A stretch of 41,065 nt of DNA from a virus, in IMG/VR virus record IMGVR_UViG_3300017950_000019, positions 1 to 41,065 of that record. One strand, given 5' to 3'. Below, in pieces: positions 1-41,065 of this stretch. The stretch's first letter is position 1; each line of letters starts with the position of its first letter. The position numbers and the translations under genes were made by a program. Under the pieces are notes generated by a model. That model saw only the letters and a program-made list of their open reading frames with translations. It was not told the origin of the DNA and did not search any database.

Positions 1-594
1 ATTGCCGATGTAGTTGATGTTGTTTTTCTTTTGACGCAAATGAAAGTGCCCACTAAAAACTTCGCCGTACCCAGTACAGTGTTCTGCATTGATATCGCCA
101 TGATCCGGCATCTCTACCATTGCATTCATCTTAAAGTGGGGAAGTTCAAAGTGTCCAAACATATACTTGGCACTGGCATTTTTAACACGTTTATAATCAT
201 CACCAACCAGCCACGGAACAAGTATAACATCGTCTTGTTCAAACCATTCGTTGTGAATGTGCACATTTGGAATATGCTGTGCCCACTCGTAGCTGTAAAT
301 GTCACGCTTGTCTCTATAGTACAAGTCGTGGTTGCCTGTGATAAAATGTGTGTTGTTGAAACCTGAACTTAGCTTTTCTAATGCTCTTAAACTATGATGC
401 ATCGTTTGCAAACTCAAACTTGCTCTATGGTGATGCCAATCTCCCATAAAGATGCAAGTTTCACAACCGTGCAGTTTGCCCTGTTCTACTGCCCACTCAA
501 CAAACTCCTCACAATCTTGATTGTGGAGAGCGCTGTTACTTTTCATGCCAAAGTGGATGTCAGTAAAGACCAAGGCTTTTTTGAACAAACCCAT
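1..594 (-). CDS. gp47: gp47-like recombination endonuclease subunit (Mre11/SbcD family), partial
   Basis: Reading the minus strand from the ATG at 594 gives 198 codons without a stop before the window edge, so the C-terminus is missing (T4 gp47 is about 339 residues). The calcineurin-like phosphoesterase motifs are all visible: DxH (D12, H14), GDWH (51-54), GNHD (87-90), GHFE (147-150) and GHFH (182-185). In T4, gp47 pairs with the ATPase gp46 to resect DNA ends for recombination-dependent replication; gp46 is not in the window. The gene starts 10 bases after the stop of gp55 on the same strand, and an AAGGA ribosome site overlaps that stop, so the two genes look co-transcribed and translationally close. 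The plus-strand reading frames over this stretch are shadows. Confidence 0.93.
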   Translation of the reverse strand, partial: MGLFKKALVFTDIHFGMKSNSALHNQDCEEFVEWAVEQGKLHGCETCIFMGDWHHHRASLSLQTMHHSLRALEKLSSGFNNTHFITGNHDLYYRDKRDIYSYEWAQHIPNVHIHNEWFEQDDVILVPWLVGDDYKRVKNASAKYMFGHFELPHFKMNAMVEMPDHGDINAEHCTGYGEVFSGHFHLRQKKNNINYIGN

Positions 595-604
595 GTATAC
601 GTCC

Positions 605-1519
605 TTATTTGTTTTTGGTTGCTTTGGTTTCTGCAATAAAACGTTTTGATTCTGCTGAGTTGTTAAACTGTCGTGTCCAACTTGGATTCAACCCTGCATT
701 TTCTAGAATATCATCACGAATGTTTTGATTTTTCTTTTCAATGTTTAGTACCCTAGTAAAACTGTTGGTAATAGCAGCGGTATAGTATGCAAACGGATTT
801 TGAGATTTGCTTTCGTCAAATTGCAATCCAATTTGGCTGAGTTGCAACAATGCCTGGCCACGCATTTCTTCGTTGTAAGTATACCCACGCCAGTTTGAAC
901 GTGTAGCATAGCGTTCGCACAACTTGATAAACATGTGTGCTAGTTTGTCTGTCATTTTACCATGATCTTTTGAGAAGTGACCATTGTCTAGTCCGCCGAC
1001 CCAGTGACTTTTGCCCACAACATACGGAACTTTGTTGTCGTCAATCATGTAATGCCAAAATGGTGGAAAATTCAACTTTATATAGTTGAGATCTTGTTCT
1101 ACTTCGGTCATAAGCTCTTGTAGCCCGTCGTCGGAATAATCAACATCATCCATTTCTAGAATTTCTTCTAGTTTGGATTTCTTCTTTTCTTGGGCTTTAG
1201 TTAGCTTTTTTGGCACCATTGGGATATGATCCCAAGTGGTAATGCGAAATACAAGCTCTTGGTTGCTGAGTTTTGTTGGATCAACTATTTCGCCTGTTTC
1301 TCGTTTGATGCGATCAGCTTTGTTACGCCGTGCTTCTGCAACAGTGCGCTGATTGATTTTGTCTACACTGGGCAAAATAATGTCATACTGAGCTTGACCT
1401 GGCTCTAGGTACGAACAATATGTGCTTTTACTTTTGTAAATTTCTTTGAGAATATCTCGGTTGTTGAGGTAGTTAACTTTTTTAGGTTTTTTAACAGGTG
1501 TTTTTTTAGCTAATGCCAT
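605..1519 (-). CDS. gp55: gp55-like late-transcription sigma factor, enlarged
   Basis: This is the phage sigma factor that directs host RNA polymerase to late promoters. Two blocks match T4 gp55 from memory: the N-terminal VNYLNNRDILKEI (15-27; T4 has YNYVNNKELLQAI) and residues 190-263, with SNWRGYT, EEMRGQAL, FDESKSQNPFAYYT and NSFTRVLNIEKK. The protein has 304 residues against 185 in T4. The extra length is mostly a charged insertion between the two blocks (about 32-185). The C-terminus is basic (ending KATKNK), and I do not see the hydrophobic-acidic tail by which T4 gp55 binds the sliding clamp gp45. A GGAG ribosome site at 1527-1530 precedes the ATG. A near-consensus sigma-70 promoter lies just upstream (1543-1571), which fits expression before the late phase. 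Confidence 0.88.
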   Translation of the reverse strand: MALAKKTPVKKPKKVNYLNNRDILKEIYKSKSTYCSYLEPGQAQYDIILPSVDKINQRTVAEARRNKADRIKRETGEIVDPTKLSNQELVFRITTWDHIPMVPKKLTKAQEKKKSKLEEILEMDDVDYSDDGLQELMTEVEQDLNYIKLNFPPFWHYMIDDNKVPYVVGKSHWVGGLDNGHFSKDHGKMTDKLAHMFIKLCERYATRSNWRGYTYNEEMRGQALLQLSQIGLQFDESKSQNPFAYYTAAITNSFTRVLNIEKKNQNIRDDILENAGLNPSWTRQFNNSAESKRFIAETKATKNK

Positions 1520-1542
1520 TTAAGTTCTCCATAATTGTACTT

Positions 1543-1571
1543 AGTATAAACGATGTAGAGGGGGTTGTCAA
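1543..1571 (-). promoter_or_regulatory. sigma-70-type promoter of the gp55-gp47 operon
   Basis: On the minus strand the -35 hexamer TTGACA (1571-1566) is separated by exactly 17 bases from TATACT (1548-1543). The -35 is perfect and the -10 matches five of six. Transcription would start near 1536 and give a short leader containing the GGAG site of gp55. It points away from the baseplate genes. Confidence 0.8.
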
Positions 1572-1597
1572 TCATTAAGTTAGCCGTTTTTGATCGC

Positions 1598-1605
1598 CAT
1601 AAATA
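1598..1605 (+). promoter_or_regulatory. late promoter box CATAAATA before gp48
   Basis: CATAAATA differs from the T4 late consensus TATAAATA at the first base. It lies 16 bases before the gp48 ATG, followed by an AGGAG ribosome site (1612-1616), in the divergent gap shared with the gp55 promoter. It would be a target of the sigma factor encoded next door. Confidence 0.6.
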
Positions 1606-1621
1606 ATGCATAGGAGTCAAC

Positions 1622-3220
1622 ATGCCGTACAATCAAAAATTAGCTGATCTATACAATGAATTAGCACAGCAATATCCCGGACTTAGTGAAAATGGTCTTA
1701 GAACTCTTGCTGGTATAGCAATAAGCGATGGTGATTACACACTTGATACAACTGGTACTATAGCTCGTAACTCTAGCTATGGTCAGCTTGTTGACACAGA
1801 ATCTTTACAAACTTCGTGGGTAACAGACGACTTGCTTGATGCGCTAGCAGTTGTTGAATCGGGCAACGATCCTAATGCAGTGTCTCCAGCAGGTGCACTA
1901 GGTGTGTATCAAATTATACCAGAAACTGCGGCTGACCCTGGGTTTGGCGTTGAACCTATCACTCTTAGAGAAGTGCTTGATCCAGTACGAGCTAGAGAAT
2001 TTGCTAGACAGTATCTCGAAGGACTTAGGAAAGAATATCCAAACTACACGCCTGCAGAAATTCTTCAAGCATATAATGCTGGCCCAGGAAGAATAGAAAA
2101 GTACAAGCTTGGACTAGGCCCACCACTAACGGAAGAAACTATATTATATCCTGGAAAAATACTTGACCAGCTTCCTGGCTTCCAAGACAATCCTTACACA
2201 GTATCACCAACAGATGCTGATGTCTTGGAAACAGTATTCAGAGATAAAGTTGTACCTGACCTCAGCGATCCGGAAGTTGCAAGGTTAATAAATGAAGAAC
2301 GTGTTGCTCGAGGCTTAGCGCCTTATACAGACATGGAAGAAATGGAGAGAGCAATTGATGCTAACCAATTGCTTATTAAGGCACGTAACCAGCAAACTGT
2401 TAGTGCACAACGAGAAGCAAGCGGTGTTAAAAATGCCGACGGTGATTGGCGTGTTAAGTTAAGACTTGCACCTCAGGCAAACTATTTGTACAAAGCAAGC
2501 AACCCAGGAATACTTGCTCCATTGGCAGTCACCGACGGTGTTATATTTCCATATACTCCGCAAATTGATTTACAATATAGGTCAGATTACAACAATTATC
2601 AACCGACACACAGCAACTATATGCACTATTTCTACAAAGGATCAAGTGTTCAGACTATACAAGTTACTGCTGAATTTACTGCACAAGACACAGTTGAAGC
2701 TGAATACTTGTTGGCAGTTATGCATTTCTTTAAGAGTGCTAGTAAAATGTTTTATGGCCAAGATGCAGAGCGTGGTTCACCACCGCCATTGTTATATTTG
2801 TCTGGCCTTGGTGAATATCAATTCAACGAGTCTCCTTGTGTGATAGCAGAGTTTAACTTGAATTTACCGTCTGATGTTAACTATATCAGAGCAAGAAGCC
2901 GACACATAACAGGCGCAGATAATTTGCAATATCAAAAGCCTCTAGCAACAAGTGCAACCAATGGTAACTTTTCTAGTTTAACTAGATTGTCTACGGCAGC
3001 TACAAGATTGTTCGGCGGCGGAACACAGCCGCTCCAAGTTGGTGCAAAACCATTTACACCAACACCTGGGCCATTAGGAAGCAAAGGTGCAACATACGTA
3101 CCAACTAAGATGTCAATGACTCTTAACTTACTTCCAATTGCAAGTAGACGACAAGTTAGTCAAGATTTTAGTCTCAAGGAATATGCAAACGGTAACTTAA
3201 TTAAGAAAGGGATGTGGTAA
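1622..3220 (+). CDS. gp48: gp48-like baseplate tube cap with N-terminal lytic transglycosylase domain
   Basis: This 532-residue protein joins two modules. Residues about 65-165 are an SLT-type lytic transglycosylase: catalytic Glu79 in VVESGNDPNAVSP, then GVYQIIPETA (94-103) and AYNAGPGRI (150-158), the usual signature order. Residues about 275-532 resemble the gp48 tail-tube cap of marine T4-like phages: FPYTPQIDLQYRSDY, LLAVMHFFKSASKMFYGQ, PPPLLYLSGLGEYQFN and LPSDVNYIRARS. T4 gp48 has about 364 residues and no such enzyme domain. The cap joins the baseplate hub to the tail tube, so the enzyme would be positioned to cut peptidoglycan during injection. The start has AGGAG six bases upstream. 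The stop overlaps the gp53 ATG (TAATG). The tail-cap assignment could be gp54, its T4 paralogue, but the domain pattern favours gp48. Confidence 0.85.
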   Translation: MPYNQKLADLYNELAQQYPGLSENGLRTLAGIAISDGDYTLDTTGTIARNSSYGQLVDTESLQTSWVTDDLLDALAVVESGNDPNAVSPAGALGVYQIIPETAADPGFGVEPITLREVLDPVRAREFARQYLEGLRKEYPNYTPAEILQAYNAGPGRIEKYKLGLGPPLTEETILYPGKILDQLPGFQDNPYTVSPTDADVLETVFRDKVVPDLSDPEVARLINEERVARGLAPYTDMEEMERAIDANQLLIKARNQQTVSAQREASGVKNADGDWRVKLRLAPQANYLYKASNPGILAPLAVTDGVIFPYTPQIDLQYRSDYNNYQPTHSNYMHYFYKGSSVQTIQVTAEFTAQDTVEAEYLLAVMHFFKSASKMFYGQDAERGSPPPLLYLSGLGEYQFNESPCVIAEFNLNLPSDVNYIRARSRHITGADNLQYQKPLATSATNGNFSSLTRLSTAATRLFGGGTQPLQVGAKPFTPTPGPLGSKGATYVPTKMSMTLNLLPIASRRQVSQDFSLKEYANGNLIKKGMW

Positions 3221-3525
3221 TGGATAACATATATACAAGTATCAGTCCGTACTTTGACACACCTGTGGTTAATCAGACGTATCTTGGTGTAATGGTTAAT
3301 CGACCTATTCCTAAATTGGCAGACGACTTATTAATGACTATTAATGAAACTTACAATCTTCGCCCAGACTTGCTAGCATTCGACTTGTATGGTGATGCGG
3401 CGCTTTGGTGGGTGTTTGCACAGAGAAACCCAAACCAACTTCAAGATCCATTGGGGGACTTTACAACCAATACATCAATATACCTACCACAAAAAGCAAC
3501 TTTGTCCCAAGTATTAGGAATCTAG
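3220..3525 (+). CDS. gp53: gp53 baseplate wedge protein
   Basis: A baseplate wedge subunit of 101 residues, a short version of the T4 protein (196 residues). Visible family features are YFDTPVVNQTYLG near the N-terminus, then LRPDLLAFDLYGDAALWWVFAQRN and a C-terminal LysM-like tail with SIYLPQKATLSQVLG. In T4, gp53 links neighbouring wedges. I chose the ATG at 3220, which overlaps the gp48 stop as TAATG, over a GTG six bases earlier. It ends in TAG one base before the next gene's ATG, so translation of the three genes is probably coupled. Confidence 0.9.
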   Translation: MDNIYTSISPYFDTPVVNQTYLGVMVNRPIPKLADDLLMTINETYNLRPDLLAFDLYGDAALWWVFAQRNPNQLQDPLGDFTTNTSIYLPQKATLSQVLGI

Positions 3526-3526
3526 C

Positions 3527-6334
3527 ATGACCACCTCGGCAGAAATAGATACAGCCAGGCGCAGCATACAACTCAACATCAATAATCTAGTAGGGTGGGT
3601 TGAACGCCTAGAATTTGAGGTCGATGATGGTGCAACTTGGAACGAAATCAATGCCGATTGGGGTATTGGCTTTGATAAAGCCAAAGGTTACGAGAAAGCC
3701 TTGGACAATTTGCAACGTCAAAACGACGGCATGCCACCAACTGATCCTGACAAATCTGCAACAACATTTAGGATAGCTGAAAACATAGCAGAAGTTAATG
3801 CTCTTATTGATAGGTTGCTTGCTGTTGAACTGCAAGCTCTTGCTAACGCAAGCGAAGTTGCACGAATAGACAATTTACCAGCAGACAGTGCAGGATCACA
3901 AGTCGCCAGTGATCAAGCCAGCGCCAATGAAGATAGTAGAGTTAGTAGCCCAACAACTGGAACTGAGGTACTGGATGGTGAAACAATCGTATCTTCCGAT
4001 TCGGTTAACAACAGCCCCACAAATGCAAGGCTAGCAACACTGAGCGGACCCGACGGAGAATTTGCTCTAGGTGCCGACGATGGCGGAACAATCAGCACAG
4101 TGGGTGCTGCTACTGAAGTAGTCAGTGTTACTAATACCCAAACCCCAGACGGCAGAATTGCTGCCGCTGATTCGGTTAGCGCAAGTGACGACTCGTACGA
4201 TCAACGCACCTCTAGTACAAATGTCGAAGGTCGTGCAGCCATTGCTAATGAATTTTTGGAAACCATTGTACCTACGCCAAACCAACTTATAAACCTTGCT
4301 TCGCAGACTTATACTATTTCAGTATACCTTATGGACATCGACGAATACACTCGGATGATACAGTCTGATAGAAAAACATTACCGGGAAATCAGTTGTTGT
4401 TCCAAAGCGGTGGTGCCACAATTGGCGAACGCAACAAATTCTTTGACTTGGACTTTTATCCAGAAAACGTTGAGCTTAAATGTTTAGTTGGTACCCAAGG
4501 AGTTGGAAGCCCTCATAATGCTGTTACACTTGAATTTGATGTTCTTGAACCTCAAGGCATAACATTCTTAGAAAGACTGCGCAAGGCAGTTTGGGATCAC
4601 ACAGGGGAACCAGGCGCAACTATTAATGGTCAAAATTATCTTATGGTTATAAGATTTTACGGCTACGACGAAAATGGAAACTTAGTCAGTGGTCAAGGCA
4701 GGGAGTTTACAAGTGATCCAAATGCTTTGGTAGAAAAGTTTATTCCTTTTCAAATAGCCATGCTTAGATATAAACTTGCTGCACAAGTTGTTGAGTATCA
4801 GCTACAATGCATGATACCCCAAACAACAGTTGGATTTAGTACGTCTAGGGGGTCAATACCTTTTAACTTCCAACTTAATGCGCCCGATGTGGGCACATTG
4901 TTCAACGGTAATATGCAAGTTTCAGCAGGTGCGGCTGCAGAAGAGGATTTTGCAGGAGGTGCACCCGGCGGGGAGTTTGGAAGCGGCAATCGTAAAGCCG
5001 GCAGTGGATCTCCAACTATAACCCAAGGATTAACAGATGCATTAAATCAAAATCAACGTGAACTGGTAAAAAAAGGTGCCCAAGAAATTGCAGATGTGTA
5101 CAAAATTGTACTAGAAGACATTCCAGCTTTTCGTGATGCTAAAATGAAAAAGCAAGGAACAACAAATAAATCACGTACACCAATGACCGCTACTAGTGAT
5201 CCAAATATATCGCTAAATGCAAACAAACAAAATTTTGATAGTCAAGGGCGAACATATAGTATCACAGCAGGTACACAAATTACACAGTTGATTGACCAGG
5301 TAATGAAAAACAGCGAGTATGTTACTGCGCAACAAACCATAGTATTTGACGAAGTAACCAAAGCTGAAATTTCAAACCCTCCAGTTGGGACCACAATGTG
5401 GTACAAGATTACACAACAAAGTAAACCACTTGGTTGGGACAATTTGAGAAAAGATTACGCATATGAAATTACTTACAAAGTAAACAGATACCAGATCAAC
5501 ACACCAAAGTCTCCTTATTTCCCTCCGTCGGCATATAGAGGGTCGCACAAGATCTATAATTATTTGTTCACCGGAGAAAACACAGAAGTGTTGAATCTTG
5601 AATTTGAAGCAAACACTAACTATATAACACCAATTGGCAACAGCGGATTAACTGCACCAGTTGACGGCGACGGAAGATATGCTAACAAACAAATGTTTTC
5701 GGTTGGAGCAGAGTCAAGTCAGCAGGGCGGTGCAGGAGAATCAACACTGCCAGCTGCACAATTAGCAGGTAGACTGTATGCTGACTCTGATGTATTAAAA
5801 GTTGATCTTGAAATTGTCGGAGACCCAGACTGGATTACGCAAAGCGAAGTGTTTTACACAGAGGACAACCTTGCACCTTTTGAACCCGACGGTAGTATGA
5901 ATGTTAATGCCAGCGAAGTATTGTTTGAGGTACGTTTTAACAGAGCAAATGACTATGATTTGGCAACAGGCTTAACACCAAAATACAAAGAAAATATCGA
6001 CCAAGGTGCTATCAACAACAACACAAACGTAGCCGAAGAACGTTTGGTATTTGCAGCATATTCTATAACCAACATGTTTAAAGCAGGTAAATTTACACAA
6101 AGAATTCAAGGCACGTTGCGAGAATTTACAGCCGATGATCTGGCATTTAACCAAGGAGTTAGTGTACCTCGTACAAATAACAACAACGGACCGACTGCTT
6201 ATTCTGATGATGTTACTGAAAATTACAGCAGGAATGTTAAAACAGATGCAAGTAATTTAACTAATAATCTCACTTTAAACTTGCCAAAGAGTACAACTAA
6301 CGCAGTAGACGACGATGGCGCAGGGCCATTTTAA
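3527..6334 (+). CDS. large baseplate structural protein of the hub region
   Basis: A 935-residue protein placed between gp53 and gp5. The N-terminal 110 residues look helical. Residues about 120-250 are Ser/Thr/Asp-rich and probably flexible. A conserved-looking domain starts near 260 (YTISVYLMDIDEYTRMIQSD) and runs to about 450, including YPENVELKCLVGTQG and LEPQGITFLERLRKAVW. A further block near 610-690 contains MWYKITQQSKPLGWDNLR, and the end carries YSITNMFKAGKFTQRIQGT, a phrase I recall from virion proteins of marine T4-like phages. There are no enzyme motifs. T4 has its gp27 hub trimer bound to gp5, so a gp27-like role is possible from context. I see no sequence match to gp27, so that role is inference only. 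Confidence 0.7.
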   Translation: MTTSAEIDTARRSIQLNINNLVGWVERLEFEVDDGATWNEINADWGIGFDKAKGYEKALDNLQRQNDGMPPTDPDKSATTFRIAENIAEVNALIDRLLAVELQALANASEVARIDNLPADSAGSQVASDQASANEDSRVSSPTTGTEVLDGETIVSSDSVNNSPTNARLATLSGPDGEFALGADDGGTISTVGAATEVVSVTNTQTPDGRIAAADSVSASDDSYDQRTSSTNVEGRAAIANEFLETIVPTPNQLINLASQTYTISVYLMDIDEYTRMIQSDRKTLPGNQLLFQSGGATIGERNKFFDLDFYPENVELKCLVGTQGVGSPHNAVTLEFDVLEPQGITFLERLRKAVWDHTGEPGATINGQNYLMVIRFYGYDENGNLVSGQGREFTSDPNALVEKFIPFQIAMLRYKLAAQVVEYQLQCMIPQTTVGFSTSRGSIPFNFQLNAPDVGTLFNGNMQVSAGAAAEEDFAGGAPGGEFGSGNRKAGSGSPTITQGLTDALNQNQRELVKKGAQEIADVYKIVLEDIPAFRDAKMKKQGTTNKSRTPMTATSDPNISLNANKQNFDSQGRTYSITAGTQITQLIDQVMKNSEYVTAQQTIVFDEVTKAEISNPPVGTTMWYKITQQSKPLGWDNLRKDYAYEITYKVNRYQINTPKSPYFPPSAYRGSHKIYNYLFTGENTEVLNLEFEANTNYITPIGNSGLTAPVDGDGRYANKQMFSVGAESSQQGGAGESTLPAAQLAGRLYADSDVLKVDLEIVGDPDWITQSEVFYTEDNLAPFEPDGSMNVNASEVLFEVRFNRANDYDLATGLTPKYKENIDQGAINNNTNVAEERLVFAAYSITNMFKAGKFTQRIQGTLREFTADDLAFNQGVSVPRTNNNNGPTAYSDDVTENYSRNVKTDASNLTNNLTLNLPKSTTNAVDDDGAGPF

Positions 6335-6355
6335 TAAATTAAAGGAACACTATAG

Positions 6356-8860
6356 ATGGTAGAAAACTATCAACGAAGTACAGGCACATCAAGATCCTTT
6401 AAAACTGGCAAAGGTGGCGCCCCGGCAGAAACTGGCCCGTTCATTGGCGAAGTGGTTAACAATGTTGATCCTACCCGTAGTGGTCGATTGCAAGTTTACA
6501 TTGAGTATCTTGCTGGCCCGGATAAAACCGAAAAAAGTCTTTGGCGAACTGTTAGTTATATTTCTCCTATGTACGGCAACACTCAACAAAGTGTTCCGTC
6601 AAAAACTGGCCCAGGTAAATTTGTAGGCAATCAACAAAGCTACGGCTTCTGGGGAACAACGCCAGACATTGGTACTAAGGTTATTTGTTTCTTTGCAAAT
6701 GGCGATCCCAACGAAGGGTATTATATCGGTGCACCCATTGAGCCAGGTATCAATCATATGATGCCAGCTATTGGCGCAAGTAAAAAATATGTCGACGATA
6801 CAAATAGTCCGTATTTTGCTAATGCAAAACAGTTGCCAGTAACTGAAGTAAACAACAGTAACCCTGCTATAGCCGAAAATCCAAGATTCTTCGAAGAGAC
6901 AAAACCGGTTCACAGTGTGTTAGCTGGACAAATGCTGGATCAAGGTGTTATCAGCGATCCACTGCGAGGACCTATTACTAGTAACTCACAGCGTGAATCT
7001 CCTAGCACAGTATACGGATGGAGTACCCCAGGTCGACCTGTGTTCCAGGGAGGATTTACTCCTGCCGAAATGGCAAAAAAAATTGCAAGTGGTCAAGTGC
7101 AGGCCAACGAAGCTATAGTAGTGTCAAGACTTGGCGGGCACAGCATTGTAATGGACGATGGCGATCTTCAAGAGCAAGACCAATTGCTGCGAGTGCGCAC
7201 ATCTTCAGGTCATCAAATCATGCTAAACGACACCGGAGAGAGCATTCACATAATGCATGCCAACGGTCAGTCTTGGGTAGAACTAGGAAAAGAAGGCACA
7301 ATTGACGTTTATGCATCAAACAGTGTTAATATTCGTAGTCAAGGTGAAATCAACATGCATGCAGCTGGTGATATTAATCTCAACAGCGAAGAAGGTAGCA
7401 TCAAGATGTTTGCCAAAGTTGCTATGGGGCTTGAAACCAAGGCATTGAGTTTAAATGCAACTGACAACTTGTTGCTTTACAGTAAAAAACAAGTTGGTAT
7501 TAAAAGTGACGGCAATCTTGCACTGAAATCAAAAAATGGCTCTTGGAATAGTAAAAGCTTAACTCTAACAGGTAAGCCTATCAAGCTAAACAGCGGTGCA
7601 GCTAGCGATGTTCCAACCCCGCAAGACATTCCTAAAAATAAATTACCGAACACTGTGTTCACTGACGGTGTGGGTTGGACAGTTGAAGCAAATGCAATCG
7701 AAACAGTAGCTAGTAGAGCACCTACACACGAGCCATACCCCTTCCACGGAACAGGTGTTAACTTTACTACGTCATTAGCTGGCGGCGCAAGTGAAGTGCC
7801 AGTATCAAACGCAACGCAAGATGTTATTAATCGTGCTAGTGCTGTTGATATTCCAAAAATCACAGTATCAGACTACGAAGTGCAACCCAGCACCGATACC
7901 GCAGTTGGTAAACTAGACCCAGCAACTGTGCGAAGCATGCTATCACAGGCAAGTTTGCAAGTGCCTCAGGCAAGTGATGTAATTTCAAACACATTAGGGG
8001 TTGGCAAGTATGGGCTTAGTGCTGATCAATTAGAAAAATCTGGATACTTGAAGCCAGGAACTTCGGCGTTCTTCCTCAACGATCCAACTACATCTCTTGA
8101 ATCTGTTCTAAATAATAGCAGTGTGTGGACGGGTTTAAACGGTGTTAGCAATGTTAACAGCTTTCTAGAAAACACAAGTTTACAAGACAACACACAAACT
8201 GATCTATTAAACTTGGGACTTAGTGAATTGCAGAATCTTGGTGTAGTAACTGGTTTAGAAAATGCATCTGATCTTGCCGGGCTAGTGCAAGGCGCTGCCA
8301 AGTTTGGCGCACCTGCGGTTGCTAAATGGGTTGATGGAGCTGCAATTATTGGAGACACCCTTGCTGGTATCAACAGTAGTAAAATTACTAGTTTGGATAT
8401 GGACTCAATAGTACAAGGGGGCAAGTTTGCAGTCGATATGATAGCAGAAAAAATACCTGATGTATTGCAAGGATTTACAACAACAAGATTGAGTTCAGTT
8501 CTGCAAACAGTTGATCTTAGCAATGTTGCTAGTCTAGCAAACATTCCATCTCTTGGTAATGTGTTTGGCGGCGGCGGCTTGTTTGGCGGATTTTCTGGGC
8601 TTTTTAGCGGAGGTGGCTCGTATTCGTTTCCTGCATTCGCTAACAACACAATAGTTGAAGGAATAGCAAACACTGCTAATAGAGCTGGGATCGACAATGC
8701 AATTACATCAGTTGTCGGCTCATTTAAAGTACAAAATGCAACAGTAAAAACATTGCCTCAAACTGTTCAAGACTATCAAACAGCATTAAAACTAATGGCA
8801 GCAGGCCGGGGCGGCAATGCCGACACTGTAATTGACAGCTTACGAACTAGACTATCATAG
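6356..8860 (+). CDS. gp5: gp5-like baseplate hub and spike protein without lysozyme domain
   Basis: This protein has 834 residues. An OB-fold (about 22-140: GPFIGEVVNNVDPTRSGRLQV, then FWGTTPDIGTKVICFFANGD and YYIGAPIEPG) is followed by a spike region (about 255-420) with the repeated short strands of a triple beta-helix: GHQIMLNDTGESIHIMHANG, GTIDVYASNSVNI and GDINLNSEEGSI. In T4 a lysozyme domain lies between these parts. Here that space holds only an unrecognised linker with no lysozyme motifs. About 400 residues follow the spike, including KYGLSADQLEKSGYLKPG, an alpha-helical Ala/Leu-rich stretch and a Gly/Phe-rich segment (GGGGLFGGFSGLFSGGGS). This tail is much longer than in T4. The ATG at 6356 has an AAAGGA ribosome site; the stop is TAG. 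The protein is expected to form the membrane-piercing tip of the baseplate. Confidence 0.85.
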   Translation: MVENYQRSTGTSRSFKTGKGGAPAETGPFIGEVVNNVDPTRSGRLQVYIEYLAGPDKTEKSLWRTVSYISPMYGNTQQSVPSKTGPGKFVGNQQSYGFWGTTPDIGTKVICFFANGDPNEGYYIGAPIEPGINHMMPAIGASKKYVDDTNSPYFANAKQLPVTEVNNSNPAIAENPRFFEETKPVHSVLAGQMLDQGVISDPLRGPITSNSQRESPSTVYGWSTPGRPVFQGGFTPAEMAKKIASGQVQANEAIVVSRLGGHSIVMDDGDLQEQDQLLRVRTSSGHQIMLNDTGESIHIMHANGQSWVELGKEGTIDVYASNSVNIRSQGEINMHAAGDINLNSEEGSIKMFAKVAMGLETKALSLNATDNLLLYSKKQVGIKSDGNLALKSKNGSWNSKSLTLTGKPIKLNSGAASDVPTPQDIPKNKLPNTVFTDGVGWTVEANAIETVASRAPTHEPYPFHGTGVNFTTSLAGGASEVPVSNATQDVINRASAVDIPKITVSDYEVQPSTDTAVGKLDPATVRSMLSQASLQVPQASDVISNTLGVGKYGLSADQLEKSGYLKPGTSAFFLNDPTTSLESVLNNSSVWTGLNGVSNVNSFLENTSLQDNTQTDLLNLGLSELQNLGVVTGLENASDLAGLVQGAAKFGAPAVAKWVDGAAIIGDTLAGINSSKITSLDMDSIVQGGKFAVDMIAEKIPDVLQGFTTTRLSSVLQTVDLSNVASLANIPSLGNVFGGGGLFGGFSGLFSGGGSYSFPAFANNTIVEGIANTANRAGIDNAITSVVGSFKVQNATVKTLPQTVQDYQTALKLMAAGRGGNADTVIDSLRTRLS

Positions 8861-8863
8861 GAC

Positions 8864-8871
8864 AATAAATA
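8864..8871 (+). promoter_or_regulatory. possible late box AATAAATA before gp25 (weak)
   Basis: AATAAATAC lies between gp5 and gp25, but it ends only four bases before the gp25 ATG. A transcript started from it would begin inside gp25, so it would serve gp6 rather than gp25, or it may be a chance match. Confidence 0.25.
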
Positions 8872-8875
8872 CAAT

Positions 8876-9256
8876 ATGCCAACATTTATCGGATACAGCA
8901 CAATCGACAAATACAAGTCATATACGGTCACTGACTTTGCACTGATCAAGCGTGACTTGTTAAACGCATTGAACATACGACAAGGCGAAATGCCGGGTCG
9001 TCCAAATGTGGGTACAACCATGTGGAGTTTAATATATGAACCACAAAATGCCAGCACCTCTCAGCAAGTGATAACTGAAATTCAGCGAGTGGTTGCACAA
9101 GATCCTAGAATAGCTATTAGTGACATTAATGTTTATGCACAAGAAAACGGATTATTAGTTGAACTAGAAGTACAAACAGTACAAGGACAGGATGCTGAAA
9201 TGCTGTCTATTTTCTTCGATCAAAACCAGCAACGTGCAGCATTTTCAGACGTATAA
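8876..9256 (+). CDS. gp25: gp25 baseplate wedge protein
   Basis: A 126-residue protein of the gp25/GPW family, which resembles the lysozyme-like TssE/gp25 component of contractile injection machines. It is close to the usual length (T4 gp25 is 132). Recognisable stretches are an N-terminal strand region with DFALIKRDLLNAL (about 22-34), the basic GEMPGRPNVGTTMWSLIYEP (38-57) and EIQRVVAQDPRI (about 69-80), where this family has its conserved helix and Pro-rich turn. In T4, gp25 binds the gp6 dimer and forms part of the inner wedge core that starts sheath assembly. It is followed by gp6 after a 48-base gap holding a late-promoter box. Confidence 0.92.
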   Translation: MPTFIGYSTIDKYKSYTVTDFALIKRDLLNALNIRQGEMPGRPNVGTTMWSLIYEPQNASTSQQVITEIQRVVAQDPRIAISDINVYAQENGLLVELEVQTVQGQDAEMLSIFFDQNQQRAAFSDV

Positions 9257-9276
9257 ACTACCCAGTTTATTAGTAT

Positions 9277-9284
9277 CATAAATA
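9277..9284 (+). promoter_or_regulatory. late promoter box CATAAATA before gp6
   Basis: CATAAATAC sits in the gp25-gp6 gap, 20 bases before the gp6 ATG, with an AAGGAT ribosome site from 9291. It matches the T4 late box except for the first base and would give gp6 and the 13.5-kb gene behind it their own late start. Confidence 0.55.
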
Positions 9285-9304
9285 CTTGCCAAGGATAGAT
9301 AAAC

Positions 9305-12300
9305 ATGGCAAAAACAACTAGACAAACCAGTATATTCGGCGTTGAGGATTGGAAACGAATTTACCAAACCTATCGCGAAGCTGACTTTCAAAGCTATGAC
9401 TTTGAAACATTAAGAAAAAGTTTCATTGACTACATACGTCTGAATTACCCAGAAAGCTTTAACGACTATATTGAAAGTTCGGAATTTATTGCCCTCCTTG
9501 ATGTTATGGCATTTATGGGACAAGCAGGCAGCTTTCGCAATGACCTGAACACAAGAGAGAACTTCCTCGACACTGCAGAACGTAGAGACAGTGTGACAAA
9601 ACTAGCCGAATTGGTAAGTTACACTCCTAAACGTAATACAGCGGCACAAGGCTTTTTAAAAATACAAAGTATTAGCAGCACCGAGGACATAGTTGATTTT
9701 ACTGGTGTTAACTTGTCTAATGTCACAGTTAACTGGAACGATACTACTAATCCAAACTGGCTAGAGCAATTCACCGTAATTGTTAACAGTGTGCTGAACG
9801 GTAGCCAAAGATTTGGTAACCCTGGCAACAGCCAAACTATTCTTGGTGTGCAAAATGACGAATATCAGATCAATCTTGCACCTGGGTTTCTCCCGGTGGT
9901 ACCATTTTCATCAACAGTTAATGGTACTAACATGGTATTTGAAGCCGTTAGCTCAACTTCGCTAGACAAAGATTACCTATACGAACCTGCGCCGAAACCC
10001 AATGGTGCATTTAATATGTTGTACAGAAATGATAAACAAGGGTACGCTAGTGCCAATACAGGATTCTTCTTTATGTTTAAACAAGGATCGCTAACTGATT
10101 ATCCTTTTAACTTGGGCGAGCGTATTAGTAATAGAGTGGTTAACGTAAACATTGAAGGCATTAACAATGAAGATGTTTGGTTGTATGAAATAGATTCAAC
10201 TGGCGCCGTTGGTAACGAATGGGATTTTGTAGAAAACTTGTACACCGGTGCAGTTGAACAACTTACTCCAGAACAGCGTAGATATTTCACTATTACATCA
10301 AGAACAAATGATCAGATTAATTTAAACTTTGGTGACGGAGTATTTTCGTCTATCCCAGTTGGCACATTTAGATCTTATGTTAGAGCATCAAACGGTTTGA
10401 ACTATGTTATCAACACCGACGAAATGCAAAACATTGTTATTTCTATTACCTACATAAGCAGAACTGGTCGCAACGAAACATTGTCAATGACATGTGCACT
10501 AACGCAACCAGTGAGCAACGCAACTAATAGAGAAAGTATTAGCCAAATCAAGCAACGTGCACCTGCTAGATTTTACACACAAAATAGAATGGTCAATGGC
10601 GAAGATTACAACAACTTCCCGTATACATTGTACAACACGATCATCAAATCAAAGGCAGTTAACAGGAGTTCTATTGGTACAAGTCGCTACTTAGACTTGG
10701 TTGACATCACCGGAAAGTATAGCTCGACTAACGTGTTTGCAAGTGATGGATTGATCTACGAAACCACTGATACTCCGGGTTTTACATTTACGTTTATTGA
10801 TCAGAATGATATTAGCAGTGTTATTGTTAACCAAGTAGAACCTTTGTTATCCAGTCGAGGTATGCAAGAGTTTTATTATCAAAACTTTAATCGCCCAGAT
10901 TTAACTAGTTTGAATCTTAACTGGAATCAAAGTACAACAGCTAACAACGAAACAACAGGTTATTTTAGATTTGCTGCTACTAACGCCCCGGCACCAGTTG
11001 GGCCACAAGCGTCTGATAATAAAAAATACATTTCACAAGGTGGCCTAGTTAAGTTTGTACCACCAGCTGGGCAATATTTTAATAAATTTAATAGACTGGC
11101 TACCGGTAGCCCGACACAGCCCGGTGATAAAATGGTGCTTTGGGCAACAGTTACGCAACTTGAGCTCGACGGCACAAACTTTGGGGTCGGTAACAACACA
11201 GACGGAACAGGACCTGTAACTCTTAACAACTTTATTCCAACAAACGCTGTACCAGTGCAAGTAATTACAAACTTTGTTACTGATTTGCCTACTACATTAG
11301 AGCAAACCATGCGTGAACAAATTGAATTGTACAGAGCATTTGGTTTAGGGTACAACAATCTTACCGAGACGTGGTATGTTATTACATCAACTAACTTAGA
11401 TAACAGTACAACTTTCAGTCTTGCTAATGCGCAAGATACAAGTGGTGCAAATTTAGACAACAGTTGGTTGGTTGCATTTGAAACAGATGGTGTTACATAC
11501 ACTGTAACTTCAAGAAGCTTGGAACGCTTCTGGGCTAGTGTGCTAGAAACTCGCTTCTTCTATGATGGTACACAAAAAGTTTACGATCCAAAAACTGGCA
11601 CAGTTATCAATGATTTTATTAATGTGCTAAAAACAAATAATCAACCTGATTCTAGTTCAACATTAAACAGTGATGAGGTACTTGACATTGTTGGGCAGCC
11701 AGCCGAAACAGACGGCTTTGTTGATGATTTCCGTGTTAGAATTAGTTACAAAGATTCAGACAATGATGGTATTCCGGACAATCCAGATTACTTTGAAACA
11801 TTGGTTGCGCCTACTACAAACCCTAACAACAAACGGGTGTATCTACAAAAAACTGTTGATTTTGATAATCTAGAAAGATATATTCCACTAGCAAGCGGGG
11901 TTGTTAATGGGCAATATGCAACCAAAGATGCAATTGAATTAGTTAAAAGTGAATTTGCAGACAAGCAAGTGTTTTATGCATACACTGACAAACTATTTTA
12001 CATGTTAACAGTTGCATATGATGGTGTTCGTACAATAACGCAAGCATTGGGTTACGTAGTATATACTGGTCGCCAAGACTTGTATTTCCAGTACAGACAC
12101 AATGCGCCATTAAGTAGAAGAATTGATCCAGGCACAACCAACATCATCGACATATATCTAGTAACTGATGCATATTATACTGCATATCAAAACTATGTTA
12201 AAGACAGCACCGGAACTGTTAAAGAACCGTCACAGCCCACAATTGACGAACTAACAACAAGTTATAGTAAATTAAATGATTATAAAATGATTTCCGACAA

Positions 12301-12712
12301 TATTATTTTAAACAGTGTGTCTTTTAAACCGTTGTTTGGCACCAAGTCAGACCCTGAGTTGAGGGCAACAGTTAAATGTATTAAAAATCCAAATAGTACA
12401 GTGAGTATTAGTGAAATTAAAAGTCAAGTTATTACTGCAATGAATCAATATTTTACTATCGAAAATTGGGATTTTGGAGATACATTCTTCTTCTCGGAGC
12501 TTACTGCATACTTGCATGATCAATTAGGCAGTATTATTTCTACTGTAGTACTTGTGCCTACAGATCCTTCAAAATCATTCGGAGACTTATACGAAATTCG
12601 CAGCCAACCAAATGAAATTTTTGTTAATGCAGCAACAGTTAACGATGTTGAAGTTATTAGCGCATTGACTAGCAGTCAATTACGTACAGCAACCAACAGC
12701 GGAGTAGTATAA
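9305..12712 (+). CDS. gp6: gp6 baseplate wedge protein, enlarged
   Basis: At 1135 residues it is well above T4 gp6 (660). The N-terminal 150 residues carry the family pattern: FETLRKSFIDYIRLNYPE, FIALLDVMAFMGQAGSFRND and then AERRDSVTKLAELVSYTPKR. A central block has NFGDGVFSSIPVGTFRSYVR (about 341-360). The C-terminus (about 1000-1120) keeps NYFT-like helices, WDFGDTFFFSELTAYLHDQL and SFGDLYEIRSQPNEIF, which correspond to the end of T4 gp6. The extra length lies mainly between these blocks (about 500-990). In T4, gp6 dimers form the inner ring of the baseplate and drive the hexagon-to-star change. The gene is followed three bases later by the giant structural gene; GGAG inside its 3' end serves that gene. 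Confidence 0.93.
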   Translation: MAKTTRQTSIFGVEDWKRIYQTYREADFQSYDFETLRKSFIDYIRLNYPESFNDYIESSEFIALLDVMAFMGQAGSFRNDLNTRENFLDTAERRDSVTKLAELVSYTPKRNTAAQGFLKIQSISSTEDIVDFTGVNLSNVTVNWNDTTNPNWLEQFTVIVNSVLNGSQRFGNPGNSQTILGVQNDEYQINLAPGFLPVVPFSSTVNGTNMVFEAVSSTSLDKDYLYEPAPKPNGAFNMLYRNDKQGYASANTGFFFMFKQGSLTDYPFNLGERISNRVVNVNIEGINNEDVWLYEIDSTGAVGNEWDFVENLYTGAVEQLTPEQRRYFTITSRTNDQINLNFGDGVFSSIPVGTFRSYVRASNGLNYVINTDEMQNIVISITYISRTGRNETLSMTCALTQPVSNATNRESISQIKQRAPARFYTQNRMVNGEDYNNFPYTLYNTIIKSKAVNRSSIGTSRYLDLVDITGKYSSTNVFASDGLIYETTDTPGFTFTFIDQNDISSVIVNQVEPLLSSRGMQEFYYQNFNRPDLTSLNLNWNQSTTANNETTGYFRFAATNAPAPVGPQASDNKKYISQGGLVKFVPPAGQYFNKFNRLATGSPTQPGDKMVLWATVTQLELDGTNFGVGNNTDGTGPVTLNNFIPTNAVPVQVITNFVTDLPTTLEQTMREQIELYRAFGLGYNNLTETWYVITSTNLDNSTTFSLANAQDTSGANLDNSWLVAFETDGVTYTVTSRSLERFWASVLETRFFYDGTQKVYDPKTGTVINDFINVLKTNNQPDSSSTLNSDEVLDIVGQPAETDGFVDDFRVRISYKDSDNDGIPDNPDYFETLVAPTTNPNNKRVYLQKTVDFDNLERYIPLASGVVNGQYATKDAIELVKSEFADKQVFYAYTDKLFYMLTVAYDGVRTITQALGYVVYTGRQDLYFQYRHNAPLSRRIDPGTTNIIDIYLVTDAYYTAYQNYVKDSTGTVKEPSQPTIDELTTSYSKLNDYKMISDNIILNSVSFKPLFGTKSDPELRATVKCIKNPNSTVSISEIKSQVITAMNQYFTIENWDFGDTFFFSELTAYLHDQLGSIISTVVLVPTDPSKSFGDLYEIRSQPNEIFVNAATVNDVEVISALTSSQLRTATNSGVV

Positions 12713-12715
12713 ACT

Positions 12716-15700
12716 ATGGCTAAAAGAATTCGTTCTGAGCAGTTTCTTCCAGAAATTTTTCAAACACCTACAAACAAACAATTGCTGCGATCTACACTAG
12801 ACCAACTGTACCAAAACCCAAAATTAAAACCAACACAAGGTTATATTGGGCGAAAAATCGGCCCTGGTGTTACTGCTAGTGACAATTATGTGCTGGAGCC
12901 AACCGAAACTAGAACAAACTACCAAATGGAACCAGGAGTTGTTCAGCTTAAACCAAATACAAATCAAGTTGAAAATGCAATCACTTATCCAGGTATCATT
13001 GACAGTTTAAAAATGCAAGGCGCTGATGTTTCACGCCACGACAGATTGTTTAACAGTGAATATTATAGCTTTGATCCATTTGTTGATTATGACAAGTATG
13101 TAAATTTTGGGCAATACTATTGGGTACCCAGTGGACCAGATAGTGTTGATGTATTTTCAAATTCCATTCCTGTACAAGATGATTTTGATGTAGAAGACAC
13201 AGACGACGGATACACCTTCTCCGGTGAAGCTGGTACGTTACCTACGTTGTCTTTTGTACGTGAAGGGAACTATACTTTTAATATTAACAGCCCGGGTAAC
13301 AACTTTTGGATACAAAGTGTTCCAGGTACAAGTGGAGTAGTACCATCTCAGCCAAACCAATCGTCAAGACAGGTATTAGGCGTATCTAACAACGGCGAGG
13401 ACGCCGGTACTGTTACATTTGATGTACCTGCTAAAAGCGCACAGAACTTTTACTTTACACTCACTGATATTGGGGCAACTGATTTAATTGACGGTACACT
13501 AAAGTTTACTGATATTAACAATCAGTATGTTGACGAATTCCTTGCTACCAATGGCGGCATTGACGGAATTTCTGATTTAGAAAATCGTACATTAATTTTA
13601 ACAAACACTGGCAACGATGGCTGGGAAATCCAAACGCCGTTTGACACAGAAGGAAACGGATACGGAGAAAACCCATTTGACGATTCTACTCCAATAGCAA
13701 CTGATGCTGAAAGATATGTGCAATGGAGAATTAACTTTAACTATGCAGATCCAGATCGTCCGTACATGGAGCTTACTGTTAATCAGAGTATTGCAAATCT
13801 AAGCAAAACAAACATTGAATACGGTGCAAACAATGCTGGTGCTACTTGGTATAAAAATGCTGAAGGTACAATGGAGCGCCAACCTCTTATTACTGCTAAC
13901 TCTGATATTCTTTACTATCAAGGTGGCAGTGACGAAACAAATTTTGGTATCATACGCATTGTTGATCAAGAGAATGCCGCAGATTTAAACATATCTGAAA
14001 TACTTGGGAAAACAAATTACACATCTCCCAATGGTGTTGTGTTCACTAATGGTCTTAAGGTACGTTTTATTGGAACGGTTGTTCCTGCAAGTTACGAAAA
14101 CAACGAATATTATGTCGAGGGAGTTGGAACTTCTATTGACTTGTTATTAACAGATAATTTTGTTACTCCAGAGAAGTACACAGCCAGTACCAGTGTGCCA
14201 TATGACTCTAACCCATATGATGAAGGCAATTTTGATGAAACACTGAATGCACCAACTGAGCAAGATTATTTAACAGTCAACCGTGCAAGCATAGACCGCA
14301 ACGCCTGGAGCCGCAGCAACAGATGGTTCCATATTGATGTGTTGGACGCTACAGCAACATACAACAACGTTCCATTGACAATCAACAATGACAACAGAGC
14401 CAAACGTCCTATCTTAGAGTTTAGAAAAAATCTAAAACTTTTCAATGCAGGTACAGAAGGTATTAATAGTATTGATATTATTGACTTTTCTGAAACAGAT
14501 GCCTTTTCAAACATTAATGGTACAATTGGGTATTCGATCGACGGGTACAGCTTGATCTCAGGATCGCAGGTTATTTTTGCTGCTGATGCAGACCCCGAAG
14601 TAAGAAATAAAATTTACGAAGTACAGTTTGTTGAACTAACTCCGGGTGCTACGCCAATTATTGATTTGCAACCAGCAAGTTTAACAACTCCTGATGTGCC
14701 TGCTAACACCACTACAGTAGTAATGAGTGGAAACACACAACAAGGCAAAGCATATTGGTTTAACGGCACCAACTGGATCAGTGCACAGCAAAAAACCAAA
14801 GTCAATCAAGCACCGTTATTTGATATATTCGACAGTAATGGCTACAGCTACTCTGACACAACTGTCTATCCAAGTAGTACATTTGTAGGTACTAAGTTGT
14901 TCAGCTATGCAGTGGGCAGCGGTGCAACGGATACTATTATCGAACAGCCTCTAAAGTATGCAACTATTGCTAATGTTGGCGATATTGTATTCGACAATAA
15001 CTTGTATGTCGATACATTTGTATACGTAAACGGTACAGTTAGTGTTACAAAAACAATCGACGAAGGCACAGTTAGGCAGTATAATACTAGAACTACATTT
15101 GATAAACTGCTAGGATGGCAAACATCATTTACTAAAACAGTGCAACGACAAAGTTTCAGTTTTGAATACAAGTCTTTACCTCTTGTGTTGGATGTACAAG
15201 TAATTGCTGATAAATCATTGATTCCTGTTAAAGTGTATGTTGAGGGGCAGTTTGTTCTCCCGGAAAATTACACTTATGCAACTAATGTTGACAGTACGAC
15301 TACAATTACGTTTAATACGGACAAACAACCAGCAGTTGATGCAATCGTTGAAGTTCAAGTTATCAGTAACACTGAAAGCGGTGTTGCTTTTTATACTATA
15401 CCAGTTAACCTTGAATCAAATGCACTAAACGAAAATAGCAACGGATTCACCTTAGGCACTATTCGTAAGCATTACGAGAGTATTTGTCAAAATTTAGAAA
15501 ACTTCTCCGGGAAGATTCACGGTGCAAACAATGTACGTGACCTCGGCAATGTTGTTCCGTTTGGCGGATTAATTCTGCAACAAAGTGCTCCATTGAGTAT
15601 GATGACAAACTTCATTAATGGCAGGGACTTTGAGTTTTTTCGTGCATTGGAATTTAATGCAACTGAATACAACAAAACAAAAAATAAGATTTTAAACTAT

Positions 15701-18700
15701 GTTGCACAAAATGACTGGCAATCAAAAACAACTGCCGAAATATTAGATGATACACTGGACGCAATAAACAGCGGCAAAAATCAACTAAGTCCATTCTATT
15801 GGACCGATGCTATCCCGTCGGGGCCTGTGTTCGAGTTAACAACATACACAGTTAGTGCAATTACTACAAACGTGTTTGACACACTTTATAGTTACAACAT
15901 GTTTGCGGCAAATTATGCAGGTATATTGGTATACCATACACCGAAGAGCACCGGAATCGAGACTATCCTAATTGGTAACGGACACGACTATACGGTAGCA
16001 GCCGACGGCCCTCGTATCACAATTAATACTGAGAATGTTACATTAGCAACAGGTGACATTATCAGTATCCGCGAATATACTTCAACATCTGGCAGTTATG
16101 TGCCAGCAACCCCGTCAATGATGGGCATGTACGAAATATTTAAACCAGAAAAATTTGAGGATACTACATACGTTGAACCGCAGCAGGTTATTCGAGGACA
16201 CGACGGCAGTATAACAATTGCATGGGACGAAGGTGATTTTAGAAACAATGTATTGCTTGAGTTTGAAAAGCGAGTATACAACAATATAAAAATTAGTGCC
16301 GAAAGCCGCAAAACGTTGCCTATTAGTGCAGCTGATGTTATTCCTGGTCAATTCCGTACCACTGATTACTCGTTAGCTACAATTAATAGCATGCTTGCTG
16401 TTAGTTTCTTAAGTTGGGCAGGCGGTAATCGTGTTCCATATAAAAATCAAGATTACATTGCAACCAATGAATTTACTTGGAACTATAGTAACAGTACCAA
16501 TCGTTTGTCGGGCGATTCTTTACTAGGTGGATGGAGAGCAATTTACTTCCAATTATACGACACAGACAGCCCAGACACCCGTCCTTGGGAAATGCTAGGA
16601 TTATCCGAAAAGCCATCATGGTGGGAAACACGATATGGCCCTGCGCCTTACACTTCGGGTAACTTGGTACTATGGGAAGATCTAGCAGCAGGCCGTGTTG
16701 CAGATCCAATTGCACCATATGTGCTGCCAGACTATGTACGCCCTGGTTTGTTGAATGTTATTCCCACTGATAGCCAAGGAAGACTGTTATCACCATTTGA
16801 CAGTGTTGTTGGCAACTATGACCAAAACAGTTTCAAAAAATCTTGGGTTACTGGTGACATGGGACCAGCTGAAACAGCCTGGAGACGTAGTAGTTATTAT
16901 CCTTTTGCAATACAAAGATTACTTGCACTGACTAAGCCAGCAGATTACTTCTCGTTGTACTCTGACAGAGATGCTTGGAATTATAATGCAGTCTTTGGTC
17001 AGTATTTGTTAAACAATAGATTTAGATTAAATGCGTCACAAATTGGAATTTATGGTAACGGCAGTATTAAGAACAGTTATATTAATTTCATTGTTGACTA
17101 TAATAGAGTTACTGGTTTAGACAGCACTACACTATTAACAGATAAGTTAGCAAACATTGATGTGCGTTTATGTTATAGAATGGCAGCGTTCAGCGATCAG
17201 AATTATTTAAAGATATTCAGCGAGAAGAGTTCTCCGAACAGTCTTAATGCTAGCCTGTTGTTGCCTGACGAAAGTTATCAACTATTCCTGTACCAAAACC
17301 CAAGTTTCTCTGAAATACAATATAGCAGCGTTATTGTACAAAGAACTACAACAGGCTATACTGTTAGCGGGTACTCAACTACAAAACCATATTTCAGCAT
17401 ACTAGAAAGTGTACCAAGCGGAAACTTCAACAGGATGACGGTGAATGGCGAAACATTCCGTGTTGCTAATACATATTCTAACAATGTAATCACTGTGCCA
17501 TATGGTTACGAATTCACTAGTAAAAACGGAGTTGTTGACTTTTTAGTTAGCTACGGCAAACTACTTGAGTCACAAGGTATGGCGTTTGAATCACGTGAAG
17601 ATACAGTGATCCTTAATTGGGATCAAATGGCGCAAGAATTTTTATACTGGGCTGGGCAAGCTTGGATTGCAGGCAGTCTGATTAATTTAAACCCAGCTGC
17701 TAATGTACTAAAATTAGAGCAGCCAAACAGCGTAGTCGAAAGTTTAAAAAACGAAAACATCAATGATGTATTGTTGGATCAGAACTATACTCCGCTAACA
17801 ACAAACGAATATGCAGTCGAAAGATTGGACAATGAACTAAAATTAGTTGGTCTTAATAACCAAACCTTCAGTTATCTTAATGCAAGATTTACTAGCTATG
17901 AACACATTATTGTTTTTGATAATGTTAGTATCTTTAATGACCTTGTGTATGAACCAAAGACCGCAGCAAGACAAAGTCGCTTGTTATTGAATGGTTACAC
18001 AGTGTATGATTGGAACGGTACACTTGATGCACAAGGATTTATTCTCAATGAGGATAACATTAAGCCCTGGGTTCCTAACCAAGCATACACCAAAGGGCAA
18101 ATTGTTTTTTATAAGAATTCTTACTGGAGTGCAGTTGAACTATTAGCACCAACAGAAAAATTTGATTTCTCTAAGTGGATAAAAAGCGATTATAATAAAA
18201 TACAAAAAGGGTTGTTGCCGAACCTTTCTAGTAAAGCAAGCGGTTTACAAGAAAACTATGATATACACACTGCAAATCTTGAAGACGATGCTACATTACT
18301 TGGTATGGGACTAATTGGATTCAGACCAAGACAGTATATGCAGAATTTAAACTTAGACGATATTTCGCAAGCCGGGCTATACTCGCAATTCTTGGGAACA
18401 AAAGGCACACTACAGGCAGCCGAAGTCTTTAAGAGTGCCAATCTTGGCAAAGAACAAGCCGAATATGAAATATTCGAAAACTGGGCAATACAGCGTGGGA
18501 TATATGGCGCAAGCGCAAATCGTAGTTACTATGAATTGCAACTCGACGAAAGCAAATTACTTGGTAATCCAACTACAATTGATGTTGTTAATGCTGGTGA
18601 AACAAGTACCGCAAATCAAACAGTTTTAGTAAACAACTTATACAAACAAAGTTATAAAATCACCGATCCAGACATACTACCAACAGTGTCTCAGATTCCC

Positions 18701-21700
18701 CAAGATGTGGGATTACCAAGTGCTGGTTATGTAAATTACGACGATGTTGATATTAAAGTTTTTGACTACAATGACTTGACAAATGTTATTCTTAACATGG
18801 AGAAAGTTACTGTTGGCACTAATGTATGGGTAGCAAAGGACAATAGATATGATTGGAATATCTATAGGACCAATTTGGTTAATGCCAATGTTGTCCGTGT
18901 ATTTGATAATTTAAATGGAACATGTACAGTAACATTTGATGTTAATCACGGATTGTTAGCAGCTGATAGATTGGTTATTAAATATTTCAATAATAATGTT
19001 GATGGCGCTTATATTGTTAAATCAGTAACAGGGCTAAAAACTCTAGTTCTTGATTTAGTACTACTCGGAAATACAACTGACGTAACTGGCAACGGTCGTG
19101 CGTTTGTGTTAGAAAGTGTTCGTGTTGCACAGCCGGCTGATATTGCTAACTTGAGCTTTGTAAACGACATATTGCCTACCAACGAAGTGTGGGCTGACAA
19201 TAACGGCAGCGACAACTGGGAAGTGTTGGAGAAAATTAATCCATTTGGCGAACCAAGTGACCTAGCCTCTCCTACCACTGAAATGAATTCACGATTCGGT
19301 ACAGCCATTGCCCAGGGATTGCGTAACCAAGGGTTAATAGTCGGTGCTCCAGGTTTTAATTCCGGGGTTGGCGCAATAAATGCCTACAATAGTAGCGAAG
19401 GTGTATATGTAGAAACTAGTACTATATCCCCTGCAACCACTGGATTTAGTGGATTTGGTAGTAGTTTAGCAGTAGGTGATTTTGATTGGGCAATTGTGGG
19501 CGCATCTGCTAGTGACAGCAATAGAGGTTACGCAGTTGCTATTAATAGAAATCCAACCAATGGTAGCTACAGGCAAACACAAATCTTTGTCGGTGCCGCT
19601 GGTACACCAGAGCACGGGCACGGAGTAGCCATCAGTAGAGACGAACGCTGGATGTATATTAGTTCACCAGCTACCAACGAAATTGACGCATATAACTTGG
19701 TCGATGTACAAAATCAAGCTATAGAATACACCGGCGATTCTACTACTACTCGATTTGCAATCACCCCAGATATCGTAGTTAGCGACCAAACACAAATTGG
19801 TGTAACTGTCAACAACATTAATAAACCAGTTGGCGGAGATTGGGTCTTAGAAACTATTAGCGGCGTAACATATGTAACATTTAATGCAGCACTAAACAAC
19901 GGCGATGCATTGCGAATTACACGATTTCAGGGTTTTACAGACAACAACGCAGTTGCAAAAACTACATTTGATACCAGCATGTTGTACACTGTAAGTGACA
20001 TTTATAGTTTTGCAGTATATGTTAATAACGTACTACAGCGCCCAACCATTGATTATACGTTTGTTGGCGATGATGTTGTGCTTACTTCGCCTGCAACAGG
20101 TACAGTTGTTATTAATTCAAAAAATTACTGGAAACACATTGACACATTTACTGTATCTGGCATAGTAGGCGGTGCCCGACTTGGGCAAAGCATTTCGACA
20201 ACAACCGATGGACGTCAGATCATGATTGGCGCACCCGACGATACAGTTGGTTCTGACACTCTAGCAGGCACAGTTCATATTATAGACAGGAGTGTTGAAA
20301 GATTTCAAGTAATCGATGCAACAGTTAAAACTTACACTGTTACAGATACCCCAAATGGCCCGGTAAGTGTCACTGTTAATGGCAATTATTTAATTCCAAC
20401 TAATAACTTTAACAATCCGCAGTTTAGTGTTGCTGGCAATGTTATTACAATTGGCACTACTGCTAATCCTGTAACACTAAATGTTGGCGATATAATTGAA
20501 ATTGAAACCAACACTTTTAGACTGATGCAAAGCATACAATCAACTGCACCTGGCGCTAGTTATAATTTTGGTAGTGTAGTTAAAAACTGCCCAACAAATT
20601 GTAGTTTGTATGTCGGTGTGCCAAACGACAGTGCAATTAAACCCGAAGCTGGTAGTGTTGAGCGCTGGGCAAATCAAAGTAGATTGTTTGGCACTATAAC
20701 AGGAACTATTGCTAATCCAGTATTAACTGTTGGAAATAGTATTCGTATTAACAATTATTATGTTGTATTAACTGGTACAACAGTTGCGTCATTGGTTGGT
20801 GATATCAATGATGCAAATATTCCTAATATAACTGCAATTGACAATGCTGGTAAATTGCTTCTCACATTGCAAAATGTAGCTGCTGGCGATGAATTTATCA
20901 AGTTGCAAGTATTACCTGGTGCTGGAACAGCCTATGCTGATCTTGGAATTGAACAAATGGTATTTGCACAACAGATCACATCGCCAATAGTGCAAGCATA
21001 TGGTCATTTTGGAACCAGTGCAAGCATTAGTAATAATGCACTAACACTAGTAGTTGGTGCACCAGACTCAACTGCAATTATGGCAACAACATTTGATGCT
21101 GCAACCACTGATTTTGATTCAGGTAGCACACCATTTAATGATCCAGTAACACAATCAGGCGTTGCAATAACATATGATTTCTTAAATGCAGCAAACCCAA
21201 GTATTACAAACTTTGGTAAATTTGTGTTTGGTCAACAAATATTTGACACAACTATAAACAGTCTTGATAAATTTGGATCAGCTGTTGATTATCGCAACGG
21301 TACGTTGCTAGTAGGTGCACCAAATAATGATCTTGATGATAGTACAGACCTTAACAGCGGCCGCACTATTCAAGTTATTAATGCCAAAAAAGAACTAGCT
21401 TGGAAAATAGTATACAAGCAAGAGCCAGTTGTCAACACCGCACTTCTAAACAGTGTGTTCCTTTATGACAAGCGCAGCAATGATGTTACTAATTACTTGG
21501 ACTTCATTGATCCGTTGAATGGAAAAATACTCGGAGCAGCGCAGGCAAATATTAACTACACCGGCGGTGTTGATCCTGCTGCATATAATACTGGCGAAGT
21601 AAACAATTTTGGTTCACAGTGGAACAGTAATCATCTCGGGGAAATGTGGTGGGATTTATCAACAGTTCGATTTATTGATTATCACCAAGACACAATTGAA

Positions 21701-24700
21701 TACAAAGCCAGACGATGGGGTCAACTATTTGAAGGTTCTGTTGTAGATGTGTATCAGTGGACAGAGAATACAGTGCCGCCAAGCGAATACACAGGAACTG
21801 GCACAGTTTACAGTACCACGAGTTACACTATGACAAGTGTGCTCGACAGTGCAGGAACTTTTGTAACTTATTATTACTATTGGGTAAAAGGCATCACAAG
21901 CGTAAGCCCGGGTAAAACTCTAAGTGCTGCTGGGGTAACACAGTATATCGAAAATCCACGTAGTAGTGGCATTAGTTATGCGGCTGCAATAACACCTAGC
22001 ACAACAGCACTTTACAACTGTAATAGTTTTATTAGTGCTAAAGATACAATTTTACACATCGAATTTGATAAAATTGCAAACACCGACAATGTCCATGCTG
22101 AATACGACTTGGTTACTGCTGGAAACCCTAGTAGTTTCCTTGGCGCCAGCCTTTATAGAAAGTTACTTGATAGTTTCTGTGGCGAAGATACACTAGGCAA
22201 CATAGTACCAGATGCAACATTAAGTGCAGCCGACGAGTACGGGGTTAACTTTAGACCAAGACAGAGCATGTTCAAAGATCGATTCCTTGCTCTTGACAAT
22301 TATCTATCACGAGCAAATAAAATTATGGCACTGTACCCTATTACAGACAGCAAGAAGTTTGATTTGCTTAATAGCGAAGAACCAGAGCCGACTAAAGATA
22401 GTGGCGCCTGGGATAAACGAATTGCAACATATGCAGAATTGACATATCAAGACCTGCGTCAAGTTCCTGTTGGATATATTTACTTGGTGGCAAGTGACAG
22501 CACTCAGCAAGGATTGTGGACAACTTATACAGTACAAGCAGATAAATCCTTGTTACTCAGTAGAGTTCAAACATACGATACTAAACTTTATTGGAGCTAT
22601 GTTGACTGGGTAGCAGTAGGATATGATGCATCAATTAGCCCAAAAACTGAAGTTGCAGTATACAGTGACCTACTTGCATTAACACCAGTAAATGGCCAAA
22701 CAGTAAAAGTAACTGCAAATAGTTTTGGCAAAAGCGAAATATACCAATGGACTAGTGCTTCTAATGAATGGGTGCGTGTACAGCTCACTGATGGTACAGT
22801 TGCAATCAATAATACTATTTGGGATTATTCAATTGGGCGATTTGGGTTTGATACTGAAGTTTTTGATGCACAAAGATTCGATCAAGCACCAAACACTGAA
22901 ACACGTCAGATTCTCAAAGCATTAAATCAAGAAATATTCACAACAGACTTAGAAATTCATCGAAATGAGCTACTAATTCAAACATTTGAATTTATTATAA
23001 CCGAGCAAACAGCACCAGACTGGTTGTTTAAGACTAGTTTGATTGATGTTTCGCACAAAATTCGCGACTTGCTTCCGTATCCGATTTATAAACGTGATAA
23101 CCAAGACTTTGTTAGCGATTACATCGATGAAATTAAACCTTATCATGTTCAAATTCGTGAATTTAACCTGCGTTATGAAGGCATTGACAGTTACAATGGT
23201 AGTGCTACAGATTTTGATGTGCCAGCTTATTATGACGAGCTAAGACAAGGATTCATATCGCCTATCTTGGACAACAACACTGACAATCCTATGTCATTGA
23301 GCAGCTTTCCTAGTACTGACCCAATATGGAAAACTTGGCCCTACAGCCAATGGATTAGCAACTACTTGCTAGAACTAAGCAGTGTTACTGTAATAAATGG
23401 TGGTTCGGGGTATACTGTTCCTCCACAAGTTATTGTAACAGGTGATGCAGATACACAAGCAACAATGGAAGCAAAAGTTAATAGTGCTGGGCAATTAATT
23501 AGTGTAACTGTGCTTACACCCGGAAGCGGATATACGACTACTCCAATTATTACTATCTCGGGTGGCAACGGCGTTGGTGCAACTGCAATTGCAGTGCTTG
23601 CGCCAAGTCTAGTTCGAGACATAGTAACAACAATCAAGTACGACAGAATTACTTACAACAGTCAAGTAGTTGATTGGCAAGCAAATACAGTTTATACTGC
23701 AAATGAACTTGTGCGATATCCTGTGCCTACTGTTGGCACGGTTGCTACAACACAAGCAAAAGTTTATCAAGTAATTGCAGACTTTACTAGTACCTCAACA
23801 TTCGATCCTGACAATTATACAATAGTTGATCCAAGTACACTAGACGGCGCAGACAGAACAATTGGTATGTATACGCCAACTCCATCTGATCCAGGTCGAG
23901 AATTAGCACAGCTAATGACAGGGATTGATTACCCTGGTGTACAAGTACAAGGACCAGACTTTGACCAAAACACCGGTTTTGATGTAGGCAACTACGATAT
24001 TAATCCGTTTGATAACATTGAGGTTGGCCCCGAGGGCTTGCCAACATACAGCGCCGAAATCTTGGATGTTATATATGAGAGCTCGTTTACTGATTCATAC
24101 TTGGGAATACGTGCAACTGATATTAATGTTGAAGGTGGCGAATTTATCGACACATATAGCTCACATGCACCAGAGGAACTAGTCCCAGGTAGTGAGTTTG
24201 ATACATTAGATCTCAAAGTTTACACTCGCCCAGGCAGTGATTGGTCTAATAACGGCCACGGCTTTAGCATCAAGGGTGTTAGCGTTGAGTACACCGGAGT
24301 TGGGACAACAGTTAGTTTTGCAGGTCTTATACAGCACCCCATTGAGCTTGAAGTTTATAACGAGCTCAGTGGACAAAATGTTGATCCAAGTAGCTACACT
24401 ATTAATTGGGTTACTAAAGTAATTACACTTAATAGTGGAAATGTAGGAGATGTGTTTGATGTTCAAATCTATGGACTAGGAGGTGGATCGCAACTTTACA
24501 AAGAAAGTTTTGTAGGCAACACCATCACCAATGCAACACAGCAGATTAACGTAGCATACACAGAAATTGCCGAGATGGTTGTGTTTGTTAATGGCGCACT
24601 TTTTACAAACTACACTTATGCAGCCAGCGGCAGTTTTGCAACTGATGTAACATTTAATACACAGCCCACGTCAACTGATTGGGTTACTATTGTTGCACTT

Positions 24701-26221
24701 GGAGTAACAACACCAACGCAACTAAGTTGGAGTGCACCTCAAATACAACGTTTCACCCACGACGGCAGTACATCTCAATATGCACTAACAAACAGTTTAC
24801 AAGGAACAAACATTGTTAACATGTTAGTTGAACGTGATGGTTTACGTTTGAGAGCACCAGAGGGCATTGAATATACTAGCGACGGATCAAGTTTGGGTCC
24901 TTACTATTTGAGTACAACAGGTAAAACAAATCAAGGATTAATTGCAGACAACGATGTAATTGTGTACGTTGATAACGTACAACAGAATCTAGCAGTTGAT
25001 TGGACACTAAGCGAGTTTGACGGCAGTAGCGACAGGTATGTTGAATTTAATGCAAATGCACAACCAGCAGATGGTGCAAAAATTCTGATTGCAGTAACAA
25101 CTGAAGCTGATTATACAATAGTGAACACAAATGATTTATTGTTGCGGGTTGGTGCTATACCCGATACACCGTTTACTGTATATACATTCAATGACACATC
25201 AGAGCAAAGCATTATTACCAAGGTATACCAAGGGCCTACTACTGAGGGTGCAACTACTAGTATTGCATTTGATGAAAATGACTATGACGACAGCCCATTT
25301 GACTACACAATTGGTATATCTATAGAGACTAACAATTTTGCTCTCGGTAGACTTGTAACCAATCCTGAAAGAATGTTTGTATCGCTAAATGGCAAGTATC
25401 TTAGAAACGGTGTAGACTTTGAACTAAGTACTGGCACGGACGGGCTTAGTGTTCTTACTGTCAATGGCAGTATACTCGGACCTATTGATGTGTTGATAGT
25501 AACTATATTTACAATGAGTGTCGTTCCGGATAGTTTGAACTTCCGTATCTTCCAGGACATGTTGGGAAATCAAAAAATACTCAAACTGAACACCGGCAAT
25601 ACCACTGAGTTAACATCTGCACTAGCAATAGACGATGATGTTGTTTATGTTAAGGATGCAAGCAAATTGAGTGCACCAAATCTAGAATCAAATATATTTG
25701 GACAGATGATAGTTGGTGCAGAGCGTATCACTTACAGATCACGGGATTTGTCAAACAACACTGTTAGTGGATTGCGCAGAGGTGTAGCCGGTACCGGTGC
25801 AATGGCGCACGTTAGTGGCGTAAGTGTCAGTGATGTTGGGCTAGCACAACAGTTGCCAAGTACGTATCAGCAAAAAACTACAACTGATAAAACAAATATT
25901 GGCGACGGTTCAACTACCACCTTTATTGGGTCTGGGATTGTTGTACCATCAACAGTTGACAGTACAGAACTCGACGAAGCAGTTAGAGTTAGCGTTGGCG
26001 GCACAGAGCTGATCAATACTGTTGATTATACTGTAACTCAAGTTGATGCAACCCAAGTTGAAGTAACACTTACAACTGCACCAGCTGATGGCGTAGAAAT
26101 TGATATCTCAATAGTCAATGGTAACGTAATGTACAAACAAGGAAATAATACAGCAAGTAACGGAATTGCATTGCAAGATCAAACTACCGTAGCAGCATTA
26201 TTTCTTAAAGACCAAGGTTAA
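12716..26221 (+). CDS. giant tail or baseplate structural protein with FG-GAP propeller
   Basis: A single open frame of 4501 residues, the largest protein here by far. It lies where T4 has gp7, but I see no convincing gp7 match. From the N-terminus: a unique region opening MAKRIRSEQFLPEIFQTP, long beta-rich segments, seven FG-GAP blades (2190-2892), a helical stretch near 3180-3260 (SRANKIMALYPITDSKKFDL), two GGSGYT-type repeats (3562-3634), the block DINVEGGEFIDTYSSHAPEE near 3800, and a C-terminal series of beta modules. At least eight modules share a pattern of V-x-VNG-x-L, then DYT, then FN-x-P-A-x-G-x-x-I, as in phage fibre repeats. FG-GAP blades in integrins bind ligands and calcium. 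A role in host contact or in joining fibres to the baseplate is inference. It has no signal peptide or enzyme motifs. Confidence 0.8.
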   Translation: MAKRIRSEQFLPEIFQTPTNKQLLRSTLDQLYQNPKLKPTQGYIGRKIGPGVTASDNYVLEPTETRTNYQMEPGVVQLKPNTNQVENAITYPGIIDSLKMQGADVSRHDRLFNSEYYSFDPFVDYDKYVNFGQYYWVPSGPDSVDVFSNSIPVQDDFDVEDTDDGYTFSGEAGTLPTLSFVREGNYTFNINSPGNNFWIQSVPGTSGVVPSQPNQSSRQVLGVSNNGEDAGTVTFDVPAKSAQNFYFTLTDIGATDLIDGTLKFTDINNQYVDEFLATNGGIDGISDLENRTLILTNTGNDGWEIQTPFDTEGNGYGENPFDDSTPIATDAERYVQWRINFNYADPDRPYMELTVNQSIANLSKTNIEYGANNAGATWYKNAEGTMERQPLITANSDILYYQGGSDETNFGIIRIVDQENAADLNISEILGKTNYTSPNGVVFTNGLKVRFIGTVVPASYENNEYYVEGVGTSIDLLLTDNFVTPEKYTASTSVPYDSNPYDEGNFDETLNAPTEQDYLTVNRASIDRNAWSRSNRWFHIDVLDATATYNNVPLTINNDNRAKRPILEFRKNLKLFNAGTEGINSIDIIDFSETDAFSNINGTIGYSIDGYSLISGSQVIFAADADPEVRNKIYEVQFVELTPGATPIIDLQPASLTTPDVPANTTTVVMSGNTQQGKAYWFNGTNWISAQQKTKVNQAPLFDIFDSNGYSYSDTTVYPSSTFVGTKLFSYAVGSGATDTIIEQPLKYATIANVGDIVFDNNLYVDTFVYVNGTVSVTKTIDEGTVRQYNTRTTFDKLLGWQTSFTKTVQRQSFSFEYKSLPLVLDVQVIADKSLIPVKVYVEGQFVLPENYTYATNVDSTTTITFNTDKQPAVDAIVEVQVISNTESGVAFYTIPVNLESNALNENSNGFTLGTIRKHYESICQNLENFSGKIHGANNVRDLGNVVPFGGLILQQSAPLSMMTNFINGRDFEFFRALEFNATEYNKTKNKILNYVAQNDWQSKTTAEILDDTLDAINSGKNQLSPFYWTDAIPSGPVFELTTYTVSAITTNVFDTLYSYNMFAANYAGILVYHTPKSTGIETILIGNGHDYTVAADGPRITINTENVTLATGDIISIREYTSTSGSYVPATPSMMGMYEIFKPEKFEDTTYVEPQQVIRGHDGSITIAWDEGDFRNNVLLEFEKRVYNNIKISAESRKTLPISAADVIPGQFRTTDYSLATINSMLAVSFLSWAGGNRVPYKNQDYIATNEFTWNYSNSTNRLSGDSLLGGWRAIYFQLYDTDSPDTRPWEMLGLSEKPSWWETRYGPAPYTSGNLVLWEDLAAGRVADPIAPYVLPDYVRPGLLNVIPTDSQGRLLSPFDSVVGNYDQNSFKKSWVTGDMGPAETAWRRSSYYPFAIQRLLALTKPADYFSLYSDRDAWNYNAVFGQYLLNNRFRLNASQIGIYGNGSIKNSYINFIVDYNRVTGLDSTTLLTDKLANIDVRLCYRMAAFSDQNYLKIFSEKSSPNSLNASLLLPDESYQLFLYQNPSFSEIQYSSVIVQRTTTGYTVSGYSTTKPYFSILESVPSGNFNRMTVNGETFRVANTYSNNVITVPYGYEFTSKNGVVDFLVSYGKLLESQGMAFESREDTVILNWDQMAQEFLYWAGQAWIAGSLINLNPAANVLKLEQPNSVVESLKNENINDVLLDQNYTPLTTNEYAVERLDNELKLVGLNNQTFSYLNARFTSYEHIIVFDNVSIFNDLVYEPKTAARQSRLLLNGYTVYDWNGTLDAQGFILNEDNIKPWVPNQAYTKGQIVFYKNSYWSAVELLAPTEKFDFSKWIKSDYNKIQKGLLPNLSSKASGLQENYDIHTANLEDDATLLGMGLIGFRPRQYMQNLNLDDISQAGLYSQFLGTKGTLQAAEVFKSANLGKEQAEYEIFENWAIQRGIYGASANRSYYELQLDESKLLGNPTTIDVVNAGETSTANQTVLVNNLYKQSYKITDPDILPTVSQIPQDVGLPSAGYVNYDDVDIKVFDYNDLTNVILNMEKVTVGTNVWVAKDNRYDWNIYRTNLVNANVVRVFDNLNGTCTVTFDVNHGLLAADRLVIKYFNNNVDGAYIVKSVTGLKTLVLDLVLLGNTTDVTGNGRAFVLESVRVAQPADIANLSFVNDILPTNEVWADNNGSDNWEVLEKINPFGEPSDLASPTTEMNSRFGTAIAQGLRNQGLIVGAPGFNSGVGAINAYNSSEGVYVETSTISPATTGFSGFGSSLAVGDFDWAIVGASASDSNRGYAVAINRNPTNGSYRQTQIFVGAAGTPEHGHGVAISRDERWMYISSPATNEIDAYNLVDVQNQAIEYTGDSTTTRFAITPDIVVSDQTQIGVTVNNINKPVGGDWVLETISGVTYVTFNAALNNGDALRITRFQGFTDNNAVAKTTFDTSMLYTVSDIYSFAVYVNNVLQRPTIDYTFVGDDVVLTSPATGTVVINSKNYWKHIDTFTVSGIVGGARLGQSISTTTDGRQIMIGAPDDTVGSDTLAGTVHIIDRSVERFQVIDATVKTYTVTDTPNGPVSVTVNGNYLIPTNNFNNPQFSVAGNVITIGTTANPVTLNVGDIIEIETNTFRLMQSIQSTAPGASYNFGSVVKNCPTNCSLYVGVPNDSAIKPEAGSVERWANQSRLFGTITGTIANPVLTVGNSIRINNYYVVLTGTTVASLVGDINDANIPNITAIDNAGKLLLTLQNVAAGDEFIKLQVLPGAGTAYADLGIEQMVFAQQITSPIVQAYGHFGTSASISNNALTLVVGAPDSTAIMATTFDAATTDFDSGSTPFNDPVTQSGVAITYDFLNAANPSITNFGKFVFGQQIFDTTINSLDKFGSAVDYRNGTLLVGAPNNDLDDSTDLNSGRTIQVINAKKELAWKIVYKQEPVVNTALLNSVFLYDKRSNDVTNYLDFIDPLNGKILGAAQANINYTGGVDPAAYNTGEVNNFGSQWNSNHLGEMWWDLSTVRFIDYHQDTIEYKARRWGQLFEGSVVDVYQWTENTVPPSEYTGTGTVYSTTSYTMTSVLDSAGTFVTYYYYWVKGITSVSPGKTLSAAGVTQYIENPRSSGISYAAAITPSTTALYNCNSFISAKDTILHIEFDKIANTDNVHAEYDLVTAGNPSSFLGASLYRKLLDSFCGEDTLGNIVPDATLSAADEYGVNFRPRQSMFKDRFLALDNYLSRANKIMALYPITDSKKFDLLNSEEPEPTKDSGAWDKRIATYAELTYQDLRQVPVGYIYLVASDSTQQGLWTTYTVQADKSLLLSRVQTYDTKLYWSYVDWVAVGYDASISPKTEVAVYSDLLALTPVNGQTVKVTANSFGKSEIYQWTSASNEWVRVQLTDGTVAINNTIWDYSIGRFGFDTEVFDAQRFDQAPNTETRQILKALNQEIFTTDLEIHRNELLIQTFEFIITEQTAPDWLFKTSLIDVSHKIRDLLPYPIYKRDNQDFVSDYIDEIKPYHVQIREFNLRYEGIDSYNGSATDFDVPAYYDELRQGFISPILDNNTDNPMSLSSFPSTDPIWKTWPYSQWISNYLLELSSVTVINGGSGYTVPPQVIVTGDADTQATMEAKVNSAGQLISVTVLTPGSGYTTTPIITISGGNGVGATAIAVLAPSLVRDIVTTIKYDRITYNSQVVDWQANTVYTANELVRYPVPTVGTVATTQAKVYQVIADFTSTSTFDPDNYTIVDPSTLDGADRTIGMYTPTPSDPGRELAQLMTGIDYPGVQVQGPDFDQNTGFDVGNYDINPFDNIEVGPEGLPTYSAEILDVIYESSFTDSYLGIRATDINVEGGEFIDTYSSHAPEELVPGSEFDTLDLKVYTRPGSDWSNNGHGFSIKGVSVEYTGVGTTVSFAGLIQHPIELEVYNELSGQNVDPSSYTINWVTKVITLNSGNVGDVFDVQIYGLGGGSQLYKESFVGNTITNATQQINVAYTEIAEMVVFVNGALFTNYTYAASGSFATDVTFNTQPTSTDWVTIVALGVTTPTQLSWSAPQIQRFTHDGSTSQYALTNSLQGTNIVNMLVERDGLRLRAPEGIEYTSDGSSLGPYYLSTTGKTNQGLIADNDVIVYVDNVQQNLAVDWTLSEFDGSSDRYVEFNANAQPADGAKILIAVTTEADYTIVNTNDLLLRVGAIPDTPFTVYTFNDTSEQSIITKVYQGPTTEGATTSIAFDENDYDDSPFDYTIGISIETNNFALGRLVTNPERMFVSLNGKYLRNGVDFELSTGTDGLSVLTVNGSILGPIDVLIVTIFTMSVVPDSLNFRIFQDMLGNQKILKLNTGNTTELTSALAIDDDVVYVKDASKLSAPNLESNIFGQMIVGAERITYRSRDLSNNTVSGLRRGVAGTGAMAHVSGVSVSDVGLAQQLPSTYQQKTTTDKTNIGDGSTTTFIGSGIVVPSTVDSTELDEAVRVSVGGTELINTVDYTVTQVDATQVEVTLTTAPADGVEIDISIVNGNVMYKQGNNTASNGIALQDQTTVAALFLKDQG
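19282..21390 (+). repeat. seven FG-GAP-type propeller blades inside the giant protein
   Basis: Seven copies of an FG-x(n)-VGAP pattern are visible at residues about 2194-2892: RFGTAIAQ/LIVGAP, GFGSSLAV/AIVGAS, GHGVAIS/MYISSP, RLGQSIS/IMIGAP, NFGSVVK/LYVGVP, HFGTSAS/LVVGAP and KFGSAVD/LLVGAPNN. Seven matches a complete integrin-alpha-type propeller. Other beta modules of the VNG...DYT type are inserted between blades 3 and 4, 4 and 5, and 5 and 6. Confidence 0.75.
23396..23617 (+). repeat. tandem GSGYT beta repeat inside the giant protein
   Basis: Two adjacent copies of about 40 residues: NGGSGYTVPPQVIVTGDA (from 3561) and TPGSGYTTTPIITISGGN (from 3601). Each is followed by an Ala-rich strand (TQATMEAKV, GVGATAIAVL). 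This looks like an internal duplication of a small beta unit. Confidence 0.6.
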
Positions 26222-26228
26222 CTAGATA

Positions 26229-26236
26229 GGTAAATA
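26229..26236 (+). promoter_or_regulatory. late-box-like GGTAAATA (weak)
   Basis: GGTAAATAC ends four bases before the ATG at 26241. It shares TAAATAC with the other gap boxes but has GG in place of TA and leaves no room for a leader, so promoter activity for this gene is doubtful. Confidence 0.2.
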
Positions 26237-26240
26237 CAGC

Positions 26241-26906
26241 ATGGAAGTAGATAAAGATAACGTTAACGAGATGTCAATGGAACAAAATAAAGAAGTTGCG
26301 CCAAACGAAAATGGCCAGGTTGCTATTAGTGGGCACATCAAAATTTTTGATCCAAACACCGATGAAGTAATTATAGATAAACGCAATGCAATTCATTATG
26401 AAAATATGAGCGAAGCACTTGCGAATAGTCTTGCAAATAAAAGCATTGGACAAATCTATAATATGTCATTTGGAAACGGCGGAAGTAGTGTAGACCCAAC
26501 AGGGGTTATTACATATTTGCCACCTAACACTACAGGGCAAAACGCTAATCTGTATAATCCAACTTATTCAAAAGTAGTCGACGACAACAGTGCATCAAAC
26601 ACTGACACTAGTAGAAACAAACTAACAGTGACGCATACTACTGGTAAAGTGTATACAGACATTCTAGTTAGTTGTCTGTTAGATTATGGAGAGCCAAGTG
26701 GACAACAGGCATTTGATAATTCAACAGATTTTAATGGAGATTATGTGTTTGATGAACTTGGACTTAAAGTTTGGAACGGCAGTGCAACTAATTTGCGACT
26801 AATAACACATGTTATTTTTCACCCGGTTCAAAAATCATTGAACAGACAAATACAAATTGATTACACAGTGCGCATTCAGACTTTAACAAATCTTAGTGCA
26901 ACATAA
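26241..26906 (+). CDS. virion structural protein, function unknown
   Basis: A 221-residue protein. The N-terminal 25 residues are acidic and probably disordered (MEVDKDNVNEMSMEQNKEV). The rest is beta-rich with GHIKIFDPNTDEVIIDKRNA (31-50), a helix ALANSLANKSIGQIYNMSFG, and near the C-terminus DELGLKVWNGSATN and RQIQIDYTVRIQTL. The pattern is typical of small tail-fibre or baseplate accessory proteins in marine T4-like phages. I do not recognise a named T4 homologue (gp8 and gp9 are possible by position only). It sits between the giant structural gene and two fibre genes and would be transcribed with them late in infection. Confidence 0.6.
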   Translation: MEVDKDNVNEMSMEQNKEVAPNENGQVAISGHIKIFDPNTDEVIIDKRNAIHYENMSEALANSLANKSIGQIYNMSFGNGGSSVDPTGVITYLPPNTTGQNANLYNPTYSKVVDDNSASNTDTSRNKLTVTHTTGKVYTDILVSCLLDYGEPSGQQAFDNSTDFNGDYVFDELGLKVWNGSATNLRLITHVIFHPVQKSLNRQIQIDYTVRIQTLTNLSAT

Positions 26907-26909
26907 ATA
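26902..26909 (+). promoter_or_regulatory. late promoter box CATAAATA (first of two)
   Basis: CATAAATAC overlaps the stop codon of the 221-residue gene and lies 50 bases before the next ATG. A second, perfect box follows at 26927. Confidence 0.45.
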
Positions 26910-26926
26910 CACGTATATTATAAAGA

Positions 26927-26934
26927 TATAAATA
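26927..26934 (+). promoter_or_regulatory. consensus late promoter TATAAATA before the fibre genes
   Basis: This is an exact match to the T4 late promoter TATAAATA, 25 bases before the ATG at 26960, with a GGAG ribosome site at 26946-26949. Of the boxes I found in gaps it is the best, and it precedes the tail-fibre genes. Confidence 0.75.
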
Positions 26935-26959
26935 CACTTGGAAACGGAGTAATAAACAA

Positions 26960-28351
26960 ATGGCGTATACCATTAACAAAACAGATGGTACAATCTTTGC
27001 AGTAGTTGCAGATGGTACTATTAACACAGATTCAAGCCAAGTCATTGTAGGTAAAAACTACGCAGGCTATGGCGAGTTCCTAGGAGAGAACTTTGTTCAC
27101 TTGTTGGAAAATGCAGCAAACACAACTGCACCAGGCACACCTTTGCAAGGGCAATTATGGTATGACCAAACCAACAACGTTATTAAAGTATATAACGGCA
27201 CATTGTTCAAGTCTATTTCAGGAGCAACTTCATCATCAACAGCACCGACTAGTAATGTAGCAGGTGATCTTTGGTTTGATACAGTAAATGATCAACTTAA
27301 AGTCTACAGTGGTAGTTCTTTTGTAACAATTGGCCCAGCGTTTACTAGCGGCGAAGGCACATCTGGTGCTATTGTTGATACAATTACTGACAGTAGCCCT
27401 GGTTCAGATCATGTTGTTGTGTTGATGTATGTTAACAACGTTATTTGTGGTATTTGGTCTAAAGACGCAACGTTTACTCCGGCTGCGGCACTTTCAGGCT
27501 TTGCTACAATTTCTCCAGGTCTAAACATGAGTACCACAGTAGCTGGTGCAACATTTAAAGGTACAGCAAGTGACAGTGATGGACTAGAAGGACTCACAGC
27601 GTCCCAGTTTATGCGCTCAGATGCAGCTACTAGTACAACTGGAACAGTAAGTGTATTAAATGATACAGGTATCTATTTTGGTGCTGACAACGATGGTCGA
27701 CTAAATGTTAGTGGCACAGATGTGTACTTTCAAAACCAAACACAAGATGGCGATATTATAATTCGTGTCAACGACGGCGGTTCGCAAACTACTGCTATGA
27801 CAATTGATGGCGCATCTTCAGTTGTTACTGTTAACACCAGCTTGGTTTCATCAGGCTCGGTAACAGCTGCCAGTATATTAAATGGCAACGCTAACGGTGT
27901 CGGAAATATTGGATCAAGTACTGGATATTTTAACACAGTATTTGCTAAAGCAACGTCTGCACAATACGCTGACTTGGCGGAGCGTTTTGCATCTGATGCA
28001 ATATATGCTCCGGGTACAGTTGTTGAGCTTGGCGGCAGTGAAGAAATTACAATTTGTGTAGATGATCTTTCGCCTAGCGTGTTTGGCGTAGTATCAACTC
28101 AGCCGGCTTATACTATGAATGCAGGCTCTGGCAACAACGACACACATCCAGCAATTGCTATGACCGGGCGTGTTCCAGTTATGACAATGGGTTTTGTAAC
28201 CAAAGGTGATAGACTAGTAAGTGCAGGAAATGGCGCAGCTAGAGCAGCAACATTAGATGAGGTCACAGCCTTTAACGTAATTGGCCGTGCTCTAGCGGAT
28301 AAAACAAGTGATGGTCTTGGCACTGTAGAAGCAATTGTGAAAATTAGCTAA
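26960..28351 (+). CDS. tail-fibre-type protein with C-terminal YADLAER domain
   Basis: A 463-residue protein. The N-terminus (MAYTINKTDGTIFAVVADGT) is followed by two similar short units, GQLWYDQTNNVIKVYNGTLF (64-83) and GDLWFDTVNDQLKVYSGSSF (102-121), which are typical of cyanophage-style fibre proteins. The middle is Gly/Ser/Thr-rich beta sequence with DNDGRLNVSGTDVYF and AMTIDGASSVVTVNT. The C-terminal domain (about 329-463) starts with KATSAQYADLAERFASD and has PGTVVELGGSEEIT and FGVVSTQPAYTMN. This domain is common at the ends of marine phage fibres and resembles self-cleaving or trimerising fibre tips. Whether it cleaves cannot be seen. It is preceded by the best late promoter in the window, and a role in host recognition is likely. 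Confidence 0.75.
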   Translation: MAYTINKTDGTIFAVVADGTINTDSSQVIVGKNYAGYGEFLGENFVHLLENAANTTAPGTPLQGQLWYDQTNNVIKVYNGTLFKSISGATSSSTAPTSNVAGDLWFDTVNDQLKVYSGSSFVTIGPAFTSGEGTSGAIVDTITDSSPGSDHVVVLMYVNNVICGIWSKDATFTPAAALSGFATISPGLNMSTTVAGATFKGTASDSDGLEGLTASQFMRSDAATSTTGTVSVLNDTGIYFGADNDGRLNVSGTDVYFQNQTQDGDIIIRVNDGGSQTTAMTIDGASSVVTVNTSLVSSGSVTAASILNGNANGVGNIGSSTGYFNTVFAKATSAQYADLAERFASDAIYAPGTVVELGGSEEITICVDDLSPSVFGVVSTQPAYTMNAGSGNNDTHPAIAMTGRVPVMTMGFVTKGDRLVSAGNGAARAATLDEVTAFNVIGRALADKTSDGLGTVEAIVKIS

Positions 28352-28354
28352 TAC

Positions 28355-28362
28355 GGTAAATA
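28355..28362 (+). promoter_or_regulatory. late-box-like GGTAAATA in the fibre gap (weak)
   Basis: GGTAAATAA lies just after the previous stop and 86 bases before the next ATG. It resembles the other gap boxes only in TAAATA. A TATAAT also occurs in this gap (28395-28400) without a recognisable -35. Confidence 0.2.
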
Positions 28363-28401
28363 ATAATAAGAAGTATAACCCAGCTACACTCTGATATAAT
28401 A

Positions 28402-28425
28402 TAGTAGCATAGGAAATAGCTACTA
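28402..28425 (+). other. small hairpin in the leader of the second fibre gene
   Basis: TAGTAGC (28402-28408) and GCTACTA (28419-28425) can pair around a 10-base loop. An A-rich run, not a T run, follows, so it is not an intrinsic terminator. It lies just before the AAAAGGAA ribosome site of the gene at 28449. The stem is short and could be chance. Confidence 0.3.
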
Positions 28426-28448
28426 ATAAAAAAAGGAATAGTACTAAA

Positions 28449-29363
28449 ATGGCATACACAGCAGGAGACGTAATTTCACATGCAGATTACAATGACTTCG
28501 CTCAAAAAACAGATACAGTATGGGGTGTCGGCGACGGAACCGACGGCTATGGGCAAACTAACACAATTGGTACTGTAACAGGTGGCAACACTATCACTGC
28601 TACGCAGTGGGCAACATTGCTTGCAAGAATTACTAGTACAGCTAACCACCAAGGGACATCAATTACAGCAATAACAAGTCCAACAGCCGGTGATACTATC
28701 TCGGCATACGCTGCGCTAGCAACAAATGTTTCAGCTATACAAGATAATAACAATGCTGCTGCTAGTGGCTCCGATGCAACAGAATCTACTACAACAACTA
28801 GTGCATGGACTGCAACTGCAACAACAACTAAGACTGTTTCATTTGCAAGCTATAACCAACTGCGTTATTTCTTTAATGCAGGTGGTATGATTAGAATGAG
28901 CTTTAGTCGAACTGGCGGCTCTGCAAGTGATCAAAACACATCGTGGACAAACTTATTAGATCAAGCTGGTACAATTGTGTTAACAGGGTCCGGTAATCCG
29001 GGTCTTAATAAAACAATTGCAGGGGTAAACTACTTCGGTACTACTAGAATTGGTGGCAGCGGAACTCCAGATACGCTAGCCGAAGGAGTCGGTGCTTACA
29101 ATCTTACTGGCACCAGCCAAACACTTTACAAGCAATTTGCTACTACATACACTTATACATCAAACTACACTGAAATTACAGCAACAATCAGTGGATCAAC
29201 TATTACATTCGTAGTAACGCTAAATGATGTTAGTACACCAGGTCTTGATAGTATTGATGGAACACTTACCATGAACACTGTAGTTCGTCAACCGTCAACT
29301 ACATACATTGCAAGTACATGGGGTACAGTAACACAAAATACTGCATCCTGGACGCTAACTTAA
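28449..29363 (+). CDS. tail-fibre-type virion protein
   Basis: A 304-residue protein rich in Thr, Ser, Ala and Gly. The N-terminus MAYTAGDVISHADYNDFAQK and the following TVWGVGDGTDGYGQ resemble the start of small structural proteins in marine phages. A helical part (ATQWATLLARITSTANHQG, about 51-69) is followed by beta-rich sequence with YFFNAGGMIRMSFSRTGG near 138-155. Cysteine is absent. It has no enzyme motif and I cannot give it a T4 name. An AAAAGGAA site lies 11 bases before the ATG. It is the last of the structural genes; a strong hairpin then separates it from the accessory operon. Confidence 0.65.
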   Translation: MAYTAGDVISHADYNDFAQKTDTVWGVGDGTDGYGQTNTIGTVTGGNTITATQWATLLARITSTANHQGTSITAITSPTAGDTISAYAALATNVSAIQDNNNAAASGSDATESTTTTSAWTATATTTKTVSFASYNQLRYFFNAGGMIRMSFSRTGGSASDQNTSWTNLLDQAGTIVLTGSGNPGLNKTIAGVNYFGTTRIGGSGTPDTLAEGVGAYNLTGTSQTLYKQFATTYTYTSNYTEITATISGSTITFVVTLNDVSTPGLDSIDGTLTMNTVVRQPSTTYIASTWGTVTQNTASWTLT

Positions 29364-29386
29364 TATTTAAAAATTTAATCAGGTCA

Positions 29387-29419
29387 CTGTTTGCATGCTA
29401 ACTACTAGCATGCAAACAG
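29387..29419 (+). promoter_or_regulatory. perfect 14-bp hairpin covering the start of the accessory operon
   Basis: CTGTTTGCATGCTA (29387-29400) and TAGCATGCAAACAG (29406-29419) are exact reverse complements with the loop ACTAC. GGT (29382-29384) and ACC (29420-29422) can extend the stem past a two-base bulge. Both candidate start codons of the next gene (29395 and 29410) lie inside the stem, one in each arm. No T run follows on either strand, so it is not a classical intrinsic terminator. It could block translation starts, be an RNase III-type processing site, or be bound by a dimeric protein as DNA. Confidence 0.8.
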
Positions 29420-29715
29420 ACCAACTCTCCCAAAACATTAAAACTAGATTTGATCACCAGCAAGCCAGAATTGTCTTGCGGGAAACGTACGAAGCCAAGA
29501 TGCTTTTTGCGCACGATGGTGGTATGTGGAAGGCATCACCAGACTTGATCGTATTATGTGATTGTTGTCAAGATTCACGTGTAGTACTCGAAGATTATTA
29601 TAATACACCGGTTAGCATAGACCCACGTGAACTTAAAAAATTAGCAATGCAACGATGGCAAGAACAAATGAATGCTTGGCAAGTTGAATACGATGAAATT
29701 TCTAAACAACGATGA
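29395..29715 (+). CDS. small conserved phage protein of unknown function
   Basis: Up to 106 residues, starting at 29395 (AGG 11 bases upstream) or at the second ATG, 29410; both lie in a hairpin. Visible features are AKMLFAHDGGMWKASPDLIV (35-54), a cysteine cluster CDCC (55-58), DPRELKKLAMQRW (76-88) and a helical, charged C-terminus ending EISKQR. I recall similar small proteins in T4-like marine phages without a known function. It opens the accessory operon, and its last bases overlap the next gene as ATGA. The cysteines might bind metal, but the spacing is not a standard site. Confidence 0.65.
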   Translation: MLTTSMQTDQLSQNIKTRFDHQQARIVLRETYEAKMLFAHDGGMWKASPDLIVLCDCCQDSRVVLEDYYNTPVSIDPRELKKLAMQRWQEQMNAWQVEYDEISKQR

Positions 29716-30500
29716 CAACAGGTGCCTTACTTTTTGCGTTCGATAGTGAAATACAGTATACCAAGCTTGCTGTTGAATGCGCCCGGCGAATAAAGAAACA
29801 CCTTAACATTCCAGTAACATTGGTTACTGACAAATCTGTTGATTCAGTTATGTTTGACAGTCAAGTTATAGTTGATCGCGGTAAAAACACTAATAGGCGA
29901 TATTTTCATGACAGAAAAGAAACAACAACTTGGTATAACTTTGGCAGAAACGCTGCACTTGATCTATCACCTTACGATAGAACATTATTAGTTGATACAG
30001 ATTACATGGTCAACGACGATTCGTTGGCACCATTACTAGATAGTTCACAACCGTTTTTGTGCCACAGACATGTTCGTAGTATACATCAGCCATTGCCGAG
30101 ACTACAAACGTTTGGAACAAAAAATTCACACATGTGGTGGGCAACGGTAGTCATTTTTGACCGTCACAGTCAATTTACACAAGATGTGTTTGATATCTGG
30201 AAAATGGTAGAACAAAATTATGCACACTATGGCACGTTGTTTGGATTTAATACAAGACAATACCGAAACGACTTTGCGATAAGCATTGCACTATTGTTAG
30301 CCAATGGGAATACACATCCACATCAATGCGAAATTCCGTGGCCAATGGCAAATGTAGAAACTGATGTGGAAATTGATTTAGTTGATGATACCTGGTGGAT
30401 TGAATACACCAATGATAAACGCAAAAAGAAAATTTGTGTTAAAAATCACGATTTACATGTTATGTGCAAGAGTTATTTGGAGAAACTGTATGCAGTATGA
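29712..30500 (+). CDS. GT-A-like glycosyltransferase (first of three)
   Basis: A 262-residue protein with a glycosyltransferase-A-like layout: an N-terminal strand-helix start (GALLFAFDSEIQYTKLAVEC), HLNIPVTLVTD (30-40) and a DxD motif in LLVDTDYMV (Asp95, Asp97), which in GT-A enzymes holds the metal and nucleotide sugar. Later come HMWWATVVIFDR and RQYRNDFAISIALLL, where such enzymes have acceptor-site residues. There is no signal peptide or membrane segment, so it should act in the cytoplasm. It overlaps the preceding gene by four bases and the next by 11, so it is part of a coupled operon. The donor and acceptor cannot be told from sequence; an inactive or non-sugar role is possible. Confidence 0.65.
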   Translation: MTTGALLFAFDSEIQYTKLAVECARRIKKHLNIPVTLVTDKSVDSVMFDSQVIVDRGKNTNRRYFHDRKETTTWYNFGRNAALDLSPYDRTLLVDTDYMVNDDSLAPLLDSSQPFLCHRHVRSIHQPLPRLQTFGTKNSHMWWATVVIFDRHSQFTQDVFDIWKMVEQNYAHYGTLFGFNTRQYRNDFAISIALLLANGNTHPHQCEIPWPMANVETDVEIDLVDDTWWIEYTNDKRKKKICVKNHDLHVMCKSYLEKLYAV

Positions 30501-31269
30501 AGATGATCGAGGATATCTAATTGTTGCAGGAACTTCCAACGATGTTGACTATGTTTCGTGTGCAGAAACGCTTGCAAAAAGTCTCAAGCACTGGCATCCA
30601 GATGCAAAGATTTGTTTGGTCACAGATCATGAGAACTATGAAAATCCTCTTTTTGATTATATTAGGCAGTTTCCGCAAGGCAATACAGGCGGCTGGTCCA
30701 CTGATTGGCAAGTATTTTATGCTAGCCCGTTTCACGAAACTGTAAAATTAGAAGCAGACATGGTTGTTAGTGGCCCAGTCGATCATTGGTGGCCGCTATA
30801 TCGAAACAAGCCGGTTTGGATTAGCACTGGTGCACGGGACTTCCACGGAACTACATCAACAGTACGCCATTATAGAAAAATATTTGATCATAACAATTTA
30901 CCTGATGTATATAATGCAATCACTTACTGGAGAGTAAGCCCTGACGCAGAAAGATTCTTTAATAACGTAAAACAATGCTTTTACGATTGGGATAAAATCA
31001 AACTTAGCATTAAACTAGGCAATGACGAAATAGCCAATACAGATTTAATTTATGCATTGAATAGCAGAGATTTTGTTACTCCTGGCATTGGTCCTCAAAT
31101 TGTGCATATGAAACCAAGAATACTTGGTACTAGTGCAGTTGACTGGACAAAAGAGCTAACATGGGAAGTAGACAACGGAGTGCTCCGCATCAATGGGCAT
31201 AATCAATACGGATTTGTTCACTATCATCAAAAAGAACTAGCACAACAATTAGGGCAGTACTATGACTGA
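30490..31269 (+). CDS. GT-A-like protein (second of three)
   Basis: I chose the ATG at 30490, which overlaps the preceding gene by 11 bases; a frame extending back to 30382 lies wholly inside that gene. The 259-residue product has GYLIVAGTSNDVDYVSCAET (8-27), HPDAKICLVTD (36-46) and VKLEADMVV (85-93), where the usual DxD is replaced by ExD (Glu88, Asp90). The C-terminal part includes GARDFHGT, NDEIANTDLIYALNS and a final GFVHYHQKEL. It shares the general layout of its neighbour (LVTD after the first strands, then an acidic metal-like motif) but is clearly diverged. It overlaps the next gene by eight bases. Confidence 0.6.
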   Translation: MQYEDDRGYLIVAGTSNDVDYVSCAETLAKSLKHWHPDAKICLVTDHENYENPLFDYIRQFPQGNTGGWSTDWQVFYASPFHETVKLEADMVVSGPVDHWWPLYRNKPVWISTGARDFHGTTSTVRHYRKIFDHNNLPDVYNAITYWRVSPDAERFFNNVKQCFYDWDKIKLSIKLGNDEIANTDLIYALNSRDFVTPGIGPQIVHMKPRILGTSAVDWTKELTWEVDNGVLRINGHNQYGFVHYHQKELAQQLGQYYD

Positions 31270-31606
31270 AGAAGAACTAGCACAATTGTTTGATCAAATA
31301 ATAGCGGACAATAAACCGGTTGACTACGAATACAGATTGTACTATAATAAAGAAACTGGGCAACCCTTGTTCTACAGTATGGAAGAACTCGACGGCGATT
31401 ATATTAAAGTAACACAAGAACAACATAGCCAAGGTCGCTATGATATACTTGTTCGTAAAGGCAAAATTGTTAGGCAAAATGATTCAGTTAGTTGGACAAA
31501 ACTAGCACCATCTGAGACTGGTACTAGGTGTAGAGCTGATAATGTAATGATTGTAGACAACAACAGTGATATTAAGTGGGCTAGTAAAACATATTATTTA
31601 AAGTAA
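31262..31606 (+). CDS. small conserved phage protein of unknown function
   Basis: A 114-residue soluble protein that starts within the end of the preceding gene. Residues 1-20 look helical and acidic (MTEEELAQLFDQIIADNKPV), followed by EYRLYYNKETGQPLFYSMEE (23-42), GDYIKVTQEQ and YDILVRKGKIV. This pattern of a short beta unit ending in RKGKIV is familiar from marine T4-like phages, but its role is unknown to me. It has no catalytic motif, signal peptide or membrane segment. It may be a partner of the enzymes around it, judged from operon position only. Confidence 0.6.
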   Translation: MTEEELAQLFDQIIADNKPVDYEYRLYYNKETGQPLFYSMEELDGDYIKVTQEQHSQGRYDILVRKGKIVRQNDSVSWTKLAPSETGTRCRADNVMIVDNNSDIKWASKTYYLK

Positions 31607-31609
31607 ATA
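31602..31609 (+). promoter_or_regulatory. late-box-like AGTAAATA before the secreted protein gene
   Basis: AGTAAATAC overlaps the preceding stop codon and lies 26 bases before the next ATG, with an AAGGAAA ribosome site in between. It shares TAAATAC with the other boxes. If active, it would give a separate late start for the secreted protein and the genes after it. Confidence 0.3.
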
Positions 31610-31635
31610 CTTTATAATAATAAGGAAAATATTAA

Positions 31636-31971
31636 ATGAAGTATATATTAAATGCATTTATTGCAGGAATACTAGTACTACTACCAGCAACAGTGTTGTC
31701 GCAAGAACAAGAAACTAAATTTTTTCTTACTACACAACCTTGTGCACCGGTTATTCAGATGACTAATACGGTTATGAACAATTATGGCGAAAAACCTTTG
31801 CACAGTGGCAGAGGCATGCAACGGAGTTCATCTGACAGCAAAGAGTATTGGAGTTCAATGATGTTTTTTGTTAACCAAGACTCGGGCACCTGGACACTAG
31901 TGAGTTTGTATGATGACGGAACAGCGTGCTTGGTTGCTAATGGCGGCGACTTTAAACCTTACTCAAAGTAA
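31636..31971 (+). CDS. small secreted protein with signal peptide
   Basis: A 111-residue protein with a clear N-terminal signal sequence: basic start MKY, hydrophobic core ILNAFIAGILVLLPATV (4-20) and a plausible cleavage after VLS or SQ (22-23). The mature part of about 88 residues has two cysteines, Cys36 and Cys98, which could form one disulphide in the periplasm. It also has SKEYWSSMMFFVNQDSGTWT and LYDDGTACLVANGGDF. It has no lipobox cysteine at the cleavage site and no transmembrane segment beyond the signal. I recall similar phrases in other marine T4-like phages, without a function. It lies between the second and third GT-A-like genes, which suggests a link to changes at the cell surface. 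Confidence 0.75.
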   Translation: MKYILNAFIAGILVLLPATVLSQEQETKFFLTTQPCAPVIQMTNTVMNNYGEKPLHSGRGMQRSSSDSKEYWSSMMFFVNQDSGTWTLVSLYDDGTACLVANGGDFKPYSK

Positions 31972-31985
31972 ATTACGGAGTTAAC

Positions 31986-32912
31986 ATGGATTCAATTGAT
32001 ATTGCCGATTTGGACTGTATCTATCTTTCTTACGATGAACCACAAAAAGAAGAGTTTTGGGTTAAGATACGCAACATGGTTCCGTGGGCAAAACGTGTTG
32101 ATGGGGTGGAAGGCAGCGATGCTGCACACAAAGCCGCAGCACAAGCAAGCGACACTGAACGTTTTATATTAATTGATGGTGACAATCTTCCCGAGGAGTC
32201 TTTTTTCAATCAAACCATTGAATACAAGGACAGTAGCTACGAAAAGGCAGTTTATCGCTGGAGGGCACGTAATCATGTTAATGGTTTGATGTATGGTAAC
32301 GGCGGCATGAGTTCTTGGACAAAAGAGTTTGTTATGAACATGCGCACACATGAAGCAAGTGGAGGCGCTGATGATACTGATGTAGAGTTTTGTTTTGATC
32401 CGCTGTACTGGCCGATGTACAATTGCTATTCAACTACGCATCCAAATGGAAGTGCTAAACATGCCTGGCGTGCTGGCTTTCGTGAAGGTGTAAAGATGTG
32501 CCTTGACAGAGGACGCAAACCAAGTGTTAGCGAATTTAAAGAACGGGTGCATAGTCGCAATCTCGATCACTTGACTGTCTGGCAAAATGTAGGCAGTGAT
32601 GCGGATTACGGATTGTGGGCAATTATCGGCGCAAGACTCGGAACATACAAAACCATGCTAACAGATTGGAATCACAAAGAAGTGCAGTGGTTCGATAATC
32701 TAGAACAAATTTGGAACAAAATAGAAAACACTGATCCACTTAACATAATCGAACAACATGCTACCGCATTAAACAGACAATTAGATTTGCCAATGAACAC
32801 ATTTTCTCCTGAACAGAGTAAATTTTTCAAACATCACTATCGTAGTAACTGGAATAATAAAAATATCATGACTCGTGAAATTGATGTTATTAGAGCACAA
32901 GAAGGATGGTAA
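31986..32912 (+). CDS. GT-A-like protein (third of three)
   Basis: A 308-residue protein. The first 70 residues look like a glycosyltransferase-A core: LDCIYLSYDEPQKEEFWVKI (9-28), VPWAKRVDGVEGSDAAHKAA (32-51) and RFILIDGDNLPE (59-70), in which Asp64 and Asp66 form the DxD. Later parts include GNGGMSSWTKEFVMNM, YSTTHPNGSAKHAWRAGFRE and a helical C-terminus. It differs from the two GT-A-like proteins upstream. Such proteins occur in marine T4-like phages, usually unnamed. It starts 14 bases after the secreted protein gene and ends one base before the first radical SAM gene, so it belongs to the same transcript. Confidence 0.62.
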   Translation: MDSIDIADLDCIYLSYDEPQKEEFWVKIRNMVPWAKRVDGVEGSDAAHKAAAQASDTERFILIDGDNLPEESFFNQTIEYKDSSYEKAVYRWRARNHVNGLMYGNGGMSSWTKEFVMNMRTHEASGGADDTDVEFCFDPLYWPMYNCYSTTHPNGSAKHAWRAGFREGVKMCLDRGRKPSVSEFKERVHSRNLDHLTVWQNVGSDADYGLWAIIGARLGTYKTMLTDWNHKEVQWFDNLEQIWNKIENTDPLNIIEQHATALNRQLDLPMNTFSPEQSKFFKHHYRSNWNNKNIMTREIDVIRAQEGW

Positions 32913-32913
32913 C

Positions 32914-33987
32914 ATGACAAACTCTGTTGCAACCTTGTTTGCTAATCTTGGCTCTGGCTACAAGCACACAATGAAAGCAATGCCACGTGGCAAGGGCGAG
33001 ACACAACCAATTGCATTTAGTTGTAATGTTCCGCACAAGGTTGTTGCCATTGACGACAACTTAAATTGTTTGTTATGTATTTGTGATGGATGGCTTCCGC
33101 TTCCTGTTGGGCAAGTACAGGATTTTGAAAGTTTAGCTGACGTATTTTCTAGTCCAAAAGCAAAAATTCTTCAGGATGATATTGATGCAAAGAACTACAC
33201 ATGGTGTGCTGTACAACACTGTGGAATTAAACACGGCGACATTGAGCAATCGTATTACGAATTAGCTATTAATATTGATCGAAGTTGTAATTTACAATGC
33301 CCTAGTTGCCGGCGTGATAAGTTTATGCTAACATCAGGGCCAGTGTACGACAAGAAGATTGACGCTGCAATGCGAATTTTAGGTTGGCTAGAACAACTTG
33401 ATGATAAAATTCATATTGTACTAAGCGGTGATGGGGATCCATTGGCTAGCTTGGTTATTCGCCCGATGATTAAAAACTGGAAGTACAAACCTAACCAGAT
33501 ACTCACACTAAAAACCAACGGGTTGTTATTGCGGAAACAACTTCACAACACCGAAATGCTTAAAAATGCAAATTTAAGTATAAGCATTGACGCCGGCAGT
33601 AAAGAAGTTTTTGAAAATATTCGACGTGGAGGCAACTGGGAAGTGCTGCTAGACAACTTTGATTTTTTAGTTGAAAATAACAAGCAAAAAGATACTGTAT
33701 TAAACTTCACTATACAAAATAATAACTATTTTGATTTAGAGAATTTTGTAAAGCTTTGTGAAAAATATCAGTTCAATGGATCTGTTGCTAAATTAGATGA
33801 CTGGGGAACATGGAATGATGAAACAGTCTCTAACCCAGATGACTGGACTCAAGAAAATGGTTACTTTTTTGATCATGATGTGTTACACTCACAGCATGAG
33901 AATTATGAAACAGCTAGGCAAATATGCACTAAGTTTTTGGACCATCCATTGGTGGGTATTAATCCGTCAGTGATAGAAAGATTGTAA
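32914..33987 (+). CDS. radical SAM protein 1, divergent, with N-terminal cysteine module
   Basis: I chose the ATG at 32914, one base after the previous stop, over a frame extending back to 32875; the product has 357 residues. The radical SAM 4Fe-4S site is CNLQCPSC (Cys125, Cys129, Cys132). Where the other family members have GGEP it has SGDGDP (171-176), and ISIDAGS follows at about 223-229. The N-terminal module has cysteines at 37, 52, 55, 57, 98 and 103, with CDGWLPLPVG (57-66) and a second pair in YTWCAVQHCG. That spacing resembles an auxiliary-cluster (SPASM/twitch) domain, here placed before the core instead of after it. It is the most divergent of the six paralogues. Reaction and substrate are unknown. 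Its stop overlaps the next ATG as TAATG. Confidence 0.88.
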   Translation: MTNSVATLFANLGSGYKHTMKAMPRGKGETQPIAFSCNVPHKVVAIDDNLNCLLCICDGWLPLPVGQVQDFESLADVFSSPKAKILQDDIDAKNYTWCAVQHCGIKHGDIEQSYYELAINIDRSCNLQCPSCRRDKFMLTSGPVYDKKIDAAMRILGWLEQLDDKIHIVLSGDGDPLASLVIRPMIKNWKYKPNQILTLKTNGLLLRKQLHNTEMLKNANLSISIDAGSKEVFENIRRGGNWEVLLDNFDFLVENNKQKDTVLNFTIQNNNYFDLENFVKLCEKYQFNGSVAKLDDWGTWNDETVSNPDDWTQENGYFFDHDVLHSQHENYETARQICTKFLDHPLVGINPSVIERL

Positions 33988-34028
33988 TGTCCAACGGAAC
34001 AGTAATTGGATTTTTTCCCTGGGCGTAG
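33987..34028 (+). CDS. 13-codon leader reading frame before radical SAM protein 2
   Basis: ATG at 33987 overlaps the previous stop (TAATG) and encodes MSNGTVIGFFPWA followed by TAG (34026-34028). The frame then continues open through QQKLFGLDV into radical SAM protein 2, so this is either the separated true N-terminus of that protein (one nonsense codon) or a real short peptide. The peptide has no cysteine and ends in an aromatic FFPWA. Confidence 0.4.
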   Translation: MSNGTVIGFFPWA

Positions 34029-34055
34029 CAACAGAAATTATTTGGATTGGATGTA

Positions 34056-35483
34056 ATGCAAAATAAAGGCGATGAAGTCGGTGCAGACTTTAAAAGTAAG
34101 TTTTTAAGTGATGCAGAAATTGCACAGCAAAAATTAGACACAATAAGTCCCAGCATGTGCCTTGCTAAGTGGAAGCAACTCAGCTTGCACCTTACTACTG
34201 GAATGAACAACAGTTGCTACCATCCGCCATTGCACAGGGCAGATGCAACAGCTATTAAGAAAAATCCCAGTGCGTTACATAATACAGACTACAAAAAGCA
34301 ACAACGCAAGCTAATGCTAGAAGGTGTGCGACCAAGCGAGTGTGACTACTGCTGGAAGATGGAAGACAATGGAAAACTAAGCGACAGGCATTATCGCAGT
34401 GGCGAACCGTGGGCAATTAAAGACTTTGAAAAAATAACAAATGCAAATTGGGATGAAGATATTACTCCTAGTTATGTCGAAGTAGACTTTAACAGTGCAT
34501 GCAATCTAAGTTGTAGCTATTGCTCGCCGCAATATAGTTCAACTTGGATGGCCGAAACAGAAAAGTATGGCGCTTGGCCAACTAGTACTCCGCACAACGA
34601 TCCTACACATTTTGCAGGAGAACGCAAGCCTATACCTGCTAGAGAATACAATCCATATGTAGAAGCTTTTTGGGAATGGTGGCCAACATTGTATCCAGAG
34701 TTGGAACACTTTCGGATGACTGGCGGCGAGCCACTAATGGATAAAAACACATATCGAGTGTTTGATCATGTGTTAGCCAATCCCAAACCAGACTTGCATT
34801 TAAGTACAACATCTAACTTTAGCGTAGATGAAAAATTGTGGCAAAAATACAAAAACTATGTATCCAAGTTGTGCAGTACGCACGGTAACGTAGAACACTT
34901 CATGCAGTATGTAAGCCTAGATGGAATGTTTGAACAAGTAGAATATGTCCGACATGGCCTTGACTTTGACCTGTTGTGGGACAGAGTACATCAATTCTTG
35001 CGTGATATACCGGAACGCAACAGTGTTACATTTATCATAACAATGAGCAATTTAAGCGTGACCACTCTGCACAAATTGTTTGCTGCCATACTGGAATTAA
35101 GACAAACATACAGTACAACATACCAACGAGTGTGGTTTGATACGCCTGTGTTGCGCACACCAACTTGGCAAAGTCTGCAACTATTGCCTGAGAGCTATGT
35201 ATACGAACTTGACGCTATCAAGTCTTGGATGTTGAACAATCTCGAAACTGAAGCTACCCGGTTTCACGGATTTAAGGACTATGAAGTTAACCGTCTAGAC
35301 AGAGACATTGCTTGGATGCGTAACGGGCAAAAATTATCTCCAGAATACATTAATCGTAATAAAGCAGATTTTTATAGATTTTTCAACGAGCATGACCGTC
35401 GCCGAAACACAGACTTCTTAAAGACATTCCCCGAAATGGCAGACTGGTGGAATGATTGTAAATATCAAGCCATTAACACATAA
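34056..35483 (+). CDS. radical SAM protein 2 (subtype A, twitch-like)
   Basis: 475 residues from the ATG at 34056; a TTG at 34047 is also in frame. The core site is CNLSCSYC (Cys149, Cys153, Cys156), followed by SSTW and TGGEPLM (222-228), and later VSLDGMFEQVEYVRHG. The N-terminal module has Cys35 in SMCLAKW, Cys54 in TTGMNNSCYHP, and Cys96/Cys99 in CDYCWKMED, the order found in the subtype A paralogues. In radical SAM enzymes the core cluster splits S-adenosylmethionine to a 5'-deoxyadenosyl radical; the extra cysteines could hold an auxiliary cluster. The C-terminus has the shared DRRRNTDFLKTFPEM. The frame extends upstream across one TAG to an ATG that overlaps the previous gene. Substrate unknown. 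Confidence 0.92.
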   Translation: MQNKGDEVGADFKSKFLSDAEIAQQKLDTISPSMCLAKWKQLSLHLTTGMNNSCYHPPLHRADATAIKKNPSALHNTDYKKQQRKLMLEGVRPSECDYCWKMEDNGKLSDRHYRSGEPWAIKDFEKITNANWDEDITPSYVEVDFNSACNLSCSYCSPQYSSTWMAETEKYGAWPTSTPHNDPTHFAGERKPIPAREYNPYVEAFWEWWPTLYPELEHFRMTGGEPLMDKNTYRVFDHVLANPKPDLHLSTTSNFSVDEKLWQKYKNYVSKLCSTHGNVEHFMQYVSLDGMFEQVEYVRHGLDFDLLWDRVHQFLRDIPERNSVTFIITMSNLSVTTLHKLFAAILELRQTYSTTYQRVWFDTPVLRTPTWQSLQLLPESYVYELDAIKSWMLNNLETEATRFHGFKDYEVNRLDRDIAWMRNGQKLSPEYINRNKADFYRFFNEHDRRRNTDFLKTFPEMADWWNDCKYQAINT

Positions 35484-35497
35484 GAGATACATACATT

Positions 35498-36850
35498 ATG
35501 CCCAAGCAAAATAACGAAACAGATTTACAATATAAAACTCGTGTGCTCGATCCATTAAGTTCCAGTATGTGCGGGGCTAAATGGTACAACGCTACTATAT
35601 GGTTAGGTTCGGGAATGACCACCAGCTGTCACCATCCTTTGCCTCATCATATATCAGTCGAAGAAGTACAAGCAAATCCAAAAGCATTGCACAACACTCC
35701 TCGTAAAAAGGAAGAGCGTAAACAAATGCAGTGCGGCGAGCGGCCAAAAGGTTGCGAATATTGCTGGAAGATTGAGGACATTGGTAGAGACAATATATCT
35801 GACAGAACATATAAAAGTGTAATCTATTCAGATGAAGATTTGCAATCAGCACATGCACTGGATTACAACGAAGATGTTGATCTTAAAACATTAGAAATTG
35901 CATTTGATAGAACTTGTCAGTTTGCTTGTAGTTATTGTAATCCAGCATTTAGTTCAACCTGGGTTAAAGATTTAAAAAAACACGGTGCATACGAAGATTT
36001 AATCAGTGATGGTCGCAATCACTTTACGCACACACATGACAGTAATCAACTGTACACTTACAACGAAACAAACCCGTACATCGAAGCGTTTTTTAAATGG
36101 TGGGAAAGCGACTTGCATAGAACACTCGACGAATTGCGCATCACAGGCGGCGAACCTGCAATGAGCGGCCACTTGTGGAAGTTGCTTGACTGGTTTAAAG
36201 AAAACAAAGGTGCAAGCACCACAAGGATTGCAATCAACAGTAACTTAGGACTTGCTACTGCCGACATGGAAAAATTGCTTGACAGAGCTGCTAGTGCACC
36301 ACTGGATATTTACACATCAAATGAAAGTATGCCAGTGCAAGCAGAATACATCCGTGACGGGCTAGAATGGGAAACCTGGGATCGAAACATGCACATGCTG
36401 GCCAGTTCAGGTAAAATACGTGGGTTGCACAATATGTGCACAATCAACGCATTGTGCTTGGAAACACTTCCTGAGTTTTTAGATTATCTATTAACATTTA
36501 AACAAACATATGGCAGAGATTTCCCAAGCTTTACATTGAACATTTTGCGTTTTCCTAGTTTCCAAAGCCCATTAGTACTGCCAGACGAAATTCGAATGTT
36601 GCATAAAGATCGTTTGCAAAATTGGCTGAACACAAACAGAGACAATACATTATTACACGAACATGAGATTAACCAAACTGAACGTCTAATAGACTATCTC
36701 GATGTTGTTAAAACCCCACACAGCGACACATTTGATATGCCAAAACTACACAACGATTTTAAACGTTTTTACACACAATACGACAAGCGCAGAGGCAAAG
36801 ACTTTGCTACTGCATTTCCTAGCATGAAAGATTGGTACAATGAGCTATAG
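35498..36850 (+). CDS. radical SAM protein 3 (subtype A, twitch-like)
   Basis: A 450-residue paralogue of protein 2 over most of its length. The N-terminal module has Cys25 (SMCGAKW), Cys44 (GSGMTTSCHHP), and Cys86/Cys89 (CEYCWKIED). The core site is CQFACSYC (Cys140, Cys144, Cys147), followed by FSSTW and ITGGEPAMSG (215-224). The C-terminal DKRRGKDFATAFPSMKDW matches the corresponding part of protein 2. It starts 14 bases after protein 2 and overlaps protein 4 by 11 bases. The duplication with protein 2 is easy to see yet far from identical, so the two copies have diverged and may act on different sites or form a pair. No substrate can be named. Confidence 0.93.
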   Translation: MPKQNNETDLQYKTRVLDPLSSSMCGAKWYNATIWLGSGMTTSCHHPLPHHISVEEVQANPKALHNTPRKKEERKQMQCGERPKGCEYCWKIEDIGRDNISDRTYKSVIYSDEDLQSAHALDYNEDVDLKTLEIAFDRTCQFACSYCNPAFSSTWVKDLKKHGAYEDLISDGRNHFTHTHDSNQLYTYNETNPYIEAFFKWWESDLHRTLDELRITGGEPAMSGHLWKLLDWFKENKGASTTRIAINSNLGLATADMEKLLDRAASAPLDIYTSNESMPVQAEYIRDGLEWETWDRNMHMLASSGKIRGLHNMCTINALCLETLPEFLDYLLTFKQTYGRDFPSFTLNILRFPSFQSPLVLPDEIRMLHKDRLQNWLNTNRDNTLLHEHEINQTERLIDYLDVVKTPHSDTFDMPKLHNDFKRFYTQYDKRRGKDFATAFPSMKDWYNEL

Positions 36851-38126
36851 TTACAACAGTGCAGATCCAATTAAGATTAGGCTAGCAGATGTAAGTGAAA
36901 GAGAACGTGAACTTCTTGCCGAAAGCAAAACATTTTGTATGTATCCGTGGATACACTTGCATGCTTATCCTACAGGCGAAGCATACCCTTGTTGTCATGC
37001 CGAGATGGGTGTTGGCCAAGTTGGCAACTGCAAAAACAACACAATGGAAGAGATTTGGAATAGTCCAGAGCAAAAGCAACTGCGCAAAGACATGCTTTTA
37101 GAACAAGAAAACCCTGCGTGTGGACGTTGTTACGAACAAGAGAAAAGTGGATTCTTTAGTGGCCGTCAAAGTGCAAACAAGCACCACGGGCACCATATCG
37201 GTCGTGCACTTGACACACACGAAGACGGGCAATACGACAACTTTGAAATGACGTACTGGGACATCAGATTTTCAAACTTGTGCAATTTAAGTTGCAGAAG
37301 TTGCGGGCACATCTTTAGTAGCAGCTGGTACAAAGATCAAAGTGTACTAGCAGGACCGGGTTGGGCTAAAGAAAACAAACCAATGAACTATGCAGGTCGA
37401 TTCGAAGCTGATATGATTGAGCAGTTGTACGAGCATTTGGATCACGTAGAGCAAGTATATTTTGCAGGCGGCGAACCTTGCATGATGGACGAGCATTATC
37501 GTATACTTGAGGAATTAGAACGCAGAGGTCGATTTGATGTGCGTCTCGTATACAATACAAACTTTACAAAAACAAAATTGAAAGACCGTTTGGTATTTGA
37601 TTACTGGAAAAAATTTGATAGTGTAGCTGTAGGTGCAAGCCTGGATGGCATGGGTGCCCACGGCGAGTATATTCGCACAGGCACCAAGTGGGAAGAAGTA
37701 GAACAGAATAGACGTACTATGATGGAAGTATGTCCTAACGTTGACTTTTATATTAGTCCAACATTAAGCATTATGAATGCACTGCACTTGCCAGACTTTC
37801 ACAGGGATTGGGTCGAAAAAGGCTTGATAAAACCACAAGACCTTAATGTAAACATCTTGCAAGATCCAGATTATTTGCGCATTGATATTGCACCACAAGC
37901 ATACAAAGATCAAATTAAAGAAAAGTACGAAGCACACTTAGAATGGTTGCGTCCATTGGATCAACTAAACAGGGCCACAGTGGGATTTGAAAGTGCACTA
38001 CAATACATGGATAGCACAGACAACACTCATCTAATAGGCAAGTTCTGGCAAAAGACCAACCAACTTGACGGCATACGAAAAGAAAACGTATTGGATGCAA
38101 TACCCGAGCTGGCATCATTGAAATGA
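36840..38126 (+). CDS. radical SAM protein 4 (subtype B, SPASM/twitch-like)
   Basis: A 428-residue protein whose N-terminal module differs from subtype A: FCMYPWIHLHAYPTGEAYPC (32-51) with paired Cys51/Cys52, Cys64, then IWNSPEQKQLRKDML and CGRCYEQEKSG (Cys94, Cys97). This is the standard look of an auxiliary-cluster module placed at the N-terminus. The core site is CNLSCRSC (Cys148, Cys152, Cys155), followed by SSSW and FAGGEPCMM (208-216). GASLDGMGAHGEYIRTG comes later. It starts inside the end of protein 3 and its stop overlaps the start of protein 5 as ATGA, so the three should be made together. Family members modify peptides, sugars or cofactors; which applies here is unknown. Confidence 0.93.
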   Translation: MSYSYNSADPIKIRLADVSERERELLAESKTFCMYPWIHLHAYPTGEAYPCCHAEMGVGQVGNCKNNTMEEIWNSPEQKQLRKDMLLEQENPACGRCYEQEKSGFFSGRQSANKHHGHHIGRALDTHEDGQYDNFEMTYWDIRFSNLCNLSCRSCGHIFSSSWYKDQSVLAGPGWAKENKPMNYAGRFEADMIEQLYEHLDHVEQVYFAGGEPCMMDEHYRILEELERRGRFDVRLVYNTNFTKTKLKDRLVFDYWKKFDSVAVGASLDGMGAHGEYIRTGTKWEEVEQNRRTMMEVCPNVDFYISPTLSIMNALHLPDFHRDWVEKGLIKPQDLNVNILQDPDYLRIDIAPQAYKDQIKEKYEAHLEWLRPLDQLNRATVGFESALQYMDSTDNTHLIGKFWQKTNQLDGIRKENVLDAIPELASLK

Positions 38127-39502
38127 GCACTTGGATAGAATTTTATAATGACATAAAAGACCCAAGCTGGCCTGTTTGCGAGCAAGAATCAGACTTTCCG
38201 TCACTTCCCCAGCACATACAAGATGAATGTATTAGTGTGTATGGATATAACATCGGACAGTTTAAACACACAAGCAAACTCGTTAACAAGCCATTTCCAA
38301 TTAACACTCCAACTGCATGCCAGCTTAAATGGAATTGGAGTACAGTGTTTTTGACCACAGGCGAAACTGCTAGTTGCCATAGGACTAATCATCATAAGTT
38401 CGACACCAACATGTTCGATTTTCACAACACGCCCAGCAAGGTTGATGATCGCAAACAAATGTTGCAAGGCAAGTGGCCAAAAGTGGGTTGCGACTATTGT
38501 ATTAATATTGAAAAAGCAGGCGGCCAAAGTGACAGGATTACCAACTTGGATTTTCCTGGACAGCATGCCCCAGTTGAACTAGCTGACAACCCTATTGCAA
38601 CACAAGTAACACCAAGAATACTTGAAATATATTTTGACAATACTTGTAACCTCAAATGCTTGTATTGTGGTCCAAGATTTAGCAGTTTATGGGATGCCGA
38701 AAATGTTAAATTTGGTGATCCGGCACTTGCTAAAGATCCAAATTTGCAATCTAATAAACAAAAACTATTTGATTGGTTAAAAGTAAACGGGCAGTACTTG
38801 ACTAACTTTAATATACTAGGCGGCGAACCTTTATATCAACGTGAATTAGAAGAATGCTTGGATTTGTTTGAAGCACACCCTGCTCCGGAATTAAAATTAC
38901 AAATTTTTACAAATTTAAATGCAAAACTTGATTATGTAAAAAAAGTAACAAAACGTGTTAAACACTTAATCGATGCAAGGTGTCTACGAGAGTTTGAAGT
39001 AACTGCAAGTCTTGATTGCTGGGGACCACAACAAGAGTATGTGCGTTTTCCAATGAATTTAAAAACGTGGGAAACAAACTTTGAATATCTACTAGAGTGC
39101 GATTGGATTAATCTTATTATCAGTTCAACTGTTACTCCGTTAACTGTGAAAACATTGCCGGACTTGTTAAGCAAGGTACAAGAATGGAACAATGTTCGCA
39201 CTGTTTATCACTACCAGAACAGCGTAAACAGCCCGAGTTACATGTTTATTGATGTATTTGGAGATATCTTTTCTGAAGACTTTGACAAGGCGTTAAGCTT
39301 AAAACCAGAAAGAACACCTGAAGAAATTTCAAGTAAAAACTATTTGTTGGGTATTGCAACACAAAGTAAAAACAATGAACCAAACGTGTTTGAAATTACC
39401 GAACTATTTGACTACCTTAACAAAATGGATTTAAGACGTAAAACAAATTGGCGTGAAACATTTCCATGGTTAATTGACGAATTTAGAAAGTATGATTTAT
39501 GA
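38123..39502 (+). CDS. radical SAM protein 5 (subtype A, twitch-like)
   Basis: A 459-residue protein of the same subtype as proteins 2 and 3 but with a longer N-terminus (about 40 extra residues, including Cys19 and Cys36). The module has Cys66 (TACQLKW), Cys85 (TTGETASCHRT) and Cys123/Cys126 (CDYCINIE). The core site is CNLKCLYC (Cys175, Cys179, Cys182), followed by FSSLW and LGGEPLYQ (232-239). ASLDCWGPQQEYVRF and a C-terminal DLRRKTNWRETFPWL complete the pattern. ATGA overlaps at both ends tie it to proteins 4 and 6. The reaction is unknown; paralogy to proteins 2 and 3 is seen directly. Confidence 0.93.
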   Translation: MSTWIEFYNDIKDPSWPVCEQESDFPSLPQHIQDECISVYGYNIGQFKHTSKLVNKPFPINTPTACQLKWNWSTVFLTTGETASCHRTNHHKFDTNMFDFHNTPSKVDDRKQMLQGKWPKVGCDYCINIEKAGGQSDRITNLDFPGQHAPVELADNPIATQVTPRILEIYFDNTCNLKCLYCGPRFSSLWDAENVKFGDPALAKDPNLQSNKQKLFDWLKVNGQYLTNFNILGGEPLYQRELEECLDLFEAHPAPELKLQIFTNLNAKLDYVKKVTKRVKHLIDARCLREFEVTASLDCWGPQQEYVRFPMNLKTWETNFEYLLECDWINLIISSTVTPLTVKTLPDLLSKVQEWNNVRTVYHYQNSVNSPSYMFIDVFGDIFSEDFDKALSLKPERTPEEISSKNYLLGIATQSKNNEPNVFEITELFDYLNKMDLRRKTNWRETFPWLIDEFRKYDL

Positions 39503-40701
39503 AATTACCGCACGATAAATTCTGTGTGCTGCCTTGGGTAAGCATCGAAACATCACCGATTGGCACTGCTCGTCCTTGTTGTTTAGCCGAAGATGAAATC
39601 AAGGATGCCAATGGCGTTAAGTTTGATCTCAACAACAGCACACTAAATGAAATACACCACAGTGACTATATGAACAATTTGCGACAAGACTTTCTGGATG
39701 CAAAGAAGCCGCAGACATGCAGAAAATGCTGGAATGAAGAACGCAGTGGTCGCACCAGCAAGCGCATGCACACATTAAATCGACTTAAACATATTGTTAC
39801 AGACACAGAATGGAGCAAAGATGCTAAACCTCTTGTGTTTATTGATTTTAAACTAGGCAATATTTGTAACCTTAAATGTCGTATTTGCGGAAGCTGGAGC
39901 AGTAGCACATTTGCCACCGAAGAGATCAAGTTTGAAGGCAAGGACAGCTTTCATTATGAAATGCTGCAAAAAGGCGCATGGCCCAGAAAGAACCAAAAGT
40001 TTTGGGACCAAATTGATCCAATGATGGACCAAATTCGTTACTTGGAATTCACGGGTGGCGAACCATTTATGATACAAGAACACTTTGCCTTGTTGCAGCG
40101 TTGCATAGACGCAGGCATTGCAGGCAACATCGAAATACACTATAATACCAATGGTACACATTATCCAGAGAATGCCGAATCTATATGGAAACATTTTAAG
40201 CTAGTAGAAATTGCATTTAGTATTGATGATGTTGACGAACGATTCGAATACCAACGTGCTAACGCTGAGTGGCAACTGGTTAACCATAATATGGATCGCT
40301 TTGAACGGCTGCGTGATAGACTAAACAACATACAGTTACAATGTTGTGCAACTGTTAATGTGTTTAATGTAATGTATCTCGAAGGTCTGGCCAATTGGAT
40401 TGATACTAGATCCTTTGAGTTTGTATACTGGAACATGTTGCATGAAGCATACTACCACAGTGTAGGAACATTGCCCGAAGCAGCAAAACAGATAGCAATT
40501 AAACGTTTGCAAAATGCTGATGTAACTGAATTTCATAAAAAAGAATTCAATAATATTATTGACTTTATTAATAGTGGAGTCAGCCTAGACGGTAACATAT
40601 TACGCATGAAAGTAAAAGATGTAGATTGGCGTAGAAATCAAGACTTGCGTGATCACCATAAAGAACTTGCTGATGCAATTGAATATGGAGGTCCTGCATG
40701 A
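39499..40701 (+). CDS. radical SAM protein 6 (subtype B, SPASM/twitch-like)
   Basis: A 400-residue protein matching protein 4 in layout. The N-terminal module reads KFCVLPWVSIETSPIGTARP (7-26) with Cys9 and paired Cys27/Cys28, then LNEIHHSDYMNNLRQDFL and CRKCWNEERSG (Cys74, Cys77). The core site is CNLKCRIC (Cys123, Cys127, Cys130), followed by SSST and FTGGEPFM (184-191). FSIDDVDERFEYQR comes later, and a basic, helical C-terminus (RRNQDLRDHHKELA) ends the protein. Its stop overlaps the start of the nucleosidase-like gene as ATGA. Within the operon it follows protein 5 as protein 4 follows protein 3, so subtypes A and B alternate here. Confidence 0.93.
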   Translation: MKLPHDKFCVLPWVSIETSPIGTARPCCLAEDEIKDANGVKFDLNNSTLNEIHHSDYMNNLRQDFLDAKKPQTCRKCWNEERSGRTSKRMHTLNRLKHIVTDTEWSKDAKPLVFIDFKLGNICNLKCRICGSWSSSTFATEEIKFEGKDSFHYEMLQKGAWPRKNQKFWDQIDPMMDQIRYLEFTGGEPFMIQEHFALLQRCIDAGIAGNIEIHYNTNGTHYPENAESIWKHFKLVEIAFSIDDVDERFEYQRANAEWQLVNHNMDRFERLRDRLNNIQLQCCATVNVFNVMYLEGLANWIDTRSFEFVYWNMLHEAYYHSVGTLPEAAKQIAIKRLQNADVTEFHKKEFNNIIDFINSGVSLDGNILRMKVKDVDWRRNQDLRDHHKELADAIEYGGPA

Positions 40702-41065
40702 TACTGGTGGTAATAGCATTAGAAGAAGAACTGCCCGGTGCATTACCCACTGGCTTTAAAAAGTTAGTAACCGGTGTCGGAAAGGTTAATGCAAGTATTG
40801 CATTAACTACGGAATTGTGTTATAATAGTTCTATTAGTTATAGTAAAGTAATAAACTACGGATCAGCAGGCGGCATTGCTGAAATAAAAGGACAACTAGT
40901 GGGTATAAGTGCAGTTATTGAAAGAGACATGGATTGCACTTCGCTTGACTTGCCACTTTATGTTAGCCCTGGCGACGAAGAACAAATGATTATTTGTCAA
41001 ACCAAGCACGATAGTTTGTACGTATGCGGCACCGGTGATAGCTTCAGTGTGCCGCATATCAACTA
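40698..41065 (+). CDS. MTA/SAH nucleosidase-like (phosphorylase superfamily) protein, partial
   Basis: 122 codons are visible before the right edge; the ATG overlaps the stop of radical SAM protein 6. The sequence follows the MTA/SAH nucleosidase (Pfs/MtnN) pattern: MILVVIALEEELPG, with Glu11 where the E. coli enzyme has catalytic Glu12, TGVGKVNASIALTTEL (25-40), VINYGSAGGI (51-60), ERDMDCTSLD (75-84) and CGTGDSFS (110-117), which matches the GDxF turn. The other catalytic residues (E. coli Glu174 and Asp197) would lie past the edge. The E. coli family enzyme also cleaves 5'-deoxyadenosine, the product inhibitor of radical SAM enzymes, so its place right after six of them is telling. Another nucleoside phosphorylase activity is possible. 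Confidence 0.82.
   Translation, partial: MILVVIALEEELPGALPTGFKKLVTGVGKVNASIALTTELCYNSSISYSKVINYGSAGGIAEIKGQLVGISAVIERDMDCTSLDLPLYVSPGDEEQMIICQTKHDSLYVCGTGDSFSVPHIN
40798..40826 (+). promoter_or_regulatory. possible internal sigma-70-type promoter (weak)
   Basis: Inside the nucleosidase-like gene, TTGCAT (40798-40803) is followed after 17 bases by TATAAT (40821-40826) with TG one base upstream (an extended -10). The -10 is perfect but the -35 matches only in TTG, and it lies within coding sequence, so it may be chance. If real it would serve genes past the right edge. Confidence 0.25.

Follow-up and report, generated by a model that had tools for sequence, protein, structure and literature searches.

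What would a large phage do with six consecutive radical SAM (rSAM) genes, and are those six the unit that its relatives have kept? The question is raised by IMG/VR virus record IMGVR_UViG_3300017950_000019, of which we analysed a stretch of 41,065 nucleotides (hereafter the window), a fragment of a longer phage genome. Plus-strand positions 32914-41065 hold six intact adjacent rSAM open reading frames (R1 to R6) and the start of a nucleosidase ORF; upstream lie genes for baseplate wedge and hub proteins and for a late sigma factor. Putative fibre genes adjoin the rSAM cassette, which lies among the structural genes of what reads as a T4-like phage. On L167, a contig that covers more of this phage, there are also a seventh rSAM gene (R7), a SAM synthetase (MetK), a carbamoyltransferase and a PaaD/SufT-like protein. 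The features of the locus are as follows, with occurrence among 131 IMG/VR contig groups where counted:

26960..28351, plus strand: fib2, fibre-type, with a C-terminal Peptidase_G2 (IMC autoproteolytic) domain (PF11962; PHROG)
28449..29363, plus strand: fib3, fibre-type, without family match (97/131)
29395..29715, plus strand: s102, small protein without assigned function (95/131)
29712..30500, plus strand: GTa, first copy, GT-A-like by resemblance only
30490..31269, plus strand: GTa, second copy, GT-A-like by resemblance only (PHROG 1903, unknown function, 2.6e-6)
31262..31606, plus strand: s115, small protein without assigned function (91/131)
31636..31971, plus strand: small accessory protein, N-terminus signal-peptide-like by eye (PHROG 25396, unknown function; 19/131)
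31986..32912, plus strand: GTb, predicted GT-A-type fold (106/131)
32914..33987, plus strand: R1, accessory radical SAM protein, not NF033640 (5/131)
33987..34028, plus strand: 14-codon frame, probable remnant of the 241-aa gene of L010
34056..35483, plus strand: R2, core N-twitch radical SAM protein (NF033640 313.9 bits; 111/131)
35498..36850, plus strand: R3, core N-twitch radical SAM protein (NF033640 294.8 bits; 98/131)
36840..38126, plus strand: R4, core N-twitch radical SAM protein (NF033640 414.2 bits; 93/131)
38123..39502, plus strand: R5, accessory N-twitch radical SAM protein (NF033640 231.2 bits; 21/131)
39499..40701, plus strand: R6, core N-twitch radical SAM protein (NF033640 331.4 bits; 90/131)
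40698..41065, plus strand: nucleosidase, MTA/SAH type, accessory, cut by the window end (14/131)

A first-pass annotation of this DNA had counted the ATG that follows R1 among the overlapping gene junctions. The overlaps at R3/R4, R4/R5, R5/R6 and R6/nucleosidase and the 14-base spacing of R2 and R3 all stand, but the ATG at 33987 opens a frame of 14 codons ending in TAG. This stretch can be aligned to the beginning of a 241-aa gene found between R1 and R2 in the close relative L010, and is therefore probably what a deletion left behind, rather than a genuine junction between genes. R2 begins with the ATG at 34056, with an alternative TTG upstream at 34047; in the early searches the R2 query began at 34065 and that for the second GTa at 30499, so that both lacked their first three codons. 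Sites resembling promoters or terminators were no more frequent in the locus than in shuffled sequences, and we therefore claim no operon limits.

All six proteins carry the core CxxxCxxC motif and a cysteine module N-terminal to it, just as the first-pass annotation had described. Scored against NCBIfam NF033640 ('twitch domain-containing radical SAM protein', curated cut-off 170 bits), R2 to R6 reach 231-414 bits and R7 reaches 292.3 bits, while R1 stays below at 41.9 bits and exceeds the Pfam Radical_SAM cut-off. R2 to R7 are thus members of the family and R1 is not; the model names no function, and the five orthogroups and fixed cassette described below are not part of it. Both relaxed selection and loss of core cysteines were looked for among relatives. 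In the aligned members of R1 to R7, which had been prefiltered by length and profile score, the core cysteines are intact without exception, and the N-terminal cysteines are kept everywhere except in two R2 members and one R7 member. The median dN/dS of 0.06-0.08, taken from pairs at 80-96% identity with a median dS often above 1, indicates strongly purifying selection. From their cluster ligands and fold family, R1 to R7 are putative radical SAM enzymes, which would bind a [4Fe-4S] cluster and cleave SAM reductively. Prokaryotic viperin (NF038283) was considered as an identity and rejected, the best score being 33.9 bits (R6) against a cut-off of 180.

Across the 131 contig groups, whose loci were recruited with R4, R2 and R5 (best 80, 80 and 25 kept; flanks of up to 10 kb), R2-R3-R4-R6-R7 form five near-single-copy orthogroups in a fixed order, and the cassette directly follows the fibre, GTa and GTb genes. 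By these counts R1 and R5 are accessory, and R7, which lies beyond the window, is the fifth core enzyme; the conserved core includes four of the window's six rSAM genes. A second recruitment used U361, a protein tightly linked to R7, and kept the best 80 of at least 542 matches, of which 66 gave usable loci, meaning non-redundant ones in which an anchor gene was recognised and the required flank extended for 9 kb. R3, R4 and R7 are present in 66/66 of these, R6 in 63/66 and R2 in 60/66, and a NodU-type carbamoyltransferase, an amidinotransferase and the nucleosidase in 58/66, 35/66 and 8/66, respectively. Recruitment with s102 (best 80 of 389; 36 usable) found fib3, GTa, GTb and R2 all present in 36/36 loci. 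Gene labels in these recruited phage loci, as in the bacterial adjacency counts below, are best profile hits. The genes proposed earlier as a dedicated pathway do recur together in other phages, and the data support a cassette that is co-inherited and under selection as a set; the conserved unit, however, is R2, R3, R4, R6 and R7, not the six that the window happens to show. The fixed gene order could also stem from common descent of one phage lineage. In a mirror-tree comparison of 45 contig groups, families correlate at 0.39-0.75 with one another and R4 at only 0.08-0.24, where wrong paralogue picks are possible; the method singles out no client, and our reading makes no use of it.

The first-pass annotation had read the nucleosidase as a by-product-clearing enzyme of the pathway. 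The full gene, read from L167, matches PF01048 at 46.3 bits (cut-off 25.1), falls below the NCBIfam equivalog cut-offs (NF004079, 51.6 versus 169 bits; NF004168, 81.2 versus 129 bits) and finds its best PDB sequence matches in MTA/SAH nucleosidases (top 4qez, 1e-7). Being optional at the frequencies given above for both locus sets, it does not define the cassette. Beside many of the rSAM genes lie the NodU-type carbamoyltransferase and the amidinotransferase, the latter related to AGAT (6.7e-24) and StrB-type enzymes (2.2e-17). Aminoglycoside pathways employ carbamoyltransferases and amidinotransferases of this sort. Variable slots hold epimerase/dehydratase, DegT aminotransferase, UDP-glucose dehydrogenase, GHMP kinase and cytidylyltransferase families of sugar-nucleotide type.

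Among the neighbouring structural genes, fib2 hits PHROG families of virion structural proteins and of tail fibres, and PF11962 matched 5/77 proteins in a mixed neighbour set that included six fib2 members, the matches being assigned to fib2 by C-terminal sequence. Three genes upstream of R1 had been called GT-A-like. For GTb a predicted model (pLDDT 89) supports a GT-A-type fold: Foldseek gave six matches at or below 0.001, of which four are entries for capsid glycosyltransferase of PBCV-1, and Z scores of 7.5-9.0 over approximately residues 3-154 link it to GT-A enzymes and related nucleotidyltransferases, two groups that the fold alone does not separate. The GTa pair resembles GT-A proteins and no more than that, as neither gene has a Pfam match. 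Profiles of the second GTa, GTb, U361 and U359 found no PDB sequence at or below 0.1. The predicted structure of U361 suggests a candidate cyclophilin-like barrel, with the top 25 structure rows at Z 6.6-8.8 (16 titled cyclophilin or peptidyl-prolyl isomerase, nine being complexes or an engineered protein) and the next row at 4.3, and Foldseek returned nothing from the PDB at or below 0.001. Cyclophilin-like barrels bind peptides in known cases.

The first-pass annotation had proposed that a glycan, protein or peptide is modified in several steps, which fits these results. It had seen no substrate in the sequence; gene linkage now points to the fibre or its glycan as a candidate. Our best reading, to which we give a probability of about 0.42, is a portable cassette that decorates a fibre or its glycan. 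In large T4-like phages, whose host-recognition region would house the cassette, GTa (twice) and GTb would glycosylate a receptor-binding fibre, with fib3 the likeliest client. The five N-twitch enzymes would serve one product in series and may then alter that sugar or the surrounding fibre, for example by epimerising, dehydrogenating, deoxygenating or cross-linking steps; sugar and protein are both candidate acceptors of the radical chemistry. In many lineages the carbamoyltransferase and amidinotransferase would add further groups, and in some MetK would supply SAM, the nucleosidase remove the by-product and the PaaD/SufT-like protein help to build Fe-S clusters. The analysis itself shows the gene set, its order, the selection on it, the intact cluster ligands, the predicted GTb fold and the linkage. 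To our knowledge, no fibre modification by radical SAM chemistry has been characterised.

Bacteria also carry the rSAM family, in about 94-95 of 290 genomes of one phylum (probably Bdellovibrionota; the stretch L192 belongs to a Bdellovibrio sp. MAG) in a survey that sampled two phyla and scored at most six candidates per genome. All 18 of the genomes with a GTb homologue are rSAM-positive, as are all 18 with a U361 homologue (p = 5.8e-10 each among the 290 genomes, values that ignore relatedness and genome size). The stretch around the bacterial gene includes an rSAM gene in 11/18 cases for GTb (5 within 300 bases) and 5/18 for U361 (1 within 300 bases), raw counts in which some stretches stop at contig ends. 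The G167 chromosome carries fib3-s102-GTa-GTa-163-aa protein-GTb-rSAM-rSAM in the phage order, with a fib3 homologue at 33% identity, and the window's queries for baseplate and tail genes matched nothing in the G167 stretches that were read (the genes of G167:C21, L191 and L413 were named by eye from their translations). s102 occurs in 1/290 genomes, and the bacterial fib3 link is that one genome. A motif test found a fibre beside a bacterial rSAM array in 1/41 loci (L406); we therefore dropped fibre adjacency as a general bacterial rule and use only L406 and the G167 module. This rarity counts against the fibre reading, as do several bacterial rSAM arrays (L191, L413) with no adjoining fibre or glycosyltransferase gene.

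The same holds for a distant phage occurrence. At 1e-5, tblastn with R2, U361, fib3 and GTb found no match in 50,697 phage records, and the R4 search retrieved only Vibrio phages K566 and K567 (24.5%). K566 has four such rSAM genes, with no GTa, GTb, U361 or carbamoyltransferase homologue among the 15 surrounding proteins tested, which again counts against a fibre role. A wider claim, that rSAM chemistry is a transferable way to alter receptor-binding fibres common to large T4-like phages and Bdellovibrio-phylum bacteria, with fibre, glycosyltransferases and radical enzymes moving as one module that tunes or protects adhesion to a bacterial surface, strikes us as doubtful.

The enzymes might instead work on the surface of the infected host, building or changing a sugar of its lipopolysaccharide or capsule, for example against superinfection, with the bacterial copies doing the same for their own surface. 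This is a possible if rather unlikely account, consistent with the sugar-nucleotide families in the variable slots, with GT2 genes within bacterial rSAM arrays (6/60 genes versus at most 1/60 in same-locus controls, among 25/77 families listed) and with the printed reading of glycosyltransferases in a pelagimyophage cluster as host-surface modifiers (PMC7029224, in the text available). Yet the core genes are fixed while host surface antigens vary, and fib3 and s102 stay with the enzymes even on the G167 chromosome, neither point being decisive. Alternatively, the rSAM enzymes could modify side chains of fib3, s102 or s115 directly, the glycosyltransferases being a separate matter. The rSAM profile scores similarly against peptide enzymes (YydG, 3.3e-4; SkfB, 1.2e-3) and sugar enzymes (BtrN, 2.8e-4; BlsE, 1.2e-3), and the putative barrel of the R7-linked U361 would suit a peptide ligand; however, no peptide-maturase model came near its cut-off for the rSAM proteins, s102 and s115 do not look by eye like cleavable precursors, and the slot genes are of sugar type, so that we regard direct maturation as unlikely.

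A free small molecule, such as an aminocyclitol-like metabolite that is carbamoylated, amidinated and active in infection or predation, would account for the carbamoyltransferase and amidinotransferase beside so many rSAM genes. It seems quite improbable given that the cassette adjoins fibre genes, that its core includes two GT-A-type families and that no export or resistance gene was recognised in the conserved set. Radical SAM enzymes modify nucleosides elsewhere, and QueE-type models do match these proteins; a role on phage DNA or tRNA bases is nevertheless very hard to credit, the matches being weak, partial, far below cut-off and confined to the shared rSAM core, and the cassette lying among late structural genes.

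Radical SAM genes in this phage region are already in print; in the portions of the sources available, the five-enzyme structure is not. The host recognition cluster of pelagimyophages holds tail fibres, glycosyltransferases, rfaE, UDP-glucose dehydrogenase and rSAM cassettes, with borders named as VrlC and gp14 (Zaragoza-Solas 2020, PMC7029224). Like the present phage, those phages are T4-like with a variable fibre region that includes rSAM genes; in the available text the cassettes receive a passing mention, as extra genes in one of two paired genomes, without the five-enzyme core, its order, MetK, U361 or a bacterial counterpart, a distinction drawn by description only. The T4-like contig TARA_ERS488813_N000010 has 12 rSAM genes, an A-type carrier, grx, cas4 and paaD (Nishimura 2017, PMC5332604), and thus shares many rSAM genes and PaaD (PaaD/SufT-like here) with our phage; compared by description, the available text reads it as Fe-S metabolism, without orthogroups, gene order or fibre linkage. 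Lake Baikal virus VP_139 encodes an rSAM protein, a methionine adenosyltransferase and an MTA/SAH nucleosidase (PMC7678222), functions also found here by the same kind of comparison, and the available account reads the trio as SAM-cycle genes of a methylotroph phage. In Bdellovibrio bacteriovorus, mosaic adhesive trimer fibres resembling phage tail fibres serve prey recognition (PMC10769870); the main text, as available, contains none of 'radical', 'glycos' or 'post-translational', whereas here a fibre-like ORF adjoins an rSAM array at L406.

Should the fibre reading be true, phages and predatory bacteria would alter their prey-choosing fibres by radical chemistry, and host range would have a layer not predictable from fibre sequence alone. 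Whatever the substrate, an uncultivated lineage carries a conserved five-enzyme radical SAM set, and R2, R3, R4, R6, R7, GTb, U361 and fib3, including their bacterial-chromosome versions, make a defined and testable gene set for a family whose model names no function.

One archaeal genome (G003) also gave a hit. NF033640 occurs in 1/148 genomes of its phylum and the stretch concerned (L193) carries genes that look phage-like by eye; we therefore take this hit for phage DNA binned with an archaeon.

The six radical SAM (rSAM) genes of the window (R1 to R6) and the start of the nucleosidase gene lie where the first-pass annotation had placed them, in a linear 41 kb virus record; upstream, this record encodes T4-type baseplate wedge and hub proteins as well as a late sigma factor. 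All six had been described as rSAM cores with an N-terminal cysteine module; R2 to R6 exceed the 170-bit cut-off of NF033640, the NCBIfam N-twitch rSAM family, and R1 falls under it and is an rSAM of a different kind. The leader ATG counted after R1 is probably left over from a gene still present in the close relative L010: L010 has a 241-aa gene between R1 and R2, and a 14-codon frame of the window (33987-34028), a probable deletion remnant, is similar to its beginning. Between the baseplate wedge and fibre genes sits a single ORF of 4501 aa (12716-26221).

In IMGVR_UViG_3300018036_001349, a longer contig with R2, R4, and R5 100% identical to those of the window, the nucleosidase is followed by a cytidylyltransferase-like gene, R7 (a seventh rSAM gene, over the NF033640 cut-off), U361 (358 aa, no assigned function), SAM synthetase (MetK), a NodU-like carbamoyltransferase, and a PaaD/SufT-like protein. 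On its opposite strand (L167, 18953-19975) is a phage-borne amidinotransferase, an AGAT relative (6.7e-24); it and its relatives conserve the residues that make up the Cys-containing C-terminal motif of this family, and the gene occurs in 35 of 66 loci recruited with U361.

From 184 viral loci fetched with rSAM queries (131 groups of IMG/VR contigs), we obtained 583 rSAM ORFs with a length of 300 aa or more, which formed 47 clusters at 45% identity. Five clusters hold 488 of the 583: R2 (111 of the 131 contig groups), R3 (98), R4 (93), R6 (90), and R7 (85), each with at most three members per contig group. Co-occurrence of the six genes as proposed holds for R2, R3, R4, and R6, which recur together with R7, a gene beyond the window; R5 (21 of 131 contig groups) and R1 (5 of 131) are accessory. 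The usual gene order is fib2 fib3 s102 GTa GTa s115 GTb R2 R3 R4 R6 R7 U361 NodU, where fib2 and fib3 are fibre-type proteins, s102 and s115 small proteins, and GTa and GTb GT-A-like genes. Because these loci came from rSAM queries, others were recruited with the neighbouring genes s102 and U361. The 36 usable s102 loci, many of which stop before the later genes, contain R2 in 36, R3 in 31, R4 in 27, R6 in 18, and R7 in four; one has just two R2-type genes. The 66 usable U361 loci contain R2 in 60, R3 in 66, R4 in 66, R6 in 63, and R7 in 66, with exactly R2 R3 R4 R6 R7 in 35 and additional rSAM labels or gaps in the rest. Each of fifteen whole records, 12 with a size of about 300-344 kb, has between 5 and 13 matches to NF033640 (E up to 1e-20, some under the cut-off), and MetK is present in five of the records.

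The three core cysteines, whose loss in close relatives would by the first-pass annotation have counted against one pathway, are retained in every aligned member of R1 to R7 (16, 152, 156, 109, 31, 127, and 128 members, selected beforehand on length and score); among the conserved N-terminal cysteines, losses occur only in two R2 and one R7. Selection is strongly purifying, with median dN/dS between 0.057 and 0.084 (R2 0.057, R3 0.071, R4 0.064, R6 0.069, R7 0.084), lower than for fib2 (0.119) and fib3 (0.135), each median from 17 to 40 usable pairs. Near-invariant cysteines also lie outside the cluster modules (R6 C283, 126/127; R7 C264, 128/128; R2 C465, 151/152), and these could be catalytic hydrogen donors.

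GTb yields a confident predicted GT-A-type model (pLDDT 89), which matches both glycosyltransferases and nucleotidyltransferases, so its activity is not fixed by fold alone. The U361 model (pLDDT 87.8) resembles a cyclophilin barrel into which a helical segment is inserted: in the structure comparison Z is 6.6-8.8 for the first 25 rows, 16 of which are titled cyclophilin or peptidyl-prolyl isomerase, and 4.3 for the row after them. Foldseek alone returned no significant PDB match for U361, and matched ten phage proteins of unknown function. Among 67 cluster representatives of genes lying between core genes, the 25 of 53 families shown include epimerase/dehydratase, DegT aminotransferase, UDP-glucose dehydrogenase, hexapeptide transferase, GHMP kinase, cytidylyltransferase, DAHP-synthetase-type, and methyltransferase families, and seven Radical_SAM matches.

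Two narrow R4-group patterns, run in a single scan against genomes of bacteria and archaea, gave three loci, one of them an array of seven rSAM genes flanked by mfd-like and ATP-synthase genes. Of 290 genomes from the phylum to which the Bdellovibrio MAG (G002) belongs, 94 have NF033640 over cut-off, as does one of 148 from that of the archaeal hit; 14 control genomes have none. Within the bacterial arrays, genes include GT2 (6/60) and other Radical_SAM (6/60) matches, against at most 1/60 for GT2 and 3/60 for Radical_SAM among genes of the same loci at least five genes away. The archaeal hit, a MAG labelled Pacearchaeota (G003), has ten NF033640 matches; by eye, phage-like genes lie on one stretch (L193), and this MAG probably includes phage DNA. 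In the Bdellovibrio sp. MAG (L406, G002:C55, and L192), four N-twitch rSAM genes are adjoined by a fibre-like ORF (~1420 aa) with a C-terminus akin, by eye, to that of fib2.

Every phage orthogroup forms a clade in a tree of 172 sequences, where R7 groups with four bacterial sequences at support 1.0. The largest clades without a second phage group join R2 with five bacterial sequences (0.94), R3 with nine (0.86), R4 with 15 (0.58), R7 with five (0.33), and R6, broadly, with 74 (0.92); R5 has no such clade. A chromosomal array near an obg-like gene (L413) has, among ten genes, best profile matches R3, R7, R6, R4, R6, R2, R3, and R2. Two of these eight assignments are weak, with margins of 42 and 37 bits, and in the tree the eighth falls in the R3 clade. 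We infer that the enzyme types predate the phage cassette, with the weak supports of R4 and R7 leaving doubt.

Homologues of GTb (E up to 1e-15) and of U361 (E up to 1e-5) each occur in 18 of the 290 genomes, eight having both, and all lie within the 95 rSAM-positive genomes (match at 1e-30; p = 5.8e-10 each, ignoring relatedness and genome size). On the G167 chromosome, a pheT-like gene is followed by an N-twitch rSAM gene, a GTb-like double protein, a further rSAM-like gene, and then fib3, s102, GTa, GTa, a 163-aa protein, GTb, and two N-twitch rSAM genes, which is the phage order, at identities of 28-42% to the window; none of the other genomes among the 290 gave an s102 match. In four 20 kb stretches of this contig, the baseplate, tail, and fib2 queries from the window matched nothing, and the genes look, by eye, like ordinary bacterial ones. 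The module may be a cassette acquired from a phage, or the transfer may have run in reverse.

The set forms a genuine unit under selection. It is linked to GT-A-type genes and, in phages and G167, also to a fibre. We favour decoration of the fibre or its glycan, at a probability of roughly 0.4. Remodelling of the host surface, the published reading for related glycosyltransferases, is somewhat unlikely. Direct modification of a peptide we hold to be less probable, and production of a free metabolite is the least probable of these readings. As to the chemistry, several types are compatible with the matches: a profile of the six N-twitch proteins (R2 to R7) best matches an unnamed rSAM (8vpo, 4e-10) and viperin (1e-7), and the sugar enzymes BtrN and BlsE about equally with the peptide enzymes YydG and SkfB. 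Earlier reports describe a T4-like contig in which 12 rSAM genes were counted (Nishimura 2017, PMC5332604), rSAM cassettes within the host-recognition cluster (Zaragoza-Solas 2020, PMC7029224), rSAM genes of viruses from the Tasman Sea and Lake Baikal (PMC7150976, PMC7678222), and Caulton-type fibres of Bdellovibrio (PMC10769870). Among the papers listed by searches of an open-licence PMC library, in which subscription journals are largely missing, no title or abstract start describes either the cassette of five enzymes or the arrays in bacteria.

The only phage records matched by the R4 search were K566 and K567: Vibrio phage K566 (OZ196521.1, 255 kb) has four N-twitch rSAM genes at 15010-21746, and K567 carries them as well. 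Up to 50 first-look NF033640 candidates per bacterial genome, six scored in each, were seen in G236, G196, G117, and others, and as first-look candidates they point to a large, undescribed expansion.
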